Shown: piece by piece, positions 1 to 64,000 of the stretch
Position numbering within the stretch: position 1 is the stretch's first letter
How the letters are laid out: each line of letters begins with the position of its first letter
From: Salegentibacter sp. 24
GTDB lineage: Bacteria > Bacteroidota > Bacteroidia > Flavobacteriales > Flavobacteriaceae
Direction: 5' to 3'
DNA: 64,000 nt
Assembly (NCBI RefSeq): GCF_004362395.1
Contig: NZ_SNWE01000017.1
Coordinates: forward strand, 1 to 64,000
The notes under the pieces: model-generated
Told to the model about the DNA's origin: nothing
Seen by the model: only the letters and a program-made list of their open reading frames with translations
The model's database searches: none
Made by a program: the position numbers and the translations under genes

Positions 1-94
1 CAGGGTAAACTAAGGAACCGCCGTATACGAGAACCGTACGTACGCGTGGTGTGAGAGGACAGATAGGGAATTAATCCCTATCTTCCTACTCTAT
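1..94 (+). mobile_element. 3' end of a group II intron (domains V and VI)
   Basis: The sequence has the catalytic domain V hairpin (CCGCCGTATACG, an AGAA loop, CCGTACGTACG) followed by GTGGTGTGAGAGGAC, the conserved junction into domain VI. Domain VI is the hairpin AGATAGGGA-ATTAA-TCCCTATCT. The intron end falls at about base 94, directly against the stop codon of purB on the other strand. Only the 3' tail is in the window; the reverse transcriptase/maturase ORF would lie to the left. The exact 3' splice base is inferred from the ORF boundary, and the domain V arms carry slight mismatches. Confidence 0.8.
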
Positions 95-1432
95 TTAAAT
101 CCCTGTATAATTCTGAGGGGTTATTTTTTTAAGTTCTTCTTTTACTGATTCGGATACAGCCAAAGTTTCAATAAAATCAGCGATGCTTTTTTTATTTATT
201 TTTTCGTTTGTTCGGGTTAGGCCTTTCAATGCTTCATACGGATTTTTAAAACCTTCACGACGTAAAATAGTTTGTATGGCTTCAGCCACTACTGCCCAGT
301 TAGCTTCTAAATCTTCATTAAGTTTTTCCTTATTCAGTAATAATTTATCTAATCCTTTTAAAGTGCTTTTAAATGCAATACTGGTGTGCCCCATCGGAAC
401 GCCAATATTTCTTAAAACTGTACTATCGGTGAGATCTCGCTGTAGACGGCTAAGCGGTAACTTTGCAGAGAGATGTTCGAAAATCGCATTGGCAATTCCT
501 AAATTTCCTTCGCTGTTTTCAAAATCTATAGGGTTCACTTTATGCGGCATTGCCGAAGAACCTATTTCTCCTTTTTTAATCTTCTGTTTGAAATAATCCA
601 TAGAAACATAAGTCCATATATCACGATCTAAATCGATTAAAATGGTATTAATCCTTTTCAATCCATCAAATAAAGCGGCCATATGGTCGTAATGCTCAAT
701 TTGGGTCGTTGGAAAAGAATGATGTAATCTCAGTTTTTTCTGTACAAAATTTGTCCCAAATTCTTTCCAGTCAGTATTGGGATAGGCCACCTTGTGAGCG
801 TTGAAATTCCCAGTTGCACCGCCAAATTTGGCTGCATGCGGGACTTTATTTAAAAGGTCCAGTTGAGACTCCAAACGAGTAATAAAAACTTCTATTTCTT
901 TACCCAATCGAGTAGGGGAAGCTGGTTGCCCATGTGTTCTTGCCAGTAAAGGTACATTGGCCCAATCTTGTGAAAGCTGGGTTAATTTTGTGATAATTTG
1001 TTCTATCTCGGGTAGATACTCGGCATTAATTGCATCCTTTAGACTTAATGGAACCGCAGTATTATTTATGTCCTGAGAAGTCAATCCAAAGTGAATAAAT
1101 TCTTTATGGGCTTCCAGACCCAACTCATCAAATTTATTCTTCAATAGATATTCTACAGCTTTTACATCGTGATTAGTAGTTTTTTCAATTTCTTTTACAG
1201 CCTGTGCATCCAGGGTGGTGAAATTTTCATAGATCGCACGCAAGTCACTAAAAACCGAATGATCTATATCTTTTAGCTGAGGCAGTGGCAATTCGCAAAG
1301 AGCTATAAAATATTCAACTTCAACTTTTACCCTATATTTTATTAGGGCTTCTTCGCTAAAATAGGCTGAAAGTTTTTTCGTTTTGGAATGATATCTTCCG
1401 TCTATGGGGGAAATTGCAGTTAGCGGTGTCAT
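95..1432 (-). CDS. purB: adenylosuccinate lyase
   Basis: PurB cleaves SAICAR to AICAR and adenylosuccinate to AMP, releasing fumarate, in purine synthesis; it is a cytosolic homotetramer. The 445-residue length is normal for the E. coli-like PurB class. The fumarase/aspartase-superfamily signature SSAMPHKVNP is at residues 292-301, the flexible catalytic loop; the THGQ motif holding a catalytic His is near 166-169, and TSQD near 118. The start matches the family N-terminus (MTPLTAISPIDGRY). A group II intron end abuts the stop codon, so the native terminator has been displaced or replaced. Confidence 0.97.
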   Translation of the reverse strand: MTPLTAISPIDGRYHSKTKKLSAYFSEEALIKYRVKVEVEYFIALCELPLPQLKDIDHSVFSDLRAIYENFTTLDAQAVKEIEKTTNHDVKAVEYLLKNKFDELGLEAHKEFIHFGLTSQDINNTAVPLSLKDAINAEYLPEIEQIITKLTQLSQDWANVPLLARTHGQPASPTRLGKEIEVFITRLESQLDLLNKVPHAAKFGGATGNFNAHKVAYPNTDWKEFGTNFVQKKLRLHHSFPTTQIEHYDHMAALFDGLKRINTILIDLDRDIWTYVSMDYFKQKIKKGEIGSSAMPHKVNPIDFENSEGNLGIANAIFEHLSAKLPLSRLQRDLTDSTVLRNIGVPMGHTSIAFKSTLKGLDKLLLNKEKLNEDLEANWAVVAEAIQTILRREGFKNPYEALKGLTRTNEKINKKSIADFIETLAVSESVKEELKKITPQNYTGI

Positions 1433-1458
1433 GTATTTGATTTAGGAATTGAAAGTCG

Positions 1459-1466
1459 CAAAGATA
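1459..1466 (-). promoter_or_regulatory. Bacteroidota -7 element upstream of purB
   Basis: Read on the minus strand this is TATCTTTG, a perfect TAnnTTTG, 26 bases before the purB start. A TTT stands 19 bases further upstream in place of the consensus TTG. The position suits a short leader. Confidence 0.5.
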
Positions 1467-1528
1467 CTGCTTCCAGATAATCTTTAAAACCGCTACCGCA
1501 TTTCTTTTCTCAATAATCTTTCAAGCAT

Positions 1529-2215
1529 TTATTCCCTATTTTTTAAATCATGTACTAATTTGGGGACCCCTATTGTAGCGTTTTCAGCTATAATATGGAG
1601 GTTACGTTTTTCTGAAATACTTGGTTTTGGATCTATGAAATAAACAGGGATTCCATCCGGTGCAAAATCTAACAGCCCCGCCGCAGGATAAACCTGCATG
1701 GAAGTTCCTATTATGAGGAGCATTTGGGCTCCAGACACAATTTCCATGGCTTTTTCAAACATTGGCACTGCTTCACCAAACCAAACCACATGGGGCCTGA
1801 GTTGATAGTTGAATTCGCAGAAATCACCAGGATTAATATCTCGCTTCCAATCCATTATCAGGTTTTCATTAAAGGTACTTCTGGCTTTTAAAAGCTCCCC
1901 GTGTAAATGGGTGACTCTCGTACTTCCGGCTCTTTCGTGGAGATCATCTATATTTTGGGTAATTATTTCAACATCATAATTTTTTTCCAAATCAACTAAT
2001 GCTTTATGCGCAGCATTTGGCTCTACAGTTAATAATTGCCTTCGTCTCTTATTGTAAAAATCTAAAACCAACTGCTGGTTGCTTTCCCAACCCATAGGGG
2101 ATGCAACCTCCATAACATCGTGCCCTTCCCATAAACCATCTGCGTCTCTAAAGGTTTTTATGCCACTTTCAGCACTTATACCTGCGCCTGTAAGAATTAC
2201 TATTTTCTTCCTCAT
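1529..2215 (-). CDS. Sir2-family NAD-dependent protein deacylase
   Basis: Sirtuins remove acyl groups from lysine using NAD, releasing nicotinamide and O-acyl-ADP-ribose. The Rossmann NAD motif GAGISAESGIKTFRD is near residues 10-24, TQNIDDLH at 86-93, the catalytic His in HLHG (103-106) and FGE at 146-148. The YNKR at 54-57 matches the YxxR motif that recognises succinyl/malonyl-lysine in SIRT5/CobB-type enzymes, so desuccinylase activity is plausible. The zinc-binding CxxC pairs are missing: only one Cys lies in the region after HLHG. The 228-residue length is typical of compact bacterial sirtuins. It runs in the same direction as purB, 97 bases upstream of it, and is probably transcribed separately because purB has its own promoter element. 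Confidence 0.93.
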   Translation of the reverse strand: MRKKIVILTGAGISAESGIKTFRDADGLWEGHDVMEVASPMGWESNQQLVLDFYNKRRRQLLTVEPNAAHKALVDLEKNYDVEIITQNIDDLHERAGSTRVTHLHGELLKARSTFNENLIMDWKRDINPGDFCEFNYQLRPHVVWFGEAVPMFEKAMEIVSGAQMLLIIGTSMQVYPAAGLLDFAPDGIPVYFIDPKPSISEKRNLHIIAENATIGVPKLVHDLKNRE

Positions 2216-2425
2216 ACTTTACTTTTAAGAAATGCAGATGGTAATATAATGTTAATCTCATTCAATTTAAAACGTTAAATGCAATTTTGCTGTTACCTCT
2301 TATTCAGTTTTTTAAGGTTTTCATGTTGTTAAATTGTTGATAAAGGGTAAAATATCACGCAACTATTCGGGGTTATATGCATCTCTAAAGAGAATGATTA
2401 ATAACCTAAAAAATTAAAATTCGAC

Positions 2426-3271
2426 ATGAAAAAATTAGCATTTACATTAATGATGATCGCGGGATTCACAAGTTGTGAGAGTGACGATGATTCGGTAGAC
2501 ATTCCTTTTGAAGGCGATACTGAAGAATACACGCTGAATGAAATGAGTGATTCTGGCATAACCGGAACCGTAATCTTTACGGAAAATGAAGATGGCTCGG
2601 CAACGGTAGCGTTTGATCTGGAAGGCACCGAGGATGGTGAGTTGTATCCCACACACATTCACTATGATAATGCTGCCGATGGTGGCGAAATTGCTATTCC
2701 TTTAGAACCTATTGATGGGACTACAGGAATCAGTATCACGGAAGTTTCTGCTTTAGAGGATGGTACAGATATTAGCTATGAGGAATTAATTGAATTTGAT
2801 GGTTACATCAATGTCCATAAAAGTGCAGAAGATTTGGAAACAATTGTCGCTCAAACCGATATTGGTGAAAACGTCCTTACCGGAGAATCTGTAACATACG
2901 ATTTAAACGAAGTAGATGTGCCCGGAGTAAGTGGTTCTGCTCTTTTTGAAGAGCGTGCAAACGGTGAAACTTTAGTTACCCTTATGCTGGATGGAGCTGA
3001 AGAAGGTAATATGTATCCCGCTCATATCCATGCAGGATCTGTGGAAGAGGCACCCGGAGAAATTGTGATCACTTTTAACCCTGTGAATGGTACTACCGGT
3101 ATGAGTATGACCAATATAGTTATGACCGATGGATCCGAAGAGGAAGAAGAGGAAGTAATTACCTATGAGGAATTGTTAACCTATGATGGGTATATAAATG
3201 TGCATGCCAGTGCAGATGACCTGGAAACTCTTGTAGCCCAGGGAAATATGGGAGCTAACGCTAACGAGTAA
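2426..3271 (+). CDS. lipoprotein with two CHRD domains
   Basis: A 281-residue secreted protein. The N-terminus MKKLAFTLMMIAGFTSC ends in a lipobox with lipidated Cys near residue 17, followed by an acidic stretch (ESDDD). Two CHRD (chordin-like) domains follow, each with the landmarks THIH or AHIH, TTG[IM]S, and FDGYINVH/YDGYINVH. CHRD domains were first described in chordin and occur widely in bacterial secreted proteins; the biochemical role is unknown and I do not assign one. It is a close paralogue of the next gene. A hairpin with a T-run follows the stop. Confidence 0.9.
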   Translation: MKKLAFTLMMIAGFTSCESDDDSVDIPFEGDTEEYTLNEMSDSGITGTVIFTENEDGSATVAFDLEGTEDGELYPTHIHYDNAADGGEIAIPLEPIDGTTGISITEVSALEDGTDISYEELIEFDGYINVHKSAEDLETIVAQTDIGENVLTGESVTYDLNEVDVPGVSGSALFEERANGETLVTLMLDGAEEGNMYPAHIHAGSVEEAPGEIVITFNPVNGTTGMSMTNIVMTDGSEEEEEEVITYEELLTYDGYINVHASADDLETLVAQGNMGANANE

Positions 3272-3295
3272 TAATATTAAGATTTGTTTTTACGA

Positions 3296-3330
3296 ATGCT
3301 CGACTTATAACTTATAGGTCGGGCATTTTT
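3296..3330 (+). terminator. rho-independent terminator of the two-domain CHRD gene
   Basis: ATGCTCGAC pairs with GTCGGGCAT (one G-T wobble) around a 13-base loop, followed by a T-run. It begins 25 bases after the stop codon. Confidence 0.75.
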
Positions 3331-3802
3331 TACTTTCAGCCTACCGCTGTTGTTAAATCATCAAGTTTATTTTAAAGTCTGTTATTGACTTGTATTGCAG
3401 GTCTCTGACTTTTAAAAACATCCAAAAAAATATGCCATATTGATTTTAAAGTTTTGGTATATAATATATTTATGTAATAATTCAATCTTTCCCTACCAGT
3501 TCTAAAGAGGTATTGCAATAAAAGTCTAAGTTAAAATAGCTCTTATATAACTCTCTTTTAAATCTCTGCTAATCCCTCCAAAACCAAAAATTCTATAGCT
3601 TTATTATCCCCTGTAGGTTTTGATTCTGTGGCGTTAAAAATTTCCATTTCCTCATATTAACATTGTTTGTGAATCCTTTTTATAAAGCTTAACATCCGTT
3701 AAAACCCTCTAGCTCGTATCTCTAGATAGATTTGATAGCGAAAACAAAAATAAAGATGTTTTCTCAACTCTAAATTTACTAATAACTAAAATTTTTAATC
3801 TT
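3331..3802. other. intergenic region between the CHRD genes
   Basis: About 470 bases of AT-rich sequence with no supportable gene. It must hold the promoter of the five-domain CHRD gene, but I could not find a clean TTG-N19-TAnnTTTG. An antisense reading frame overlapping 3709-4047 is a shadow of the downstream gene. Confidence 0.6.
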
Positions 3803-5761
3803 ATGAAAAAATTTTTACTTGCTATTTTTATAGCACTTCCATTTATGCTTATGAGCTGTAGTAGTGATGATGATGCAGTCGACCCTGAAGATGACTTCGA
3901 AGGAGAAACAAAATCTTTTGAATTGTATTCAGTTGCTGATCCTTCCATTTCTGGTACCGCTACCTTTATTGAAAATGAAGATAATAGCACGACTGTAGAA
4001 CTCGAATTACAGGGAACTCCGGATGGAGGAATGCACCCTGCCCACATTCATTATAATACAGCTGCGGAAGGTGGTGATATTGCCGTATCTTTTGAGCCTG
4101 TAGAGGGATCTACCGGAATGAGTAGCACAACTTTCTCTACATTAGATGATGGAACAAATATCACTTATGATGAAGCTATTAATTTTGATGGATATATCAA
4201 TGTACACTTAAGTGCAGACGATCTTGGTACTTTAGTAGCGCAAGGCGATATCGGAGTAAACGAACTTACCGGGGAATCTAAAAATTACATGCTAGAAGAG
4301 AGAGCTGTCGAGGGAATTTCAGGAAATATAATGTTTCAGGAGCGAGTAAATGGTGAAGCCTTAGCAACTATTATGCTGGAAGGAACCCCGGAAGATGGGG
4401 AGCACCCGGCACACATACATATGGGATCTGTTGCTGAAGCTCCGGGAAATATTGCATTTACATTTACTCCGGTCAATGGCGCAACAGGAATGAGTAAAAC
4501 TAATGTTGCTACACTAGACGATGGTACTGAATTTATGTACACCGACGTACTCAACTATGATGGCTATGTAAATGTTCACTTGAGTGCTGATGAATTAGGA
4601 ACTATTGTAGCCCAGAATGATATAGGAGCTAACGAACTAACCGGTGAAACTAAAACTTATGAGCTTGATGAAAGAGCTGTAGCAGGAATAAGCGGAACTG
4701 TTACATTTGAGGAACGTATGAGCGGTGCTGCCCTTGCTACTATTATGCTTAATGGAACTCCGGAAGAAGGAATGCACCCAGCACATATTCATATGGGATC
4801 TTTTGTGGAAGGCCCTGGAGATATAGCATTCACATTTAATCCTGTAAATGGTGCTACTGGGATGAGTATGACTCAGGTAGAGATGTTTGACGATGATACG
4901 GAATTTGGTTATGAAGAAGTGCTAAATTATGATGGGTATGTAAACGTTCATCTTAGTGCAGATGCTCTTGGTACGGTGGTTGCCCAGGGAGATATTGGAG
5001 CCAATGAGTTAACCGGTGAAAGTAAAACTTACCAATTAGGAGAGAAAGAGGTTGAAGGAATTAATGGTTCCGTAATTTTTGAAGAAAGAATGAGTGGAGA
5101 GGCCTTAGCAACTATTATGTTAGAGGGAACTCCGGCAGGAGGGATGCACCCAGCTCATATTCATATGGGAACCGCGGCTGAAGGCCCTGGCGATATTGCG
5201 TTTACTTTTAATTCCGTAAATGGAGCCACCGGTATGAGTATGACACACGTTGCGATGCTTGATGATGGTACTGAATTTGGATATGAAGATGTACTGAATT
5301 ATGATGGTTATATAAACGTCCACTTGAGTGCAGAAGAGCTCGGGGTTATTGTTGCTCAAGGTGACATCGGTCAAAATGAACTTACAGGAGAGTCAGCTTC
5401 TTATGATCTTAATAGTGTAGATATTGAAGGAATTATGGGAACAGCCATGTTTGAAGAACGCGTTAATGGAGAAACTTTGGTTACCATAATGCTTGAAGGG
5501 ACCCAGGAGGGTGCGGAGCATCCCGCCCATATCCATATAGGTTCCGTTGCAAATGCTCCCGGAGATATCGCTATTTCGTTGAATTCAGTTAATGGCAGCA
5601 CAGGTATGAGTATGACAAACGTAGCTTCTTTTGACGGAGAGGATGGAGAAATGATAGATTATAATGGGCTTTTAGAGTACGATGGTTATTTAAATGTTCA
5701 TTTGAGTGCAGAGGAATTAGCTACACTTGTGGCTCAGGGGAATGTTGGTTCTAATTCTTAG
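3803..5761 (+). CDS. lipoprotein with five tandem CHRD domains
   Basis: A 652-residue acidic lipoprotein: signal peptide with lipobox LMSC (Cys near 19), then a short acidic linker and five CHRD domains of about 120-125 residues. Each domain repeats AHIH-[MY/I]-[GN], then NGATGMS or close variants, then YDGY[VI]NVHLSA and VAQ[GN]DIG. Middle domains resemble each other more than the ends, as expected from internal duplication. The paralogue 530 bases upstream has two domains. Likely exposed on the cell surface or in the periplasm; the conserved His pair suggests metal binding, which is inference only. Confidence 0.9.
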   Translation: MKKFLLAIFIALPFMLMSCSSDDDAVDPEDDFEGETKSFELYSVADPSISGTATFIENEDNSTTVELELQGTPDGGMHPAHIHYNTAAEGGDIAVSFEPVEGSTGMSSTTFSTLDDGTNITYDEAINFDGYINVHLSADDLGTLVAQGDIGVNELTGESKNYMLEERAVEGISGNIMFQERVNGEALATIMLEGTPEDGEHPAHIHMGSVAEAPGNIAFTFTPVNGATGMSKTNVATLDDGTEFMYTDVLNYDGYVNVHLSADELGTIVAQNDIGANELTGETKTYELDERAVAGISGTVTFEERMSGAALATIMLNGTPEEGMHPAHIHMGSFVEGPGDIAFTFNPVNGATGMSMTQVEMFDDDTEFGYEEVLNYDGYVNVHLSADALGTVVAQGDIGANELTGESKTYQLGEKEVEGINGSVIFEERMSGEALATIMLEGTPAGGMHPAHIHMGTAAEGPGDIAFTFNSVNGATGMSMTHVAMLDDGTEFGYEDVLNYDGYINVHLSAEELGVIVAQGDIGQNELTGESASYDLNSVDIEGIMGTAMFEERVNGETLVTIMLEGTQEGAEHPAHIHIGSVANAPGDIAISLNSVNGSTGMSMTNVASFDGEDGEMIDYNGLLEYDGYLNVHLSAEELATLVAQGNVGSNS

Positions 5762-5787
5762 AACTTTTAAATTTATATAAAACTGAT

Positions 5788-5817
5788 AACCCGGTTTCTT
5801 TGAGGCCGGGTTTTTCT
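5788..5817 (+). terminator. rho-independent terminator of the five-domain CHRD gene
   Basis: AACCCGG pairs with CCGGGTT around an 11-base loop, then TTTTTCTTG. It lies 27 bases after the stop codon. Confidence 0.85.
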
Positions 5818-5902
5818 TGTTTTTAAATCCTTTGAAAACTAAGTAGAATGATAGGTTGCTAAATTATTAAGTAGAAAAATTTTAAAATTTTCTTACGAAA
5901 CT

Positions 5903-5927
5903 ACCCGACTTAGTCTCGGGTTTTTTA
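5903..5927 (+). terminator. second terminator-like hairpin upstream of trmH
   Basis: ACCCGA pairs with TCGGGT around CTTAGTC, followed by TTTTTAATTTT, only 11 bases before the trmH start. It could back up the upstream terminator or attenuate trmH. Confidence 0.7.
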
Positions 5928-5937
5928 ATTTTAACCT

Positions 5938-6597
5938 ATGCAAAAAAAGAAGCTTCTAGACCATCTTCAATCTTTTCTAACCCCAAGGCGTATTGCTTTA
6001 TTTGATCAGGTCATTGGACAACGTACTAACCATTTTACAGTGGTTACACAAGATGTTTATCAATTACATAACACCAGTGCTGTAATAAGAAGTTGTGAGG
6101 TATTTGGAATTCAAAATATTCACGTCATAGAAGAACGCAAACCTAAACGAATAGATCGAGAAATTGCGATGGGTGCACAAAAATGGGTAGATGTTAACCG
6201 GTATTCTACTTCGAAAGAATGTATAAGGGAATTACGAAGTAAAGGATATCAAATTGTTGCCACGACTCCATACGGCAAAAGTACAGCACTTGAAAATTTT
6301 GATATCGAAAAGGCCTCAGCTATTTTCTTCGGAACCGAAAAAGATGGTTTAAGTGATGAAATTTTAAAAGAGGCCGATTGTAGCTTGAATATACCCATGG
6401 TGGGTTTTACTGAAAGTCTTAATATTTCGGTTTCTGCAGCTATTATTTTGCAGAGCATTACTTCTCGCTTGAAAAACAGCGAAATTGCCTGGCGGCTTTC
6501 GAAAGTAGAGAAAGAAAACCTTAAATATAAATGGTTGAAAAAGTGTATTAAAAATTCAGATTCAATAATAGCGCAGTACCAAACAGAAAATCCCTAA
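5938..6597 (+). CDS. trmH: tRNA (guanosine-2'-O-)-methyltransferase, SPOUT/TrmH family
   Basis: A SpoU-type SAM-dependent 2'-O-ribose methyltransferase, probably for G18 in the tRNA D-loop. The three SPOUT motifs are clear: HNTSAVIRSCEVFG with catalytic Arg (44-57), FGTEKDGLSDE (131-141), and IPMVGFTESLNISVSAA (152-168), which forms the trefoil knot. Length (219) and the N-terminal extension fit TrmH rather than the shorter TrmL or longer RlmB. The next gene follows after 25 bases and may be co-transcribed. Confidence 0.9.
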   Translation: MQKKKLLDHLQSFLTPRRIALFDQVIGQRTNHFTVVTQDVYQLHNTSAVIRSCEVFGIQNIHVIEERKPKRIDREIAMGAQKWVDVNRYSTSKECIRELRSKGYQIVATTPYGKSTALENFDIEKASAIFFGTEKDGLSDEILKEADCSLNIPMVGFTESLNISVSAAIILQSITSRLKNSEIAWRLSKVEKENLKYKWLKKCIKNSDSIIAQYQTENP

Positions 6598-6622
6598 TTT
6601 AGATAAATAATTATTTATAAGA

Positions 6623-7165
6623 ATGACCCTCTTCTTTTACCTACTTATCGCATTTATTACTTTTATTGCCTTTCTTCATGCCTGGGCAAAGAAAAAATAT
6701 GATATAAGCCGAACCATGGTGATTAACTCTCCGCGTGACGTTGTTTTTAGCTTTGTAAGGCAATTGAAAAACCATCCTATTTGGGTTCCTTGGTTTTATA
6801 AATATCCCAAAACTTTACTAAAACATAAGGGTGAAGACGGTAAACTCGGAGCCACTATTTATTGGAAAGGCAACAATAAAGAAGTTGGAGAAGGAACTCA
6901 AAAGATAATTAAAGTGAAACACCCTCGTGTTTTTGAAACCAGGGTATTATTTGTTAAACCAGTTAAGGTTAGTTTGCTCACGTATTTTGCGGCAAAAGAA
7001 CTTGAACCCGGAAAATCCAAAGTAGTCTGGGGAATTAGAGGAAATTTACCTTTTCCACTTTCAGTAATAAGTCTTTTTTATAGCCCAGAAAAATTAATGG
7101 GGCAAGATCTGGAAAAAGGCCTTATGAATTTGAAAATTAAAATGGAAAACAGGGCAAAAGTTTAA
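6623..7165 (+). CDS. SRPBCC-family (START/polyketide-cyclase-like) membrane-anchored protein
   Basis: 180 residues. Residues 1-20 form one hydrophobic segment (FFYLLIAFITFIAFLHAWA), followed by an SRPBCC-type start (ISRTMVINSPRDVVFSFVRQLKNHPIW), typical of hydrophobic-ligand-binding helix-grip proteins. The ligand is unknown. It overlaps the end of the convergent next gene by four bases. Confidence 0.75.
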   Translation: MTLFFYLLIAFITFIAFLHAWAKKKYDISRTMVINSPRDVVFSFVRQLKNHPIWVPWFYKYPKTLLKHKGEDGKLGATIYWKGNNKEVGEGTQKIIKVKHPRVFETRVLFVKPVKVSLLTYFAAKELEPGKSKVVWGIRGNLPFPLSVISLFYSPEKLMGQDLEKGLMNLKIKMENRAKV

Positions 7166-7917
7166 TTTCGTTGTAAAACGCGATATTCTTCGTAACAGCC
7201 ACTCAATGCATCCAAAATTTGTAGATCATTCGCTGATTTTAAAAATGCCTCAGAGTAACTGCATCGCTGCAAAATCTCATTGAGTTCTACTTCATTGATC
7301 GGAAGTAATGCAATAAGAGTTTCCCTGTCAAATTTAGTTCTTAGAAGATCTCTTATCTCATCCTCCTCCTTCATTTGCCTTAATTTTCGCATTTCTTTAG
7401 GTTTGTCACCAAAAATATTGTGCATTAAATCAGCAGGATTAAAAATCGCCCCTAAAGTACGGGATACAGCACTTGGAGAATTACCGCCACTTTCGTACCC
7501 TGCATTTAATCCAGAAATGCTATATCTGTTATTCTCATAAATAGGAATATTTTTAGCATCTATTTCGAGATATCCAGTAAGGGTTACTGGTTTTAAAACT
7601 ACCTCTTCCAAGGCAATACCTAATTCTGTCATTTTTACTTTTACACTTCCATATTTAAGCCAGTCATTAGTAACTCTCACTTTTATAGGCCTGAATCCGA
7701 GGTAAGAGAAATATAATGTATCATTAACTGTAGCTTGCAATTCAAAAGTCCCGTCTTCTTCACTAACGGCGCCTTTAACCTGGTTGAGGTTTACGATATG
7801 GACCTTCTCAATGGGTTTGTCGTTTGCCGCATTCATAACGGTTCCTGATACAACATCCTGGGAAAATGCCTGCAGTGATAAAAAAAGTAGGAAAAGGGTA
7901 AAAAAAGATTTCTTCAT
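7162..7917 (-). CDS. exported carboxypeptidase-regulatory-like domain protein
   Basis: 251 residues with a signal peptide (MKKSFFTLFLLFLSLQAFSQ). Residues 21-105 form the beta-sandwich CarboxypepD_reg-like domain found at the N-terminus of TonB receptors: VVSGTVMNAANDKPIEKVHI, then a GTFEL turn and LYFSYLGFRPI. There is no TonB barrel after it; the C-terminal part is helical and charged with no family I recognise. Function unknown, cell envelope. Confidence 0.8.
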   Translation of the reverse strand: MKKSFFTLFLLFLSLQAFSQDVVSGTVMNAANDKPIEKVHIVNLNQVKGAVSEEDGTFELQATVNDTLYFSYLGFRPIKVRVTNDWLKYGSVKVKMTELGIALEEVVLKPVTLTGYLEIDAKNIPIYENNRYSISGLNAGYESGGNSPSAVSRTLGAIFNPADLMHNIFGDKPKEMRKLRQMKEEDEIRDLLRTKFDRETLIALLPINEVELNEILQRCSYSEAFLKSANDLQILDALSGCYEEYRVLQRN

Positions 7918-7993
7918 AACAATTGGCGCCTAAATTATAAAATACGTATAAAAAACAATGCCATAATTTAAAATTTAGGCGCCAGATGTGAAA

Positions 7994-9778
7994 TTAATTT
8001 TTGCTGCGTCTTCTTTTAATGGAGCTTTCAATGTTTTTATTTCGGTTCCCGGTTCTTTTTCCTTTTCCCGAATCACCAGAACTATCTGAACGTCTACGAC
8101 CCCCACCTTTAAAGTCTGATTTTCCTCCACCTTTGTTAAATTTTCCACCTTTTCGGCCGCCACCGCCACCGCGTTTTCCACGGCCTCCAGTATCTGTAGT
8201 TTCTTCAACATTTATAAACCTACCTTGATGTTTGAAGTCCTTAAAGGTACTTAAAACAGTTTCGGTATGTTTTGAATCCGTGTTAAAGAAAGAGAAACTA
8301 TCTTTAACATCCACTTTGTAGACATCGTCTCGTCCAAGATCAAGAGTTGCTTTAAGGAAATCCTTCAAGCTCATCCAATCGAATCCGTCTTTAGAACCAA
8401 CATTAATAAAGTATCTTGTAGAATCTCCATAGCTGCCACCTTCTGCAGGAGCTGAAGGAGAACTCAGGCCTTCAGAATTTTTATAATAGTTGAAGAATCT
8501 GGTAAACTCTACAGAAAAGAACTTCTTAATCAGCTCCTCTTTGGTGAAATCTTCCAAAACTTCATTGATGCCAGGTAAATATGCTTCAATTTCTGGATTG
8601 ATTTTAGTTTCCTTAATATCATTGGCCAGGTGAAACAACTGGACACGGCAAATTTCCATGCCGTCTGGAATATCTTTTTGTTCGAACTTCTGTTGGATAA
8701 TACGCTCAATACTTTTGATTTTACGCATTTCGCTTTTGGTAACAATAACCATAGAAACTCCACTTTTCCCTGCACGACCAGTACGACCACTTCGGTGGGT
8801 ATAAGTTTCGATCTCATCGGGTAGCTGATAGTTAATTACGTGCGTAATATCATCTACATCAATTCCGCGGGCTGCAACATCTGTAGCCACTAACATTTGG
8901 ATTTGTTTGCTTCTAAAGCTTTTCATCACCAAATCACGCTGGTTTTGACTAAGGTCACCGTGCAATGCTGCAGCGCTGTACCCGTCTTCAATAAGCTTTT
9001 CTGCTACTTTTTGAGTATCTCTTTTTGTTCGACAGAAAATTACCGAAAAGATATCCGGATTGGCATCTGCCAGTCTCTTTAAAGCTTCGTAGCGTTGTCT
9101 GGAATTAACAAGGTAAAATTCGTGGGAAACATTAGATGTTCCCTGATTTTTAGATCCTACGGTAATTTCAATAGGCGTACGCATAAATTTTTTGGCAATA
9201 GTTGCAACTTCTTTTGGCATAGTTGCAGAAAATAACCAGGTATGCTTTTCTTTGGGAGTATGCGAAAGTATGGCTTTAATGTCTTCAAAAAAGCCCATAT
9301 TTAGCATTTCATCGGCTTCATCTAAAACACAGTATTCTATTTTAGAAATATCTACTAAGTTACGATTAATCATATCTTGCATACGACCTGGCGTAGCTAC
9401 GATAATTTGCGCACCCCGTTCAATTTGGCGAGCCTGGTCTGTGATACTGGCGCCACCATATATAGCAACAGGATTAAGACCTTTCTCAAATTTCGAGTAA
9501 TTTTTTAATTCGTTGGTAATTTGTAGGCAAAGTTCGCGCGTTGGCGAAAGAATTAATGCCTGGGTATGTTTTTTACTTACGTTTATTTTCTGGATAAGCG
9601 GGAATCCAAAAGCAGCTGTCTTTCCTGTACCGGTTTGGGCTAATGCTACCATATCGGTATCTTCGTTTAATAATACAGGAATCGCTTTTTCCTGTATTTC
9701 ACTCGGGTCTGTAAAACCCATTTCTTCGACTGCTTTAAGAATAGAAGGGTTTAAACCTAATTGTTCAAATTTGTTCAT
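7994..9778 (-). CDS. DEAD-box ATP-dependent RNA helicase with DbpA-type RNA-binding domain
   Basis: About 594 residues. Motifs: the Q-motif region, AQTGTGKT (47-54), PTRELCLQ (79-86), TPGR, DEAD (153-156), SAT (185-187), and HRSGRTGRAG near 335. After the helicase core comes a DbpA/CsdA-like RNA-binding domain (about 450-525), then a Gly/Arg/Lys-rich tail that probably binds RNA without sequence specificity. A start at MNKFEQLGL is chosen; the in-frame start 14 codons earlier adds a non-conserved leader and overlaps the promoter element. Such flavobacterial proteins act in ribosome assembly or cold adaptation. Confidence 0.93.
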   Translation of the reverse strand: MNKFEQLGLNPSILKAVEEMGFTDPSEIQEKAIPVLLNEDTDMVALAQTGTGKTAAFGFPLIQKINVSKKHTQALILSPTRELCLQITNELKNYSKFEKGLNPVAIYGGASITDQARQIERGAQIIVATPGRMQDMINRNLVDISKIEYCVLDEADEMLNMGFFEDIKAILSHTPKEKHTWLFSATMPKEVATIAKKFMRTPIEITVGSKNQGTSNVSHEFYLVNSRQRYEALKRLADANPDIFSVIFCRTKRDTQKVAEKLIEDGYSAAALHGDLSQNQRDLVMKSFRSKQIQMLVATDVAARGIDVDDITHVINYQLPDEIETYTHRSGRTGRAGKSGVSMVIVTKSEMRKIKSIERIIQQKFEQKDIPDGMEICRVQLFHLANDIKETKINPEIEAYLPGINEVLEDFTKEELIKKFFSVEFTRFFNYYKNSEGLSSPSAPAEGGSYGDSTRYFINVGSKDGFDWMSLKDFLKATLDLGRDDVYKVDVKDSFSFFNTDSKHTETVLSTFKDFKHQGRFINVEETTDTGGRGKRGGGGGRKGGKFNKGGGKSDFKGGGRRRSDSSGDSGKGKRTGNRNKNIESSIKRRRSKN

Positions 9779-9797
9779 ATAAAAATTAAATAAGCGG

Positions 9798-9805
9798 CAA
9801 AGGTA
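9798..9805 (-). promoter_or_regulatory. -7 element upstream of the DEAD-box helicase
   Basis: On the minus strand TACCTTTG, a perfect TAnnTTTG, 19 bases before the chosen ATG. No clear TTG at the -33 spacing. It supports the shorter start, since the longer ORF would begin upstream of it. Confidence 0.5.
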
Positions 9806-9840
9806 CGGCTTAGATAGCAATATATTACCATCAACTTTCT

Positions 9841-10413
9841 TTATTTTGAAAGATAGGTGATTAGCTCCCTAAAAGCTTTTCCGCGATGGCTGATTTCAGA
9901 TTTTTCTGTCAGACTCATTTCGGCAAAGGTTATTTTAAAATTGTTAGGCCTGAAAACAGGATCGTATCCAAAACCTTTGTCACCATGTGACTCTTTTGTT
10001 ATCTCTCCTTTACAAATACCTGTAAATAGGTTTTGATTATCATTTAAATTTAAAGCGATAGCGGTTTTAAATTGCGCCTTTCGGTTGTTTTTATTCTCTA
10101 AAAGGCTTAGTAATTTTCTTACATTAGCTAGATCATTTTTATCATTACCGGCATATCGAGCAGAAAGAACCCCAGGTTCCCCGTTAAGCGCTTCAACTTC
10201 AAGACCTGTATCATCAGCAAAGCAATTATAGCCATACCGATGTTTAACATGTTCTGCTTTTAAAATGGCATTTCCTTCTATAGTATCAGCAGTTTCCGGA
10301 ATTTCTTCATCACACCCGATATCATCCAAGGATAAAAGTTTGATATAGTGGGGAAGAAGGAATTTAATTTCTTCCAGTTTGTTTTTATTATGAGTGGCAA
10401 ATACAAGCTCCAT
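9841..10413 (-). CDS. rdgB: non-canonical purine NTP pyrophosphatase (RdgB/HAM1)
   Basis: Hydrolyses ITP, dITP and XTP to monophosphates so that deaminated purines are not incorporated. Family motifs: FATHNKNKLEEI at the N-terminus, FADDTGLEVEAL with the catalytic Asp residues (65-76), GEPGVLSARYAG, and GYDPVF near 148. The 190-residue length is normal. RlmH lies 10 bases upstream in the same direction, so the pair is probably one operon. Confidence 0.96.
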   Translation of the reverse strand: MELVFATHNKNKLEEIKFLLPHYIKLLSLDDIGCDEEIPETADTIEGNAILKAEHVKHRYGYNCFADDTGLEVEALNGEPGVLSARYAGNDKNDLANVRKLLSLLENKNNRKAQFKTAIALNLNDNQNLFTGICKGEITKESHGDKGFGYDPVFRPNNFKITFAEMSLTEKSEISHRGKAFRELITYLSK

Positions 10414-10423
10414 AGGTTGTGTT

Positions 10424-10897
10424 TTAGCGGTGATGGTATGGTTCGTTTTTTAGAATGGTGAAAGCGCGGTATAATTGTTCTGTGAAAAACAAGCGTACCA
10501 TTTGGTGAGAAAATGTCATTTGTGAAAGCGAGATTTTAGTATCAGCTCTATTGTAAACCATTTCAGAAAAACCATAAGGACCACCGATTATAAAGATAAG
10601 TTGTTTAAGGCCGCTGTTTAATCGCTTCTGAATAAACACCGAAAATTTTTCAGATGAAAATTCTTTTCCATTTTCATCTAAAAGTATGATAAAATCTGAA
10701 TTCTGCACTTTATTCAGTATCAATTCTCCTTCTTTTTCTTTTTGCTGACCTTCATCTAGTTTTTTTGATTTTTTAAGATCGGGGATTATTTCGATCTCAA
10801 ATTTATTATAAAACTGTAGCCGCTTTTTATAAATTTCAACAAGTTGTTTAAGCTCCCGATTATCGGTCTTTCCTATACAGAGTAATTTTATGGTCAT
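10424..10897 (-). CDS. rlmH: 23S rRNA (pseudouridine1915-N3)-methyltransferase
   Basis: A small SPOUT methyltransferase acting on pseudouridine 1915 of helix 69 in 70S ribosomes. The 157-residue length, the ILLDENGKEFSSEKF segment, the SAM-knot FIIGGPYGF and the C-terminal LSQMTFSHQMVRLFFTEQLYRA, YHH are all family hallmarks. First gene of an rlmH-rdgB pair, divergent from nadC. Confidence 0.97.
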   Translation of the reverse strand: MTIKLLCIGKTDNRELKQLVEIYKKRLQFYNKFEIEIIPDLKKSKKLDEGQQKEKEGELILNKVQNSDFIILLDENGKEFSSEKFSVFIQKRLNSGLKQLIFIIGGPYGFSEMVYNRADTKISLSQMTFSHQMVRLFFTEQLYRAFTILKNEPYHHR

Positions 10898-10948
10898 ACG
10901 GTAGATTTAACACAGACTTTGCTACATTTACAAAAATAAGTATTGCAA

Positions 10949-11806
10949 ATGATCTCAAAAGAACAATTTGAAAAAGAAATAGATATTATCATAGAAAATG
11001 CAATAAGAGAGGATGTTGGAGAAGGTGATCACAGTTCTTTAGCTTGCATTCCTGCCGGAGTCAATGGAAAAGCTAAACTTCTGGTTAAGGACAAGGGAAT
11101 TTTAGCCGGAGTAGATTTTGCGTTAAAAGTTTTTGAAAAAATAGATCCTAAACTAAAGGTGGAAGTTTTAACTCAGGATGGGGAAGCCATAGAATCCGGT
11201 CAAATTGCATTTTATGTCGATGGAAGTTCTCAATCTATCTTAAAAGCTGAAAGATTAGTTTTAAATGCGATGCAACGTATGAGTGCTATTGCAACTAAAA
11301 CCAACACTTTCGTTAAAAAGCTTGAGGGGACTGAAACAAAAATTTTAGATACGCGTAAGACTACTCCTGGTATACGTGCTTTAGAGAAATGGGCGGTAAA
11401 AATAGGGGGAGGAGAAAACCATAGGTTTGCTTTATACGATATGATAATGTTAAAGGACAATCATATAGATTTTGCAGGTGGAATTACCAAAGCTATAAAT
11501 AAAACCCAAAATTACCTTAAATCAAATAAACTTGATCTTAAAATCATTGTAGAGGCCAGAAATTTAAAAGAAATTGAAGAAATATTAGAAAACGAAGGTG
11601 TTTTTCGTATCCTAATAGATAATTTTAATTACGAAGATACTCGGCAGGCAGTCAAACTTATTGATGGAAAGTGCTTAACAGAGTCTAGTGGTGGAATTAA
11701 TTTGGATACTGTGCGAAAATATGCAGAATGCGGTGTGGATTATATTTCCAGTGGTGCCTTAACCCATTCGGTTTATAATCTAGACCTCAGTTTAAAAGCA
11801 ATGTAA
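10949..11806 (+). CDS. nadC: nicotinate-nucleotide pyrophosphorylase (quinolinate phosphoribosyltransferase)
   Basis: Converts quinolinate plus PRPP to nicotinate mononucleotide in NAD synthesis. Landmarks: REDVGEGDHSS, the LNAMQRMSAIAT helix, TRKTTPGIRALEKWAVKIGGGENHR and LKDNHI (substrate-binding Arg/Lys/His). The ATG at 10949 is preferred to a TTG two codons earlier. It is followed within 3 bases by the BrkB-like gene. Confidence 0.96.
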   Translation: MISKEQFEKEIDIIIENAIREDVGEGDHSSLACIPAGVNGKAKLLVKDKGILAGVDFALKVFEKIDPKLKVEVLTQDGEAIESGQIAFYVDGSSQSILKAERLVLNAMQRMSAIATKTNTFVKKLEGTETKILDTRKTTPGIRALEKWAVKIGGGENHRFALYDMIMLKDNHIDFAGGITKAINKTQNYLKSNKLDLKIIVEARNLKEIEEILENEGVFRILIDNFNYEDTRQAVKLIDGKCLTESSGGINLDTVRKYAECGVDYISSGALTHSVYNLDLSLKAM

Positions 11807-11809
11807 TTT

Positions 11810-12730
11810 ATGGCTCCAAAGAAAGCCTTTATATCTAAATTAGAGCAATTTTCAAACTGGTGGGAAAGAAAAACCAAGGGAGTAATTTTGCCCGGATTCG
11901 ATGGTTTATCGCTTTATGATCTTTGGGAAATTTATTCTGGCGGGATTATAAAAGGAACTTTCTCTACAAGAGCTAGTGCCATTGCATTTAGTTTTTTTAT
12001 GGCCTTGTTTCCATTTTTGCTATTTATGCTTAACCTGATTCCATATATTGATTTTATAGATGATTTTCAGCTGCAATTCCTTATTTTTATGGATTCGCTT
12101 CTTCCGCCCAACACCTCAGATTTTTTTAACGATATATTTCTCGATATTGCCAACACTCCTCGTGGAGGCTTGCTTTCATTAGCCTTTATAATTTCTATTT
12201 TTTTAATGACTAACGGTATCAATGCTATTTTTACGGGTTTTGAATTTTCTTATCACACTAATGCTAATCGTTCTATAGTAAGACAATACCTGGTTGCAGT
12301 CGGTGTATCTCTAATTATGTCTTTGTTATTATTACTTACGGTAATTCTGGCAGTGTATTTAACCTATGCAGTGAGTGATTTTAATGAATTAGGAATAGGA
12401 TTCTCTGATCTTAGTACGGCCTTTGTAAAATACCTGGTGTTTATTTTACTAATCTATATTGCGGTAGCAACTTTATATTATTTTGGAACTAAAGAAGCAA
12501 GACAGGCACGCTTTTTTTCTATTGGAGCTTTTTTTACCACTATTCTTATAGTAATCTTTACTTATCTCTTTGGTTTATATATTGAAAATTTTTCTACATA
12601 TAATGAGCTTTATGGCTCGATTGGTGCATTATTAATATTAATGGTGTATATCTGGTTAAATTCTAATATATTGCTTTTAGGCTTTGAATTAAATGCATCA
12701 TTAATAAAAATGAAGAAAAAAAATAAATAA
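11810..12730 (+). CDS. YihY/BrkB family inner-membrane protein
   Basis: 306 residues with about six membrane segments. The FSTRASAIAFSFFMALFPFLLFMLNLIPYI segment and the C-terminal YGSIGALLILMVYIWLNSNILLLGFELNA are typical of the family once wrongly called ribonuclease BN. The function is not established; transport has been proposed. It begins 3 bases after nadC and is probably in its operon. Confidence 0.9.
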   Translation: MAPKKAFISKLEQFSNWWERKTKGVILPGFDGLSLYDLWEIYSGGIIKGTFSTRASAIAFSFFMALFPFLLFMLNLIPYIDFIDDFQLQFLIFMDSLLPPNTSDFFNDIFLDIANTPRGGLLSLAFIISIFLMTNGINAIFTGFEFSYHTNANRSIVRQYLVAVGVSLIMSLLLLLTVILAVYLTYAVSDFNELGIGFSDLSTAFVKYLVFILLIYIAVATLYYFGTKEARQARFFSIGAFFTTILIVIFTYLFGLYIENFSTYNELYGSIGALLILMVYIWLNSNILLLGFELNASLIKMKKKNK

Positions 12731-12755
12731 TTTACCAATCTAAAATCGTTCTAAA

Positions 12756-13319
12756 ATGAAAAATGTATTAATCCTATTAATGGTTGTTTTCGGCTTAAAT
12801 TTAACTTTCGCACAGACCGAAATTGGAGGTGTTACTTTGCCCGATGTGTTAGAATATGGTTCTCAGGAGATAGAACTTAACGGAGCCGGAGTAAGAGAAA
12901 AGTTCTGGATGGATATGTATGCCGGCGGCCTTTATCTTACGAATAAGTCGGAGAATGCTTTAGAAATATTGACTAAAGATGAAGCGATGGCAATAAGACT
13001 GCATATCGTTTCAAAAATGATTACTAGCGAGAGAATGATGGAAGCTGTCAATGAAGGTTTTAAAAATGCAACAGACGGAAATACCGCACCAATTTTCACT
13101 GAAATTAAAAAATTCATCAGCTTTTTTGAAGATGAAATTAATAAAGGAGATGTTTTTGATATCGTATACTTACCTAGCAGGGGTTCGGTAGTCTATAAAA
13201 ATGGAAAAGAATTGGGCTCAATTCAGGGAATGGAATTTAAAAAAGCTTTATTTGGAATATGGCTTTCTAATCGACCAGCGGATGAAGATCTGAAAGAAGG
13301 TCTGTTGGGTAAACAATAA
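12756..13319 (+). CDS. exported chalcone-isomerase-like protein
   Basis: 187 residues with a signal peptide (to about FAQ, residue 20). The mature part starts EIGGVTLPDVLEYG and has LNGAGVREKFWMDMYAGGLYL, then the later GSIQGMEFKKALFGIWLS, which match bacterial chalcone-isomerase-like (CHI) proteins. These have the CHI fold and probably bind fatty acids or similar ligands rather than act on flavonoids. The next gene starts 3 bases after it. Confidence 0.85.
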   Translation: MKNVLILLMVVFGLNLTFAQTEIGGVTLPDVLEYGSQEIELNGAGVREKFWMDMYAGGLYLTNKSENALEILTKDEAMAIRLHIVSKMITSERMMEAVNEGFKNATDGNTAPIFTEIKKFISFFEDEINKGDVFDIVYLPSRGSVVYKNGKELGSIQGMEFKKALFGIWLSNRPADEDLKEGLLGKQ

Positions 13320-13322
13320 AAT

Positions 13323-13769
13323 ATGAATATAATGAGAACCAAATTCAACTTATTTAACTTATTGCTTTTTGGATTTATCCTGGTTTCTCCTGGACTCCTT
13401 GCACAAGGTGTATTTGGGAAATGGAAGGTAGTTAACGATGAGGGACGTGTAAATTCTATAGTGGAGATTTATAAAAAAGATGGTGCTGTTCACGGAAAGG
13501 TAATACGGATCACCAAAGAAGAACACCGCGACCGTAAATGTACCGAGTGTCCGGGAGAATTAAAAAATAAACCTATCGAAGGCTTAAACGTAATTCGTGA
13601 TTTTGTAAAGGAAGGTGACGAGTATGTGGATGGCACTTTGATAGACCCAAAGTCAGGGAAAGAATATGAAGGTAAAATTTGGGTTGATGAAGATAACCCT
13701 GATGAGCTAAACGTTAGGGGATACATTGCTTTTTTCTATAAAACAAAAGTTTGGGAAAGATTAGAATAA
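13323..13769 (+). CDS. DUF2147 exported protein
   Basis: 148 residues: signal peptide ending near LAQ, then GVFGKWKVVNDEGRVNSIVEIY and a C-terminal YIAFFYKTKVWERLE, the usual ends of DUF2147, a small lipocalin-like secreted family. A conserved pair of Cys lies in RKCTECPGEL. In-frame ATGs at 13323 and 13332 are both possible starts. Terminator follows. Confidence 0.87.
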   Translation: MNIMRTKFNLFNLLLFGFILVSPGLLAQGVFGKWKVVNDEGRVNSIVEIYKKDGAVHGKVIRITKEEHRDRKCTECPGELKNKPIEGLNVIRDFVKEGDEYVDGTLIDPKSGKEYEGKIWVDEDNPDELNVRGYIAFFYKTKVWERLE

Positions 13770-13790
13770 AACTTTTAAAATTTAAATATT

Positions 13791-13825
13791 AAAACCATTC
13801 TTTTTTAAAGGATGGTTTTTATTTT
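13791..13825 (+). terminator. terminator after the DUF2147 gene
   Basis: AAAACCATTC pairs with GGATGGTTTT (one mismatch/wobble) around a 10-base loop, followed by a T-rich run. Confidence 0.75.
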
Positions 13826-13909
13826 TGAATACAAATACCTAGGCTTTTGCACTACGATTTTTTTTTCAACTAAACATCCAGGGAATTTTCCCAGAGTAGA
13901 TTCGTCCAT

Positions 13910-16363
13910 ATGTCGTATTTTATAGATGTAATTTTACCACTTCCTTTACAAAGACGCTTCACTTATGTAATAACTCAAGAAGAAGCCGACTTTTTGGAAG
14001 AAGGAATGCGGGTCGCGGTGCCGTTTGGTAAGTCAAAGGTTTATACTGCTATCGTGGCTAAAATCCACCAAAATCCACCCTTGGTTTATGAGGCAAAACC
14101 TATAAATCAAATTTTGGATAAAAGACCTCTGGTGACACAACATCAGCTAAAATTCTGGTCATGGATTGCCTCCTATTATATGTGCGCCGAAGGGGACGTG
14201 TTAAAAGCGGCATTACCTGGTGCATTTTTGTTGGAAAGCGAAAGCATCGTTCAGCTTATTAAAAATGCTAAAATTGATGAAAATGAGCTCAAAGATGATG
14301 AGTATTTAGTTATTGAGGCTTTACAGCGACAATCTTCAGTGAAAATCCAGGAAGTGATGAAAATCCTGGACAAAAAAGCTGTTTTGCCTGTTATAAATGC
14401 TTTAGTAGAAAAGGGTTTGATCGTTCTGAATCAGGAAATTTATGAGCAGTATAAACCTAAAAAAGTTCGTTTTGTAAAATTGAATCCGGTATATGAGAAT
14501 GAGACTGAAATGCATCGGCTTTTAGATGAACTGGAAAAAGCGCCCAAACAGAAGGAAGCTTTATTAAGTTATTTCAGCGTTACGGCACAAGTTAAAAAAC
14601 TTTTAAGGCTAAAAGAACTATGCGAGAAGTCCGGTGTTTCTGCAGGCATTATTAAAAGCCTAATTAATAAGGATATTTTCGAAGAATATTATGTGAAGAC
14701 TGATAGAGTTAACTTTAATGGAGTATCCTCTGAAACAGGAATTCACTTAAGTGAAACGCAAGGTAAGGCCTTTATAGAAATTGAAACCGGACTAAAGGAA
14801 CATGCTGTTTGTTTATTGCACGGAATTACTTCTTCCGGAAAAACAGAAATCTACATCAAGCTTATTGAAAAAGTTATTAATGGTGGCCAGCAGGCACTTT
14901 ATGTATTGCCGGAAATTGCATTAACTACTCAGTTAATCGAGCGCCTGCGATCTTATTTTGGAGATAAGGTATTGGTTTATCACAGTAAATATTCAGTAAA
15001 CGAAAGAGTAGAAGTGTATCAGCATATTCTGGAAAATTCAGAAAAAGCTAGAATTGTAATTGGTGCACGTTCTTCTATTTTTCTACCATTTGCAAATTTA
15101 GGCCTAATCGTAGTAGATGAAGAACACGAAACTTCTTTCAAGCAATTTGATCCTGCTCCTCGTTACCACGCAAGAGACGCCGCGGTAGTACTGGCGAATT
15201 TCTTTAAGGCAAAAACTATTTTAGGATCTGCTACACCTTCACTGGAATCCTATTTTAACGCTCAGCATCATAAATATGCTTTTGTGGAATTAAACCGAAG
15301 ATTTGGTGACGTACAGGAGCCTGCAATAGAAATTGTAGATATAAAAAGCAAATACAAAAAAAAGGAAATGAAAGGGCATTTTTCCGATAAAATGCTTGCT
15401 GAAATTCATGAAACTTTGAATCTAGGAGAACAGGTGATTTTATTTCAAAATCGTAGAGGTTTTTCACCGGTCCTTGAATGTAATACATGCGGTCATTCTC
15501 CCCAATGTCCAAATTGTGATGTTAGTTTGACCTATCATAGCCATAATAATCAGCTGCGCTGTCATTATTGTGGATATCATATAGCAATGCAAAAAAAATG
15601 TATGGCCTGCGATAGTTCGGAGATTACCACCAAAGGGTTTGGGACCGAACAAATTGAAACTGAGTTGAAAGCTATTTTTCCTGATTATAAAACCGCAAGA
15701 ATGGATCAGGATACCACTCGAGGAAAATATGCCTATGAAAAACTAATTAATGCTTTTGAACAACAGGAAATAGATATTCTGATTGGGACCCAAATGCTTT
15801 CCAAGGGCCTTGATTTTCGAAAGGTAAACCTCGTAGGTATTATGAATGCGGATAATTTACTGAATTTTCCCGATTTCAGGGCTCATGAGCGAAGTTTTCA
15901 TCTCATGCTTCAGGTTGCGGGTAGGGCAGGAAGAACTAAAAAACAAGGAAAGGTTTTAATTCAAAGTTATAATCCACATCATCAAATTATTCAACAAGTT
16001 TCAATGGGTGATTATCTTGGAATGTATAAGGATCAGTTAGAAGAGCGCTATAATTATAAATATCCACCTTTTTATAGATTGATCAGGCTTACACTGAAGT
16101 GTCGTGATTACTCGAAAACCAATGAAGCTGCAGATTGGCTGGCGTTAGGTATGAAAAATGTTTTTAAAGAAAATGTACTAGGTCCCGAATTTCCCCCTGT
16201 GGCAAGAATTAGGAATGAATATTACAAAAATATCCTGCTTAAAATTCCGCAACAACAATCTTTAGGTAAAACCAAAGAAGTTCTTAACAAAATTATGGGA
16301 AGTTTTAATGCTATCGGAGCTTATAGAAGTGTAAAAGTGGTGATCAACGTTGATCCCATTTAA
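13910..16363 (+). CDS. priA: primosomal replication-restart helicase PriA
   Basis: 817 residues. PriA recognises stalled forks and reloads DnaB. The N-terminal 3'-DNA-binding domain begins YFIDVILPLPLQRRFTY. The helicase core has Walker A GITSSGKTE (305-313), DEEH (403-406) and GSATPS. The zinc-binding region has eight Cys at 524, 527, 533, 536, 551, 554, 564 and 567. GRAGR is in the second RecA lobe. Complete. Confidence 0.97.
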   Translation: MSYFIDVILPLPLQRRFTYVITQEEADFLEEGMRVAVPFGKSKVYTAIVAKIHQNPPLVYEAKPINQILDKRPLVTQHQLKFWSWIASYYMCAEGDVLKAALPGAFLLESESIVQLIKNAKIDENELKDDEYLVIEALQRQSSVKIQEVMKILDKKAVLPVINALVEKGLIVLNQEIYEQYKPKKVRFVKLNPVYENETEMHRLLDELEKAPKQKEALLSYFSVTAQVKKLLRLKELCEKSGVSAGIIKSLINKDIFEEYYVKTDRVNFNGVSSETGIHLSETQGKAFIEIETGLKEHAVCLLHGITSSGKTEIYIKLIEKVINGGQQALYVLPEIALTTQLIERLRSYFGDKVLVYHSKYSVNERVEVYQHILENSEKARIVIGARSSIFLPFANLGLIVVDEEHETSFKQFDPAPRYHARDAAVVLANFFKAKTILGSATPSLESYFNAQHHKYAFVELNRRFGDVQEPAIEIVDIKSKYKKKEMKGHFSDKMLAEIHETLNLGEQVILFQNRRGFSPVLECNTCGHSPQCPNCDVSLTYHSHNNQLRCHYCGYHIAMQKKCMACDSSEITTKGFGTEQIETELKAIFPDYKTARMDQDTTRGKYAYEKLINAFEQQEIDILIGTQMLSKGLDFRKVNLVGIMNADNLLNFPDFRAHERSFHLMLQVAGRAGRTKKQGKVLIQSYNPHHQIIQQVSMGDYLGMYKDQLEERYNYKYPPFYRLIRLTLKCRDYSKTNEAADWLALGMKNVFKENVLGPEFPPVARIRNEYYKNILLKIPQQQSLGKTKEVLNKIMGSFNAIGAYRSVKVVINVDPI

Positions 16364-16427
16364 CGGGTTGGTAGATGTAATTTTTCTACCTAATACGAAG
16401 ACAATCATTCGGATATTAACAAGGAAT

Positions 16428-17165
16428 TTATTGTATGGCACTTAAAGCTTCAACAAGGTTGTTTTTTTTGTGCCTGCTAAGGGGTAATTTTTGCTTGTCT
16501 ATTTCAATGTTCTTAGAATTATATCTCTCGATTTTATCCAGGTTTACAATATAAGATTTATGGGTTCTGAGAAATTTATCGTTGGGAAGTTGTTCCTCAA
16601 AGGATTTCATTGTAGCCAGTACCACGAAGTTTTCTTTTTCCGTAACAAATTTTACATAATCTCCTAATGCCTGAATATACTTAAGTTTATTCAGAAAAAC
16701 TTTTCGGTTTTTGAGATTGCTTTTTACGAAAATATAATCGTCATCCTCAGGCACCGCTGTGATTTGGTGTTTTAATTTATACAGGTTTACCGCCTTATTA
16801 ACCGCATTGTTGAAACGTTCTTTTGTTACCGGCTTATGAATATAATCTACCGCATCATAATCAAAAGCTTTAAAAGCATATTGCGTTTTCCCGGTAACAA
16901 AAATAATTTGAGGCTTATTTGGCAGATCGTCTAAAAGTTCAAAACCGGTTAATACCGGCATTTCAATATCCAGAAATATTAAATCGATTTCATTATCGAG
17001 AAGACCATTTTTTGTCTCAATGGCGTTATTATACTCAGCAACCAGTTTAAGATTTGCATGATCCTTGATAAGCTTCACGATAGATAAACGCTGTAAGCTG
17101 GAATCATCAACAACAATACATTTGAGTAAAATTTCTTCCACAGTAGTTAGGTTAAGTAATAACAA
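16428..17165 (-). CDS. LytTR-type two-component response regulator
   Basis: 245 residues. Receiver domain: acidic pair D20-D21, phosphoacceptor D66 in LIFLDIEMP, and K111 in HKP. The C-terminal half is a LytTR DNA-binding domain (VFLNKLKYIQALGDYVKF, then LPNDKFLRTHKSYIVNLDKIE). No sensor kinase is adjacent; LytS-type partners are often unlinked in flavobacteria. The true start could be several codons downstream, as the first 12 residues are not part of the receiver fold. Confidence 0.93.
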   Translation of the reverse strand: MLLLNLTTVEEILLKCIVVDDSSLQRLSIVKLIKDHANLKLVAEYNNAIETKNGLLDNEIDLIFLDIEMPVLTGFELLDDLPNKPQIIFVTGKTQYAFKAFDYDAVDYIHKPVTKERFNNAVNKAVNLYKLKHQITAVPEDDDYIFVKSNLKNRKVFLNKLKYIQALGDYVKFVTEKENFVVLATMKSFEEQLPNDKFLRTHKSYIVNLDKIERYNSKNIEIDKQKLPLSRHKKNNLVEALSAIQ

Positions 17166-17340
17166 TATTAAACATAATATCTTATAATTACAAGATAAAC
17201 TTTAAATTCGTTGAATAAATTGAAGTTTATCTTTTCTTATTAAATGTGTTTTATATATTTAATTGAATATGTCGAAATTCTTTTGGTTTTTCTTCCATGA
17301 AAGTTTCTGTACCCCCCCAATTGGAGTTTATGTTTAAGCT

Positions 17341-17370
17341 TTGAAAATAGAAATAAAAGAGTTACTTTTG
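17341..17370 (+). promoter_or_regulatory. promoter of rpsF-rpsR-rplI
   Basis: TTG at 17341-17343, exactly 19 bases, then TACTTTTG at 17363-17370: a perfect match to the Bacteroidota sigma-A consensus TTG-N19-TAnnTTTG. It lies 30 bases before the rpsF start. Confidence 0.88.
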
Positions 17371-17398
17371 CAGCCAATTTAATTTAAAGTAAATTTTT

Positions 17399-17740
17399 AT
17401 GAACACTTATGAAACTGTTTTCATCTTGAATCCCGTTTTATCTGATGAACAGATAAAGGAGACAGTTCAGAAATACGAAGAATTTCTTGTTTCTAAAGGG
17501 GCCGAGATGGTATCGAAAGAAAATTGGGGGCTTAGAAAATTAGCCTACCCAGTTCAACACAAAAAAAGCGGGTTTTACCACCTGTTTGAATTCAAGGCTC
17601 CAGGAGAGGCCATAGAGCCATTGGAACTTGCTTTTAGAAGAGACGAGCGTATGATGCGTTATTTAACTGTAAGGTTAGATAAACACGCAATCGCCTGGGC
17701 TGAGAAAAGAAGAAATAGAAGACAACAAGAAAAAGCGTAA
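17399..17740 (+). CDS. rpsF: 30S ribosomal protein S6
   Basis: 113 residues. S6 forms a heterodimer with S18 on the 30S platform. The start [19 protein letters not shown] and internal [20 protein letters not shown] are diagnostic. First gene of the rpsF-rpsR-rplI operon; S18 starts 3 bases later. Confidence 0.98.
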
Positions 17741-17742
17741 GT

Positions 17743-18042
17743 ATGGCTACATCTATTGAGCAACAAGCAAAAGGAAAAAAAGATGGTGAGATCAGGTATC
17801 TTACACCTCTTAATATAGAGACCAGTAAAACGAAAAAATATTGTCGTTTTAAAAGGTCTGGAATTAAGTATATCGATTATAAGGATCCAGATTGGTTAAT
17901 GAGTTTCGTGAACGAACAGGGAAAATTATTGCCTCGTCGCTTAACAGGGACTTCTTTAAAATACCAAAGAAAAGTGGCTGTTGCCGTGAAAAGGGCACGC
18001 CATCTTGCATTAATGCCATATGTTGGTGATTTACTAAAATAA
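17743..18042 (+). CDS. rpsR: 30S ribosomal protein S18
   Basis: 99 residues, with the core [21 protein letters not shown] and the C-terminal [30 protein letters not shown] of S18. It has a longer N-terminal Lys-rich extension, usual in Bacteroidota. It binds S6, encoded just upstream. Confidence 0.98.
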
Positions 18043-18054
18043 AAAGAGGCAATT

Positions 18055-18504
18055 ATGGAATTGATACTTAAACAAGACGTAGATAATTTAGGCTTTAAAG
18101 ATGATGTGGTAAACGTGAAGAACGGTTACGGCAGAAACTATCTTATACCTCAGGGATTTGCACATCTTGCAACTCCTTCAGCTAAAAAGGTGTTAGCTGA
18201 AACCTTGAAACAAAGAGCCTATAAAGAACAGAAACATATCGATGAGGCTAAAAAGCAGGCTGAAAAACTTAATAACGTAGAGATTAAGTTAACTGCCAAA
18301 GCTGGTGCCGGAGATAAACTATTTGGTTCTATTACCAATGGTGATCTAGCAAATGCTCTAGCTAAAGAAGGCGTTGAAATCGATAAAAAATATATTACTA
18401 TAGCTGGTGGAAACATCAAGAGATTGGGACAGTATGAAGCGACTTTACGTTTTCATCGTGAAGTAATTTCTACTTACAATTTTGATGTTGTAGCTGAAGC
18501 TTAA
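18055..18504 (+). CDS. rplI: 50S ribosomal protein L9
   Basis: 149 residues. The N-terminal globular domain carries the L9 signature (NLGFKDDVVNVKNGYGRNYLIP), followed by the long connecting helix and a C-terminal domain with GDKLFGSITNGDLANAL. Last gene of the operon, followed by a terminator. Confidence 0.98.
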   Translation: MELILKQDVDNLGFKDDVVNVKNGYGRNYLIPQGFAHLATPSAKKVLAETLKQRAYKEQKHIDEAKKQAEKLNNVEIKLTAKAGAGDKLFGSITNGDLANALAKEGVEIDKKYITIAGGNIKRLGQYEATLRFHREVISTYNFDVVAEA

Positions 18505-18523
18505 TTTATTTTATTGTAATGTT

Positions 18524-18557
18524 AAAAGCCCGCTCCAGTAGTGGGCTTTTCTTATTT
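18524..18557 (+). terminator. terminator of the rpsF operon
   Basis: AAAAGCCCGCT pairs with AGTGGGCTTTT (one wobble) around CCAGT, followed by CTTATTT. It starts 20 bases after the rplI stop. Confidence 0.9.
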
Positions 18558-18651
18558 CAAATGCCATCTAATTTATGATGGTTGCGCCAAAAGATACATT
18601 ATTCTTTCAGGCTAATTTCCACAGAAAATATTCTTTTTAATTTTATCAAAA

Positions 18652-19128
18652 ATGAAATATTCCAGGTTAACAAAAGAACAGTTTGAAGAAATGAAACAGG
18701 AATTTATCAATTTCCTGGCTGCCCAGTCCATAACGGCTGAAGAGTGGGACGATATTAAAAAGAACAACCCGAAAGCTGCTGAAGAGGAGCTTGATGTTTT
18801 CAGTGACCTTATTTGGGAAGGAGTTTTAAATAAAGTGGAGTTTCTAGAGCATTTCTCGGCTAATCAAATTTATTTATTTCATATTTCCGAAGTTACAATT
18901 CATCTTATTGCTATAAAAGTAGAACATCAGGGCGTTGATTTAACTACTCGCAAAGGTTACAGCTGGTTGCAAACCAACCTGCTGGACGAATCGGTGAATA
19001 TTTACACATCTTCTAAGGCATTAAGTGAGGATAGGAACAAGGACGTTTTTGCCCTCATCAAGCAAGGTGCAAACATCACAAAGGGAGACCTCTATCAATA
19101 TTTTGATAAAATGGTAGAACGTAAATAA
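18652..19128 (+). CDS. DUF6495 family protein
   Basis: 158 residues, no signal peptide or membrane segment, acidic and helical. The sequence (MKYSRLTKEQFEEMKQEFI, then a central WEGVLNKVEFLEHFSANQIYLF) matches a conserved flavobacterial family of unknown function (DUF6495). Such genes are often near rplI in this group, as here; role unknown, presumably cytosolic. Confidence 0.8.
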   Translation: MKYSRLTKEQFEEMKQEFINFLAAQSITAEEWDDIKKNNPKAAEEELDVFSDLIWEGVLNKVEFLEHFSANQIYLFHISEVTIHLIAIKVEHQGVDLTTRKGYSWLQTNLLDESVNIYTSSKALSEDRNKDVFALIKQGANITKGDLYQYFDKMVERK

Positions 19129-19427
19129 TTGTTGCAGGAATTTTGAAATTCCAGTTGTCCTCCCTATGATTTCTCTATTGAAAATGCTGGTGTAAACAAA
19201 ATGGATTCAATTGTCCTGTGCCTTACTGAGTCTGGATGATGTCCACCTAGCCAATAATTATGTCTAACAGCACCAAAAAATTATTGCTTTATACGCTTGC
19301 TAGAAACCCCGAATTCAATTGATCTTTTGCGTAGAGGTTCAAAATTGTACAGATAAGAAAAGCACAGAATCTCTAGGAGAACCTGAAAATTTGAAAACGA
19401 TTTTTCATTTGGTTATAAAAGTCATAA

Positions 19428-20675
19428 CTACTCATATCTTAGCGACTCAATAGGATCTTGTTTGGCAGCTTTAGCTGCGGGATAACTTCCGGCTAGAATA
19501 GCTACCAAAATAGTAATAGCTGTTGCCCATATCATCGCAATCCAGGGGGTGGTGAAATCAAAATCAGCTGCTGCAGAAACTCCCAATCCAATAAGTATTC
19601 CGAAAATAATACCTACTAAACCACCAATCTGACCAATAATAAGTGTTTCCATAAAAAACTGGGTAGCAATGGTTTTCCGTTTTGCACCAAGTGCTTTTCT
19701 AACTCCAATTTCGCGGGTTCTTTCGGTCACACTTACCAGCATTATATTCATTAAAGCAATGGAAGAACCGAAAATAGTAATAATAGAAATAATCCAGGCC
19801 GCATAATTGAGATAACTGGTAATTGAGAAAATTCTATTAATAAGGTCATCACTGCGTTCCAGTCCGAAATTATTTTCTTCCATGGGATTGAGTCTCCTTA
19901 TGTTTCTAAAAGTTAGTATAGCTTCATCTTGTGCACCTTCCAGCAGTTCTTTATCGTCCACTTTAACGCTGACAGAATAATTTATTTGAGGTTGGGTAAA
20001 CATCGAGCGTGCAACTTGTATAGGCATTAAAACCCTTAAATCCTGGTTATTTCCAAATGTAGAACCTTCAGACTCTAAGACTCCAATTACCTTAAATTTA
20101 CGACCTCTTATACTAATTGTTTTGTCTATAGGGTTATTGCCTTCAAAAAGCCCTTCAGCTTTTGCGAAATCAGCTCCAAGAACCACCACATTATTATTGT
20201 TCTGTATATCAAAAATGTTAAATTCCCTACCCTTTTCTACCTTTAAACCTGAGTTTTCCAGAAAGTTTTCGTTTACACCTAATACACGCACCTCGGGATC
20301 GGTTTTTTCATTAATGTATTTCACTTCAGCAAGGGTAGTTCCAATAAAGGATACTGCAGTTTGAGCCTGCGGATACGTATAATTATCTTCAAATTCTCGA
20401 ACTTCTCGATAACTTATTACCGGATTTATTTTTTCGACTTCGCCGCCACCTTGGCGTTGAGAATTGAAATCATAGCGTTGGATATTAAAGGTGTTTGCGC
20501 CCATAGAAGCAAAATCGCTGCTTATAGTATTTTCTAGCGCCGTAACCGCGCTCAAAATTCCCACTAACGCAGTTATCCCGATAGCGATAATCAATACGGT
20601 TAATATCGTTCTAAGTAACTGACTTTTAATCGAATTAAAAGCAATACTTACATTTTCTTTAAACATCCCGAACAT
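19428..20675 (-). CDS. MacB-type ABC transporter permease
   Basis: 415 residues. One N-terminal membrane segment (TILTVLIIAIGITALVGILSAV), a large periplasmic MacB core domain (about 50-280), then three C-terminal segments, with the FtsX-fold signature RTREIGVRKALGAKR between them. This is the permease half; no ATPase gene is adjacent. MacB-like systems export peptides, lipoproteins or siderophores by a mechanotransmission mechanism. Confidence 0.9.
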   Translation of the reverse strand: MFGMFKENVSIAFNSIKSQLLRTILTVLIIAIGITALVGILSAVTALENTISSDFASMGANTFNIQRYDFNSQRQGGGEVEKINPVISYREVREFEDNYTYPQAQTAVSFIGTTLAEVKYINEKTDPEVRVLGVNENFLENSGLKVEKGREFNIFDIQNNNNVVVLGADFAKAEGLFEGNNPIDKTISIRGRKFKVIGVLESEGSTFGNNQDLRVLMPIQVARSMFTQPQINYSVSVKVDDKELLEGAQDEAILTFRNIRRLNPMEENNFGLERSDDLINRIFSITSYLNYAAWIISIITIFGSSIALMNIMLVSVTERTREIGVRKALGAKRKTIATQFFMETLIIGQIGGLVGIIFGILIGLGVSAAADFDFTTPWIAMIWATAITILVAILAGSYPAAKAAKQDPIESLRYE

Positions 20676-20843
20676 AGAAAGTTTTTTCAGTGCTATATAA
20701 TTAGACTTCCTATATCCAAGAATGTTACTTAAAAACCGAAATTTGTTTGGGATCGATTAAAATTTAAGATATTTGCAGCATTGTTTTAGCCGGTTTTCGG
20801 CCCTAACTTTAAATCCATAACAGCATTAATTCCAAAAGATTCT

Positions 20844-22214
20844 ATGGCACAAAAACCTTCTATCCCAAAAGGAACTCGAGATTTTAATCCGGCTGAAGTC
20901 GCCAAGAGAAATTATATTTTTGATAAAATTAGAACCGAATTTAAAAAGTTTGGATTTCAACCTATTGAAACCCCAAGCTTTGAGAATTCTGATACCTTGA
21001 TGGGAAAATACGGGGAAGAGGGTGACCGGTTAATCTTTAAGATTCTGAATTCCGGTGACTTCCTGAAAAAAGCAAATTCCCAGGCTTACGAAACTAAAGA
21101 CAGTTTAAAGATTACTCCCTCTATTAGTGAAAAGGCACTTCGATATGATCTTACCGTGCCCTTTGCACGTTATGTGGTGCAGCATCAGAATGAAATTGAC
21201 TTTCCGTTTAAGCGATATCAGATTCAACCGGTTTGGCGTGCTGACAGACCTCAAAAAGGACGGTTCAGGGAATTTTTTCAATGTGATGCTGATGTGGTAG
21301 GAAGTAAAAGCAAATGGCAGGAGGTGGAATTTATTCAATTGTATGATGCGGTTTTTTCTGCATTAAAATTAAAGGAAGTTAGTATTAAAATCAATAATAG
21401 GAAGGTACTTTCCGGCTTTGCAGAAGTTATTGGGGAAAAAGATAAAATTATTGATTTTACTATCGCCCTTGATAAACTTGATAAAATTGGAGAAGAGGGC
21501 GTAATTCAGGAAATGCTTACTAAGGGTATTTCTGAAAATGCAATTAAAAGGATACAACCAATTTTTAATTTAAAAGGAAATTTTACTGAAAAAATAGCGG
21601 GAATCAAGGAAATTCTAAGGGATTCCGAAATCGGAAAAGAGGGAATTAAAGAACTGGAATTTGTAGAAAGAGCAATCGCAGAAATACCTCTGAAAACGGC
21701 AACCTTGGATCTGGATGTTACACTGGCCCGTGGACTCAATTATTATACAGGAGCAATTTTTGAAGTTTCAGCTCCAAAAAACGTAAAAATGGGATCTATT
21801 GGGGGGGGAGGTCGCTACGATGATCTAACAGGAATTTTCGGTTTAAAAGATATGAGTGGTGTAGGGATTTCCTTCGGATTGGATCGAATTTATCTTGTGT
21901 TGGAAGAATTGAATCTTTTTCCCGAAGCAGTGACCCATAATACCAAAGCACTCTTTATTAACTTTGGTGATCAGGAAGCTCTCTACGCTTTGAAAGCCGT
22001 AAACCGTTTAAGGGCGGAGAATATTATTGCGGAATTATTTCCTGATGACACCAAGATGAAAAAACAAATGAATTATGCTAATAAGCGGGAGATTCCATTT
22101 GTAATTCTGGCAGGAGATAAGGAAATACAAGCTGAAGAATTCACTCTGAAAAATATGAAATCCGGGGAGCAACAACAAGTAGATTTCGCTGAACTGGTAA
22201 AATTCTTGAGTTAG
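20844..22214 (+). CDS. hisS: histidyl-tRNA synthetase
   Basis: 456 residues, class II aminoacyl-tRNA synthetase. Motif 1 lies near the N-terminus (KPSIPKGTRDFNPAEVAKR ... FQPIETPSFEN), motif 2 is VWRADRPQKGRFREFFQCDADV, the His-specific motifs include ARGLNYYTGAIFE, and motif 3 is GVGISFGLDRI. The C-terminal anticodon-binding domain begins near 360. Complete. Confidence 0.98.
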   Translation: MAQKPSIPKGTRDFNPAEVAKRNYIFDKIRTEFKKFGFQPIETPSFENSDTLMGKYGEEGDRLIFKILNSGDFLKKANSQAYETKDSLKITPSISEKALRYDLTVPFARYVVQHQNEIDFPFKRYQIQPVWRADRPQKGRFREFFQCDADVVGSKSKWQEVEFIQLYDAVFSALKLKEVSIKINNRKVLSGFAEVIGEKDKIIDFTIALDKLDKIGEEGVIQEMLTKGISENAIKRIQPIFNLKGNFTEKIAGIKEILRDSEIGKEGIKELEFVERAIAEIPLKTATLDLDVTLARGLNYYTGAIFEVSAPKNVKMGSIGGGGRYDDLTGIFGLKDMSGVGISFGLDRIYLVLEELNLFPEAVTHNTKALFINFGDQEALYALKAVNRLRAENIIAELFPDDTKMKKQMNYANKREIPFVILAGDKEIQAEEFTLKNMKSGEQQQVDFAELVKFLS

Positions 22215-22358
22215 TTGAAACCCCTGGCTGAACTTAATTATAACCAAAATTTTTAGATCGGGATTAAATTGCCGACCCTGAAGTAAGAAACGAATTTTAC
22301 TTAGCGACCTATATCAGGTCTATTAAAACCGATAAGACCGAAGTTTTACCCACTTGTT

Positions 22359-23330
22359 TTATTTTTTGGTATCCTCTTCTGGTTTACTGGCTTTATTCAA
22401 AACCTCCATATCGTCCTGAGATAGTGAAATTTCAGCCGCTTGTGTGAAAGACTTTAGGTGTGAAGATTTTGTGGCACTGGCAATTGGCGCGCTTACTCCC
22501 GGGCGGTTTATTAACCAGGCCAGGGCAATACCGGCTTGTGAAGTATTGTATTTTTCGGAAATTTCATCAAGAGATTTTAGAACTTTTTTGCCTCGATCAT
22601 TTAAAAACTTCTCTGTAAAAATCTTTCTTTCCTGCCCCTGAAAATCTTCCTTACTCCGGTATTTTCCAGTTAAGAAACCACTAGCAAGTGAAAAATATGG
22701 AATTACTCCCAAATTATTTTGACTACAAATTTTCTCGATTTTTCCTTCATATTTATCGCGAACCATTAAATTATATTCAGGTTGAAATACTTCATAAGGA
22801 GGTAAGTCTTTTCTATTGGCTATTTCTAATGATTTTTGTAATCTTTCCGCAGAAAAATTTGAAGCACCAATGTGCTTTATTTTACCGGTATCTATAAACT
22901 TTTGATATGCTTCCAAGGCTTCTTCTACCGGGGTTTCCCCATCATCAAAATGAGTGAAATAAAGATCAATATAATCGGTTTGCAATCTTAAAAGCGAATC
23001 TTCTACCGCACCGGTAAGATAATCTCTGGAATTATCCTTTGGTCCTCCGGGCTGTAAACCAGAGCCACCTTTAGTTATTACAGTTATTTTATCGCGAAGC
23101 TTACGAGCTTTCATCCATTTTCCTATGATCCTTTCAGAAGTTCCATGCGGGACTCCATCTGCCCAACGGGAATAAACATCTGCTGTATCAATGGTATTAA
23201 ATCCAAGTTCAAAAAGCTCATCGAGCATTTTGAACGATTCTTCTTCATTTAAAGTCCAACCAAAAACATTGCCTCCAAATATAATTGGGGATGTTTTTAA
23301 ACTGGATTTTCCTAATTTAACCTTTTTCAT
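22359..23330 (-). CDS. aldo/keto reductase
   Basis: 323 residues, an NADPH-dependent TIM-barrel oxidoreductase. The catalytic tetrad is recognisable: DTADVYS (Asp, Tyr), Lys in VITKGG and His in TDYIDLYFTHFDD. The later GVIPYFSLASGFLTGKY and the NADP-binding APIASATKSSHL are family marks. Substrate unknown. Confidence 0.93.
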   Translation of the reverse strand: MKKVKLGKSSLKTSPIIFGGNVFGWTLNEEESFKMLDELFELGFNTIDTADVYSRWADGVPHGTSERIIGKWMKARKLRDKITVITKGGSGLQPGGPKDNSRDYLTGAVEDSLLRLQTDYIDLYFTHFDDGETPVEEALEAYQKFIDTGKIKHIGASNFSAERLQKSLEIANRKDLPPYEVFQPEYNLMVRDKYEGKIEKICSQNNLGVIPYFSLASGFLTGKYRSKEDFQGQERKIFTEKFLNDRGKKVLKSLDEISEKYNTSQAGIALAWLINRPGVSAPIASATKSSHLKSFTQAAEISLSQDDMEVLNKASKPEEDTKK

Positions 23331-23451
23331 ATAATAGCTTTTATCTTAAATTTAAGGATCACTATAGAGAAGTGCGAATTCTTCCCGTTCTTTTAGATAG
23401 TTTTAACATTGAAAAAAATGGATAGAGTTTACTAAAATGGAATAGGGCGGT

Positions 23452-23661
23452 TTAAAAATCTGGATTATTTTCTTTTCCGGTAGAACTTTTTTCCTTTCGC
23501 CAGATTGCAAAAATAGAAGCGATCGTCCCCAAGCCCAAAACAAGTGCAAAAAATTTTGGAGGTGTATTTAGGGTGTCTTCTTGTTCAAAAGTAAAGCCTA
23601 TTAATATAAAACTTCCCAACAAAACACCGAGGGTCATTAAAATTTTTCCTATAAGCTTCAT
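23452..23661 (-). CDS. small membrane protein, unknown function
   Basis: 69 residues with two hydrophobic segments (about 5-25 and 38-53) and a charged C-terminus. No family recognised. The coding direction matches its neighbours, 120 bases upstream of the aldo/keto reductase. Confidence 0.6.
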   Translation of the reverse strand: MKLIGKILMTLGVLLGSFILIGFTFEQEDTLNTPPKFFALVLGLGTIASIFAIWRKEKSSTGKENNPDF

Positions 23662-24101
23662 TGATCTTCAGTTTTAATAATCCTGGTTAAAGAAGATTTG
23701 AAATTTCTTTGTTCAAATGGAATAAATTTTTTATAAACCATAAGATTTAATTTAAATACTAAAAATAGCCTAAAAGTTAACTTAAGATCAATTAATAGTT
23801 AAATCTTCATTTCTTAACTAAGAAGTGCTATTGATTACTGATGTAGATTTAAATCATATCCCGTAGCTTTATTTTCATTTAGTAATTGAATAACCCTAGT
23901 AACTATTATTTTTTATTTTAACCCTGAAAGTGGATACAATCTTTTTTTTTTGATGAAATAACTTATGGAAGTTTTTTATGGTATTTTGGTTTCAAAAATC
24001 CAATTTTAAGTTTGGCTAGTAAGTTTAGGTCTAATCCCAGTCTGCCATAAATATATTTTAAACGATAGAATCTTTTGCTAGTAACTGGTCCTATTTTATT
24101 T
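23662..24101. other. 440-base intergenic region
   Basis: AT-rich, with no supportable ORF, RNA or strong hairpin seen on either strand. Confidence 0.6.
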
Positions 24102-24764
24102 CTAATTGATTTTCGCTAAAATCTCTTTGATTTCAGAAACTTGAAAATCAGGTTTTTCAGCTAGATCATAAAGAACCTTTCCAGGTCTGTTAAGAAAACA
24201 GGTTTGAATTTTAGCACTTTTCGCCCCCATTATATCCCAAGGGTGAGCAGCAACCATCATGGCCTTTTTAGGAGTTACCTTATAGGTTTTGAGAATATGT
24301 TTATAGCAATCCGGATGCGGTTTGTATTTTTTTATTTCTTCAATACTATGAATTCCGTCAAAATAGGAAAGAATTCCGGCAAATTGTAGCTGAGTTTTTA
24401 AAATATCGGTTCTACCATTGCTAAAAGCGATAAGTTTAAAATCATGACTTTTTAATTGTTCCAATCCTGGTTTCACATCGGGATAAGGCGGAAGTTTCAT
24501 GATCTCTTCAAGAATATTCTTGATTTCAGTATCAGAAAACTCTTTCTCAAATTTGATTGAAATCATTTTAAAAGTGGCGGCAGCAATTTCACTAAAACTA
24601 CTAAAGTTTCCAGTTACAGTTTCAACAAGAGAAAAGTGCAACAATTTTGGAAACCAAACATCAAACCCCATTTCGTTTTCCAACGCAGCATTAATTTCCT
24701 CTTTTAATGGGATAAGATTGAGTAAGGTTTCATTTACATCAAAAATTATGATTTCAGGTTTCAT
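24102..24764 (-). CDS. haloacid dehalogenase type II (HAD superfamily)
   Basis: 220 residues. HAD motif I is FDVNETLLNL near the N-terminus (nucleophile Asp 9), motif II is AFSNGRTD, motif III Lys is in KPHPDCYKHIL, and motif IV is MVAAHPWDIMGAKSA. That motif IV and the NETLL motif I are typical of L-2-haloacid dehalogenases, so a dehalogenase or a broad phosphatase is likely. Isolated gene. Confidence 0.9.
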   Translation of the reverse strand: MKPEIIIFDVNETLLNLIPLKEEINAALENEMGFDVWFPKLLHFSLVETVTGNFSSFSEIAAATFKMISIKFEKEFSDTEIKNILEEIMKLPPYPDVKPGLEQLKSHDFKLIAFSNGRTDILKTQLQFAGILSYFDGIHSIEEIKKYKPHPDCYKHILKTYKVTPKKAMMVAAHPWDIMGAKSAKIQTCFLNRPGKVLYDLAEKPDFQVSEIKEILAKIN

Positions 24765-25062
24765 GGGAAATAGGGTTTAAAATATGAAAGATAAGTTTTC
24801 TTTAGAAACAAAACATAAAATTATCCTTTCTGAAATAGGATATCGTATAGCGATATCGAAATTTTGTTACAGTATTAAGTTTAATTTTGGAAATCTTATC
24901 TCCTTTAAATTTCTGTCGATAATACCAATTTATGGCTTTAGCCTTAGTTAAATGTAGATGACAAACGCTACCTTTAAGTTATATAGAAGTGGGGTTTGTG
25001 ATAAGACCTTGTCACTTGCATCAAAAAGGCTAGGTTTATCCAAAGATGAAATTTATTTACAT

Positions 25063-26328
25063 TCATTTTACAACTTCCTTTTGTGATCCAATGAATGGGA
25101 TTCTCGGTGCTAAAAAATATCCAGTAAGACTTGCGAATAATATAGGTATGAAATAATGGAAACCGGTTAAGGTGGAAAGTAAAATGGTGGTACTCATCGG
25201 TGTGCGTGTAACACATGCATTTATAGCGGCCATACAGCTTACTACAGCAAGAGCCGGGTTAATACTCGGAAATATTTGGTGAATTATCAGACCCAAACTG
25301 GTTCCTACAAAAAATAGAGGTATAATGAATCCCCCACGCCAACCGGAGGTCACTGTAATGGCGATGGCAAGTATTTTAAAAATTAATAGGGCAAATAATA
25401 ATTCCAAATTTATATCACCAATCAATAATTCATTAATTTCATGATGACCAAAATATCTTGTTAATGGAAAGTAAAAGGCAATTATTCCCAATAATATTCC
25501 TCCCAGAAACGTTTTTGCATAAATGGGCAGATTAATTTTTTCAAAAATGTTTTTACAATATTTGGTAGCATAAATAAAAACCCAGCCTGTCAAAGCTCCG
25601 GCTGCAGCAAAGAGAACTGCAAACAGATAATCATACATTCCTTCATACTCATAGGTTGGTATATCCCAAATAGGTCCCAGGCCTAAATGAATAATAATGG
25701 CAAAGATTAGGTAACTAAAGCAGCTGGCCACCAATGCCGGTATAATTGCTCTATAATATTCTACCGCGTGCCTATGATGAAGGATTTCTAAAGAAAAAAG
25801 GCTTCCCCCTAAAGGAGCTCCGAATAGAGCAGTAAAGCCGGAGGCCATTCCTGCAATACTTAAGCTTCTAAGGTCTTCTCCTTTAATTCTAAGCATTTTA
25901 CCAAGCCAGGTGCCTGTTGAACCCGTAACCTGAACTAAAGGGGCCTCCGGACCTAAACTACCCCCAGAAGCCACACATAGTAAGGAGGATAAGATCATGG
26001 AAGGATTATTCCCAGGGTCCAGTTTACCTTTATTAAATCTTATATTATTAACGATTAAGTGAATTTCTCCAGGATCCCCTATGAAATGTATTATAAGTCC
26101 AGCTAGTAATCCACAAATTGCCATAACTGGTATAACCAGCCATCCTTCAAAGAATTCAAGTTGGTGAGTTAGAAAACTCAAGACTATCCAGTAAATTCCA
26201 GCCATAACTCCCCCAAGAATCCCAAGGAATGCCCACAATAAAAAAGACCTGCTGAATAAAAAGGCTTGGAACTTGATAGGTTGATCCAACATGTTAATAT
26301 ATTGGAGATATTTTTTCTTTTTTTTCAT
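25063..26328 (-). CDS. ClC-family chloride channel/transporter
   Basis: 421 residues with about ten membrane segments. The conserved SGGSLGPEAPLVQVTGS loop is near 117-133, and the C-terminal GWRGGFIIPLFFVGTSLG matches the family Gxx[FI]xP anion-binding loop. In the usual GxEGP motif the gating Glu is replaced here by Leu, as in a branch of prokaryotic ClC proteins that may work as channels. The HPP gene is 15 bases upstream in the same direction, so they form a pair. Confidence 0.9.
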   Translation of the reverse strand: MKKKKKYLQYINMLDQPIKFQAFLFSRSFLLWAFLGILGGVMAGIYWIVLSFLTHQLEFFEGWLVIPVMAICGLLAGLIIHFIGDPGEIHLIVNNIRFNKGKLDPGNNPSMILSSLLCVASGGSLGPEAPLVQVTGSTGTWLGKMLRIKGEDLRSLSIAGMASGFTALFGAPLGGSLFSLEILHHRHAVEYYRAIIPALVASCFSYLIFAIIIHLGLGPIWDIPTYEYEGMYDYLFAVLFAAAGALTGWVFIYATKYCKNIFEKINLPIYAKTFLGGILLGIIAFYFPLTRYFGHHEINELLIGDINLELLFALLIFKILAIAITVTSGWRGGFIIPLFFVGTSLGLIIHQIFPSINPALAVVSCMAAINACVTRTPMSTTILLSTLTGFHYFIPILFASLTGYFLAPRIPFIGSQKEVVK

Positions 26329-26343
26329 CTTAAAGTAAAAAGC

Positions 26344-26889
26344 TTATCGATATGGGTAATTTCGATTCCTGGACAGGTTATTAAAAAAAAGTCCGGTCAG
26401 CAATAATACAAAAACGCCTGAAAGGACCGGGCTAAGTATATAGAAAAATCCTAAATCTTTTATTGTATCGCTCCCAATTACAGCAATAAGCGCGGTAGCT
26501 CCTCCAGGAGGATGCATAGTTTTAGTAATTTGCATAGCTACGATTGAAAAAGAAACCGCCAGGGCAGAGGCCAACCATAGTAATTGGGGTGCGGAAATTA
26601 AATAGGTACAACAAATTCCAATAAAGGCACTAATAAGATGACCTCCGACCAGGTTACGGGGTTGGGCTAGTGGACTATTAGATGCACCATATATTAGAAC
26701 CGCCGAGGCACCGAAGGAACCTATAAGAAAAATATTGTCAGTCTGAGAAAACTGAAAGCTTTGAAGGAATCCAATAATACCAATTCCAACAAAACCACCT
26801 AAAAAAGTCCATAAATGGTCTACTGGGTCCAGGACGGTTTGCCGGTAAATTATATATTTAGCCTTTCTGTATGTTCTGCTTTTTCTCAT
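26344..26889 (-). CDS. HPP family membrane protein
   Basis: 181 residues, four hydrophobic segments. The name-giving motif is TKTMHPPGGATALIAVIGSD; the N-terminal VDHLWTFLGGFVGIGIIGFLQ and SFGASAVLIYGA are also family marks. Some plant and cyanobacterial HPP proteins transport nitrite. It precedes the ClC gene by 15 bases, suggesting linked anion transport, which is inference. Confidence 0.92.
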   Translation of the reverse strand: MRKSRTYRKAKYIIYRQTVLDPVDHLWTFLGGFVGIGIIGFLQSFQFSQTDNIFLIGSFGASAVLIYGASNSPLAQPRNLVGGHLISAFIGICCTYLISAPQLLWLASALAVSFSIVAMQITKTMHPPGGATALIAVIGSDTIKDLGFFYILSPVLSGVFVLLLTGLFFNNLSRNRNYPYR

Positions 26890-26991
26890 ACTAATACTTT
26901 ATAGCTAAATAAAAAAGGCTTTGAGTTTCCATAATTTAGAATTCAATTAAAATGAAGCCTAAAAAAACATTGAATAAAAAAACATTAAAAC

Positions 26992-27024
26992 GAATAATCC
27001 CCGGAGCATATCCGAGGATTATTC
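26992..27024 (-). terminator. terminator of the TonB receptor gene
   Basis: GAATAATCC and GGATTATTC pair, with inner CGG/CCG pairs around GAGCATAT. On the minus strand it lies 19 bases after the TonB-receptor stop and is flanked by A/T tracts. It may work in both directions. Confidence 0.75.
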
Positions 27025-27042
27025 ATTTTAATAAAGGCCGTC

Positions 27043-29916
27043 TTATTTCAGGTTAATACTTATTCTAGCGAACAAAAATCTTCCAGAAAATCCAAACTGC
27101 TGTGCAGATCTTGACCAATCGAATCTTCCATCACTCCGGTTTCCAAAGGCCGGATCAGCTGCGTCTGGATAAATATCAAAAAGGTTATTTGATCCAATTG
27201 TCAGGGTCAAGGCATCAGTAGCTTTATAACCAACAGATAAATCAGTAATAACTTTTCCACCAAATTCTTGTTGTCTTAAAGGATCTGATGCCGCTTCAGT
27301 CACTTTTCCGAAATAAACATTTCTAAGAAAAAAATTGAATTTACCAGCCACAAGACTGTTACTTAAATTAACTTTCGTTCTTGGTACTGCTTCTTCTAAA
27401 TAGATACGGCTATCTTCAGGAAAGTATGTGTCTACTAAACCGGCGCGTTCTAATTCTGGAGAAGCTTGAATATCGCCAACTTGTTGGGTCTTAGAAAGAG
27501 TAGCAGCTAGATCTGATTTTAACTGTAAATTTTCACTAAATATAGCGCTATGTGTGAGGACCGCGTCTATTCCCTTAGATTCAGTATCTATTGCGTTAGC
27601 AAAAAATGATGCAGCTGTAGCATTGGCCTGAGAAAGCAACTGATCTAACTCTGTACCTGTACCTGGTCCTCTAAACTGCCCAGTGTAAACTACTCTATCA
27701 TCAATTGCTACAAAATATCCATCCACGGTAAAGGTAAGATTAGCATCTGGAATTTTGGAGGTAAGTCCTATACTTACACTACGAGATGTTTCTTCTTTTA
27801 GTTCGGGTATACCAAGTAATTGTGCTGCCCGGCTATCGTTTGAAAAAGTTCCTACTTCTACAGGGATTCCTTCATCGTTAAAAATTGTGGAGGTTGAATT
27901 AAAATATAATTGGTGTAGAGAAGGAGCTCTAAAACCTGAATTGACCGCACCTCTGAGATTTACATTTTCAGAAAGCTTATAACGGGAAGCTAGCTTGAAA
28001 TTTATTGTAGAACCAAAATCTGAATAATTTTCAAATCTCGTTGCAAATGTCATTAAAAATTTTTCGGAGAAGTCAGCTTCTACATCAAAATATCCAGCGA
28101 CACTTGTACGTTCGCGTGAAATTTCATTTTGTGGGCTAAATCCTGGAAAAACCTGGGAACCTCCAGCTCTCGAATTTCCAAAGAAATCCTGAGCCGGCAT
28201 TTGAGAAGCACTGGTAATTACCTCCCCATTTTCTGTATACTGTTCATACGAGGCTTTTTCTCCAGCCACGATTTGGTAATTTTCCCATCGATGTTCTGCT
28301 CCAAAGGCTATGTTTAAGCCTTCAAAAATATCGTCAAAAAATTGAGAAATATCAAGATTTGTTGTGTTTTGAGCAAATGAAAATCCACCGGCATCAAAAC
28401 TTGTTGGTGAAGCTCCCTCCAAGGAAGCATTGGAAGTATTTGAAATTAAATAGTCAAATTCATTTTTACCGTAGGTGTTACTGAAATCTACGCTCCAGTC
28501 ACCTATCATGCCTTTTATTCCGACAGCTAATGATTGATCTTTAATTTTTGAATTGATCCGTGGAAGAAAGCCGTTGATATAGATTGGAGTATATGTTCTA
28601 CTTTGATTTGGTAATCTGTAGAATCCAGCAGATTCACCAGTTCGAGAACTTATACCTGCAAAAGAATAAATTTCAGTACCCGTATTATCTAATGGAAGTG
28701 AAAAGTTTGCGAAGAAACGACCCCCACGAAGTGCAGACTGTCCTACTCTCATATTATAATCGCTTCGCTGCTGTCCGCGTGCATCAAGCTCAGCTTCTGT
28801 AACATTCATACTTAGAAGTTCCTGAAGGATAGATCTATCTTCTGCTGTAGCGATATCATTTTGAAAATCAGCATCGAAATATGAAACTTGTTGTGCAAAC
28901 TCTTGAATCTGACTATTACTGAGATTGGATATGTCGGCACCATTATTAACTGCCACGCGTTCTATGGCATTGTAAGCATTGAAAATAGATCCTTCCCATT
29001 CCGCCATCCGGTTATAGGGTTCACGATAATCAAAATCTCCTGAAAAATTTACGAAACCACCATGCTCTCCTAGTGCAATCCCATAGCTGGCAGCCACGTT
29101 TACTGTTTCCCCATCTATTCCTCCGGTTTGTTTATTCGCATTTTTAGAGAAATTAGCTCCCGAAGTTATATTTAGTTCTAACTCGCCTACGTCTTCATTT
29201 AAAACAATATTGATCACCCCTGCTATTGCATCAGAACCGTACTGTGCTGCGGCACCATCTCTTAGTACCTCAATTCTTTGAATAGCGGCAACGGGGATAG
29301 CGTTTAAATCGGTTCCGACACTACCTCGTCCAAATGAACCATTTACATTTATTAAAGAAGAATTATGTCTTCTTTTACCATTTATGAGCACCAAAACCTG
29401 GTCCGGACCAAGCCCGCGTAAAGAGGCGGGATCAATATGATCTGTACCATCGGCAATAGTTTGTGTATTTGATGAAAATGAAGGTGCGACATAATTAAGC
29501 ATTTGGTTAAGGTTAACCTGAGGCACTGCGGTTTGTATTTCCTCCATATCCAGTACATCAACTGGTACCGCTGATTCTGTAACGGTACGACTTCGACTCC
29601 TGGATCCAACCAAAACGACCTCTCCCAATGCAGTACCCGCTACCATCTGAACATCAATGTCGATTTGATCAATTAAGACTTCCCTGGCATCAAAACCCAC
29701 GAAGGAAAATACCAAGGTCTGCCCAAGAGAAGCATTGATGGAATAATTTCCATCAAAATCAGTTATGGTTCCCTGGTTGGTTCCTTTAATTGCAACCGAA
29801 ACACCCGGTAAAGGTTGGGACTGATCATCTACAACTGTCCCGCTAATTTCTTGTTGCTGTGAAAATGCAAGTGATCCAAAAAATAGAAAACAGATCAGTA
29901 AGTAATATTTTATCAT
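27043..29916 (-). CDS. TonB-dependent outer-membrane receptor
   Basis: 957 residues. Signal peptide to about FSQ (19), then a carboxypeptidase-regulatory-like domain (ISGTVVDDQSQPLPGVSVAIKGTNQGTITD split over residues 24-60), a plug domain with DALRG-like SLRGLGPDQVLVLINGKRRH and VEVLRDGAAAQYGSDAIAGVINIVL, and a long beta-barrel ending in the aromatic strand FARISINLK. It resembles outer-membrane receptors without a SusD partner; no SusD gene is adjacent. Substrate unknown. Confidence 0.95.
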   Translation of the reverse strand: MIKYYLLICFLFFGSLAFSQQQEISGTVVDDQSQPLPGVSVAIKGTNQGTITDFDGNYSINASLGQTLVFSFVGFDAREVLIDQIDIDVQMVAGTALGEVVLVGSRSRSRTVTESAVPVDVLDMEEIQTAVPQVNLNQMLNYVAPSFSSNTQTIADGTDHIDPASLRGLGPDQVLVLINGKRRHNSSLINVNGSFGRGSVGTDLNAIPVAAIQRIEVLRDGAAAQYGSDAIAGVINIVLNEDVGELELNITSGANFSKNANKQTGGIDGETVNVAASYGIALGEHGGFVNFSGDFDYREPYNRMAEWEGSIFNAYNAIERVAVNNGADISNLSNSQIQEFAQQVSYFDADFQNDIATAEDRSILQELLSMNVTEAELDARGQQRSDYNMRVGQSALRGGRFFANFSLPLDNTGTEIYSFAGISSRTGESAGFYRLPNQSRTYTPIYINGFLPRINSKIKDQSLAVGIKGMIGDWSVDFSNTYGKNEFDYLISNTSNASLEGASPTSFDAGGFSFAQNTTNLDISQFFDDIFEGLNIAFGAEHRWENYQIVAGEKASYEQYTENGEVITSASQMPAQDFFGNSRAGGSQVFPGFSPQNEISRERTSVAGYFDVEADFSEKFLMTFATRFENYSDFGSTINFKLASRYKLSENVNLRGAVNSGFRAPSLHQLYFNSTSTIFNDEGIPVEVGTFSNDSRAAQLLGIPELKEETSRSVSIGLTSKIPDANLTFTVDGYFVAIDDRVVYTGQFRGPGTGTELDQLLSQANATAASFFANAIDTESKGIDAVLTHSAIFSENLQLKSDLAATLSKTQQVGDIQASPELERAGLVDTYFPEDSRIYLEEAVPRTKVNLSNSLVAGKFNFFLRNVYFGKVTEAASDPLRQQEFGGKVITDLSVGYKATDALTLTIGSNNLFDIYPDAADPAFGNRSDGRFDWSRSAQQFGFSGRFLFARISINLK

Positions 29917-29935
29917 AAGTATCTTGTTTAAGAAA

Positions 29936-29943
29936 CAAAGATA
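29936..29943 (-). promoter_or_regulatory. -7 element upstream of the TonB receptor
   Basis: On the minus strand TATCTTTG, a perfect TAnnTTTG, 20 bases before the start. No TTG at the expected -33 spacing. Confidence 0.45.
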
Positions 29944-30010
29944 CCAAAACCAATAACCTAGTTATCCTATATGTTATTAATAATTAAATTTTAACTTAAA
30001 ACGTTTTCGC

Positions 30011-31720
30011 TCAATAGCCCCTTGCAGCTTCATCCCCTCTTCGGTCAGCGCCTCCTTCCAACATTCCATTTGGAAGTACTTTGATGGCATTAACCTTTCC
30101 GATAATCTGAGAATCCTTTTGGTTAACGTTATAACCTCGCTGCTGAAGTGAATCTAATAATTCCTGATCAAATGCATTTGGTTCAAATAAGACTTCATCT
30201 GGTAGCCATTGATGATGGAATCTGGGAGCGTCAACCGCTTCTTGCATACTCATTTCAAAACTATGAACATTGAGAATTGTTTGTAGAACTGAAGTAATTA
30301 TAGTAGATCCCCCGGGACTTCCCACCACCATAAAGAGCTCATTATCCTTTTCTACAATAGTAGGGGTCATAGAACTTAACATTCTTTTTTCAGGAGCAAT
30401 TGAATTAGCTTCGGCGCCGATTAATCCGAACATATTTGGCACACCGGGTTTAGCACTGAAATCATTCATTTCATTATTTAAGAAGAAACCAAGCTCTTCG
30501 ATATACATTTTTGAACCATAGGCTCCATTTAAAGTGGTAGTAACAGAAACAGCATTTCCGAGGGAATCGACAATTGAATAATGGGTGGTTTCCATGCTTT
30601 CAAATCCACTAATCTTCCCGTAATTAATTTCACTGGAAGATGTTGCCTTGTTTAGATTGAAGTTTTTCATTCTTTTTTTTAAATATCTATCTGAGAGAAG
30701 ACTGTCAGTAGGAATTTCAACAAAATCAGGATCACCTAAATAAAAGCTCCTGTCCGCATATGCTCTTCGTTCGGCTTCCGTTAGTAATTGAATGTATGCT
30801 AATTTGTTATGTCCATATTCAACAAGGGGATAGGGTTCTATCATTTTAAGGATTTGACCCAGAACAATACCTCCGCTCGATGGAGGCGGCATTGAAATTA
30901 TCTTTAGATCCTTATATTGAACCTCAATTGGATCTCTCCAGCGTACCTCGTAATTCTTTAAATCTTCTTTGGTCATAATACCACCGTTGTTTTCCAGGAA
31001 TCTAATAAGCTTATCTCCGGTCCGACCATTATAGAATTCGTCTCTTCCATTTTTAATAATCCTTTCCAAGGTAGCGGCAAGAGCTTTGTTCTTTATAGTA
31101 TCACCTGTTTGGTGAGGATAGGAAAACAAGATACTATCCTTATTCTGTTGCAGAAATTCATCACGATATTTTTCTAATCTGGTTTGTTGATTTTCTGTCA
31201 CGATAAAACCCTTTCTAGCCAAATCAATGACAGGTTTTAAAATGGTATCCATAGGCAATGATCCAAATTTCTGATGAACTGCAAATATCCCTGCTACAGT
31301 ACCCGGTACACCTACGGCCAAACCACCATACCGGCTGGCTCTTTTATCCACCTCTCCATTTTCATTTTGATACATCTTCTTGGTAGCTGCTAAAGGAGCT
31401 TTTTCTCTAAAATCTAGGGTTCCAGTATTTCCATTGGTCTCACGATACACCATAAATCCCCCTCCGCCGAGATTCCCGGCAAAAGGATAAGTTACTGCTA
31501 GCGCCATCTCGGTAGCTACCATAGCATCAAAAGCATTCCCTCCTTTTTTCATAATTGAAACACCGATCTCGGAGGCTTCAGCTCTGGCAGAGACTACCAT
31601 TGCATCGGCAGTGGTTAAAGCTTTTGATGATTCTGTTTGAGTTTGTAAGGTCGCTTTCTTACTGGAATCATCACAAGAAAATGAAAGTACGGTTAAAAAA
31701 AGAAGAATGTATATTCTCAT
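30011..31720 (-). CDS. ggt: gamma-glutamyltransferase (lipoprotein)
   Basis: 569 residues. Cleaves gamma-glutamyl bonds (glutathione) by autoproteolysis into two subunits. The lipobox LSFSC gives a lipidated Cys near 16, so it is membrane-anchored in the periplasm or outer membrane. The nucleophile is the first Thr of METTHYSIVD (about 378), which becomes the N-terminus of the small subunit. The substrate-binding GSPGGSTI is at 467-474, and AGNLGGGGFMVYR is in the large subunit. Complete and apparently functional. Confidence 0.95.
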   Translation of the reverse strand: MRIYILLFLTVLSFSCDDSSKKATLQTQTESSKALTTADAMVVSARAEASEIGVSIMKKGGNAFDAMVATEMALAVTYPFAGNLGGGGFMVYRETNGNTGTLDFREKAPLAATKKMYQNENGEVDKRASRYGGLAVGVPGTVAGIFAVHQKFGSLPMDTILKPVIDLARKGFIVTENQQTRLEKYRDEFLQQNKDSILFSYPHQTGDTIKNKALAATLERIIKNGRDEFYNGRTGDKLIRFLENNGGIMTKEDLKNYEVRWRDPIEVQYKDLKIISMPPPSSGGIVLGQILKMIEPYPLVEYGHNKLAYIQLLTEAERRAYADRSFYLGDPDFVEIPTDSLLSDRYLKKRMKNFNLNKATSSSEINYGKISGFESMETTHYSIVDSLGNAVSVTTTLNGAYGSKMYIEELGFFLNNEMNDFSAKPGVPNMFGLIGAEANSIAPEKRMLSSMTPTIVEKDNELFMVVGSPGGSTIITSVLQTILNVHSFEMSMQEAVDAPRFHHQWLPDEVLFEPNAFDQELLDSLQQRGYNVNQKDSQIIGKVNAIKVLPNGMLEGGADRRGDEAARGY

Positions 31721-31766
31721 AAAGGTAGTGTTAGGATCTTACTTAGAATTGATTTGTAATAAGTAG

Positions 31767-31796
31767 CAAATGTAAATGGCTTATTTGGGTAATCAA
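31767..31796 (-). promoter_or_regulatory. promoter of ggt
   Basis: On the minus strand TTG, exactly 19 bases, then TACATTTG: a perfect TTG-N19-TAnnTTTG. The predicted start of transcription gives a leader of about 40 bases before ggt. Confidence 0.85.
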
Positions 31797-31928
31797 AGAA
31801 TTCAGTAAAATCTAACTAAGCAAATTTAAGGTGGAACGACAACGCAATACCAGTTAAAGAGAATTCCTGGTAACCTAAAAGGAAATGGGTCTACTCTTTT
31901 GCCACCTTCCCAAGCATTTTAAGATGTT

Positions 31929-34220
31929 TTATAATAATGCTACATTCTGGAAATAAATATTAAACGTGGTACCCTCCTTAGGTTTGCTTTCTACTCTTAT
32001 GGGAGCATCATGTTCCTCTAGAATATTTTTAACCGAACTTAAACCCACACCCATGCCTGTTTCTTTTTTGCTATAAAAAGCTTCAAATAATCTATCAATT
32101 TCCTCCTGTTGTAGACCATGTCCATTATCGGTAATGCTCAACTGGAAATCGGTTTTATGTTTCCTTACTTCCACTGTTATAATACCTTCTTCAGGAACAG
32201 TAGCCTCACTTGCATTCACAATTATATTAAGAAGCGCAATTTTAAGTTTAGCTGAATCCGCTAAAATACTATATGGGCCCTTGTAGTTTTTGATCACTTT
32301 AATACCAGAAAGATAAATTCTGTCTGAAGCCATATTAATAGTTTCATCTAAAATTTCAGCCAGGTTTTGTTTTTTTAAAACCGCGGGAGTATAATTAGCC
32401 GAATTCAGTAAATTATTTACAAGGTTGTTTAGGGTTTTTGTGCTTCGTGTAAGAATCTCTAAGTAGGTGTTATAATTATCTTTTTCTCCAGCCAGTTTTG
32501 CGCCAATTACTTCCGCAACCATTCCGATACTGGCAAGTGGATTTCGTAATTCGTGTGCAAAGGTACGAGCAAGTTCACCTTGAATGGAAAGCTTTTCGGC
32601 TTTTAGAAGTGCTTTTTTAGTATTTTTAAAATTATGAATATTTCTAACTAACAATACATACTCTTCAACCCAGGATTCATCTTTACGGTGAAATACTTTT
32701 CCACGAACGTTAAACCACTCCCAGCTTGTACGTTGAAGTTTTAATCGAATTTCTATATCGTGAATGTCATCATCAGATGATTTTAATAATTTTCTGTGCA
32801 TATTCATGACTGTTTCCCTATCACGAGGATGAATAAAAGGGAGCAATTTTTCCAAAGACATGCCCTGTACTTTTTCTCTTGTGAGCCCACCTTTTTTAAA
32901 AATATCCTTATTTATGTATCTGACATTGAATTGAGAAAGGTTAAAAATAATTATGGTCTCAGGAGAGGTCCGTACCAATTGTTGCTTAAATCTGATAGTT
33001 TCCTTTAGTTGTTCGTCTTTAATTTTACGTTCAGTAATATCTTCCAAAGTTGCTATTAATAATTTACCATGCTTTCTTGCGGTGAGTCTAAACCAGTGGT
33101 TATAGCTATCTTTATCAAAATAAAGCTCTTTATCCATGGGTTCCCCAGACTTTACCACTTCCTTTAAAGCGTCATACATCCCCATTTCTACACCGTATTT
33201 GGAAACTTCCAGATAAGTTTTTCCTACTGGATCCTGGTCCATATATAAAGCACGTAAAACTTTATTTATTCTCAGAAATTTAAAATCATGCACTTCTCCA
33301 TTATCATTAAATAGAGATTGGAAGACTACTATCGCAAGATTGGTGGATTCAAAGACACTTTGCAGCAACTCGTTGCTCTCTTCTAAATCTTCTTGTCGCT
33401 TAATCGCCTTTTGCTCCAGGATTTTCTCCTCAATTTTTTGGTCAGTGATATTTCTAAAAAGCACCCCAATTCTTCTGCTATTGAGATCTCCCAGTTTAAA
33501 CACGTAAAAATCTAACCAAGAATCGTTCAAATTGGCCGATGTATCTTGGAAACGAATAGGTTTCCCGCTTTTCACTACTTCCCCAAAAGTTTTTAACCAT
33601 TCTAAACGAGGGGAATTAAATATTTCCCTTATCGTCCTACCAGGTACATTCTTTAGATTAATTTGTTTTTCAAAGGCAGGGTTTGTCTTTTCAAAATAGA
33701 TGTCAATTGGATTTTTCTCACTGTCATAAATTATCTCAGCAATAAAAAAAGCTTCATCCATTGAGTAAAGCAACTGTTGGTATTCACTTTCAGTAGCTTT
33801 ATTTTTCAAAATTGTATTTTCAGTATTTTTAATTTTATTCTTATTTTCGGAATCCACTTCGTTAATTACACTTAATACAATCTGTCTCTTTTTATCAGTA
33901 AAACCTCTGTAAAGACGATCTTTAAACCGAAATTTTTTAAATTTTCCACACTTACCCTTTAGACGGGCAAAGCTCATAATTTCTTGTTCTGGAAGTAACT
34001 CTTTCATAGACTTTAAATGAGCTATATAACCAGGATAATCATCAGGATGTAGAAATTCCTTATAAAAGCAAAGATTATTGAATACCGAGCGTTCAACCCC
34101 ACAGTAAGAGGCTGCAATATTGTTTATATATTCAATTTTAGAATTTTCGAGATCTGCCAATAACAAGAAACCCTGATCATTAGAGGGCCAGGTTGTAAAA
34201 TCAATTTTGTCTTCTTGCAT
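31929..34220 (-). CDS. multi-PAS-domain sensor histidine kinase
   Basis: 763 residues, no membrane segments, so a cytosolic sensor. Several PAS-type domains precede the kinase (about 1-120, 150-270, 285-400, 410-530; boundaries approximate). The phosphoacceptor H-box is FAHELRNPLASIG (near 550), followed by the ATPase motifs NASEAT, DNGHGLQQ and GMGVGLSSVKNIL. The signal is unknown. No response regulator is adjacent, and the next upstream region has two palindromes. Confidence 0.93.
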   Translation of the reverse strand: MQEDKIDFTTWPSNDQGFLLLADLENSKIEYINNIAASYCGVERSVFNNLCFYKEFLHPDDYPGYIAHLKSMKELLPEQEIMSFARLKGKCGKFKKFRFKDRLYRGFTDKKRQIVLSVINEVDSENKNKIKNTENTILKNKATESEYQQLLYSMDEAFFIAEIIYDSEKNPIDIYFEKTNPAFEKQINLKNVPGRTIREIFNSPRLEWLKTFGEVVKSGKPIRFQDTSANLNDSWLDFYVFKLGDLNSRRIGVLFRNITDQKIEEKILEQKAIKRQEDLEESNELLQSVFESTNLAIVVFQSLFNDNGEVHDFKFLRINKVLRALYMDQDPVGKTYLEVSKYGVEMGMYDALKEVVKSGEPMDKELYFDKDSYNHWFRLTARKHGKLLIATLEDITERKIKDEQLKETIRFKQQLVRTSPETIIIFNLSQFNVRYINKDIFKKGGLTREKVQGMSLEKLLPFIHPRDRETVMNMHRKLLKSSDDDIHDIEIRLKLQRTSWEWFNVRGKVFHRKDESWVEEYVLLVRNIHNFKNTKKALLKAEKLSIQGELARTFAHELRNPLASIGMVAEVIGAKLAGEKDNYNTYLEILTRSTKTLNNLVNNLLNSANYTPAVLKKQNLAEILDETINMASDRIYLSGIKVIKNYKGPYSILADSAKLKIALLNIIVNASEATVPEEGIITVEVRKHKTDFQLSITDNGHGLQQEEIDRLFEAFYSKKETGMGVGLSSVKNILEEHDAPIRVESKPKEGTTFNIYFQNVALL

Positions 34221-34387
34221 AGATTGGGGTTATTTCTCTAAAATAACAATTAAACAATTGTTAATTGTTTTTAACGAATATAGGCATTTAAGAAATAGGA
34301 ATTTTAATCATGGCTATATGACTAAAAATTGTGCGATTAATGTTAAAACCAAAGAATCTAAAAGGGTTTTATAACTTTTAACCTTTA

Positions 34388-34424
34388 CCTAATATTTAAT
34401 TAGGCTTGATCTATTAATAGATCA
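34388..34424. promoter_or_regulatory. two adjacent perfect palindromes upstream of the PAS kinase
   Basis: CCTAAT-ATTTA-ATTAGG (34388-34404) is followed two bases later by the perfect 18-base palindrome TGATCTATTAATAGATCA (34407-34424). They lie about 170 bases upstream of the kinase start. They could be regulator sites; no T-run follows, so they do not look like terminators. Confidence 0.4.
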
Positions 34425-34787
34425 GTGCAAAAGCTCAAGGAACAGCATAGAGGTGCAATTAGGTTCAATTCTCAACTGTTGGAACCTTAATTCTTAAATA
34501 AAAGGCAATTTACCAAATAGCCTTGAGAGCCTATAAAATCAATATAAATATTTTGTAAGAGGGTGAATTTGGACAAGTTTCCAACTTTTAAGTTACTTGG
34601 TTACACAAGTAAGAAAAATAAACTTTTGACCCCATTTTGCCTCATTTTTGTTTTTTTGCTTGCGCCTAGGATGGGAGAAACCTTTAAATAATATGAGAGA
34701 ATGGAAGCTGGAAAGTAAAAAAAATTGGAATGGGGGAGAGGGCATCGTTTTGGTTATAAGGGGAGGATAGTAGACTTTTAGTTATAA

Positions 34788-34820
34788 AACCCGGTAAGAA
34801 CTGCGTCTACCGGGCTTTTT
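34788..34820. terminator. terminator-like hairpin between peroxidase and kinase genes
   Basis: A[A]CCCGGTA pairs with TACCGGG[C]T around AGAACTGCGTC, followed on the + strand by TTTTT. On the minus strand the hairpin lies about 110 bases past the stop of the peroxidase; there is no + strand gene upstream to terminate. Confidence 0.55.
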
Positions 34821-34930
34821 ATGCCTAGGTGAGTGATTTCATCCGAAATGAGAATGTTTTCATTCATACATTTCTAGTGATAATTTATCATGTAATCTTT
34901 TCAACTTTCTGTAGAAAATAATTCTTTTGG

Positions 34931-36385
34931 TTAAAGATCATAAGCCTCATCTGCCTTTTCCATTAGATCTTTCATGGTAAAGACTCCATCTTTACCATGT
35001 GTGGGCACCCAATCCCGGTTGTTACCTAAAAATGACTCTCTATCCAGCTCTAAAACTCCTATAAGTACTTCTGCTACTATTCTACCTCCTACAGGACCAA
35101 GACCCTCACCCGAAGAAAACTGATTGTCAGTATCCTGTCTTCCTATTACTTCTGCTTCTGCCAAAATATAAAACCATAGCGGTATGCCTGCAGATAAATC
35201 AATATCATTAGAATTTGCTTTATTGTGTACAAAATCTACAATCTGCTCTATTTCACTTTCCTCTCTGTGCATATATCTTGCTACATTTTCACCAGAAGGC
35301 AACAGAAAGCTTTGTCCTCTTCTAAAATTTCTTGTTGCTAATGACTTATCATCTGGGTCGTTAGATGGTACAAAAGGCAATTCTAATAAGATAGGAGCTA
35401 ATGTTGTGTCCAGTTTTTCTGCCTTCTGAAAATCAGTGCCAAAATCAAAAAAAGCATCCCACTCTATTGCTTGTTTGCTACTTGTAATTCTTTTAAAGCC
35501 TTCTCCAAATTCTGGTGAAAAAATACTTTTACTATCTCCATCTAGCTGCAGTTTTAAATTTTGAGCAATCATTGTATGTCCGAACCTAAACGCTGCTACA
35601 GAAAATTCCACTGGAATGAATGCACTATAATGGGGCTCATAAAATTTACGCCCATTTCCTAAAATATCAGCAACCAAATATTTTCCACACATAATTGGAA
35701 GAAACTCATTAACTACCACCCATTGGTAATGCCAGGTGGTTGTTTTTCTTGCTTCTTCATATAAATGCTCAGCACTATAACCTGGATTAGCATCCTTCAG
35801 CATTTTATAATTGGCATTATAAAATCTAATGAAAGCCAATTGCATTTGAGAAATCACCCTGTTTTCATCGTTTCTAGGATCTCCAATTATAGCGGTTTCC
35901 TTTCCATTGCGTTGCAGATCATGCTTTTCTGTAGCCTGATTTTGGCCTATATTATTGTTGCTCAATGCAGTTAACAAATAAAAACCTTCCTTTCTTGGTC
36001 TGTATAGAAAAGGATCATCCTCTGGGCCACCTCCAAATACGCTATCCAGATCCAAATTAGCAGAACGAGAGTTTTCGATTTCATTAGGATTATTAATACT
36101 ACTAAAACTGGTGGTAGTATCAAAGGTAATATCGTGGTCAATAAACTGGCCGAAGAAAACCATTCCTAACGGAACTGAATCAGTAAATTTAGGAGTATTG
36201 CCTCCATTCATCGGTCCATCTTTCTTTCCAAGACCAGAGAGAGCTGATGGTGTATTATAAAGTGGAGGCAAATCTCTAAACATTCTGCCAAAACGGCCAA
36301 AACTTTCTTTTTCGAAAGAATGATGCGAACAAAGCACATTTTTACCTTCAAAACTGTGCATTCCATGGTGATTTGAATCTGACAT
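34931..36385 (-). CDS. animal-type haem peroxidase family protein
   Basis: About 484 residues from the preferred start MSDSNHHGMHSF; a start 22 codons earlier gives an unlikely leader. The distal haem motif GQFIDHDITFD holds the catalytic His and Ca/haem-linking Asp, ENRVISQMQLAFIRFYN matches the peroxidase-cyclooxygenase helix, and FRFGHTMI holds the proximal His. No signal peptide is seen. Bacterial members of the peroxidase-cyclooxygenase superfamily may oxidise halides, thiocyanate or fatty acids; substrate unknown. Confidence 0.88.
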   Translation of the reverse strand: MSDSNHHGMHSFEGKNVLCSHHSFEKESFGRFGRMFRDLPPLYNTPSALSGLGKKDGPMNGGNTPKFTDSVPLGMVFFGQFIDHDITFDTTTSFSSINNPNEIENSRSANLDLDSVFGGGPEDDPFLYRPRKEGFYLLTALSNNNIGQNQATEKHDLQRNGKETAIIGDPRNDENRVISQMQLAFIRFYNANYKMLKDANPGYSAEHLYEEARKTTTWHYQWVVVNEFLPIMCGKYLVADILGNGRKFYEPHYSAFIPVEFSVAAFRFGHTMIAQNLKLQLDGDSKSIFSPEFGEGFKRITSSKQAIEWDAFFDFGTDFQKAEKLDTTLAPILLELPFVPSNDPDDKSLATRNFRRGQSFLLPSGENVARYMHREESEIEQIVDFVHNKANSNDIDLSAGIPLWFYILAEAEVIGRQDTDNQFSSGEGLGPVGGRIVAEVLIGVLELDRESFLGNNRDWVPTHGKDGVFTMKDLMEKADEAYDL

Positions 36386-37164
36386 AATTAATTGGTATTT
36401 AGTTGTTAATAAAATTTGATATTTAAATATTTTGTATAAATAAAACGGCACTTAGGTAAATTCTTAGGCCAGATATTTTCACATATCCATTTTTCATCTG
36501 ACCCTCATCCTCTAAATATGCAGCATGGGCCATATCATCATCAATTTAATTAATCAAAATAATAGTTTATTACTTTAATACAGGGATCTACAAAGTCCCA
36601 GGAGGCCAAAATACTTTAGGGATATATTGAGGGGCTCTATATAATCAGAAAAGAACCTTTTATTTTTGGTTATTTTCTGTAGTTTTTAGAAGATTAAAAG
36701 TTGAAAACTTTCACAATTTAATCCATTGGTTACCATTAATCAGGGACCCCTGGAATTTTTTTATTCAACTGGAAACCAAATTAATAAAAAATATTTATTC
36801 TTTAAATTTAAAACAAAATGTTTTTTTGTAAAAATCAAATTAATGCATTGTTTGGTGTGAAAAGTATTTAATTATGTAAGATTATTCTTATTTTTTGAGA
36901 TACTCTTCATTATGAGTTGAGGTTGCTAAGGTAAGTAAGGCAGGCTAACACGTATTTTATGAAATGATATAGAAACCCAAATCAAAAATCACTGACAATT
37001 ACGATGTTTTTGATTTAGAGCTCATTACCAAATGGGAAGATAATTTTCAATTAAAAAGTATTTCAGAGATCAAGAATTGAAAAAAATACAATTTTAAATG
37101 AATCATAAAAATCACCTATTTTTGTAAGTTACGGGTATTAAAAACTAATTGATATTATTAAAAT
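36386..37164. other. 780-base intergenic region
   Basis: Very AT-rich. No supportable gene. A short open stretch around 36992-37079 (about 28 codons, no start) may be a decayed C-terminus, but I cannot assign it. The 3' end contains the promoter-like element of the CHY zinc-finger gene. Confidence 0.5.
37117..37124 (+). promoter_or_regulatory. -7 element upstream of the CHY zinc-finger gene
   Basis: TATTTTTG, a perfect TAnnTTTG, 40 bases before the start codon. The -33 position is T-rich without a TTG. Confidence 0.45.
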
Positions 37165-37587
37165 ATGAAACCAACGCACCTAATAAGTTTCTTCATATTA
37201 TTGTTTTATTTCAACCTTACTTACTCTCAGGAAAAAATGCCAAAATCTACTAATATTTTTCAAATTGAAGGGACGACTGTTTATGGGCAGTCTATAGATA
37301 AACAAACTCGCTGTGTTCATTGGCATTCAGCCCTGGATGTAATCGCTATTAAATTTAAATGCTGCGATAAATACTACCCCTGTTTTTCTTGCCATCAAGA
37401 GGAGGCCAAGCACGATCACGAAGTATGGTCTAAAACCGAGTTTGACCAAAAAGCCATCTTATGTGGCGTTTGCGGACACGAACTTAGTATTAAAGAATAT
37501 ATGGTATCCAGCAATACCTGTCCTAATTGTGAAGCTAGCTTTAATCCGGGTTGCAGTAATCACTTTCACCTGTATTTTGAAACCTAG
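37165..37587 (+). CDS. CHY zinc-finger protein with N-terminal signal peptide
   Basis: 140 residues. Residues 1-21 are a signal peptide-like hydrophobic stretch (LISFFILLFYFNLTYSQ). The remainder is a CHY zinc finger: RCVHWHSALDVIAIKFKCC, YPCFSCHQEEAKHDHEVW, ILCGVCGHELS and TCPNC, ending in CSNHFHLYFE. All the Cys/His ligands that bind three zinc ions appear present. Bacterial CHY proteins are usually cytosolic and about 105 residues, so the export signal is unusual. Confidence 0.85.
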   Translation: MKPTHLISFFILLFYFNLTYSQEKMPKSTNIFQIEGTTVYGQSIDKQTRCVHWHSALDVIAIKFKCCDKYYPCFSCHQEEAKHDHEVWSKTEFDQKAILCGVCGHELSIKEYMVSSNTCPNCEASFNPGCSNHFHLYFET

Positions 37588-37743
37588 GATGGCATCCCGG
37601 AAACAAAGAACAGTTAATGTACTTCTGTTTAAACCTGGTCAAACTTCCGCTGCCCAACATCTCTCAAAGCGAGAACTACTAACCTCGCTGCTCTCAATAA
37701 TAGAAATGAATCAAAGTAAAATTAAAAATTAACCACTTGTTCA

Positions 37744-38187
37744 ATGAAAAAAAATTCACTTCTTCTCTTAGTTATTCTATTTTATTCCTGTTCTTCTGAA
37801 GATGAACCTTCAAACCAAATTTTAGGTAGCTGGCAGTATCAGGGAATAACAGAATTTACAGAATGGGGGGAAGCATTTGAAAGAGATCCTGCAACGTGTA
37901 CGGAAAATTCTATGATCACCTTTAATAATAATGGAAATTTTAAGTCTGTGGAATATACAGTGGACGTAGGTACTGGAGATTGTATTATAAATGAAGCAGC
38001 TACAAGTGATGATCTCCAATGGGAAGAAATTTCTGATGGAACTTATAAAATATTTAGTGCTGGTGTCGGTACAGAATATGAAATCTCCTTCCCAGATAAT
38101 AGGACGATGTGGATGATTTCGGGAGGAGCATACACAAGGGATGGCATAAGCTATAAGCATAAGGCATCTATTTACAAAAAGATTTGA
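37744..38187 (+). CDS. lipocalin-like lipoprotein
   Basis: 147 residues: lipobox FYSC with lipidated Cys near 16, then ILGSWQYQGITEF and NSMITFNNNGNFKS, the typical start of bacterial lipocalin-like (lipocalin_4/5-type) beta-barrels. Ligand unknown. Confidence 0.75.
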   Translation: MKKNSLLLLVILFYSCSSEDEPSNQILGSWQYQGITEFTEWGEAFERDPATCTENSMITFNNNGNFKSVEYTVDVGTGDCIINEAATSDDLQWEEISDGTYKIFSAGVGTEYEISFPDNRTMWMISGGAYTRDGISYKHKASIYKKI

Positions 38188-38258
38188 TGTTAGGTCATAT
38201 GAGATTCTGATAAATCAGGTTGACCTTGTTGCGTTTCCGGTTTCTGTGTTTCTCAATC

Positions 38259-38678
38259 TTAACCAACTTTAATTTTTACTGGATCTCCAAAGCCAGTTTG
38301 CATTTCTTCAAGGAACAACCTTAGTTGGATCTCTTCATTGGTTGTAGGGGAGCGGTAATAATAATCTATATAAAAAAGTTGCTCCTGTTTCTTCGGTAAT
38401 ATAATCGTTACTTTACTCTTACTCCTGTTTTGACATTGTAATATAAGCCTGTTATCTACAAATCGGATTTCCTTGATATTTAAAACTTCTATATCTTTGC
38501 CTCTTTGAGTTTCGGTTACAATGGTTACTTCATTGGGTTCAAAAATAATTCTCCGGTTAATCTTTTCGAATTCTGACCTGTAAATATTAGGATAAGTTTC
38601 AGTAAAGGGAGAGAAATAAACTTCTTGCCCAAAAATGTAGAAAGGTATAAATATAAATATTAGGTAAAGAGTTTTCAT
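38259..38678 (-). CDS. exported protein, unknown function
   Basis: 139 residues with a signal peptide (MKTLYLIFIFIPFYIFGQ). The mature part is mostly beta-strands and charged, with no domain I recognise. Confidence 0.55.
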   Translation of the reverse strand: MKTLYLIFIFIPFYIFGQEVYFSPFTETYPNIYRSEFEKINRRIIFEPNEVTIVTETQRGKDIEVLNIKEIRFVDNRLILQCQNRSKSKVTIILPKKQEQLFYIDYYYRSPTTNEEIQLRLFLEEMQTGFGDPVKIKVG

Positions 38679-38765
38679 TCTCCTAAAGTTATAATATTTA
38701 ACTGTTTATAAGCTTGCAGTTTACATAAAAAGCTTAATAAATTTAAAAATGGGAGTTTCCCTTTT

Positions 38766-39157
38766 TTAGCTACAACTTACCCGAATAATCTCGTCAATCC
38801 TGCTTGTCTATTGATTTGAAAGTCTTTCCTGATTCATCTTCCAGCTAAGGCCAAGATCCATTCCGCAAAATTTTACTTTTCCGTTTTGCTGCCGCTGAGA
38901 AGCGGGTATAATTCCCTTTGTTAATTACTCCGGCTTTTTTGTATTGATAACCGGGTTTAAAAATCTTTCTAAGATCATATAAAACGGCCTTCCAGGGTGG
39001 AATTGGTTAGTGAGGATAGTTTAACCACCATATTGGCCCGGTACTGCTTAAGGTCAGTTCTAAAAGGATTGGTAATTAAAAACACATAGAGCAGGGTAAA
39101 GTTTGGATCATGATTGCGAAGTTTGGTTGCTGCTTTTGCTGCAATAGGTAGATTATT
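38766..39157 (-). pseudogene. umuC remnant 1 (C-terminal part of DNA polymerase V subunit)
   Basis: Reading the minus strand and allowing frameshifts gives a UmuC C-terminus: FTLLYVFLITNPF, then YRANMVVKLSSLTNSTLE, then (shifted frame) LRKIFKPGYQYKKAGVI, then (shifted) GMDLGLSWKMNQERLSNQ-stop-TSRIDEIIRV, ending at a natural-looking stop. The order and content match the UmuC little-finger region and the C-terminal Y-family tail, where the in-frame TAG replaces the Tyr of LSxxYTTR. At least two frameshifts and one stop make it non-functional. The N-terminal catalytic part is absent. Confidence 0.75.
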
Positions 39158-39376
39158 TTACTTTCATTATGTTAACCCATAGTACAGATAGTTGGGATAA
39201 GCATAAACCTGCACGAGTTCATATTTAGTAGGATAGATATAGTGAACTATTTAGATTCAATAGGTTTGAGAAGAGGCTCCATATTATAGTATTATAAGCT
39301 ATTTAATTTTCCATGGATAAAAATGATATTTGTTGGCCCTTCACCTGTTAGGATGGAAATGCATAACTTAGTTAGC

Positions 39377-40327
39377 TTACCACTCTTCTTTCCATACCTT
39401 TTGTTCTTCCTTTGAAAGGAACGTCCAAGCTACAATTCGGCTGCTTTTATTGCCGGTTCCCATAGAAATGGTTTTAAGCTGAGTGGGTTTTACTTTTTCT
39501 AGTAAATTATAAATACCCTTAAGGTTAGATTGCTTTGATACCAAAGCTGAAAACCAGAAACAGCTTTTAGCAAATTCTTCACTTTCGCGAATCATGTTTT
39601 TGATGAATTGATATTCTCCACCATCGTAGATAAGTTCATTTTTAGCTCCTGAAAAATTAAGTTTAGCTTCAGTTGCTTTTTTTCCTGAGAGGTTCCTTAA
39701 TTTTCGTCGACTTCCTCTTTTAGCTTCTTCGATGGAGGCATGAAAGGGTGGGTTGCAAATTGTGAAATCAATTTTATCTTTTTTATTGATTATGCCCTGA
39801 AAAATTGCAGTCGGATCTTTTTGTAATCTACAATCAACTTTGTCTTTTATAGATGGATTTGAATTAATAATTTGCTGAGCTGAGGCAATTGACTTGGGAT
39901 CAATGTCAGAAGCTATAAAGTTCCAATCGTACTCTGTAACGCCAATAATAGGGTAGATGCAAGTAGCTCCAACTCCCACATCAAGACCACAAATTTGATT
40001 TCCTTTTTGTATTTTTCCGGCATTGCTTTCGCTCAATAAATCAGCAATATAGTGAAGGTAGTCAGCTCTACCAGGGATGGGTGGGCATAAATTCTTATCA
40101 GGAAACTGCCATTTGTTTATGCCATAATAATGCTTTAGGAGCGCTTGATTTAGAAGTTTTACAGCAACTGGACTAGAAAAATCTACTGAATCACCTCCAT
40201 ATTTATTGGGCTTAATATGGTTTTTTAATTTTGGAATAGCATCGGCCAAGGACTTCAAGTCATAAGGTTCCCGATTTCTATTCCGAATATGTAACCTTGT
40301 TTTGAGGGGTTGATTTTTTGATGGCAT
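39377..40327 (-). CDS. rlmF: 23S rRNA (adenine(1618)-N6)-methyltransferase
   Basis: 316 residues. Methylates A1618 of 23S rRNA using SAM. The N-terminal FSSPVAVKLLNQALLKHYYGINKWQ region, the SAM loop (ICGLDVGVGATCIYPIIGV) and the catalytic NPPFHAS motif are diagnostic. Intact, between two umuC remnants. Confidence 0.94.
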   Translation of the reverse strand: MPSKNQPLKTRLHIRNRNREPYDLKSLADAIPKLKNHIKPNKYGGDSVDFSSPVAVKLLNQALLKHYYGINKWQFPDKNLCPPIPGRADYLHYIADLLSESNAGKIQKGNQICGLDVGVGATCIYPIIGVTEYDWNFIASDIDPKSIASAQQIINSNPSIKDKVDCRLQKDPTAIFQGIINKKDKIDFTICNPPFHASIEEAKRGSRRKLRNLSGKKATEAKLNFSGAKNELIYDGGEYQFIKNMIRESEEFAKSCFWFSALVSKQSNLKGIYNLLEKVKPTQLKTISMGTGNKSSRIVAWTFLSKEEQKVWKEEW

Positions 40328-40504
40328 AGGATGCTGAGGTTTCTTAGATATGCATTAGAGAAGGCTCCATTTGCAAAAGTTTAGTTTCCATGAAAAATAC
40401 TCAATATAAGTATTGGCTAATCTTCCGCTGCTATTTTTGATGAGGTGAATGTTCTCCTTACAACTTCAGTTATGCTTTTCTAACTAATTCACATTTCAGG
40501 CTCA

Positions 40505-40625
40505 TGGATAAAAAGCCATTAAGACTACTTGTATTTTGATTTGAAAGACGGTCCTGGTTCATCATCCAGGTATCGGCCAAAATCCATTACGACAAATTTT
40601 ACTTTTCCCTATGGGTACGAGACTT
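40505..40625 (-). pseudogene. umuC remnant 2 (short C-terminal fragment)
   Basis: The DNA is about 70% alike with 38790-38900. Translated in two frames it gives KVKFVVMDFGR, then (shifted) MMNQDRLSNQNTSSL, the same UmuC C-terminal segment as remnant 1. This is a second, independently decayed copy. Bases 40630-40800 also contain a short open run (ISEHIEFSENGIPVKIIRRV) that I cannot place. Confidence 0.6.
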
Positions 40626-40944
40626 TTATTTTTAAATTACACTCTTTTGTATACTTGTGAGACTCTTCTAATAATCTTAACCGGGATTCCATTTTCAGAA
40701 AATTCGATATGCTCACTTATAGTTAATTCCCTTCCGGTTGCCGAAAACTTCTATTACAAAAGCTGAGAAATCATAGGAGTGACTATATCTTCTGCTACGC
40801 AACATAATTATTAGAAAATTGCGACTTTTTTTAGAAAAGGAATATTTTATTTTAAATTTTTTAAGAGATTTAATTGCAAATGCAATCTTTTAAAAATAAT
40901 GAAAATAAAAATGAAAATGAAAAAAAGTCCCAATGTTGTAACTG

Positions 40945-40985
40945 AAAAAAAAAGGGATTTCGATTTTTCGAACCCCCTTTTTTTT
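40945..40985 (-). terminator. terminator of the split tRNA gene
   Basis: On the minus strand, after the tRNA 3' end: GGGGGTTCGAAAAATCGAAATCCC followed by a run of T. The arms (GGGGTTCGA/TCGAAATCCC) pair with one bulge. It confirms that the tRNA remnant is the original 3' flank. Confidence 0.75.
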
Positions 40986-40989
40986 CTAG

Positions 40990-41032
40990 TAGCGAGACCG
41001 AGATTTGAACTCGGGACCTCCGGGTTATGAAC
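40990..41032 (-). tRNA. 3' half of tRNA with CAU anticodon; attachment-site remnant
   Basis: On the minus strand: anticodon loop TTCATAA (anticodon CAT, tRNA-Met or tRNA-Ile2), 3' anticodon stem CCCGG, variable loop AGGTC, T-arm CCGAG-TTCAAAT-CTCGG, acceptor 3' strand TCTCGCT and discriminator A. The 5' half is missing: the bases that should form the 5' anticodon stem (expected CCGGG) read CGATG, so homology ends at the anticodon loop. That is the usual crossover point for integrases that use tRNA genes. A tyrosine recombinase follows 186 bases away. The reconstructed, functional tRNA should be at the other end of the element, beyond this window. Confidence 0.88.
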
Positions 41033-41136
41033 ATCGACAAGTAGTTATTCAAAATAGATTAAAAACCGTTAAAATATATGATTATCAGTTAAATACGTAA
41101 TTTTTGCAATCAATTGAATTCTGTTAAAATCAAGTG

Positions 41137-41169
41137 ATTCTGTACTTATTCTGTACTTATTCTGTACTA
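41137..41169 (+). repeat. three tandem 11-bp repeats, probable integrase arm sites
   Basis: ATTCTGTACTT occurs three times head to tail (the last copy ends in ACTAG). They lie between the tRNA core site and the integrase gene, where arm-type binding sites are expected. Confidence 0.7.
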
Positions 41170-41181
41170 GTTTATAAACTA
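41168..41181. promoter_or_regulatory. 14-bp palindrome upstream of the integrase
   Basis: TAGTTTATAAACTA is a perfect palindrome abutting the 11-bp repeats and 37 bases before the integrase start. It could be an operator for integrase or excisionase control. Confidence 0.45.
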
Positions 41182-41217
41182 ATTATTTATCTTTATAAAG
41201 TTCAAAATTAAATAGTT

Positions 41218-42549
41218 ATGGCTAGCATAAAGATAGTTTTAAGGAAGAATATGATTCGAAAAGATGGAAGAATTCCTTTAGCACTGAGAATTAGTGAGAA
41301 TTATAAAACTAATTACAAGTGGCTCGGACAATATGTTTTTGAGAAAGATTGGGATAACAATGCTGGAATGGCTAAGAAAAGTCATCCAAACTCGCAACAG
41401 CTCAACATTTTTTTAATGAAGAAAATGGTTGAGGCTAATAACCTATTTTTCCACTCTGAAGATCGTGTTACTCCAAAACAGATCAAGCAAAAATTAAAGG
41501 GAGCCAGGGGGCAAAAATCATTTTTTGAATTAGCGGCTGAACGTATAATGGAAAAATATGAGAGGGGAATATTCTCAGTTGCAAAAGGTGATTTATCTAT
41601 ACTGTATAATATTGAAGAATTTTTAAACTTTAAAAGGACTAAAAGGAAGTCAGCGATCATTGAGGATATAAAGGAACGCAGATTGAAACGTATCAGTAAT
41701 GCTCGTCGTAATAAATATGTATGGATGGATGGGGTAGAGCATTTCAAAAAAAGTAAAGCTCTTTCTTTTAGAGATATCGATGAAGTATTCATTAATAAAT
41801 ACAAAACCTTTTGCTATTCTTATTTAGGACAAAAAACCAGAACTATTACTAATCAGCTTATTTTAATTAGAACCCTGTTTAATTTAGCAATTAAGCAAGG
41901 AATTATTGATCAAAAATATTATCCTTTTGCCGGAGATAAGGAAAAAATTAGAATTGGTTCTGGTAATAAAGTAGGACTTAGCGTAGAAGAGGTTGAGAAA
42001 ATTGAACAGTTGAAATTGGAGGAAAATACTTCTATCTGGCATACGCACAACATATGGTTATTTTCTTTTTATTTCGCAGGAATTCGTATTTCCGATGTGG
42101 TTAAAATGAAGTGGTCTGATTTTAAGGACGATCGTCTTTATTATGTGATGAACAAAAATGAAAAAGCACTCAGCCTTAAAATTCCTTTGAAAGCGGAAAA
42201 AATTTTAAATTATTACAAAAAGGAGAAACACCTTAATAAAGGTTTTGTATTCCCCTTTTTAAGAAATACCAATCCTAAGGATGCTGAACAAATTTATATA
42301 AAAACAAAAAGTGCTACGAAGGTTTTTAATAAATGCTTAAAGCTAATTGCCACGGAATGTGGAATCGAAAAAAACTTATCTAATCACATTGCTAGGCATA
42401 GCTTTGGTAATATTGCTGGCGATCGAATTCATCCATTAATGTTACAAAAGCTCTATCGTCATAGTGATTTAAAAACTACCTTGAATTATCAAGCTAATTT
42501 TATGCACCGGGATGCTGATGAAGCACTTGATGAAGTTATTAATTTTTAA
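41218..42549 (+). CDS. tyrosine recombinase (site-specific integrase)
   Basis: 443 residues. The N-terminal arm-binding domain (IKIVLRKNMIRKDGRIPLALRIS) and SAM-like core-binding domain (about 100-235) match integrases of Bacteroidota conjugative and genomic-island elements. Catalytic residues: R290 in GIRISDVV, H390 and R393 in NHIARHSFG, H415 in YRHSD, and nucleophile Y424 in TTLNYQ. Complete. Its place next to a split tRNA indicates that it integrated the flanking element. Confidence 0.94.
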   Translation: MASIKIVLRKNMIRKDGRIPLALRISENYKTNYKWLGQYVFEKDWDNNAGMAKKSHPNSQQLNIFLMKKMVEANNLFFHSEDRVTPKQIKQKLKGARGQKSFFELAAERIMEKYERGIFSVAKGDLSILYNIEEFLNFKRTKRKSAIIEDIKERRLKRISNARRNKYVWMDGVEHFKKSKALSFRDIDEVFINKYKTFCYSYLGQKTRTITNQLILIRTLFNLAIKQGIIDQKYYPFAGDKEKIRIGSGNKVGLSVEEVEKIEQLKLEENTSIWHTHNIWLFSFYFAGIRISDVVKMKWSDFKDDRLYYVMNKNEKALSLKIPLKAEKILNYYKKEKHLNKGFVFPFLRNTNPKDAEQIYIKTKSATKVFNKCLKLIATECGIEKNLSNHIARHSFGNIAGDRIHPLMLQKLYRHSDLKTTLNYQANFMHRDADEALDEVINF

Positions 42550-42634
42550 ATTTATATGGATTAAAAGTCTGTAATAACATGATTTATGATGGTTAATCAA
42601 CCGTTGATAAATATCTGACATTTGGTAATACCAA

Positions 42635-42679
42635 GTTTATAACCAGAAGGTCTCTCGAGTCCAAGTCCCTCTACTGGCA
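42635..42679 (+). tRNA. degenerate tRNA-like 3' end
   Basis: TTTATAACCAGAAGGTC, a T-arm-like GAGTCCAAGTCCCTC, and TACTGGCA follow the same layout as the 3' half of a tRNA, and the stretch aligns with the 40990-41032 remnant (TT[C/T]ATAACC, AGGTC). The T-stem pairs poorly and it is two bases too long, so it is decayed. An excellent terminator follows immediately, as after real tRNA genes. Confidence 0.5.
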
Positions 42680-42686
42680 TTGACAA

Positions 42687-42715
42687 GGTTTCAAGAAATT
42701 GAAATCTTTTTTTTT
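42687..42715 (+). terminator. terminator after the tRNA-like remnant
   Basis: GGTTTCAA pairs with TTGAAATC around GAAA (one wobble), followed by nine T. It also lies 138 bases past the integrase stop and could terminate that transcript. Confidence 0.85.
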
Positions 42716-42894
42716 GGACTGGGTACAACATTTTTTGAAAGTCCGAATTCCCTGAAATTTAATATTAATTAAAATTATTCAGAATAAAACCTTATGATAA
42801 CCGGGATAAATATGGTCGCCATAGCCCAGACTTGGTTATTTCGTTTTATCAAATATTGTGGTGAAGTGACTACAGAATGAACTTTATATTTTAA

Positions 42895-43152
42895 TTGATA
42901 TTATTAAGATTATTCTATTGTGCCTATCGCAGCTTTGAGACCTTTAGAGGGAAATCCCTATTAGTGAATCCCGCTGATACAGACCGTAAAGGAAAGGAGC
43001 AATACACCACAAATGACAGGATGGACACTCAGCTCATTAGTCGGAAACTTATAGACGGTCGTCTGGATAGTATTACTATACGTAATATAGAGCGCGAGGA
43101 ATTGTGAAGTCTTTTCCGTCGTAGTATTGAACTGATTCTTATGAAATTGGGG
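42895..43152 (+). pseudogene. IS110-family transposase remnant
   Basis: An open stretch of 70 codons, then a TGA at 43105-43107, then more homology (SLFRR). It contains LLVNPADTDRKGKEQYTTNDRMD, RKLIDGRLDSITIRN and EREEL, which fit the IS110 DEDD-transposase middle region (VNPAD ... TD..D ... LARxLKxG). The start and the C-terminal Tup domain are missing. The rest of 42550-43374 has no gene; bases 43173-43307 carry 44 open codons without a start, origin unknown. Confidence 0.7.
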
Positions 43153-43374
43153 TGATATTACAATATAAATAAATAGCTAAAATCAGAATAGTAAAAGTTT
43201 GTACCACAAAAAACGTAGGTGACCAATTAGGATCACATTTTTTAGCAGATGGACGGACTTATTTCACCAATCAGAGTGATGCTGATGGTGCTCTGGAACT
43301 GCCTTAAAAAATTAAATGATTATGAGATAATAAAAATTTAAATATATTTTTAAGAAATAAGATTATTGCTTTTC

Positions 43375-44628
43375 TTAGGATACTTTGTTGTCTTGTCCTA
43401 TTTTAGTTGTTTTACTATTAAAGCTTTTATAAAAATAAAGTAATCCAATGGCGGTCAATATAATGATGCCGGCAATAATAAAGGGAAAATAAAACCCACC
43501 TGTAATAAGCCAAGTCCCTATAACCGGACCTAAAATTTGTCCCACACTGTTTGCCGAGGTCTGTACAGAAATATTACTGCCCGCCTTTTCTTTTGAAAGT
43601 AAGGAAACGGCTGAAAGTAGGTTAGGGGTTACAATTGCTCCACCAGTGGCGAATGTTACAATCAGTACATAGACATAAATTTCATTGCCGAAAAAAGGAA
43701 ATGCGATTAGTGAAATGCCTGAAATCAACAATCCGGCTCCAATTTGTTGTTTTGCTGTCAATATTTTCTCTCCATAGGTCGCAAATACAGGTTGTAATAC
43801 AGCCATTACTATCCCACAGACCATAAAACCAATTCCTATCTGATTACTTGAAAATAGCAACTGATTTTTTCCATAAATTGAAAAAACCGTTTCAAAGAGG
43901 GTCACTACAAACTGCATAACAAAAGAGAGCAGTAATAGGACAATAAAGAACCTACTAAAACTAAAATTTAATTTTTGTTTTCCTGAAACAAACCTGCTAA
44001 CCGGTTTTGTATTCCTAAACGATTTAATCAAAATAACCAATACAGTAAAACCTAAAAGTGCAACCAAAATAAAAGGAACTGAGAACCGGTCCAGATGTAA
44101 TATCCAAAACGAATATTTAAAGTGTAGGTTAGTTTGGGATAGAAAACTGCCTAAAACAGGGCCAAAAATAACACCAGAGCTAATAGCAACACCAGACCAG
44201 GCCATTATTTTGGTTCTCCGTTTTTCTGAAGTAATGTCGCTTAAATATGCGTTGCTAACAGGAATAACTGAAGACGTAAAAATACCTCCAAATATTCGAG
44301 CAATATATAGCATTGTCAAAGATGTTGCTAGACCAGTAAGCAATTGCATTATAACAAACCCAATTAGACCGATTAATATAATTGGTTTACGTCCATATCT
44401 ATCTGAAAGCTTTCCCCATACCACAACAAAAATTAATTGAAATAATGGATAAATGCTTGTAAGCAGTCCAATATGAAAATTGATCGAATTAGTATCGAGG
44501 TTAGCTCCTAAAGCAAGCCTTTCGGTATAGTAAGGAAGGGTTGGCAATAATATACCATAGCCCAACATCACTACAAATAAACTCAACAGGATTAAAAATA
44601 TCCTGTTGAGTTTTTCTTTTTTGTCCAT
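43375..44628 (-). CDS. MFS transporter (drug or metal efflux-like)
   Basis: 417 residues with 12 predicted membrane segments. MFS motif A is WGKLSDRYGRKPII (near 72), and motif C-like VAISSGVIFGPVLGSFLS is in helix 5, which marks drug:H+ antiporters. The substrate cannot be told from sequence. Its ATG directly follows the stop codon of the P-type ATPase gene with no gap, so both are translated from one mRNA; a role in metal or toxic-compound efflux is inferred from that. Confidence 0.9.
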   Translation of the reverse strand: MDKKEKLNRIFLILLSLFVVMLGYGILLPTLPYYTERLALGANLDTNSINFHIGLLTSIYPLFQLIFVVVWGKLSDRYGRKPIILIGLIGFVIMQLLTGLATSLTMLYIARIFGGIFTSSVIPVSNAYLSDITSEKRRTKIMAWSGVAISSGVIFGPVLGSFLSQTNLHFKYSFWILHLDRFSVPFILVALLGFTVLVILIKSFRNTKPVSRFVSGKQKLNFSFSRFFIVLLLLSFVMQFVVTLFETVFSIYGKNQLLFSSNQIGIGFMVCGIVMAVLQPVFATYGEKILTAKQQIGAGLLISGISLIAFPFFGNEIYVYVLIVTFATGGAIVTPNLLSAVSLLSKEKAGSNISVQTSANSVGQILGPVIGTWLITGGFYFPFIIAGIIILTAIGLLYFYKSFNSKTTKIGQDNKVS

Positions 44629-46746
44629 TTATTTTTTACCGATTTTTCGCTTTAATAGTTGCGCATTAATGGCCACTATAATCGTACTTAAACTCATAAA
44701 TACCGCTCCTACAGCTGGTCCTAAAACAAAGCCTGAAGAATATAATACACCGGCTGCTAAAGGAATAGCCACTACATTATATCCTGTAGCCCAAATCAAA
44801 TTCTGAATCATTTTATTGTAGGTGGCTTTTCCAAAGAGAATTAAGTTGGCAATATCCTGTGGGTTACTGTTGACCAGAATGATATCTGCTGTTTCGGCGG
44901 CAACGTCAGTACCTGAACCAACGGCAATACCAACATCAGCTTTTGCAAGTGCAGGCGCATCGTTTACACCATCGCCAGTCATAGCCACAAACTCTCCCTT
45001 ACTTTCCAATTCTTTTACTATTTCCACTTTTTGATGTGGCAAAACTTCGGCGTAGTATCCATCCAAGCCGAGTTTATCGCTAACAGCTTTGGCAGTTCTT
45101 TCATTATCACCGGTAGCCATTAAAACTTTTATATTATTCTTTTTAAAGACTTTTATGGCTTCGGCAGATTCTGGTCGTATTTCATCGGCAAGAGCAATGT
45201 AACCAGCTAATTTTCCATCAATCAAGACAAAAACAACTGTTTCAGCGGCATCACTGTATGCGTCTTCGGGAATAGTGATTTTTTCATCCCTTAAAAAACC
45301 AGGACTAACCACTTTTACTTGCTTACCTTCTACATTGGCCTCAACGCCTTTACCTGTAATTGCATTAAAGTTTTCAGGCTTTGGGATGGTCATATTATCT
45401 TCTTTGACTTTTTTAATAATACCTACGGCGATAGGATGTTCCGAACTTTGTTCCAATGCACTCGAAAGCCTTAAAATTTCTTCAGATGAATAAGTTTCGC
45501 TAACAGACTCAATTCGAGTAACGCCAAAATCGCCTTTGGTCAATGTTCCCGTTTTATCAAACAATAAAGCTGATATTTTTCGGGATTCTTCAAAAGCTGT
45601 CCTATTTCGAATTAATAACCCGTTTTGAGCTGAAACAGCAGTAGAAATAGCAACCACAAGTGGTATGGCAAGACCTAATGCGTGTGGACAAGCAATGACC
45701 ATAACGGTAACCATTCTTTCTAAAGCATAGACAAATGGAAAGCCTAAAATCAGCCATACCGCTAATGTTCCAAAACCAATACCTAATGCGATATAGGTAA
45801 GCCATTTTGCAGCTCTATCCGAGAGGTTTTGCATTTTTGATTTGGTTTTTTGCGCTTCTTCGACCATTTTGATGACCTTGTTGAGATAGCTATCTTTTCC
45901 AGTATGCTCAACCTTTACTTTTAAGGTACTGTTACCATTTACCGAACCACCAATAACCTTATCGTTTTCATCTTTTTTTACAGGTTTGGATTCGCCTGTA
46001 AGCATAGATTCGTTCAGGTAACTTGAACCGTCTACTATAATCCCATCAGCAGGAACTTTTTCACCTGGTTTTACAAGTATTACGTCATCTTTCAGTAAAT
46101 CTTCCAGAGGAATATCTTCAATAGTGTCTCCTTTAACACGATGTGCCTCGGCAGGCATCATGCTTACTAACAGCTGCAAGGCCTTAGAGGCGCCTAGAAC
46201 GCTTTTCATCTCTATCCAATGACCTACAAGCATAATAGCAATAAGCGTAGCCAGTTCCCAGAAAAAATCGACACCTTCTAAACCAAACACCGTTGCCGAA
46301 CTATAAACGTAAGCCACGGTAATGGCCATAGAAATAAGGGTCATCATCCCTGGTGCACCTTTTTTGATTTCAGACCAGAATCCTTTTAAAAATGGCCAAC
46401 CACCATAGAAATATACGATTGTGGAAAGTGCAAAAAGGATATATGGATTTCCGGGAAGCAAAAACTCATATCCAAAAAAGTCCTGAATCATCGGCGAGAA
46501 GAACAGTATGGGAATAGTAAGTACAAGGGTTACCCAAAACCGTTTTCTAAAATCGGCAATCATCATTTTATGATGGTCGTGCCCGTGTTCTCCGTGCCCT
46601 GGATTGTGGCCAGAATGGTCTCCACCTTTGTGGTTCATTTTAGAATGGTCTTCTTTTTTGTGTTTCATCTTCGAATGGTCCATTTTAGAATGGTCCATTT
46701 TAGAATGGTCCATTTCATCGTGATTGTGGTGTTCGTGATTTTCCAT
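44629..46746 (-). CDS. heavy-metal P-type ATPase, CPH-type (CopB-like copper/silver exporter)
   Basis: 705 residues. Residues 1-62 are a His/Met-rich tail with repeated DHSKM units instead of HMA domains. P1B-ATPase motifs: TGES (250-253), the membrane CPH motif (353-355), the phosphorylation site DKTGT (397-401), the HP motif in EHPIAVG and GDGVNDAPAL. The CPH signature marks the P1B-3 group, which exports Cu(II) and possibly Cu(I)/Ag. Followed without a gap by the MFS gene and preceded by a small gene 18 bases upstream. Confidence 0.94.
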   Translation of the reverse strand: MENHEHHNHDEMDHSKMDHSKMDHSKMKHKKEDHSKMNHKGGDHSGHNPGHGEHGHDHHKMMIADFRKRFWVTLVLTIPILFFSPMIQDFFGYEFLLPGNPYILFALSTIVYFYGGWPFLKGFWSEIKKGAPGMMTLISMAITVAYVYSSATVFGLEGVDFFWELATLIAIMLVGHWIEMKSVLGASKALQLLVSMMPAEAHRVKGDTIEDIPLEDLLKDDVILVKPGEKVPADGIIVDGSSYLNESMLTGESKPVKKDENDKVIGGSVNGNSTLKVKVEHTGKDSYLNKVIKMVEEAQKTKSKMQNLSDRAAKWLTYIALGIGFGTLAVWLILGFPFVYALERMVTVMVIACPHALGLAIPLVVAISTAVSAQNGLLIRNRTAFEESRKISALLFDKTGTLTKGDFGVTRIESVSETYSSEEILRLSSALEQSSEHPIAVGIIKKVKEDNMTIPKPENFNAITGKGVEANVEGKQVKVVSPGFLRDEKITIPEDAYSDAAETVVFVLIDGKLAGYIALADEIRPESAEAIKVFKKNNIKVLMATGDNERTAKAVSDKLGLDGYYAEVLPHQKVEIVKELESKGEFVAMTGDGVNDAPALAKADVGIAVGSGTDVAAETADIILVNSNPQDIANLILFGKATYNKMIQNLIWATGYNVVAIPLAAGVLYSSGFVLGPAVGAVFMSLSTIIVAINAQLLKRKIGKK
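46672..46716. repeat. 15-bp tandem repeats encoding the His/Met tail of the ATPase
   Basis: The unit CCATTTTAGAATGGT (on the + strand) recurs three times head to tail and encodes repeated DHSKM on the minus strand; diverged copies continue to about 46620. Such in-frame repeats can expand or contract by slippage, changing the metal-binding tail. Confidence 0.8.
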
Positions 46747-46764
46747 TATTGTCTTGTTTAAGTG

Positions 46765-47058
46765 TTATCGTAATTTTTTTCTCATAGCTTCCGAAATGTT
46801 TTCGGCATAGACGCCATAGGCATCTACCAAAAGTCCTTTAATCCCATTTTTTGATGAAATAGCATAAAGCACACTATTATCGTCGGTACTGCTCATACCC
46901 TCAAAACGATGCATCTCGTCAACATTAAAATCTTCTGGGTGTATTTCAATTTTTAGTGAGGCACACTCCAAACATTCTGGTTTTAGGTTAAAATCATATG
47001 TATAGCCATTTCCCTGTAAATCGTTTATGGCTTCAGAAAGTGTATCGTAATTTTTCAT
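46765..47058 (-). CDS. small conserved protein, unknown function
   Basis: 97 residues, soluble, with two Cys in PECLECASLKI that could bind metal. Similar small Bacteroidota proteins have been labelled phosphoribosylpyrophosphate synthetase, but it has no PRPP-binding loop and is far too short, so I do not use that name. It sits between the ATPase (18 bases) and the exported protein (6 bases) in the operon. Confidence 0.7.
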   Translation of the reverse strand: MKNYDTLSEAINDLQGNGYTYDFNLKPECLECASLKIEIHPEDFNVDEMHRFEGMSSTDDNSVLYAISSKNGIKGLLVDAYGVYAENISEAMRKKLR

Positions 47059-47064
47059 CTGTCT

Positions 47065-47709
47065 TTATTTATAGTTTATTGTAAAATAGCTGTTATCTGC
47101 TTCTGAAAATTTTTGAAAAGTCAATAAACCTTTTTCATTTAATTTTTCGATAACGGTATAATTGAGTTGCTTAATGCGAATTCCCCAGGCATAGGCTTTA
47201 ATATTAATTTTTGATTTTATAGTGTTTTTCCCATCCTCTAATTTTCGGTCATAAATTTTTATGATGCTTTTGGAACCAAAAAAGTTTAACAAGCCCGAGT
47301 CAAAACTCATTTCCAATTTAATATCTTTCAAGTTTTGTAAATCGTAGAGCTTTTTAAAATTTTCAGAAATGGTATTAATTTCGGTTTCTTTTGATTTTGG
47401 CTTGGAAAACGGAAAAGCCATTATCATTACATTGGCGTCATCTGGCTCACAACGGTAGGTAGTAGTGTATTTATCGGTTGATTGTTTGTTTTTGTCAAAC
47501 AATTCTGTAACTACCTTTATTTCATAATATCCATTTTCCTTTATTGTTTCTCCAGCTTCAAAAGTTTGTTTATTGAGAAAATCACCTTCTTTATCAAAGT
47601 TTTCCCGAATAACAACTCTGCCTGAAATCTGCCCAATGAGCATTTCAGTTTGTCCAGTCATTGTGATGCTGAATAAAGTGATTAGTACTATAAAGCCTTG
47701 TTTTCTCAT
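47065..47709 (-). CDS. exported protein, unknown function
   Basis: 214 residues: signal peptide ending near MTGQ (19), then a beta-rich chain. The layout (secreted, about 200 residues, ending in KLNEKGLLTFQKF) is like DUF3108-type envelope proteins, but the match is weak. Its ATG overlaps the prs stop by four bases, so translation is coupled. Confidence 0.65.
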   Translation of the reverse strand: MRKQGFIVLITLFSITMTGQTEMLIGQISGRVVIRENFDKEGDFLNKQTFEAGETIKENGYYEIKVVTELFDKNKQSTDKYTTTYRCEPDDANVMIMAFPFSKPKSKETEINTISENFKKLYDLQNLKDIKLEMSFDSGLLNFFGSKSIIKIYDRKLEDGKNTIKSKINIKAYAWGIRIKQLNYTVIEKLNEKGLLTFQKFSEADNSYFTINYK

Positions 47710-48599
47710 ATATGGTGCATTAATTTTTTTACCTCTTTTGCCATAATATCACTTAAATCAATTCCATTTGAAGAGTGTGGGATGGTATTACAAGTCACTA
47801 TTTTTTCTACTCCGGAATCCAATAAATCTTGATAGGCGTTTCCTGAAAAAACGGCGTGAATGCCTACACAAATAGGTGGTTTCATTCCTGCTTTTTTAAG
47901 ATGTTGTACGGTTTCAATCATTGTTCGGGCTGTGGAAATAATATCATCTACCAAAATGGGTGTAGCATCTTTATATATATCCACATCGGGAACAGAGACT
48001 TCTACATCACGGTCACCGTGACGCACCTTTTGTAATACCGTAAATGGTGCTCCTGCATTTTTGGCGACTTCTGATACCCATTGTTCACTTTCAGAATCAG
48101 GTCCGATAAGTACCGGGTTTTCGATATTTTCTTTAATCCATTCTGAAATTGCGTCGGCAGCGTGAATCACTTTATTTGGAATTTGATACACTTCTCCCAA
48201 CGAACTAATTCTGTGCAAGTGAGGGTCAACTGTGGTAATGCTATCGGCGAAACCAGAAATCAATTTTCCGAAGAAACCGGAAGTCACTCCTTCTCCTTCA
48301 TTAAATACTTTGTCCTGCCGCATATACGCCAAATAGGGTGCTACCAAACAGGTACACATAGCTCCTAATGATTTGGCTGTGTGGCTTAAAAAATATAGTG
48401 ACAACAGTTTTTCGTCCGGTTCGTGCAAGGTGCATACCAGTACCACACATTTATCTTTAACATCAGACAATATGCGCGTGTATGATTCCCCGTCAGGGAA
48501 TTTCCTTAATGTGGCTTGACCCACTTCAGCATCCATTTTTGTAGCCATTAGTTCTGTGAGTTCTTCATTTCCGGGAAGACTGAATAATATTGTTTTCAT
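47706..48599 (-). CDS. prs: ribose-phosphate pyrophosphokinase (PRPP synthetase)
   Basis: 297 residues. Converts ribose 5-phosphate + ATP to PRPP + AMP. Landmarks: RKFPDGES, the ATP-binding AYMRQDKVF, DPHLHR, and the PRPP loop PILVDDIISTARTM near 215. It is shorter than the housekeeping enzyme (about 313) and lies directly downstream of an AMP-phosphorylase-like gene (10 bases), so it is probably a second, specialised copy. This grouping suggests nucleotide salvage. The housekeeping prs should be elsewhere in the genome. Confidence 0.9.
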   Translation of the reverse strand: MKTILFSLPGNEELTELMATKMDAEVGQATLRKFPDGESYTRILSDVKDKCVVLVCTLHEPDEKLLSLYFLSHTAKSLGAMCTCLVAPYLAYMRQDKVFNEGEGVTSGFFGKLISGFADSITTVDPHLHRISSLGEVYQIPNKVIHAADAISEWIKENIENPVLIGPDSESEQWVSEVAKNAGAPFTVLQKVRHGDRDVEVSVPDVDIYKDATPILVDDIISTARTMIETVQHLKKAGMKPPICVGIHAVFSGNAYQDLLDSGVEKIVTCNTIPHSSNGIDLSDIMAKEVKKLMHHI

Positions 48600-48609
48600 A
48601 GTATGTTCT

Positions 48610-50112
48610 TTAATTTATAGTTATGATGTCGTTATGGTTGTTTTCATATTCCAAGGCATAATTAAGTTCACCTTTGGATTCAGCATATATGGTATAAAGC
48701 AGTTGGTTCTCTTCGATTTGTTCTCCCAAATGCACATTTAGAAGAATCCCTGCCGATTTAGATTGTGGTGCTCCAGAAAGCTTCGCCAGTTTTGCAATTT
48801 TACGGTTATCAATTCGTTGCAAAACGCCTGACTTTTCAGCTTTAATTTCAATTTTATAAGGTGCTAAAACTGGTTTTGAAAATTGACCTTGCGCCTTACA
48901 AATGGCTACGAATTTTTCATATGCTTTTCCAGATTTGAGAATTTTATGTGCGGTTTCCTGTCCCTTTCCTTTTTCTACTTTTCCAGAAAGTTCTAATAGT
49001 TCAGTAGCTAAAAGCAATGCTCTTTCTGTTAAGTCTTTAGGTGCATCTTCCTCATTTTTCAAAACTTTTAATATATCTATGGCTTCTAAAGTTGGACCGA
49101 TACCTCTTCCAACAGGCTGCGTGCCATCCGTAACTACAACTTTTACATTCAACCCAACAGCAGTTCCAACGGTTTCCATATGATTTTTTAGTTTTTCTGC
49201 CATTTCGGTACTGCGAACCTTGGCGGTTTCTCCCACGGGAATATCAATGACCACGTGAGTAGAACCAGCTGCTGCCTTTTTAGAGAGTACTGAAGCGATG
49301 AGCTGACCTTCGCTATCAATATCCAAGGCTTTTTCAATTTTAATGAGCACATCATCGGCAGGACTTAACTGCGCTGTACCGCCCCAAACAAAACATCCGC
49401 CTTCTTTTTCTACTACGGTCTTTATTTCCTCGGAAGAGAGCGTAACATTGGTCAGTACTTCCATTGTATCTGCTGTGCCTGCTGGCGAAGTGATTGCCCG
49501 TGAGGATGTTTTTGGCATAGTAAGCCCATACGCGGCAACAATGGCAACTACCAATGGTGTTGTCCTATTGCCAGGCAATCCGCCAATACAATGTTTGTCG
49601 ACCACGATATCCTTGTTCCAGTTCAGTTGCTTTCCGGAAGCAATCATTGCTTTCGTTAGGTCGGATATTTCATCAATATCCATTCGGTCGCCAGCACAGG
49701 CAGTAATAAATGCCGAAAGGTGGATGTTGGAATAATCGCCTTCCACGATATCGGTTATGATGTTGTTATAGGCCTTATAATCCAGTTTTTTGTTATAGAT
49801 TTTTGCCCTGACGTGGCTTAAGGATTCAATAGGCTCTAAATGGGAAACATATAATGTATCGTTTGGGGAAACATTGAGTTTTTTCGCAGCAGCATCTGAT
49901 AGTCCGATTTCATTAGGCAACAGAATATCAGAATTCAGGACATTAAGACTTGCTACGATTGATGTATTTGCATTGGATATTCTTATTCGGGTAAGTGCCT
50001 CAAACCCTTCTGAAATACAGACGTGGCAATCTTCGCGCATATACACTACATTTTCGTTTTGGGTATAGATTCCGAGATGTTTATATTTTAATATGTTTGA
50101 GTGTGTGTCCAT
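48610..50112 (-). CDS. AMP phosphorylase / thymidine phosphorylase family protein (archaeal type)
   Basis: 500 residues, about 60 longer than bacterial thymidine phosphorylase because of the extra N-terminal domain (1-85) found in archaeal AMP phosphorylases. The phosphate-binding loop KHCIGGLPGNRTT (173-185) has the GGLPGNRTT form of AMP phosphorylases rather than KHSTGGVGD of thymidine phosphorylases. AMP phosphorylase converts AMP + phosphate to adenine + ribose 1,5-bisphosphate. The next archaeal steps (R15P isomerase, RuBisCO) are not in this window. Neighbours are prs and a beta-CASP RNase, both nucleotide/RNA enzymes. Confidence 0.87.
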   Translation of the reverse strand: MDTHSNILKYKHLGIYTQNENVVYMREDCHVCISEGFEALTRIRISNANTSIVASLNVLNSDILLPNEIGLSDAAAKKLNVSPNDTLYVSHLEPIESLSHVRAKIYNKKLDYKAYNNIITDIVEGDYSNIHLSAFITACAGDRMDIDEISDLTKAMIASGKQLNWNKDIVVDKHCIGGLPGNRTTPLVVAIVAAYGLTMPKTSSRAITSPAGTADTMEVLTNVTLSSEEIKTVVEKEGGCFVWGGTAQLSPADDVLIKIEKALDIDSEGQLIASVLSKKAAAGSTHVVIDIPVGETAKVRSTEMAEKLKNHMETVGTAVGLNVKVVVTDGTQPVGRGIGPTLEAIDILKVLKNEEDAPKDLTERALLLATELLELSGKVEKGKGQETAHKILKSGKAYEKFVAICKAQGQFSKPVLAPYKIEIKAEKSGVLQRIDNRKIAKLAKLSGAPQSKSAGILLNVHLGEQIEENQLLYTIYAESKGELNYALEYENNHNDIITIN

Positions 50113-50140
50113 ATTTTATTGGTTGTTGTGATTTTTCGAT

Positions 50141-51517
50141 TTATTCTATTTCTTCGATGGTGTATAATTGCGGAATTTCTGCATCCCACCCATAGGTTTC
50201 CTTGATGCCTTTTTGCAATGCTTCTGCACTCTCTTTTTCACCGTGTACAATGAAAATACGTTCGGGTTTGTTTTTTATCTTATCCATCCAGTCCATAAGT
50301 TCTGCGTGGTCTGCGTGTGCCGAAAGCCCTTCAATTTCTGCAACTTCCATATCAAAGGGCACCCATTTTCCATACACTTTAAGTTCCTTATCGCCTTCCA
50401 ATAATTTTCTGCCTCGCGTACCTTCAGCTTGATAACCCACAAAAAGCAAGGTGTTGTTGGGGTTTTGTGCCTGTGTTTCAAGGTAGTTTAGCATTCTTCC
50501 GCCTGTGAGCATTCCGCTTCCTGCAATCACGATTTTCGGTTTATTATCTGTTCGTAATTCCATTGTTTCCCGATAACTGCTTACGACCGTAAAGTGCGAG
50601 CACATTTCGTCACATTCGTTATCTTCCAACCTGTGCCAATCTCTTGTGCGATGAAACAATTCTAATACACTTGCTCCCATTGGGCTATCCATTATCATTT
50701 GTATTTTTGGTATTTTCTTCTCTTTCAATAATTTCCAAAAAATCAGCATCATCAATTGGGCACGTTCTACTGAAAAACTTGGAACAAATAGGCTGCCACC
50801 TCTGTTGATGGTGTCATTGACCAATTTTTCTATCTGTGGAAGTGCTTCTACTTCATCAGGATGAAATCTTCCTCCGTAGGTGGATTCAATAAATAATACA
50901 TCTGCCTTTTTTGGCTTTAATGGCGGAAACAGTAATAAATCGTTTGTTCTGCCTATATCGCCAGAAAACACAAAACGTTTCCTGTGTACATCCAACTCAA
51001 TGTAAGTTGCTCCCAGAATGTGTCCATTATATTGAAATCGAGCCCTTATGCCATCAAACAATGGAATCCATTGTGATTGCGGAATTCCTTTAAAATGAGG
51101 GATAGTTTTTTCTACATCCTTTAGGTCGTACAATGGTTCAGCAGGATTATGTTTGGAATAGCCTTCTTTATTGGCACGTTCTGCTTCTTGTTCCTGAATT
51201 TTTGCACTATCATTCAAAATGATTTTTGCAATATCCAAAGTGGGGTTGGTACCATAGATGGGTCCATTAAAGCCTTGCTTTACCAATCTCGGCAGATAAC
51301 CTGTGTGGTCCATATGGCCGTGGGTGAGCAAAACAGCATCAATATCAGCAACATTAACAGGTGGGTACTCCCAGTTTTTAAGGCGTAATTCCTTTACCCC
51401 TTGAAAAAGTCCGCAGTCTATGAGTATCTTTTTATCTCCTGTATCCACTAAATATTTTGAGCCGGTTACTGTGCCTGCCGCTCCTAAGAAATGGATGTTT
51501 ATTTTATTTTTTTTCAT
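50141..51517 (-). CDS. beta-CASP metallo-beta-lactamase-fold ribonuclease (CPSF73-like)
   Basis: 458 residues. The metal-binding HGHMDH motif is at 66-71, further ligands lie in GHILGATYIEL and SGDIGR, and the beta-CASP domain (about 200-390) has ESTYG, AGSGMLTGGR and the late LSAHADHAEL. This places it with the archaeal/eukaryotic CPSF73-like RNA-processing nucleases found in some bacteria, not with RNase J. The likely role is RNA cleavage or decay. It is 28 bases upstream of the AMP-phosphorylase gene. Confidence 0.9.
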   Translation of the reverse strand: MKKNKINIHFLGAAGTVTGSKYLVDTGDKKILIDCGLFQGVKELRLKNWEYPPVNVADIDAVLLTHGHMDHTGYLPRLVKQGFNGPIYGTNPTLDIAKIILNDSAKIQEQEAERANKEGYSKHNPAEPLYDLKDVEKTIPHFKGIPQSQWIPLFDGIRARFQYNGHILGATYIELDVHRKRFVFSGDIGRTNDLLLFPPLKPKKADVLFIESTYGGRFHPDEVEALPQIEKLVNDTINRGGSLFVPSFSVERAQLMMLIFWKLLKEKKIPKIQMIMDSPMGASVLELFHRTRDWHRLEDNECDEMCSHFTVVSSYRETMELRTDNKPKIVIAGSGMLTGGRMLNYLETQAQNPNNTLLFVGYQAEGTRGRKLLEGDKELKVYGKWVPFDMEVAEIEGLSAHADHAELMDWMDKIKNKPERIFIVHGEKESAEALQKGIKETYGWDAEIPQLYTIEEIE

Positions 51518-51549
51518 TGGTATCTATTTAGGTTGTTGTACATAATTTA

Positions 51550-51825
51550 CTACAAGAGCTGCTCCCCAAATTTGTGACCACCGCAGCAGGAAGGTGTATT
51601 TCCTTTATCTTGTTTTGATTTGCTCAATTCCACTATTTCTTTATATAGATTACGAGAATCCTCTTTAATAAAAAGAGCCAATTTCTTTACTGATTTAGGT
51701 TCAAAGTGAACCATTTCCAATAATATCTCAAGGGCTTCTTCAAGTAGTTTTGAGTCATCTTCCAATGCCTAGTAAAATGGTTCTAAATCTATGTTGCCCT
51801 GTTTTTGCAATTCTTCAGTTTTCAT
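51550..51825 (-). pseudogene. small CCGGH-motif gene with an in-frame TAG at codon 19
   Basis: From ATG at 51825 the frame reads 18 codons (MKTEELQKQGNIDLEPFY), then TAG at 51769-51771, then continues in the same frame for about 72 codons (EDDSKLLEEALEILLEM ... TPSCCGGHKF). Both parts fit a single acidic helical protein ending with a CCGGH motif that could bind metal. If no read-through occurs, translation could restart at the TTG at 51765. It lies in the operon between the beta-CASP and ATP-cone genes. No family recognised. Confidence 0.55.
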
Positions 51826-51866
51826 TTGTATTATTTTTAAAAATTAGTAATTATTCATTATTTGAA

Positions 51867-52709
51867 TTAATGGGATCTACATAATTCTCTTGAATCTTCG
51901 AGTATCTTATTTTGCCTTAGCTTACTGATACCCATTTGTTCCAAAAAGTCTGGATTTTCGTGTAGCTCCTTGCAGAGTATGATGCCTTGATCCAATAATT
52001 TTGTTTTTTCAGCTTTGGTAAGTGTTGTTAAAGCGGTTAAGGGATGTAGCCCCGATTTATCTATTCTGTCCTTGAGACCATTTCCTCTTGGATAATCCCA
52101 ACTGGTCATAAGCATTCCAACACATTTCCCGTACTGAATGGCATCGGTTGTGAAACGCGTATTGGTGTAAACCCCGCCTTTATGAAGTTTAGCCTCGTGA
52201 CCTTTTTGGTGTTTCCATTGCTTTTCCACGTCCAAAAACCGTGAATGGATATATAATGGGATTTTTACATTGCAAAACCTGCCTTGGTCACTATGGTATT
52301 TACATTCAATCATATAATGTTTATTTCCTTTTTGCGCTATCACATCCACTTCGTGCTGAACGCAATTGCCTTGAACTATGACACCAACCTGTGTTGAAAA
52401 TCCTTCGTGTGCCAATAGTTTGCCTACTAACTTTTCAAATGGAAAACCGGTTGGACCTAGTTCCATTAAAGCTTTTTTGAGCTTGTACTTTGAGGCACTT
52501 ACCCTAGATTTTCGTTTTAGCATCTTGAAAGCCAACTGATAGATTTTTTTGGTTGTCATTCCTTCTTCAATCTGCTCTTGTACTTTCCGGGCTACATCCT
52601 GAATAATATCCTCATCTGCCCGTGAACGCCGCAGGGAGTTGATGAGTTTGTTTACATCAAAGGCTTCGTACTCACCAGAGTATTTTTTTATTAAGACTGA
52701 TTTATTCAT
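51867..52709 (-). CDS. ATP-cone domain fused to a PD-(D/E)XK nuclease domain
   Basis: 280 residues. Residues 1-90 form an ATP-cone (VLIKKYSGEYEAFDVNKLINSLRRS, then the long VARKVQEQIEEGMTTKKIYQLA), the nucleotide-sensing domain of ribonucleotide reductase and NrdR. Residues 93-200 resemble restriction-like nucleases: FEKLVGKLLAHEGF, E120-x-D122 and E135-C-K137 (E..D..ExK). Nucleotide-controlled nucleic acid cleavage is inferred. It is 3 bases downstream of uspA2 in an operon of nucleotide and RNA enzymes. Confidence 0.85.
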   Translation of the reverse strand: MNKSVLIKKYSGEYEAFDVNKLINSLRRSRADEDIIQDVARKVQEQIEEGMTTKKIYQLAFKMLKRKSRVSASKYKLKKALMELGPTGFPFEKLVGKLLAHEGFSTQVGVIVQGNCVQHEVDVIAQKGNKHYMIECKYHSDQGRFCNVKIPLYIHSRFLDVEKQWKHQKGHEAKLHKGGVYTNTRFTTDAIQYGKCVGMLMTSWDYPRGNGLKDRIDKSGLHPLTALTTLTKAEKTKLLDQGIILCKELHENPDFLEQMGISKLRQNKILEDSRELCRSH

Positions 52710-52711
52710 TG

Positions 52712-53542
52712 TTACATTTTAATAGTCATTACTGGTAATTCGGAGTGATTGGTTACACCCTCTGCGATGCTTTTAGAGAATAAAGTTAAAAAGCCTGTAC
52801 GTCCGTGAGTACACATTGCGATTAAATCGGCATTTTTATATCGTAAAAAATTGTTTATCCCTGTTTCTACGTCTTGTTCGTTATATACATTCATTGAGAA
52901 GTTATCCAAATCGGGGAATTTTTTCAGGAACTCCTTGATGGGATCCAACCCTTGTTCTATACTGTTAAAATCGGTCTGAGTATTGACCCTCAATAAATGG
53001 ATATGTGCGCCGCATTTTTCAGCAATCGAAATAACCTGCTTAAATGCATCGCTTACATCTTGAAGAAAATCTGAAACAAAAACGATATCCTTAAAAGGAA
53101 AGGATACTTCTTCATCCTTGACTACAACAACTGGTACATCAGCTTTCCTAACAATTTTTTCTACGTTGCTTCCCATTAACTCACGTATACCGCCTCGGGT
53201 GCCACTACTTCCCGTAACTATAAAATCGTGATGAAAATGACCCGAATGTTTAAGGATATTTGCCTGACCACCATCAAATTCAAGAAAAGTCCTGCACTCA
53301 AGGCCTTGTCGTTCTGCTTTTTTCTCCAGTTCTCTCAAGGAGGCTTTTGCGATGCCTATTTGCTTTACTGTTTCTGGATATCTTTTTTCTTTTTCCTTAT
53401 CTAGCTCAACCCAGTTTACGGGGGTGTTAATTAAGTGAAAAAAATGAATTTCTGAATTGTAAAGCTTTGCCATTTCAATTCCGAGTTCCTCTGCTTTCTT
53501 GCAGTTTTCTGAAAAGTTTGTAGGTACGAGTATGTTTTTCAT
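52712..53542 (-). CDS. universal stress protein with two tandem UspA domains
   Basis: 276 residues with two Usp folds (1-140 and 145-276). The first has ILVPTNFSENCKKAEE and TGSSGTRGGIRELMGSNVEKIVRKADVPVVVV; the second ends MCTHGRTGFLTLFSKSIAEGVTNHSELPVMTI. The G2xG9xG[S/T] ATP-binding motif is good in the first domain and partial in the second. Usps respond to starvation, anoxia or oxidants. It is 3 bases upstream of the ATP-cone gene and 32 downstream of the aldolase gene. Confidence 0.92.
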   Translation of the reverse strand: MKNILVPTNFSENCKKAEELGIEMAKLYNSEIHFFHLINTPVNWVELDKEKEKRYPETVKQIGIAKASLRELEKKAERQGLECRTFLEFDGGQANILKHSGHFHHDFIVTGSSGTRGGIRELMGSNVEKIVRKADVPVVVVKDEEVSFPFKDIVFVSDFLQDVSDAFKQVISIAEKCGAHIHLLRVNTQTDFNSIEQGLDPIKEFLKKFPDLDNFSMNVYNEQDVETGINNFLRYKNADLIAMCTHGRTGFLTLFSKSIAEGVTNHSELPVMTIKM

Positions 53543-53574
53543 GATTTATTGTTTTTAAATTGTTTTCGTTATAA

Positions 53575-54636
53575 TTAAGCTATGGTTATACTATCTTCCA
53601 GATATACCTGTTGGACGGAGTGCAGTAACTCAATCCCTCTAATAAAAGGCTTTTGAAATGCTTTTCGACCCATAATCAATCCAGAGGCGCCAGCTCTTTT
53701 ATTGATTAATGCTGTTGTTACCGCTTCGGTCAAATCTGATTCACCTTTAGAGCCACCGCCGGAATTGATCAATCCTATTTTGCCCATATAGCAATTGGCG
53801 ACTTGTAATCGACAAAGGTCAATGGGATGTTCTGTGGTAAGGGTTTTATACATTTCATCATCATATTTCCCAAACCCAATTTCCTTAAATCCAAAATTGT
53901 TTGTAGGTAATTTTTGTTTGATGATATCTGTCTGTATCGTTACGCCGATATGATTAGCTTGTCCGGTAACGTCGGCGGCAGCGTGATAATCTTTCTTTTC
54001 GGTTTTAAAATTTTCATTGCGGGTATAGCACCATAAAATGGTAGCCATTCCTAAACTATGGGCTTCTTCAAAAGCTTCAGCTATTTCTTTTAGCTGTCTG
54101 TTGCTTTCTGCTGAACCAAAATAAATCGTAGCTCCTACGGCAATTGCTCCCATATCCCAGGCATTTTTTACCTTACCAAATAATGTTTGGTCATATTTAT
54201 TTGGATAGGTAAGTAGCTCGTTATGGTTAATCTTGACGATAAAAGGGATTTTATGGGCATATTTTCGGGCGTTCAATCCCAATACACCAAACGTGGATGC
54301 CACACCATTACATCCTGCTTCTATTGCCAATTTTATGATGTTCTCTGGGTCAAAATAATCTGGGTTTTTATAGAATGAAAAGGCCGCGCTATGCTCAATA
54401 CCTTGGTCAACAGGAAGGATACTTAAATAACCAGTTCCTGCCAGATTTCCGTGATTGTATAATTGGGAAAGGCTACGAAGTACCTGTGGATTTCTGTTAC
54501 TTTGAACAAATACCTTATCTATGTTTGCTTTACTGGGGGTTTGCAGTTCATCCTTTGTTATTTTTTCACAAACGTGTTCTAAATAGAAGTCTGCTTTTTC
54601 TCCTAAAAGTTCTACTATATTCTTGTCTGTTTTCAT
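53575..54636 (-). CDS. fbaB: class I (DhnA-type) fructose-bisphosphate aldolase
   Basis: 353 residues. Cleaves fructose 1,6-bisphosphate to DHAP and glyceraldehyde 3-phosphate through a Schiff base, without metal. [10 protein letters not shown] is diagnostic of the DhnA/FbaB family; candidate Schiff-base lysines are in DIIKQK (240-242), and INSGGGSKG near 291-298 binds phosphate. This archaeal-type class is unlike the class II Fba that flavobacteria normally use. It lies 11 bases downstream of a type II GAPDH, whose substrate it makes. Confidence 0.92.
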
Positions 54637-54647
54637 CTTGATAGTAT

Positions 54648-55661
54648 TTAATGGATTCCTAAACTTTCATTTGTTTTGGCTATGGATTTTGTACCATCTG
54701 TTTCAATTCCAGTTAATGCCCTAATAGCATCAATTGTTTCCGGGATTACAATAGCTTGATTATCGACTATATAAGCATAGAAAAGTTCGTCGCCATCTAC
54801 TTTCAGCATATCTTCCCATAGGGCTACTTCATACATATCGCCCCAAGGTCTTCCCATATCCAGAAACATTTCTTTAATGGTGTTGTTAGAAACCAAGCCT
54901 TGGTCATATTGAATTAATTTAATACGACTTGAAGTTTTGAAAGCATTTAGCACTTCTTCCTTTGTCGCCTGCTTTTTCAATTTCACATTCCAGTAGTGCA
55001 TATGGCTCAATGTTTCGGGTACTTTTACCGCTGCGGTGATGACATCCAGTTCTGGGTCAACACTTTTAGCATCTGGGCCTTGATGGCTTGGGATATCTTT
55101 TTCGGGAACCATTGTATTCATAATACCACCTAAATGACTTTCCCAAGGGTCTGTAGCTCTTCTTAAAAGTGTACCTCTGGCATAATCAAGTAAGTCAGCT
55201 CTTTTTAAAGCGGTCAAGGTTCTTAAAATAGACGTAGTATTACAGGAAACTACTCTTGTCGCATTTAGATTTAAAGCTGATTCATAATTATTTTCTGCAC
55301 TAAAGGAATGCCCTGTGGTTTCGTGTTTTTCGCCACCGTGTAGAATAAATTTGATGTTTTGCTCCTTGTAGATAACGACATTCTGAGCGGCAATTTTTTT
55401 GGGTGTACAGTCCACAACAAGATCTGATTTCTTTAAAAGTTCCTGCATATCGCCTTTTACCGAAATCCCTTCAGATTTCATTTTATCAGCAGCATCTTTA
55501 GTTGCTGCATAAATGTCGTATTCCTTTCTTACGGCATTTTGAATTCGCCAGTCGCTAATGATATCACATACTCCCGAAAGCTTCATATCGTTTTGTAAGT
55601 TGATGGCATCTGCCACCCTTTTTCCAATGACTCCGTATCCTATAACTGCTATATTTTTCAT
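54648..55661 (-). CDS. archaeal-type (type II) glyceraldehyde-3-phosphate dehydrogenase
   Basis: 337 residues. The NAD(P)-binding [12 protein letters not shown] starts at residue 8. The catalytic Cys140 is in VVSCNTTS, the active-site motif of archaeal type II GAPDH, and HGGEKH precedes it. It is not the bacterial GapA type (SCTTN). It phosphorylates and oxidises glyceraldehyde 3-phosphate to 1,3-bisphosphoglycerate, using NAD or NADP. It forms an operon with the class I aldolase. This pair is rare in Bacteroidota and suggests transfer. Confidence 0.9.
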
Positions 55662-55680
55662 ATAAATTGATTTTTATTAA

Positions 55681-57027
55681 TTATGTTTTATTGTTCGTAG
55701 TTTCCATTCCCATTGGCATATTACCTTCATCGTCTGTGTGTGAAATCATAAAAAGGCGTTCTGCAACAAGTATTAGAACAATCCCAATCGCTGCTACGAT
55801 AAGCACCAAAGGATCGTTCAGATATTTTATATAAAGAAAAGCTGCCAATACCGCAATGTCCAATACGATGGCTATTAATGGGATGATAGGCTGAAAAACC
55901 ACTTTGTTTTTAAGGTGACGGAACAGCCCCCAATGGATAGCGATATCCATAATAAGGTAAAAAATAGCCCCAATGGATGCTATCCTTGTCAAATCGAAAA
56001 GCACGGTCAGTAAAATGGCGAGGGAAGACGTGAATATTAGTGCTGGATTTTTTAAGCTACCAAGTTTGGTTAAAGAAGGCACCTGTTTCATATTGCTGAG
56101 CATTGCCAACAAGCGTGAAGAGGAAAAGATACTGGCAATGACCCCAGAAACCGTGGCAATAATGGCAATGCCAATGGTAATCCAGGAACCCCATTCCCCA
56201 AAAACAGGTTTTGCGGCGGCTGCAAGGGCATAATCTTTAGCTTCGATTATTTCAGGAATGCTTAAACCTCCCGCAACAGCTAATGCCAAGGCTACATATA
56301 TCAGTGTGCAGATAAGTATGGAAAACACGATAGACCTACCAAGATTTTTATGCGGATTTTTAATATCGGCCCCTTGGTTCGTGATAGTGGTAAAGCCTTT
56401 ATAAGCAAGGATAGATAACGCCAAAGCGGCCACAAATCCGAAGCCTTGTGGTAATGTCTCAGTATTTTTGGGAATATAGTTTCCCGTAATATCGGCAAAA
56501 CCTGAAATTGCAAGGCCGGCAATAGCTAAAATTGCTATTCCCACTACCTTTATAATAGCGGTAAATGTTGCGGTGACCCCAATAACCTTATTGCCCAGGA
56601 TGTTCACTATATAGGCAACAACAATTAGCCCAACACCCAGGGTAGAGGCATAACCTGCATAAGACTCGGGAAATAGCCTAAGTGTATAAGCTCCAAAAGT
56701 GCCGGCCACCAGACTTTCGGAAACTACCATTGATACGTACATCAGCAAAGAATAAAACCCTGTTGTTGTTCCAGGTCCATAGGATTTGTTAAGGAATTTA
56801 ACCACACCTCCAGACGATGGAAAAGCGTTTGAAAACTTTACATAAGAATACGAACTAAAACCTACCACAATAGCTCCCGCAATAAATGCTATTGGAAATA
56901 GATCTCCCACTAATTCAGCTATTTGACCCATTAGGACAAATATGCCAGCACCAATCATTACGCCTGTACCAAGGGATATGGAACCTATTAGGGAAAGCTT
57001 ATCTTTATTCTCACTGTTATTCTTCAT
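55681..57027 (-). CDS. APC-family amino-acid permease
   Basis: 448 residues with about 12 membrane segments. The start LSLIGSISLGTGVMIGAGIFVLMGQIAE is the APC substrate-binding helix 1 (GAGIF). The central FTTITNQGADIKNPHKNLGRSI is also typical. Likely imports an amino acid; the substrate is unknown. It is 7 bases downstream of the NADH dehydrogenase and 19 bases upstream of the GAPDH. Confidence 0.92.
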   Translation of the reverse strand: MKNNSENKDKLSLIGSISLGTGVMIGAGIFVLMGQIAELVGDLFPIAFIAGAIVVGFSSYSYVKFSNAFPSSGGVVKFLNKSYGPGTTTGFYSLLMYVSMVVSESLVAGTFGAYTLRLFPESYAGYASTLGVGLIVVAYIVNILGNKVIGVTATFTAIIKVVGIAILAIAGLAISGFADITGNYIPKNTETLPQGFGFVAALALSILAYKGFTTITNQGADIKNPHKNLGRSIVFSILICTLIYVALALAVAGGLSIPEIIEAKDYALAAAAKPVFGEWGSWITIGIAIIATVSGVIASIFSSSRLLAMLSNMKQVPSLTKLGSLKNPALIFTSSLAILLTVLFDLTRIASIGAIFYLIMDIAIHWGLFRHLKNKVVFQPIIPLIAIVLDIAVLAAFLYIKYLNDPLVLIVAAIGIVLILVAERLFMISHTDDEGNMPMGMETTNNKT

Positions 57028-57034
57028 TTTTAAA

Positions 57035-58390
57035 TTATTTTCCCCTGTTTTTAATCGAAGATTTCGGATTAAAATTTCTAATAATCAGTCGGTTGCTCTT
57101 TTCATAAGTGAAATAACTAACCGCCCAATTAAAACCAACCATCAATCTATTTCTAAATCCGCTTATGGACATCAAGTGTACTATGGACCATAGTAACCAG
57201 GCGAAATAGCCAGCAAACTTCATTTTTCCCAAGTCGGCTACTGCTTTACGTTTTCCTACGGTTGCCAAAGAACCCTTGTCTTTATATTCGAAAGGTTGTG
57301 TGGGTTTATTATTTATGAGGTTTAATATAGAATTACCCAGATATTTTCCTTGTTGAATTGCTGCCTGCGCCACCTGTGGATGCCCTTTGGGTCTTTCTTC
57401 AGAAATAAGCGCAGCTATATCGCCTATGGCAAAAATGTTTTCGTAGCCTTCTACTTTTAAATTAGCATCGGTTTTAATCCGGTTGCCCCTGACTATGTGT
57501 TTTTCATCAATACCATTTGGGAATTGTCCTTTTACGCCAGCCGTCCAGATAAGATTTTTAGCCAAAATGGTCTTACCACTTTTGGTAGTGACTTCGTTGC
57601 CGTCATAATTGCTTACAGCTTCATTTAATAATACCTTTACATTCAAATCCTCTAAATATTTGAGGGTTTTCGATGATGCCTTGTCTGACATTGTGCCTAA
57701 CAACTCATCAATGGCTTCTATTAGATAAATATTCATAATGGAAGAAGGGTACTCTGGGTAATCTTTGGGAAGGATGTATTTGCAAAACTCTGCCAAAGCT
57801 CCTGCCATTTCTACGCCTGCTGGACCACCACCTACTATTACAAAATTTGTCAGCGCGTCGCGTTCTTTATCATCACAAGTAATAGCTGCCTGTTCCAAAT
57901 TTTGCAACATCATATGACGGATGTTGAGGGAATCGCGAATATCCTTCATCCCCAAACTATTTTCGGCCACAGAATCCATCCCAAAGAAATTGGTGGTCGT
58001 GCCAGTAGCCAACACTAAATAGTCATAAGAAACACTTCCCTTATTGGTCAATATAGTATTTGAATCAGGTTGAATTTCCTCAACTTCAGCCAAACGAAAG
58101 AAAACATTTTTATAGCCATTGATTTGTTTTCTGAATGGAAATACAATACTGTCAGGCTCCAGGGCACTCGTTGCCACTTGATATAATAAAGGCTGAAACT
58201 GATGGAAGTTATTTTTATCGAGTAAAACCACTTGAACTTCTTTGTGTTTCAGTTTCTCAACCAATGCCAAACCTGCAAATCCTCCACCAACGATAACCAC
58301 ACGAGGTAATTTAGTATCGGGAAGACATATCTCATCTGTTATCTTACAGGTGGATTCCAACGTAATGCTATGTGTTTGCTTTTCTTTCAT
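57035..58390 (-). CDS. ndh: type II NADH dehydrogenase (NAD(P)/FAD-dependent oxidoreductase)
   Basis: 451 residues. FAD-binding VVIVGGGFAGLALVEKL near 30-46, NAD-binding FVIVGGGPAGVEMAGALAEF near 184-203, FAD-contacting YENIFAIGDIAAL near 315 and a C-terminal amphipathic/hydrophobic stretch (FAWLLWSIVHLMSISGF) that anchors it to the membrane. It passes electrons from NADH to quinone without pumping protons. Its ATG overlaps the uspA stop (ATGA). It could reoxidise NADH made by the GAPDH downstream. Confidence 0.92.
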   Translation of the reverse strand: MKEKQTHSITLESTCKITDEICLPDTKLPRVVIVGGGFAGLALVEKLKHKEVQVVLLDKNNFHQFQPLLYQVATSALEPDSIVFPFRKQINGYKNVFFRLAEVEEIQPDSNTILTNKGSVSYDYLVLATGTTTNFFGMDSVAENSLGMKDIRDSLNIRHMMLQNLEQAAITCDDKERDALTNFVIVGGGPAGVEMAGALAEFCKYILPKDYPEYPSSIMNIYLIEAIDELLGTMSDKASSKTLKYLEDLNVKVLLNEAVSNYDGNEVTTKSGKTILAKNLIWTAGVKGQFPNGIDEKHIVRGNRIKTDANLKVEGYENIFAIGDIAALISEERPKGHPQVAQAAIQQGKYLGNSILNLINNKPTQPFEYKDKGSLATVGKRKAVADLGKMKFAGYFAWLLWSIVHLMSISGFRNRLMVGFNWAVSYFTYEKSNRLIIRNFNPKSSIKNRGK

Positions 58391-58848
58391 TTTTTATTTC
58401 TATCTCTTGCAATCAGTACTGAACATTTGGCATTTGTGGTTAAATATTGGGATACTGAGCCCAATACTAAGCGAGAAAAAGCACCGTGACCCTGAGAGCC
58501 TACTACAATTAAATCTGCACCCCAATTTTCTGCTTTTTCATTAATAGTACTTTTGGGCAGTCCGCTAACAACACTTGTGGTTATGGTAAGTGCCTTGTTT
58601 TCGGCCTTGATTTTATCGGAAGCTTCTGAAACGATTTTGTTTCCCAATTTTTGAGCGTTACTTTTAATTTCTTCTATGTAATTTCCTATCTTGCCGCCCA
58701 TAGTATGCAATCCCAGACCGGTTGTTTTAGGAAGTTCATAAACATTTATAATATGAATTTCACTATTTGAGGATAAAGTCATTTTCTTAAGCTCGTTAAT
58801 GGCTACTTCACTAAAATCTGAACCATCTATGGCCAATACAATTTTCAT
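58387..58848 (-). CDS. universal stress protein (single domain)
   Basis: 153 residues from MKIVLAIDGSDFSE. The ATP motif VVGSQGHGAFSRLVLGSVSQYLTTNAKCSVLI is complete (G-2x-G-9x-G[S]). An in-frame GTG 14 codons upstream would add a poorly conserved leader and would fall in the palindrome at 58890-58908, so the ATG is preferred. First gene of the usp-ndh-permease-GAPDH-aldolase run. Confidence 0.92.
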   Translation of the reverse strand: MKIVLAIDGSDFSEVAINELKKMTLSSNSEIHIINVYELPKTTGLGLHTMGGKIGNYIEEIKSNAQKLGNKIVSEASDKIKAENKALTITTSVVSGLPKSTINEKAENWGADLIVVGSQGHGAFSRLVLGSVSQYLTTNAKCSVLIARDRNKK

Positions 58849-58889
58849 TTTTTTCGTCTTTTTAATCTCTGATTTCGGGTTTAATTCCA

Positions 58890-58908
58890 CTAATTCTGTC
58901 CGAATTAG
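58890..58908. promoter_or_regulatory. 19-bp perfect inverted repeat upstream of usp-ndh
   Basis: CTAATTC-TGTCC-GAATTAG, 7-base perfect arms around 5 bases, 42 bases upstream of the usp start in the 132-base gap that begins the metabolic operon. Likely an operator; the regulator is unknown. Confidence 0.5.
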
Positions 58909-58980
58909 ATTTACATGTCAAGCCAAAGAATTTAGTAATCGAATCATTTTGGATATTTCATTTCCAACCTCTCTTATAAA

Positions 58981-59799
58981 CTAGTTGTATTGCATAAGCT
59001 TAAGCTTTTTGGTTTTTAAATAATCCACTGTTTCTTTTACCGATAGTGGATACGTAGCATTTCCTGTGCGTACATAAAAAGTGGTGTTTCCTTCATCACT
59101 CACATAAACCGGTTCGTTGGAAGGTTCGATATCCACCACGCACACATCTTTCTCATCAATACTGTAGAACGAAATATGGTTGCTGAAACAAGCCTCGTGA
59201 CCCAATTGTGTAGAGATAATCCTGAACACCGCACGTTCATACCCATCCATGTTTTTATGCTTTAGGGTTTTATAATCTTTTTCCAATCCCAGAACATTTC
59301 CGTCGTCATCAACACCAATTATAAGTTTTCCACCCTTGGCATTCATAAAGCCCACAATGGTTTTGGCAATGACCAACTCCAGTTCCCGATTGGTTGTTTT
59401 ACGGTAATAATCATAGCGTATGGAAGATTTGAATTCCACCCGTTCATTTTCACCGGCCTGGATTAATTCTTCAATATCACGAACAAGCAGCCGCTGTTGT
59501 GTGCCAATAATTTCATTTTTCTTTTTCAGGTTTATCCAGAATAAACCTGAAACTATCCCCAAGAATCCTCCCAATAAAGTTAAGAGTCCGCCCATGCCCC
59601 GCATATTGAAACTGAAAGATTCCAAAAAACGTTCTTCTAAGACTTGCTGAAACAAGGGGAAAGAGAAGGGCGTATCACTGAACTCAAACCAGTAGATTAC
59701 CATTGTAAAAGGGTGTACCAGGAAATAAAAAATACCTGCCCCAATAAATAAATGAGTCAAAATGATCTTAATATTTTTATAAGTATTACTGTTTATCAT
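58981..59799 (-). CDS. membrane-anchored AlbA_2 (Schlafen-type) putative DNA-binding protein
   Basis: 272 residues. Two membrane segments (about 12-36 and 68-90), then a cytosolic AlbA_2 domain (about 110-265): ERVEFKSSIRYDYY, the helix TIVGFMNAKGGKLIIGVDDDGNVLGLEKDY, and YVRTGNATYPL. AlbA_2 domains occur in Schlafen-like and regulatory proteins. Role unknown. A membrane anchor joined to this domain suggests signalling from the membrane, which is inference. Confidence 0.85.
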   Translation of the reverse strand: MINSNTYKNIKIILTHLFIGAGIFYFLVHPFTMVIYWFEFSDTPFSFPLFQQVLEERFLESFSFNMRGMGGLLTLLGGFLGIVSGLFWINLKKKNEIIGTQQRLLVRDIEELIQAGENERVEFKSSIRYDYYRKTTNRELELVIAKTIVGFMNAKGGKLIIGVDDDGNVLGLEKDYKTLKHKNMDGYERAVFRIISTQLGHEACFSNHISFYSIDEKDVCVVDIEPSNEPVYVSDEGNTTFYVRTGNATYPLSVKETVDYLKTKKLKLMQYN

Positions 59800-59893
59800 T
59801 TTTAGCGGTTTATGAATCTTTGATATAATTATGTTCTAAATTCAAGAGGGCCTTACCTAAACTTTCGATTAAACAATCCTATTTAATGCAAAA

Positions 59894-60169
59894 TCATCTG
59901 TTTTTTATTTGGGCATTATAAAATGCCGCAATACACGCTCCAATCAACCAGCCTAAAATGAAGCTTTGCACAATACCAAAAAATGCTTCTAATAGTGGCA
60001 CGTCCATTCTTATAATATTACTGGTGTCCAGACCGTGTAAAAGGCTGTTGAAAAATATAATCGTTCCTTCCTGTCCTGCTGTAGCCATCACGATCATACA
60101 GCCCAAATAAATTAAGGATACTGTTAGACCGAGGGCAAAACCGAATTTTTTTACATTTAATCGATACAT
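59894..60169 (-). CDS. DUF5676 family small membrane protein
   Basis: 91 residues with two hydrophobic segments (about 10-32 and 62-84). The pattern KKFGFALGLTVSLIYLGCMIVM and a C-terminal GWLIGACIAAFYN matches DUF5676, often found near copper and silver resistance genes. Function unknown. Confidence 0.78.
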   Translation of the reverse strand: MYRLNVKKFGFALGLTVSLIYLGCMIVMATAGQEGTIIFFNSLLHGLDTSNIIRMDVPLLEAFFGIVQSFILGWLIGACIAAFYNAQIKNR

Positions 60170-60181
60170 AATTTATATGTT

Positions 60182-60406
60182 TTAAGATTGGTTATCTGAT
60201 TTTAATAATTTTTTGGATTCTTCAAATTCCTCCTTTGAAATTTCGCCCTTGGCAAACCTGTTTTTTAGGATGTCCAATGGCTTTTCTTTTTTTGGTTTTT
60301 GGTATGGGATATCAGTTGGGATAAAGAAAATCCAAATGATAAACGCCATCCAAATAATCCACCATATCAGGTGCATACCTCCGAAACTTCCGTCGTGAAA
60401 AAACAT
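60182..60406 (-). CDS. SHOCT-domain small membrane protein
   Basis: 74 residues from MFFHDGSFGGMHL; an upstream in-frame start adds 26 non-conserved residues. A membrane segment (HLIWWIIWMAFIIWIFFI) is followed by a C-terminal SHOCT domain (DILKNRFAKGEISKEEFEE), a short oligomerisation motif. Such proteins cluster with metal-resistance genes. Confidence 0.82.
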   Translation of the reverse strand: MFFHDGSFGGMHLIWWIIWMAFIIWIFFIPTDIPYQKPKKEKPLDILKNRFAKGEISKEEFEESKKLLKSDNQS

Positions 60407-60428
60407 AATTTTTGATTTTAAGTTACTT

Positions 60429-60641
60429 TTATAGTTTTTCAATTGTGTAACCCTCAAGGTTGCTGAGTTGTTTTTGTAATTCATCTACTGAAAGCGTTTC
60501 CTTCATAGTGATGATTGTAGCTCCTTTTGGTGCCAGAAAAATTTCTGCCTTTTCAATCTTTGGATGTTCTTCCAATGTCTTTTTGACCCTGCTAATGCAG
60601 CCGCCGCAACTAATACCATTAATTTGAAATTTTCGTTTCAT
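60429..60641 (-). CDS. HMA-domain copper chaperone-like protein
   Basis: 70 residues, a complete heavy-metal-associated domain. The metal-binding motif is GISCGGC, in which the usual Met is replaced by Ile, with the CxxC intact. Size and fold match CopZ-like chaperones. Neighbours are small membrane proteins, and a CopB-like ATPase lies downstream. Confidence 0.9.
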   Translation of the reverse strand: MKRKFQINGISCGGCISRVKKTLEEHPKIEKAEIFLAPKGATIITMKETLSVDELQKQLSNLEGYTIEKL

Positions 60642-60651
60642 AACATAAATT

Positions 60652-60879
60652 TTAGTGATGTTGTCCTTCTTTTTTTTTATCCTTCTTTTTTAAGTTCTCA
60701 TTGGACAATCCGTGCGTATGGCTCCCGTGCCGCATGGGCATTAACAAGTGTACTGCGAACATTATTATAATAAATGCAAAAAGCCAGGTGCCACCACCAA
60801 TTCCAATAGATGGTGCTAAAAAGATGAGTAAAAGCGGCAGTCCACAACCGAGGACCATCCATAACCAGTGATTTTTCAT
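60652..60879 (-). CDS. DUF2933 family small membrane protein
   Basis: 75 residues with two hydrophobic segments (to about residue 45), then the HLLMPMRHGSHTHG motif of DUF2933 and a Lys-rich tail ending in HH. The His/Met-rich end suggests metal binding. It is the first gene after the long leader hairpin and is followed by HMA, SHOCT and DUF5676 genes. Confidence 0.8.
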   Translation of the reverse strand: MKNHWLWMVLGCGLPLLLIFLAPSIGIGGGTWLFAFIIIMFAVHLLMPMRHGSHTHGLSNENLKKKDKKKEGQHH

Positions 60880-60922
60880 TGTTTTTTATTTTAATTAATG
60901 TTTATTCCTCGCCTTTTTAAGA

Positions 60923-60981
60923 CCTGAACTGGCTTATGTTGTAATTGGGGGATTATCAACACAAGCCTTAGGGAGTTCAGG
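60923..60981. other. large imperfect hairpin in the leader of the DUF2933 operon
   Basis: CCTGAACT pairs perfectly with AGTTCAGG, and inside it GGCTTATGTTG pairs with CAACACAAGCC at 10 of 11 positions, around a 15-base loop with a 6-base bulge (TTAGGG). It lies in the 182-base gap between the regulator stop and the DUF2933 start. A T-run follows on the + strand, but no + strand gene precedes it. Confidence 0.6.
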
Positions 60982-61061
60982 CTTTAGGGTTTTTAATATT
61001 ATAATTAACACGAAAGCTATCTGTTTTTATGCTACTTCATCTGCATAACTTTCGTTGTTAT

Positions 61062-61643
61062 TTATATAATTTCATCATAGAAATTTCGTTTCCATTTTTC
61101 TGTGTTTTTATAGTCGCTCATACTCATTCCCACAATCTCTTTAAACTGTCTTGATAAATGGTTAATGCTACTATAATCCAGCATATATGCCACATCTGAA
61201 AAAGAATATTGTTTTAATTGAATAAGTTCTTTTACTTTTTCAATTTTCAGTTTTATAAAGTATTTTTCAATGGTGGTGTTTTCATTTTTAGAAAACAGCC
61301 TGCTCAGTATTTTATAATCCCTGTTGAGCGTAGAAGACAAATGTTCTGAAGTATTTGTTTTCAAATGAAGTGGTAACTGAGTAAGCAGTTGGATTAGAAT
61401 GATTTTTACTTTTTCAACCAGCATTTCCCCTTCACTTTGTACTATTTCAAAATCATTGGAATGAAGTACTTTGGTAACTTTATACGTAACCTCCGTGTTG
61501 GTGTTTTTTGAAGATTCAACCAATAGTTTACCTAATTCCAAAGAGAGTACGGTTATTCCCATCTCTTCCAGTTCTTGCGTTATTACTTTTAGACAACGGC
61601 TACATACCATATTCTTTATCCAGAATTCTTTCTGTAAATCCAT
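61062..61643 (-). CDS. AraC-family regulator with N-terminal HMA-like metal domain
   Basis: 193 residues. The N-terminal half (1-75) resembles an HMA domain with metal-binding MVCSRC, then VLSLELGKLLVES. The C-terminal half has two helix-turn-helix motifs of the AraC family (VKELIQLKQYSFSDVAYMLDYSSINHLSRQF near 140-170). It is an obvious candidate copper sensor for the surrounding cluster. It does not carry the usual arabinose-type ligand domain. Confidence 0.85.
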   Translation of the reverse strand: MDLQKEFWIKNMVCSRCLKVITQELEEMGITVLSLELGKLLVESSKNTNTEVTYKVTKVLHSNDFEIVQSEGEMLVEKVKIILIQLLTQLPLHLKTNTSEHLSSTLNRDYKILSRLFSKNENTTIEKYFIKLKIEKVKELIQLKQYSFSDVAYMLDYSSINHLSRQFKEIVGMSMSDYKNTEKWKRNFYDEII

Positions 61644-61781
61644 AGTATTAATTATTTATTCTTAGAATGGTATTTATTCTAATAGATTATAAATTTCTGT
61701 TTTTCAAATAGTTGAAAGTGTGGTATGCTCAGGATAGAGCGCACCAGTTGTTAGCCTTTGCGTAGTACAGGCCAACATATA

Positions 61782-61810
61782 AGGTAGGTTGTTTGAAAAA
61801 GAACCTACTT
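61782..61810 (-). terminator. possible terminator of the minus-strand HYC_CC_PP gene
   Basis: AGGTAGGTT and AACCTACTT pair (one wobble) around 11 bases, 9 bases after the stop. The following T-run is weak. Confidence 0.4.
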
Positions 61811-61819
61811 AGGATGAAA

Positions 61820-62260
61820 TCAAATTAAATATACCTCGTGGAGTACTTGAAAATCTTTCGGTATGAGGGGTGGGTCATAATCCCTAAAAGGGATTATATT
61901 TTGTTCCAACCCTTCGAATAGATTTACGTAAGTGTAAAAAAATGTGTGTAGGAAAATCAGTTTATGATTTTCCATCTCAAATGAAGCTTTTTGAAAGTTA
62001 TCGCCACTTTCTTTAACTATAGATTTATTAGCACAGCAACCTTTTTTTTCGAACGAACATTTTTTTGAAGGATTGGTCTGAGCCTTCACCGCATTATCAC
62101 AAACCTGAGCTTTATTTAAAACCGCCATATCCACGAGTTTATCACAGCAGAAATGCATATTCACAGTAAAAGACGATGAAGCAAACATTACTGCAAGTAC
62201 CAATGAAACAGCTATTATTTTATTAAAGCTTTGCATAATACGAATATAAAAAAATAACAA
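61820..62260 (-). CDS. HYC_CC_PP family exported protein (minus-strand copy)
   Basis: 146 residues. Signal peptide, then the variants FTVNMHFCCDKLVDMA, KKGCCANKS, and IIPFRDYDPPL of the HYC, CC and PP motifs. The first Tyr of HYC is Phe. About 35% identical by eye to the divergent paralogue next to it. Secreted and Cys-rich, so metal binding is likely. Function not established; the family occurs near copper RND pumps. Confidence 0.85.
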   Translation of the reverse strand: MLFFYIRIMQSFNKIIAVSLVLAVMFASSSFTVNMHFCCDKLVDMAVLNKAQVCDNAVKAQTNPSKKCSFEKKGCCANKSIVKESGDNFQKASFEMENHKLIFLHTFFYTYVNLFEGLEQNIIPFRDYDPPLIPKDFQVLHEVYLI

Positions 62261-62345
62261 ATGTTAACTATATTTTAACATAATTTTTAGTAATGTGTTT
62301 TTAACACCTTATTTAACCGAAGATACTGCAAAAAAAGACGACGGT

Positions 62346-62365
62346 AATATGATATTTATCATATT
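62346..62365. promoter_or_regulatory. 20-bp perfect palindrome between the divergent HYC_CC_PP genes
   Basis: AATATGATA-TT-TATCATATT, perfect arms. It sits just upstream of the promoter element at 62385-62392. TGAT-N4-ATCA inside it resembles CRP/FNR-type sites. Confidence 0.55.
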
Positions 62366-62384
62366 TTTAGAAGTTTGATTCTTT

Positions 62385-62392
62385 TATTTTTG
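62385..62392 (+). promoter_or_regulatory. -7 element of the plus-strand HYC_CC_PP gene
   Basis: TATTTTTG, a perfect TAnnTTTG, about 92 bases before the start. A second match, TATATTTG at 62469-62476, is only 8 bases before the ATG and would give a leaderless mRNA. Confidence 0.45.
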
Positions 62393-62483
62393 TCGAAAAT
62401 AGTATAGGAAGTAAAAGTTTAACATAACGAAAAGAATTATTAATGTTTTTATATTTCGTTGTTTTATATATATTTGCAGTCTT

Positions 62484-62900
62484 ATGAAATCATTTTTCCA
62501 TAAAATATTATCTGTAGCCTTAGCGAGCTTGGTATTTGTTACCACTATGTCGTTTACTGTAGATATGCATTATTGTGGAGATTCTTTGGTTGATTTTGCT
62601 TTATTTCATAATGCTCAAACCTGTGGAATGGAAAATCAATCATCCCAAAAAAGTTGTGAAGCAGGTTTTTCGGAAAAATCTTGCTGTTCAGATGCACAAA
62701 TAGCGAATGACGGTCAAGATGATTTAAAAACATCTTACACCAATTTAAGCTTTGAGCATCAAGCCTTTGTTGCTACTTTCTTTTATACTTATATTAATCT
62801 TTTTGATGGACTGGATAAGAACATTGTTCCATTTAGAGATTATACACCTCCTTATCTTGTAAGGAACGTACAAAAACTACACGAAACTTATTTAATTTGA
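62484..62900 (+). CDS. HYC_CC_PP family exported protein (plus-strand copy)
   Basis: 138 residues. Signal peptide to about residue 22, then VDMHYCGDSLVDFA (HYC), SEKSCCSDAQ (CC) and VPFRDYTPPYLV (PP). These name the family, common in Bacteroidota next to CusA/CzcA pumps, as here (136 bases upstream of cusA). Probably a periplasmic copper-binding helper; that role is inferred from context. Confidence 0.88.
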   Translation: MKSFFHKILSVALASLVFVTTMSFTVDMHYCGDSLVDFALFHNAQTCGMENQSSQKSCEAGFSEKSCCSDAQIANDGQDDLKTSYTNLSFEHQAFVATFFYTYINLFDGLDKNIVPFRDYTPPYLVRNVQKLHETYLI

Positions 62901-62910
62901 TTTTAAACAG

Positions 62911-62930
62911 TTTCCGATAATTATCGGAAA
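62911..62930. promoter_or_regulatory. 20-bp perfect palindrome after the HYC_CC_PP gene
   Basis: TTTCCGATAATTATCGGAAA, fully symmetric, 10 bases after the stop codon. No T-run follows. It shares the GATA..TATC core with the neighbouring palindromes. Confidence 0.55.
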
Positions 62931-62980
62931 GATTTGCTCTATGGTTACTTCCATCTTGGGCTTACTTTGTTGTGTTTAAT

Positions 62981-62999
62981 TTTCTGATATTATCAGAAA
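62981..62999. promoter_or_regulatory. 19-bp perfect palindrome upstream of the cusA-type gene
   Basis: TTTCTGATA-T-TATCAGAAA, perfect arms, 36 bases before the RND pump start. It differs from the palindrome at 62911 mainly by C-to-T and G-to-A changes that keep the symmetry. Confidence 0.55.
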
Positions 63000-63035
63000 G
63001 TTATTCAATGTATAACTGTTTAATTATCAATAAAG

Positions 63036-64000
63036 ATGCTAAATAAAGGCATAAAATTTCTTATAGAAAACAAACTAGTAGCAATTATCCTCCTAGTCCT
63101 TTTTGTAGGCTGGGGCGTGGTAAATGCCCCTTTTAATTGGGAAACCGGTTTAATTCCGCGCGATCCCGTGGCGGTAGATGCCATCCCCGATATTGGCGAG
63201 AATCAACAAATTGTCTTTACCAAATGGGAGGGGAAATCCCCCCAGGATATAGAAGACCAGATTACCTATCCCCTTACTACTTCGCTCCTGGGAATTCCCG
63301 GTGTGAAAACCATCCGGAGTTCCTCTATGTTTGGGTTTTCCAGTATTTATATCATTTTTGAAGAGGATATTGAGTTTTACTGGAGCCGTAGCCGGATTTT
63401 GGAAAAACTCAATTCCCTGCCGGCAAACCTGCTTCCCGAAGGTGTAAACCCTGCCCTGGGTCCCGATGCTACCGGGCTGGGCCAGGTTTTTTGGTACACC
63501 TTAGAAGGACGTGACAAAGATGGCAATGTTACCGGGGGCTGGGATTTGCACGAACTGCGAAGCATTCAGGATTATTATGTGAAATATGGACTTTCCGGTG
63601 CCAGCGGGGTTTCCGAAGTTGCATCCATAGGTGGCTATGTGCAGGAATATCAGGTAGATGTGGATCCCGAACTGATGCGTCAATACGATATTTCCCTGGC
63701 ACAGGTGGTAAAGGCCGTAAAGGAAACCAACCGTGATATTGGTGCACAAACCTTGGAAATAAATCAGGCCGAATATTTGGTACGTGGGCTGGGCTACGTT
63801 CAGGAAATAGAAGATATTGAAAATGCCGTGGTAACTTCAGAAGAATTTACCAGTATCAAAATAAGCGACATTGCCAAAGTAAACCTGGGTCCGGAAACCC
63901 GCCGTGGTATCCTGGACAAAGAAGGTGCCGAGGTGGTTGGCGGAGTGGTTGTGGCTCGTTATGGCGCAAATCCGCTGGAAGTAATCAATAATGTAAAGGA
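63036..64000 (+). CDS. cusA: CusA/CzcA-type heavy-metal RND efflux pump, N-terminal part
   Basis: The frame is open from ATG at 63036 to the window edge (321 codons; the full protein is about 1040). The N-terminal membrane helix (IIENKLVAIILLVLFVGWGVV-type) is followed by PRDPVAVDAIPDIGENQQIVFTKW and EDQITYPLTTSLLGIPGVKTIRS, diagnostic of HME-RND pumps. It then has the periplasmic porter repeat. The codon usage is richer in G/C (many CCC, GCC, CTG) than its neighbours, suggesting a separate origin. The gene is cut by the window edge. Confidence 0.93.
   Translation, partial: MLNKGIKFLIENKLVAIILLVLFVGWGVVNAPFNWETGLIPRDPVAVDAIPDIGENQQIVFTKWEGKSPQDIEDQITYPLTTSLLGIPGVKTIRSSSMFGFSSIYIIFEEDIEFYWSRSRILEKLNSLPANLLPEGVNPALGPDATGLGQVFWYTLEGRDKDGNVTGGWDLHELRSIQDYYVKYGLSGASGVSEVASIGGYVQEYQVDVDPELMRQYDISLAQVVKAVKETNRDIGAQTLEINQAEYLVRGLGYVQEIEDIENAVVTSEEFTSIKISDIAKVNLGPETRRGILDKEGAEVVGGVVVARYGANPLEVINNVK

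Follow-up and report, generated by a model that had tools for sequence, protein, structure and literature searches.

A fifteen-gene train on one strand

The window analysed here, a stretch of 64,000 nucleotides from a Salegentibacter sp. 24 contig, contains a closely packed run of minus-strand genes for an RNase-like protein, enzymes of nucleotide metabolism, universal stress proteins (Usp), glycolytic enzymes and an NDH-2-like dehydrogenase. What holds such a set of genes together, and under which conditions might it be of use? A first-pass annotation had taken it for a starvation module in which RNA and AMP feed an archaeal-type lower glycolysis. The genes that it named, the glycolytic and NDH-2-like ones among them, do lie in place in a single minus-strand run, with gaps of -4 to 32 bp and one exception of 349 bp. 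The 349-bp stretch, which separates the ATP-cone and beta-CASP genes, is occupied by a conserved small ORF; it had been weighed as a possible promoter region, an idea dropped in favour of the small gene. No promoter could be assigned in the window. The train continues past position 47706 with four more genes, spaced by -4 to 18 bp and reaching down to 43375, which encode an exported protein, a 97-aa protein, a Cu-type P-ATPase and an MFS transporter. In all it comprises 15 genes across positions 43375-58890 with no gap above 41 bp once the small ORF is counted (Table 1).

Table 1. Features of the gene train and of the surrounding element in the window
Feature	Position	Strand	Basis
Attachment site, 3' 42 bp of tRNA-Met (CAT) gene, element end	40981..41031	-	exact copy at 40990-41031; incomplete tRNA
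Tyrosine recombinase (Arm-DNA-bind_5, SAM_5, Phage_integrase)	41218..42549	+	domain matches
MFS transporter, last gene of core operon	43375..44628	-	70/81 loci
Cu-type P1B ATPase, His/Met-rich N terminus, CPH motif	44629..46746	-	TIGR01511; 81/81 loci
97-aa protein	46765..47058	-	75/81 loci
214-aa exported beta-rich protein, weakly LolA/YmcC-like fold	47065..47709	-	81/81 loci; model
PRS2, divergent PRPP-synthetase paralogue	47706..48599	-	NF005537, 397 bits
NF003338/TIGR02645 phosphorylase, predicted NMP phosphorylase	48610..50112	-	profile score; PKTSSRAITS.AGTAD signature
beta-CASP/RMMBL RNase-like protein	50141..51517	-	PF10996, 114 bits; motifs
Conserved 84-aa small ORF, SCCGG tail	51550..51825	-	alignment; interrupted here by in-frame TAG at codon 19
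Mrr-type nuclease domain and ATP-cone	51867..52709	-	80/81 loci
Tandem universal stress protein	52712..53542	-	79/81 loci
Class I fructose-bisphosphate aldolase (FBA), accessory cassette	53575..54636	-	NF006707, 632 bits; at least 44/81 loci
Type II (archaeal-type) GAPDH (GAPDH-II), accessory cassette	54648..55661	-	NF003251, 448 bits; at least 44/81 loci
APC amino-acid permease, accessory	55681..57027	-	domain match
NDH-2-like dehydrogenase, accessory	57035..58390	-	PF07992, PF22366; at least 15/81 loci
Universal stress protein	58387..58890	-	GTG start at 58890, ATG at 58848
AraC-type regulator, element cargo	61062..61643	-	element DNA reaches over region

Conservation of the core operon

Comparison of 81 loci (80 found loci together with the window) revealed a core made up of Usp, the ATP-cone/Mrr nuclease, the 84-aa protein, the beta-CASP RNase, the NF003338 phosphorylase, PRS2, the exported protein, the 97-aa protein, the Cu-type P-ATPase and the MFS transporter, which was found again in about 30 genera. 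The full nine-gene order, leaving out the 84-aa gene, is kept in 65 of these loci, and phosphorylase and PRS2 are direct neighbours in 78. In addition, a survey of 299 genomes drawn from the Flavobacteriaceae identified the phosphorylase in 27 and PRS2 in 25, in every one of which PRS2 adjoins the phosphorylase. Because the gene order is conserved across genomes, a chance grouping is excluded; the co-occurrence that the first pass had proposed is borne out, and the possibility that the genes occur together only here proved false. The reading of the small ORF, found by alignment, was present in 68 of the 80 places examined (window included), and a DNA search of plasmids, with a badly placed query covering at best part of the ORF, gave no match.

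Upstream of the core lie exchangeable cassettes, either FBA/GAPDH-II/PFK/LDH-like or phosphoketolase/acetate kinase. A lactate-type dehydrogenase was counted in 59 and PFK in 48 of the 81 loci, alongside the aldolase, GAPDH-II and NDH-2-like genes at the frequencies given in Table 1, with accessory counts being lower bounds as the flanks were cut. As far as 10-kb flanks reach, other loci lack aldolase and GAPDH-II or have different genes in their stead, and a GAPDH-I is already present in 22 of 22 carrier hosts. As judged from these gene assignments, the frequent company of PFK and a lactate-type dehydrogenase, or the swap of the accessory genes for phosphoketolase and acetate kinase, points to fermentation.

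The train as cargo of a mobile element

While the first-pass annotation had treated the train as a resident pathway of Flavobacteriaceae, it proved to be cargo: in the window and in one relative it lies, with copper-resistance genes, in an element integrated at tRNA-Met, and the relative's copy has putative conjugation genes. The 42-bp tRNA-Met repeat occurs twice in each of four genomes (the window's own, G000, and G014, G010 and G001), and in each of them just one of the copies belongs to an intact tRNA gene. G000 has its copies split between contigs C17 and C31, the latter having the intact tRNA-Met, and in G014 they are 125.6 kb apart. Neither a tRNA nor an Rfam match was detected in the window, where the attachment-site copy is a tRNA fragment. 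The integrase stands beside an attachment site, with the repeat at a tRNA gene and the intact tRNA at the other copy, and 99% identical integrases lie elsewhere in the chromosomes of G014 and G010. The window's contig ends inside the element; the copy in G014 encodes a TraG-like protein (319 bits, cut-off 261.55), together with TraN, TraM and TraK matches below their cut-offs. The element is very probably an integrative conjugative element.

Among known systems it comes close to the Bacteroidota conjugative transposons of the CTnDOT type, with which it shares a tyrosine recombinase, RteC, an HTH_17 gene and TraG/K/M/N-like genes, as seen within the relatives' elements or next to them. It differs from these in inserting at tRNA-Met, in its metal- and energy-stress cargo and in TraN/M/K matches that stay under the curated cut-offs.

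Element and operon are also found apart. The element in G010 is without phosphorylase and PRS2 and has an AAA_28 gene in their place, G001 carries a tRNA-Met element in a genome lacking the phosphorylase, and G004, which has the operon and shares 37 kb at 96%, lacks both this integrase and a second copy of the tRNA-Met repeat. The train has been transferred across genera of marine Bacteroidota: in 10 of the 80 loci (L021-L030) the phosphorylase-PRS2 DNA is 99-100% identical, with neighbouring genes at a mosaic 70-100%, whereas in six of those 10 genomes, the ones tested, the chromosomal PurB protein has only 75-77% identity. A metabolic operon therefore moves freely among these marine bacteria.

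Copper and low oxygen

The Cu-type ATPase is present at every one of the 81 loci, and the element bearing the window's train also encodes an RND pump, a CusB-like adaptor and multicopper oxidases. On plasmids of other phyla, beta-CASP, phosphorylase and PRS2 genes were found together at 13 of 25 opened loci, with no PRS2 within 3 kb at 8 of the 25. An annotated copper or heavy-metal ATPase lies within 8 kb at 10 of these plasmid loci, directly after PRS2 in five, and the other 15 have no metal ATPase annotation within that distance. (A script had counted P-type ATPases at 12 of 25; L108, a magnesium ATPase by its record, and L115, unannotated and 23% identical, were dropped.) Among 14 start regions of plasmid copies, 3 have an upstream FixK/FNR-like box when one mismatch is tolerated; no box is perfect, and about 0.9 would be expected from simple base shuffles.

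Published tables for Bradyrhizobium diazoefficiens list a comparable trio, bll3117-bll3116-bll3115 (phosphorylase, PRPP synthetase-like protein and MBL hydrolase), as one predicted operon that is up in microoxia, with protein log2 values of 2.1/4.4/2.9 and transcripts raised 5.1/7.7/15.4-fold, and that is lowered by deletion of fixK2 (bll3117 -6.6, bll3115 -30.6); the condition there is low oxygen with FixK2, and not starvation (PMC9104804, PMC6515984). For membership of the direct FixK2 regulon the 2019 table gives the trio a '-', and the FixK2 table also names phosphoketolase-acetate kinase, oleate hydratase, DUF2933 and isoprenylcysteine methyltransferase (PMC9104804, PMC6515984), all of them products that also flank the plasmid trio. 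The likeness consists in the same three annotated genes, with orthology judged by annotation; the difference is that the tabulated rows show neither an ATP-cone gene nor a P-ATPase as part of the operon, nor a mobile element, in sources that list the trio without studying it. A plasmid copy in B. septentrionale (L118) matches in tblastn.

A second parallel, by description, is the lxa locus of Burkholderia cenocepacia (BCAM0275-0323), which is linked to low-oxygen persistence and, like the train, has Usp (six), a metallo-beta-lactamase protein (M0300) and PFK (M0311), whereas the words phosphorylase and pyrophosphokinase are absent from both texts (PMC6127331, PMC9104464).

The best explanation of these observations, with a probability of roughly 0.6, is that a large integrated element carries the train as its cargo operon between marine Bacteroidota, and now and then further afield, and that the train helps its hosts to survive copper or metal stress and low oxygen. 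Against it count the cases in which element and operon occur apart, the '-' given to the Bradyrhizobium trio, the small number of FNR-like boxes, the plasmid loci with no PRS2 nearby and the lack of known R15P consumers in the carriers searched. Copper is more harmful as Cu(I) in reducing conditions. When respiration fails, the beta-CASP enzyme would degrade RNA, the phosphorylase would split NMPs (NMP + Pi -> base + ribose 1,5-bisphosphate, R15P) and PRS2 would join the ribose phosphate to the PRPP/R5P pool; the swappable cassettes and NDH-2 would allow substrate-level phosphorylation of ADP and the reoxidation of NADH, and the P-ATPase would export copper. If true, this would tie together copper resistance, low-oxygen persistence and R15P-based nucleotide breakdown, which are usually studied apart.

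It is possible, if doubtful, that the train is mainly a copper-resistance island, in which the RNA and nucleotide genes serve to mend or reuse RNA and nucleotides damaged by copper, and which has no low-oxygen role in Bacteroidota. The constant Cu-type ATPase, the 10 plasmid loci with a copper or heavy-metal ATPase within 8 kb, the presence of copper oxidases and an RND pump elsewhere in the element and the scarcity of FNR-like boxes would all fit. Copper alone, however, leaves the Usp and the fermentation and glycolysis cassettes (GAPDH-II included) unexplained, at most plasmid loci no metal ATPase is annotated within that range, and the Bradyrhizobium trio responds to low oxygen and FixK2 (PMC9104804, PMC6515984).

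A predicted NMP phosphorylase and its neighbour PRS2

The phosphorylase, which contains DKHCIGGLPGNRTT, matches NF003338 at 692.8 bits (cut-off 434) and TIGR02645 at 606 bits (cut-off 434.6) over its full length, and scores 495.4 bits against the AMP phosphorylase family TIGR03327, under the curated cut-off of 535. Its best solved relatives are 4ga5 and 4ga4, the first of which bears the PDB name 'putative thymidine phosphorylase' and is an AMP phosphorylase. The segment KTSSRAITS.AGTAD is common to the phosphorylase, 4ga5 and a haloarchaeal protein above the AMP_phos cut-off, in keeping with the AMP-phosphorylase-like active site recognised at the outset. This segment matches archaeal AMP phosphorylase and not classical thymidine phosphorylase (TP), and a Glu occupies the position of the pyrimidine-binding Arg of E. 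coli TP (R171). On the strength of this archaeal signature the protein is predicted to be an NMP phosphorylase. Of the train members described as archaeal in type, GAPDH-II deserves the label and the phosphorylase does so only in part, since it misses the TIGR03327 cut-off and is nearer to bacterial relatives (62% identity to Pontibacter and 55% to Legionella, against 44% to a haloarchaeal enzyme).

PRS2 scores above the NF005537 cut-off of 322 and keeps the RQD, D-x-H, K-x-R and DD motifs, so that the PRS catalytic residues are largely retained; in 17 of 17 PRS2 sequences the canonical GG-x-R segment is changed to ES-x-x-W, and there are family-specific invariants. The window's host has a canonical PRS as well. 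An ordinary pyrimidine-nucleoside phosphorylase beside an ordinary extra PRPP synthetase, linked for general nucleotide salvage only, would agree with these retained residues, with the NCBI family name (thymidine phosphorylase) and with the missed AMP-phosphorylase cut-off; this is unlikely given the active-site segment, the Glu at the Arg site and the fusion of two family members to PhnN, whose substrate is R15P.

R15P consumers were searched for in 22 of the 29 known carrier genomes. R15P isomerase (TIGR00511) and RuBisCO (PF00016), already reported missing from the window, were found in none of the 22, with control genomes giving matches. PhnN likewise gave no match above its cut-off of 156 bits in any of these, with one match each at 33-48 bits, which we take for guanylate kinases. 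With the first two missing and PhnN below its cut-off in 22 of 22 carriers searched, the proposed phosphorylase product is without a proven consumer. The train shares the phosphorylase family and active-site signature with the archaeal AMP phosphorylase/pentose bisphosphate pathway, of which we take T. kodakarensis as an example, and differs from it in this absence of R15P isomerase and RuBisCO and in the sub-cut-off TIGR03327 score. The archaeal pathway has a halophile variant (PMC9700705), and CPR bacteria have an AMP phosphorylase in a salvage pathway that uses RuBisCO (PMC7304191), the enzyme not found in the 22 carriers searched here.

PRS2 is the candidate for the next enzyme after the phosphorylase. 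More tentatively, and with considerable doubt, it might be the missing second step of bacterial NMP phosphorolysis, converting R15P to PRPP (or coupling R15P to ATP formation) in place of archaeal R15P isomerase/RuBisCO and bacterial PhnN. The pair would then form a two-enzyme 'R15P shunt', a kit for energy crises that mobile elements and plasmids disseminate along with copper pumps. The pair would decide whether non-CPR bacteria run an R15P pathway without RuBisCO. In the literature searched (open-licence PMC papers) we found no assay of this pair, conserved across phyla, no expression or enzyme data for the Bacteroidota copies and no description of the phosphorylase-PRS2-MBL-ATPase linkage, which is weak evidence of absence.

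A carbon-starvation route from RNA and AMP through ribose phosphates to archaeal-type lower glycolysis, as first proposed, accounts for RNase, phosphorylase, aldolase, GAPDH-II and NDH-2 in one run, yet is very unlikely, as a known R15P-to-triose-phosphate enzyme is missing from 22 of 22 carriers searched, aldolase and GAPDH-II are lacking or replaced at other loci within the 10-kb flanks, 22 of 22 hosts already have GAPDH-I and, because a copper-type ATPase sits in the Bacteroidota core and accompanies those genes on several plasmids of Proteobacteria, starvation by itself is insufficient. As a whole the starvation module is supported in part. The linkage of nucleotide and glycolysis genes stands; the glycolysis genes are only accessory, and a mobile island for low oxygen and copper stress fits better.

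Other core proteins

The 97-aa protein matched nothing in Pfam or NCBIfam; its structure prediction was not usable, with a pLDDT of 80 for a single model out of five and 43-53 for the rest, and no Foldseek match was obtained at E <= 0.001. For the 214-aa exported protein, the predicted structure (pLDDT 81.7) weakly suggests a LolA/YmcC-like fold (Foldseek 3fzx/4fvs, E ~3e-7, TM 0.41-0.44). The Cu-type P1B ATPase matches TIGR01511 at 613 bits (cut-off 397) and has its CPH motif at residue 353. The nuclease combines Mrr_cat with an ATP-cone scoring exactly at cut-off, and the train has two Usp genes. The beta-CASP protein carries RMMBL and the motifs HGHMDH and SAHAD, and its closest solved structure is Ribonuclease TTHA0252 (241 bits).

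Organization and conservation of the gene train

The minus-strand run described in the first-pass annotation was borne out gene by gene over the part delimited there, and proved to be longer, comprising 15 genes from a universal stress protein (Usp) gene at 58890 to an MFS transporter gene at 43375, with intergenic gaps of -4 to 41 bp. The sole promoter-sized gap, 349 bp ahead of the beta-CASP RNase-like gene, is occupied by a conserved gene for an 84-aa protein whose C terminus mostly reads SCCGG(H/L/N). In the window, an in-frame TAG breaks this gene at codon 19; it is readable at 68 of 80 places (79 loci and the window, leaving out L032, where the contig ends), four of these readings being only shortened (window, L024, L033 and L083).

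With each species represented by one genome, a scan found 114 relatives of the predicted NMP phosphorylase, of which the best 80, a set biased toward close relatives, were compared with the window using flanks of up to 10 kb. Across these 81 loci, the phosphorylase, a divergent PRPP-synthetase paralogue (PRS2), a 214-aa protein and a Cu-type ATPase were always present, together with beta-CASP (80), ATP-cone nuclease (80), tandem Usp (79), a 97-aa protein (75) and MFS (70), and the complete nine-gene order was kept in 65. The phosphorylase directly adjoins PRS2 in 78/81 loci, with one additional ORF separating them in L091, L094 and L099. The upstream cassettes are variable, with lower-bound counts of at least 59 for lactate-type (2-hydroxyacid) dehydrogenase, 48 PFK, 44 GAPDH-II, 44 FBA, 33 glutamate symporter-like, 29 MgtC-like, 15 NDH-2, 10 PPK2, 9 phosphoketolase, 9 GH130 and 6 acetate kinase (PFK, acetate kinase and symporter, alone among these, named from sequence by eye). 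Judged by record titles, some 30 genera are represented, among them Cyclobacterium, Membranihabitans, Marinicella (a gammaproteobacterium) and a single Verrucomicrobia MAG that may be misbinned. Among 299 genomes sampled from the family, the phosphorylase occurs in 27 and PRS2 in 25, each of these 25 copies directly adjoining the phosphorylase; G226 and G280 have the phosphorylase without PRS2. Within the genus, 3 of 15 genomes, the window's own among them, carry an above-cut-off phosphorylase. The trait is thus patchy.

Mobility and exchange between elements

The relatives G014 and G010 share the integrase and its flanking DNA at 99% identity, yet at different chromosomal sites; the chromosomal gene that neighbours it in the window (rlmF by eye) sits on a separate contig in G014. 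DNA common with both starts at window 40981-40982 and extends, in gapped blocks of 78-99% identity, as far as 88.9 kb in G014 and, in G010, up to the end of the contig at 90.1 kb. The boundary is the final 42 bp of a tRNA-Met gene, a repeat found twice each in the window's own genome (G000), G014, G010 and G001, one copy with and the other without an intact tRNA-Met, at distances of 125.6 kb (G014), 109.9 kb (G010) and 86.3 kb (G001). Of these four genomes, only G000 and G014 have the phosphorylase; G001 has a related integrase and copper-region DNA. In a further relative, G004, the operon is present along with 37 kb of the region (96% identity), yet this integrase is missing and the tRNA-Met repeat occurs only once, so the cargo has other carriers. 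The G014 element contains TraG-, TraK-, TraM- and TraN-like genes (only TraG above cut-off), and operon flanks in the 81 loci include RteC (16), an HTH_17 gene (13), tyrosine recombinase (4) and T4SS coupling protein (3). A PPK2-like gene (by eye) was also noted in the G010 element.

Ten of the 80 loci (L021-L030) match the window at 99-100% identity in phosphorylase and PRS2 DNA; there, neighbouring genes form a mosaic of 70-100% identity with breakpoints that differ between loci. PurB, a chromosomally encoded protein (identified by eye) used as control, was compared in 6 of those 10 genomes and shows 75-77% identity; over all 14 tested it is 75-81% in 11, 61% in Membranihabitans, 65% in the Verrucomicrobia MAG and 53% in Marinicella. 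Together, these patterns provide good support for transfer and recombination between elements.

Plasmid relatives and a putative role under copper and low oxygen

Phosphorylase relatives occur on 115 plasmid records, 46 typed conjugative. We examined 25 loci hand-picked among the matches listed, of which 23 are proteobacterial and the others come from Pontibacter and a haloarchaeon; two of the 25 lack annotation. Within 3 kb of the phosphorylase, 17 loci have PRS2, 15 have beta-CASP and 13 have both; in 10, a copper- or heavy-metal ATPase is annotated no more than 8 kb away. The order beta-CASP, phosphorylase, PRS2, copper ATPase is seen in Ruegeria, Roseibium, Paracoccus and Celeribacter. Martelella has this arrangement too, its beta-CASP match being partial and unannotated, and in Variovorax RA8 a heavy-metal ATPase and an MFS are farther downstream of the trio.

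The annotated trio of Bradyrhizobium diazoefficiens is predicted to form one operon, for which a FixK2-type box is given at -74; fixK2 deletion under microoxia lowers bll3117 6.6-fold and bll3115 30.6-fold (PMC9104804). Microoxia raises all three genes, which a table in the same study marks '-' for the direct FixK2 regulon (PMC6515984). Products named in the FixK2 table of PMC9104804, namely phosphoketolase-acetate kinase, oleate hydratase, DUF2933 and isoprenylcysteine methyltransferase, also flank plasmid trios. The Burkholderia lxa locus is a similar assembly (PMC6127331, PMC9104464).

We interpret the operon as a mobile kit for surviving copper and low oxygen (probability roughly 0.6); the starvation role proposed earlier is retained as a special case. 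The data establish that the genes are there, are linked and are mobile, and from these we infer the phosphorylase substrate, the direction in which PRS2 works and how the operon is regulated in Bacteroidota. Counted against this reading are that the window yielded neither a promoter nor an FNR site, that FNR-like sites on plasmids are few (3/14 start regions with one mismatch allowed, versus about 0.9 expected), and that the G010 element has exchanged phosphorylase and PRS2 for an AAA_28 gene, keeping most of the remainder.

Predicted activities of the phosphorylase and PRS2

The phosphorylase scores above the NF003338 and TIGR02645 cut-offs and below TIGR03327, and shares PKTSSRAITS.AGTAD with archaeal AMP phosphorylase. 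Arg171, the pyrimidine-contacting residue of E. coli TP, aligns with Glu in both. Fusions to PhnN, each half above its own cut-off, adjoin nadC on two plasmids, Pacificitalea and Variovorax SRS16, the only 2/114 plasmid records in which the fusion is covered at ≥80% at a single place. As PhnN consumes ribose 1,5-bisphosphate (R15P), these fusions argue that bacterial members of the family form R15P from a nucleotide. At the fusion loci, a cycle is predicted in which quinolinate and PRPP would yield NaMN, NaMN and Pi nicotinate and R15P, and R15P and ATP again PRPP. In Variovorax, nadC and phnN are described beside a quinolinate binder in a paper whose text nowhere contains the word "phosphorylase" (PMC11452294).

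R15P isomerase, RuBisCO and above-cut-off PhnN were each found in 0/22 carrier genomes searched (of 29); canonical PRS and GAPDH-I were found in 22/22, and PRS2 is therefore additional to the resident PRPP synthetase. An alignment of 17 PRS2 sequences, drawn from Bacteroidota as well as alpha-, beta- and gammaproteobacteria, revealed that RQD, D-x-H, K-x-R and DD are retained, with HLHR and GPD-x-ES-x-x-W at the usual GG segment of the one canonical protein aligned. Altered sugar binding is plausible.

Copper cluster and other neighbours

The element's further cargo includes a copper cluster and two AraC-type regulators that, judging by their N termini, are possible copper sensors.

Features of the window, its contig and related loci
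Feature	Location	Context	Remarks
Copper cluster	L101:38-17501 (C17 beyond window)	Same element	RND pump, CusB-like adaptor with DUF3347/HMBD, two multicopper oxidases, haem-binding protein, DUF302
Two AraC-type regulators (second by eye)	window 61062-61643; L101:8841-9407		N termini resemble heavy-metal-associated domain (KNMVCxRC, by eye)
Two related small exported proteins	window 61820-62260; 62484-62900	Opposite orientation	MH[FY]C[CG]D motif (by eye); Pfam search of second without match
84-aa protein, previously unannotated	window 51550-51825	Between ATP-cone and beta-CASP genes	
PhnN-phosphorylase fusions	L107:5350-7476; L153:8001-10154	Directly after nadC	Uptake-protein gene nearby
AAA_28 gene	L126:17427-17969	G010 element	180 aa, weakly dNK-like
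IteS-like gene	L145:11804-14491	G014 element	Anti-phage peptidase match far under cut-off (346 vs 900 bits)
Two adjoining exported proteins	window 2426-5761		Repeats of ~110-120 residues with HPAHIH / INVHxSAxDL, presumably CHRD-like
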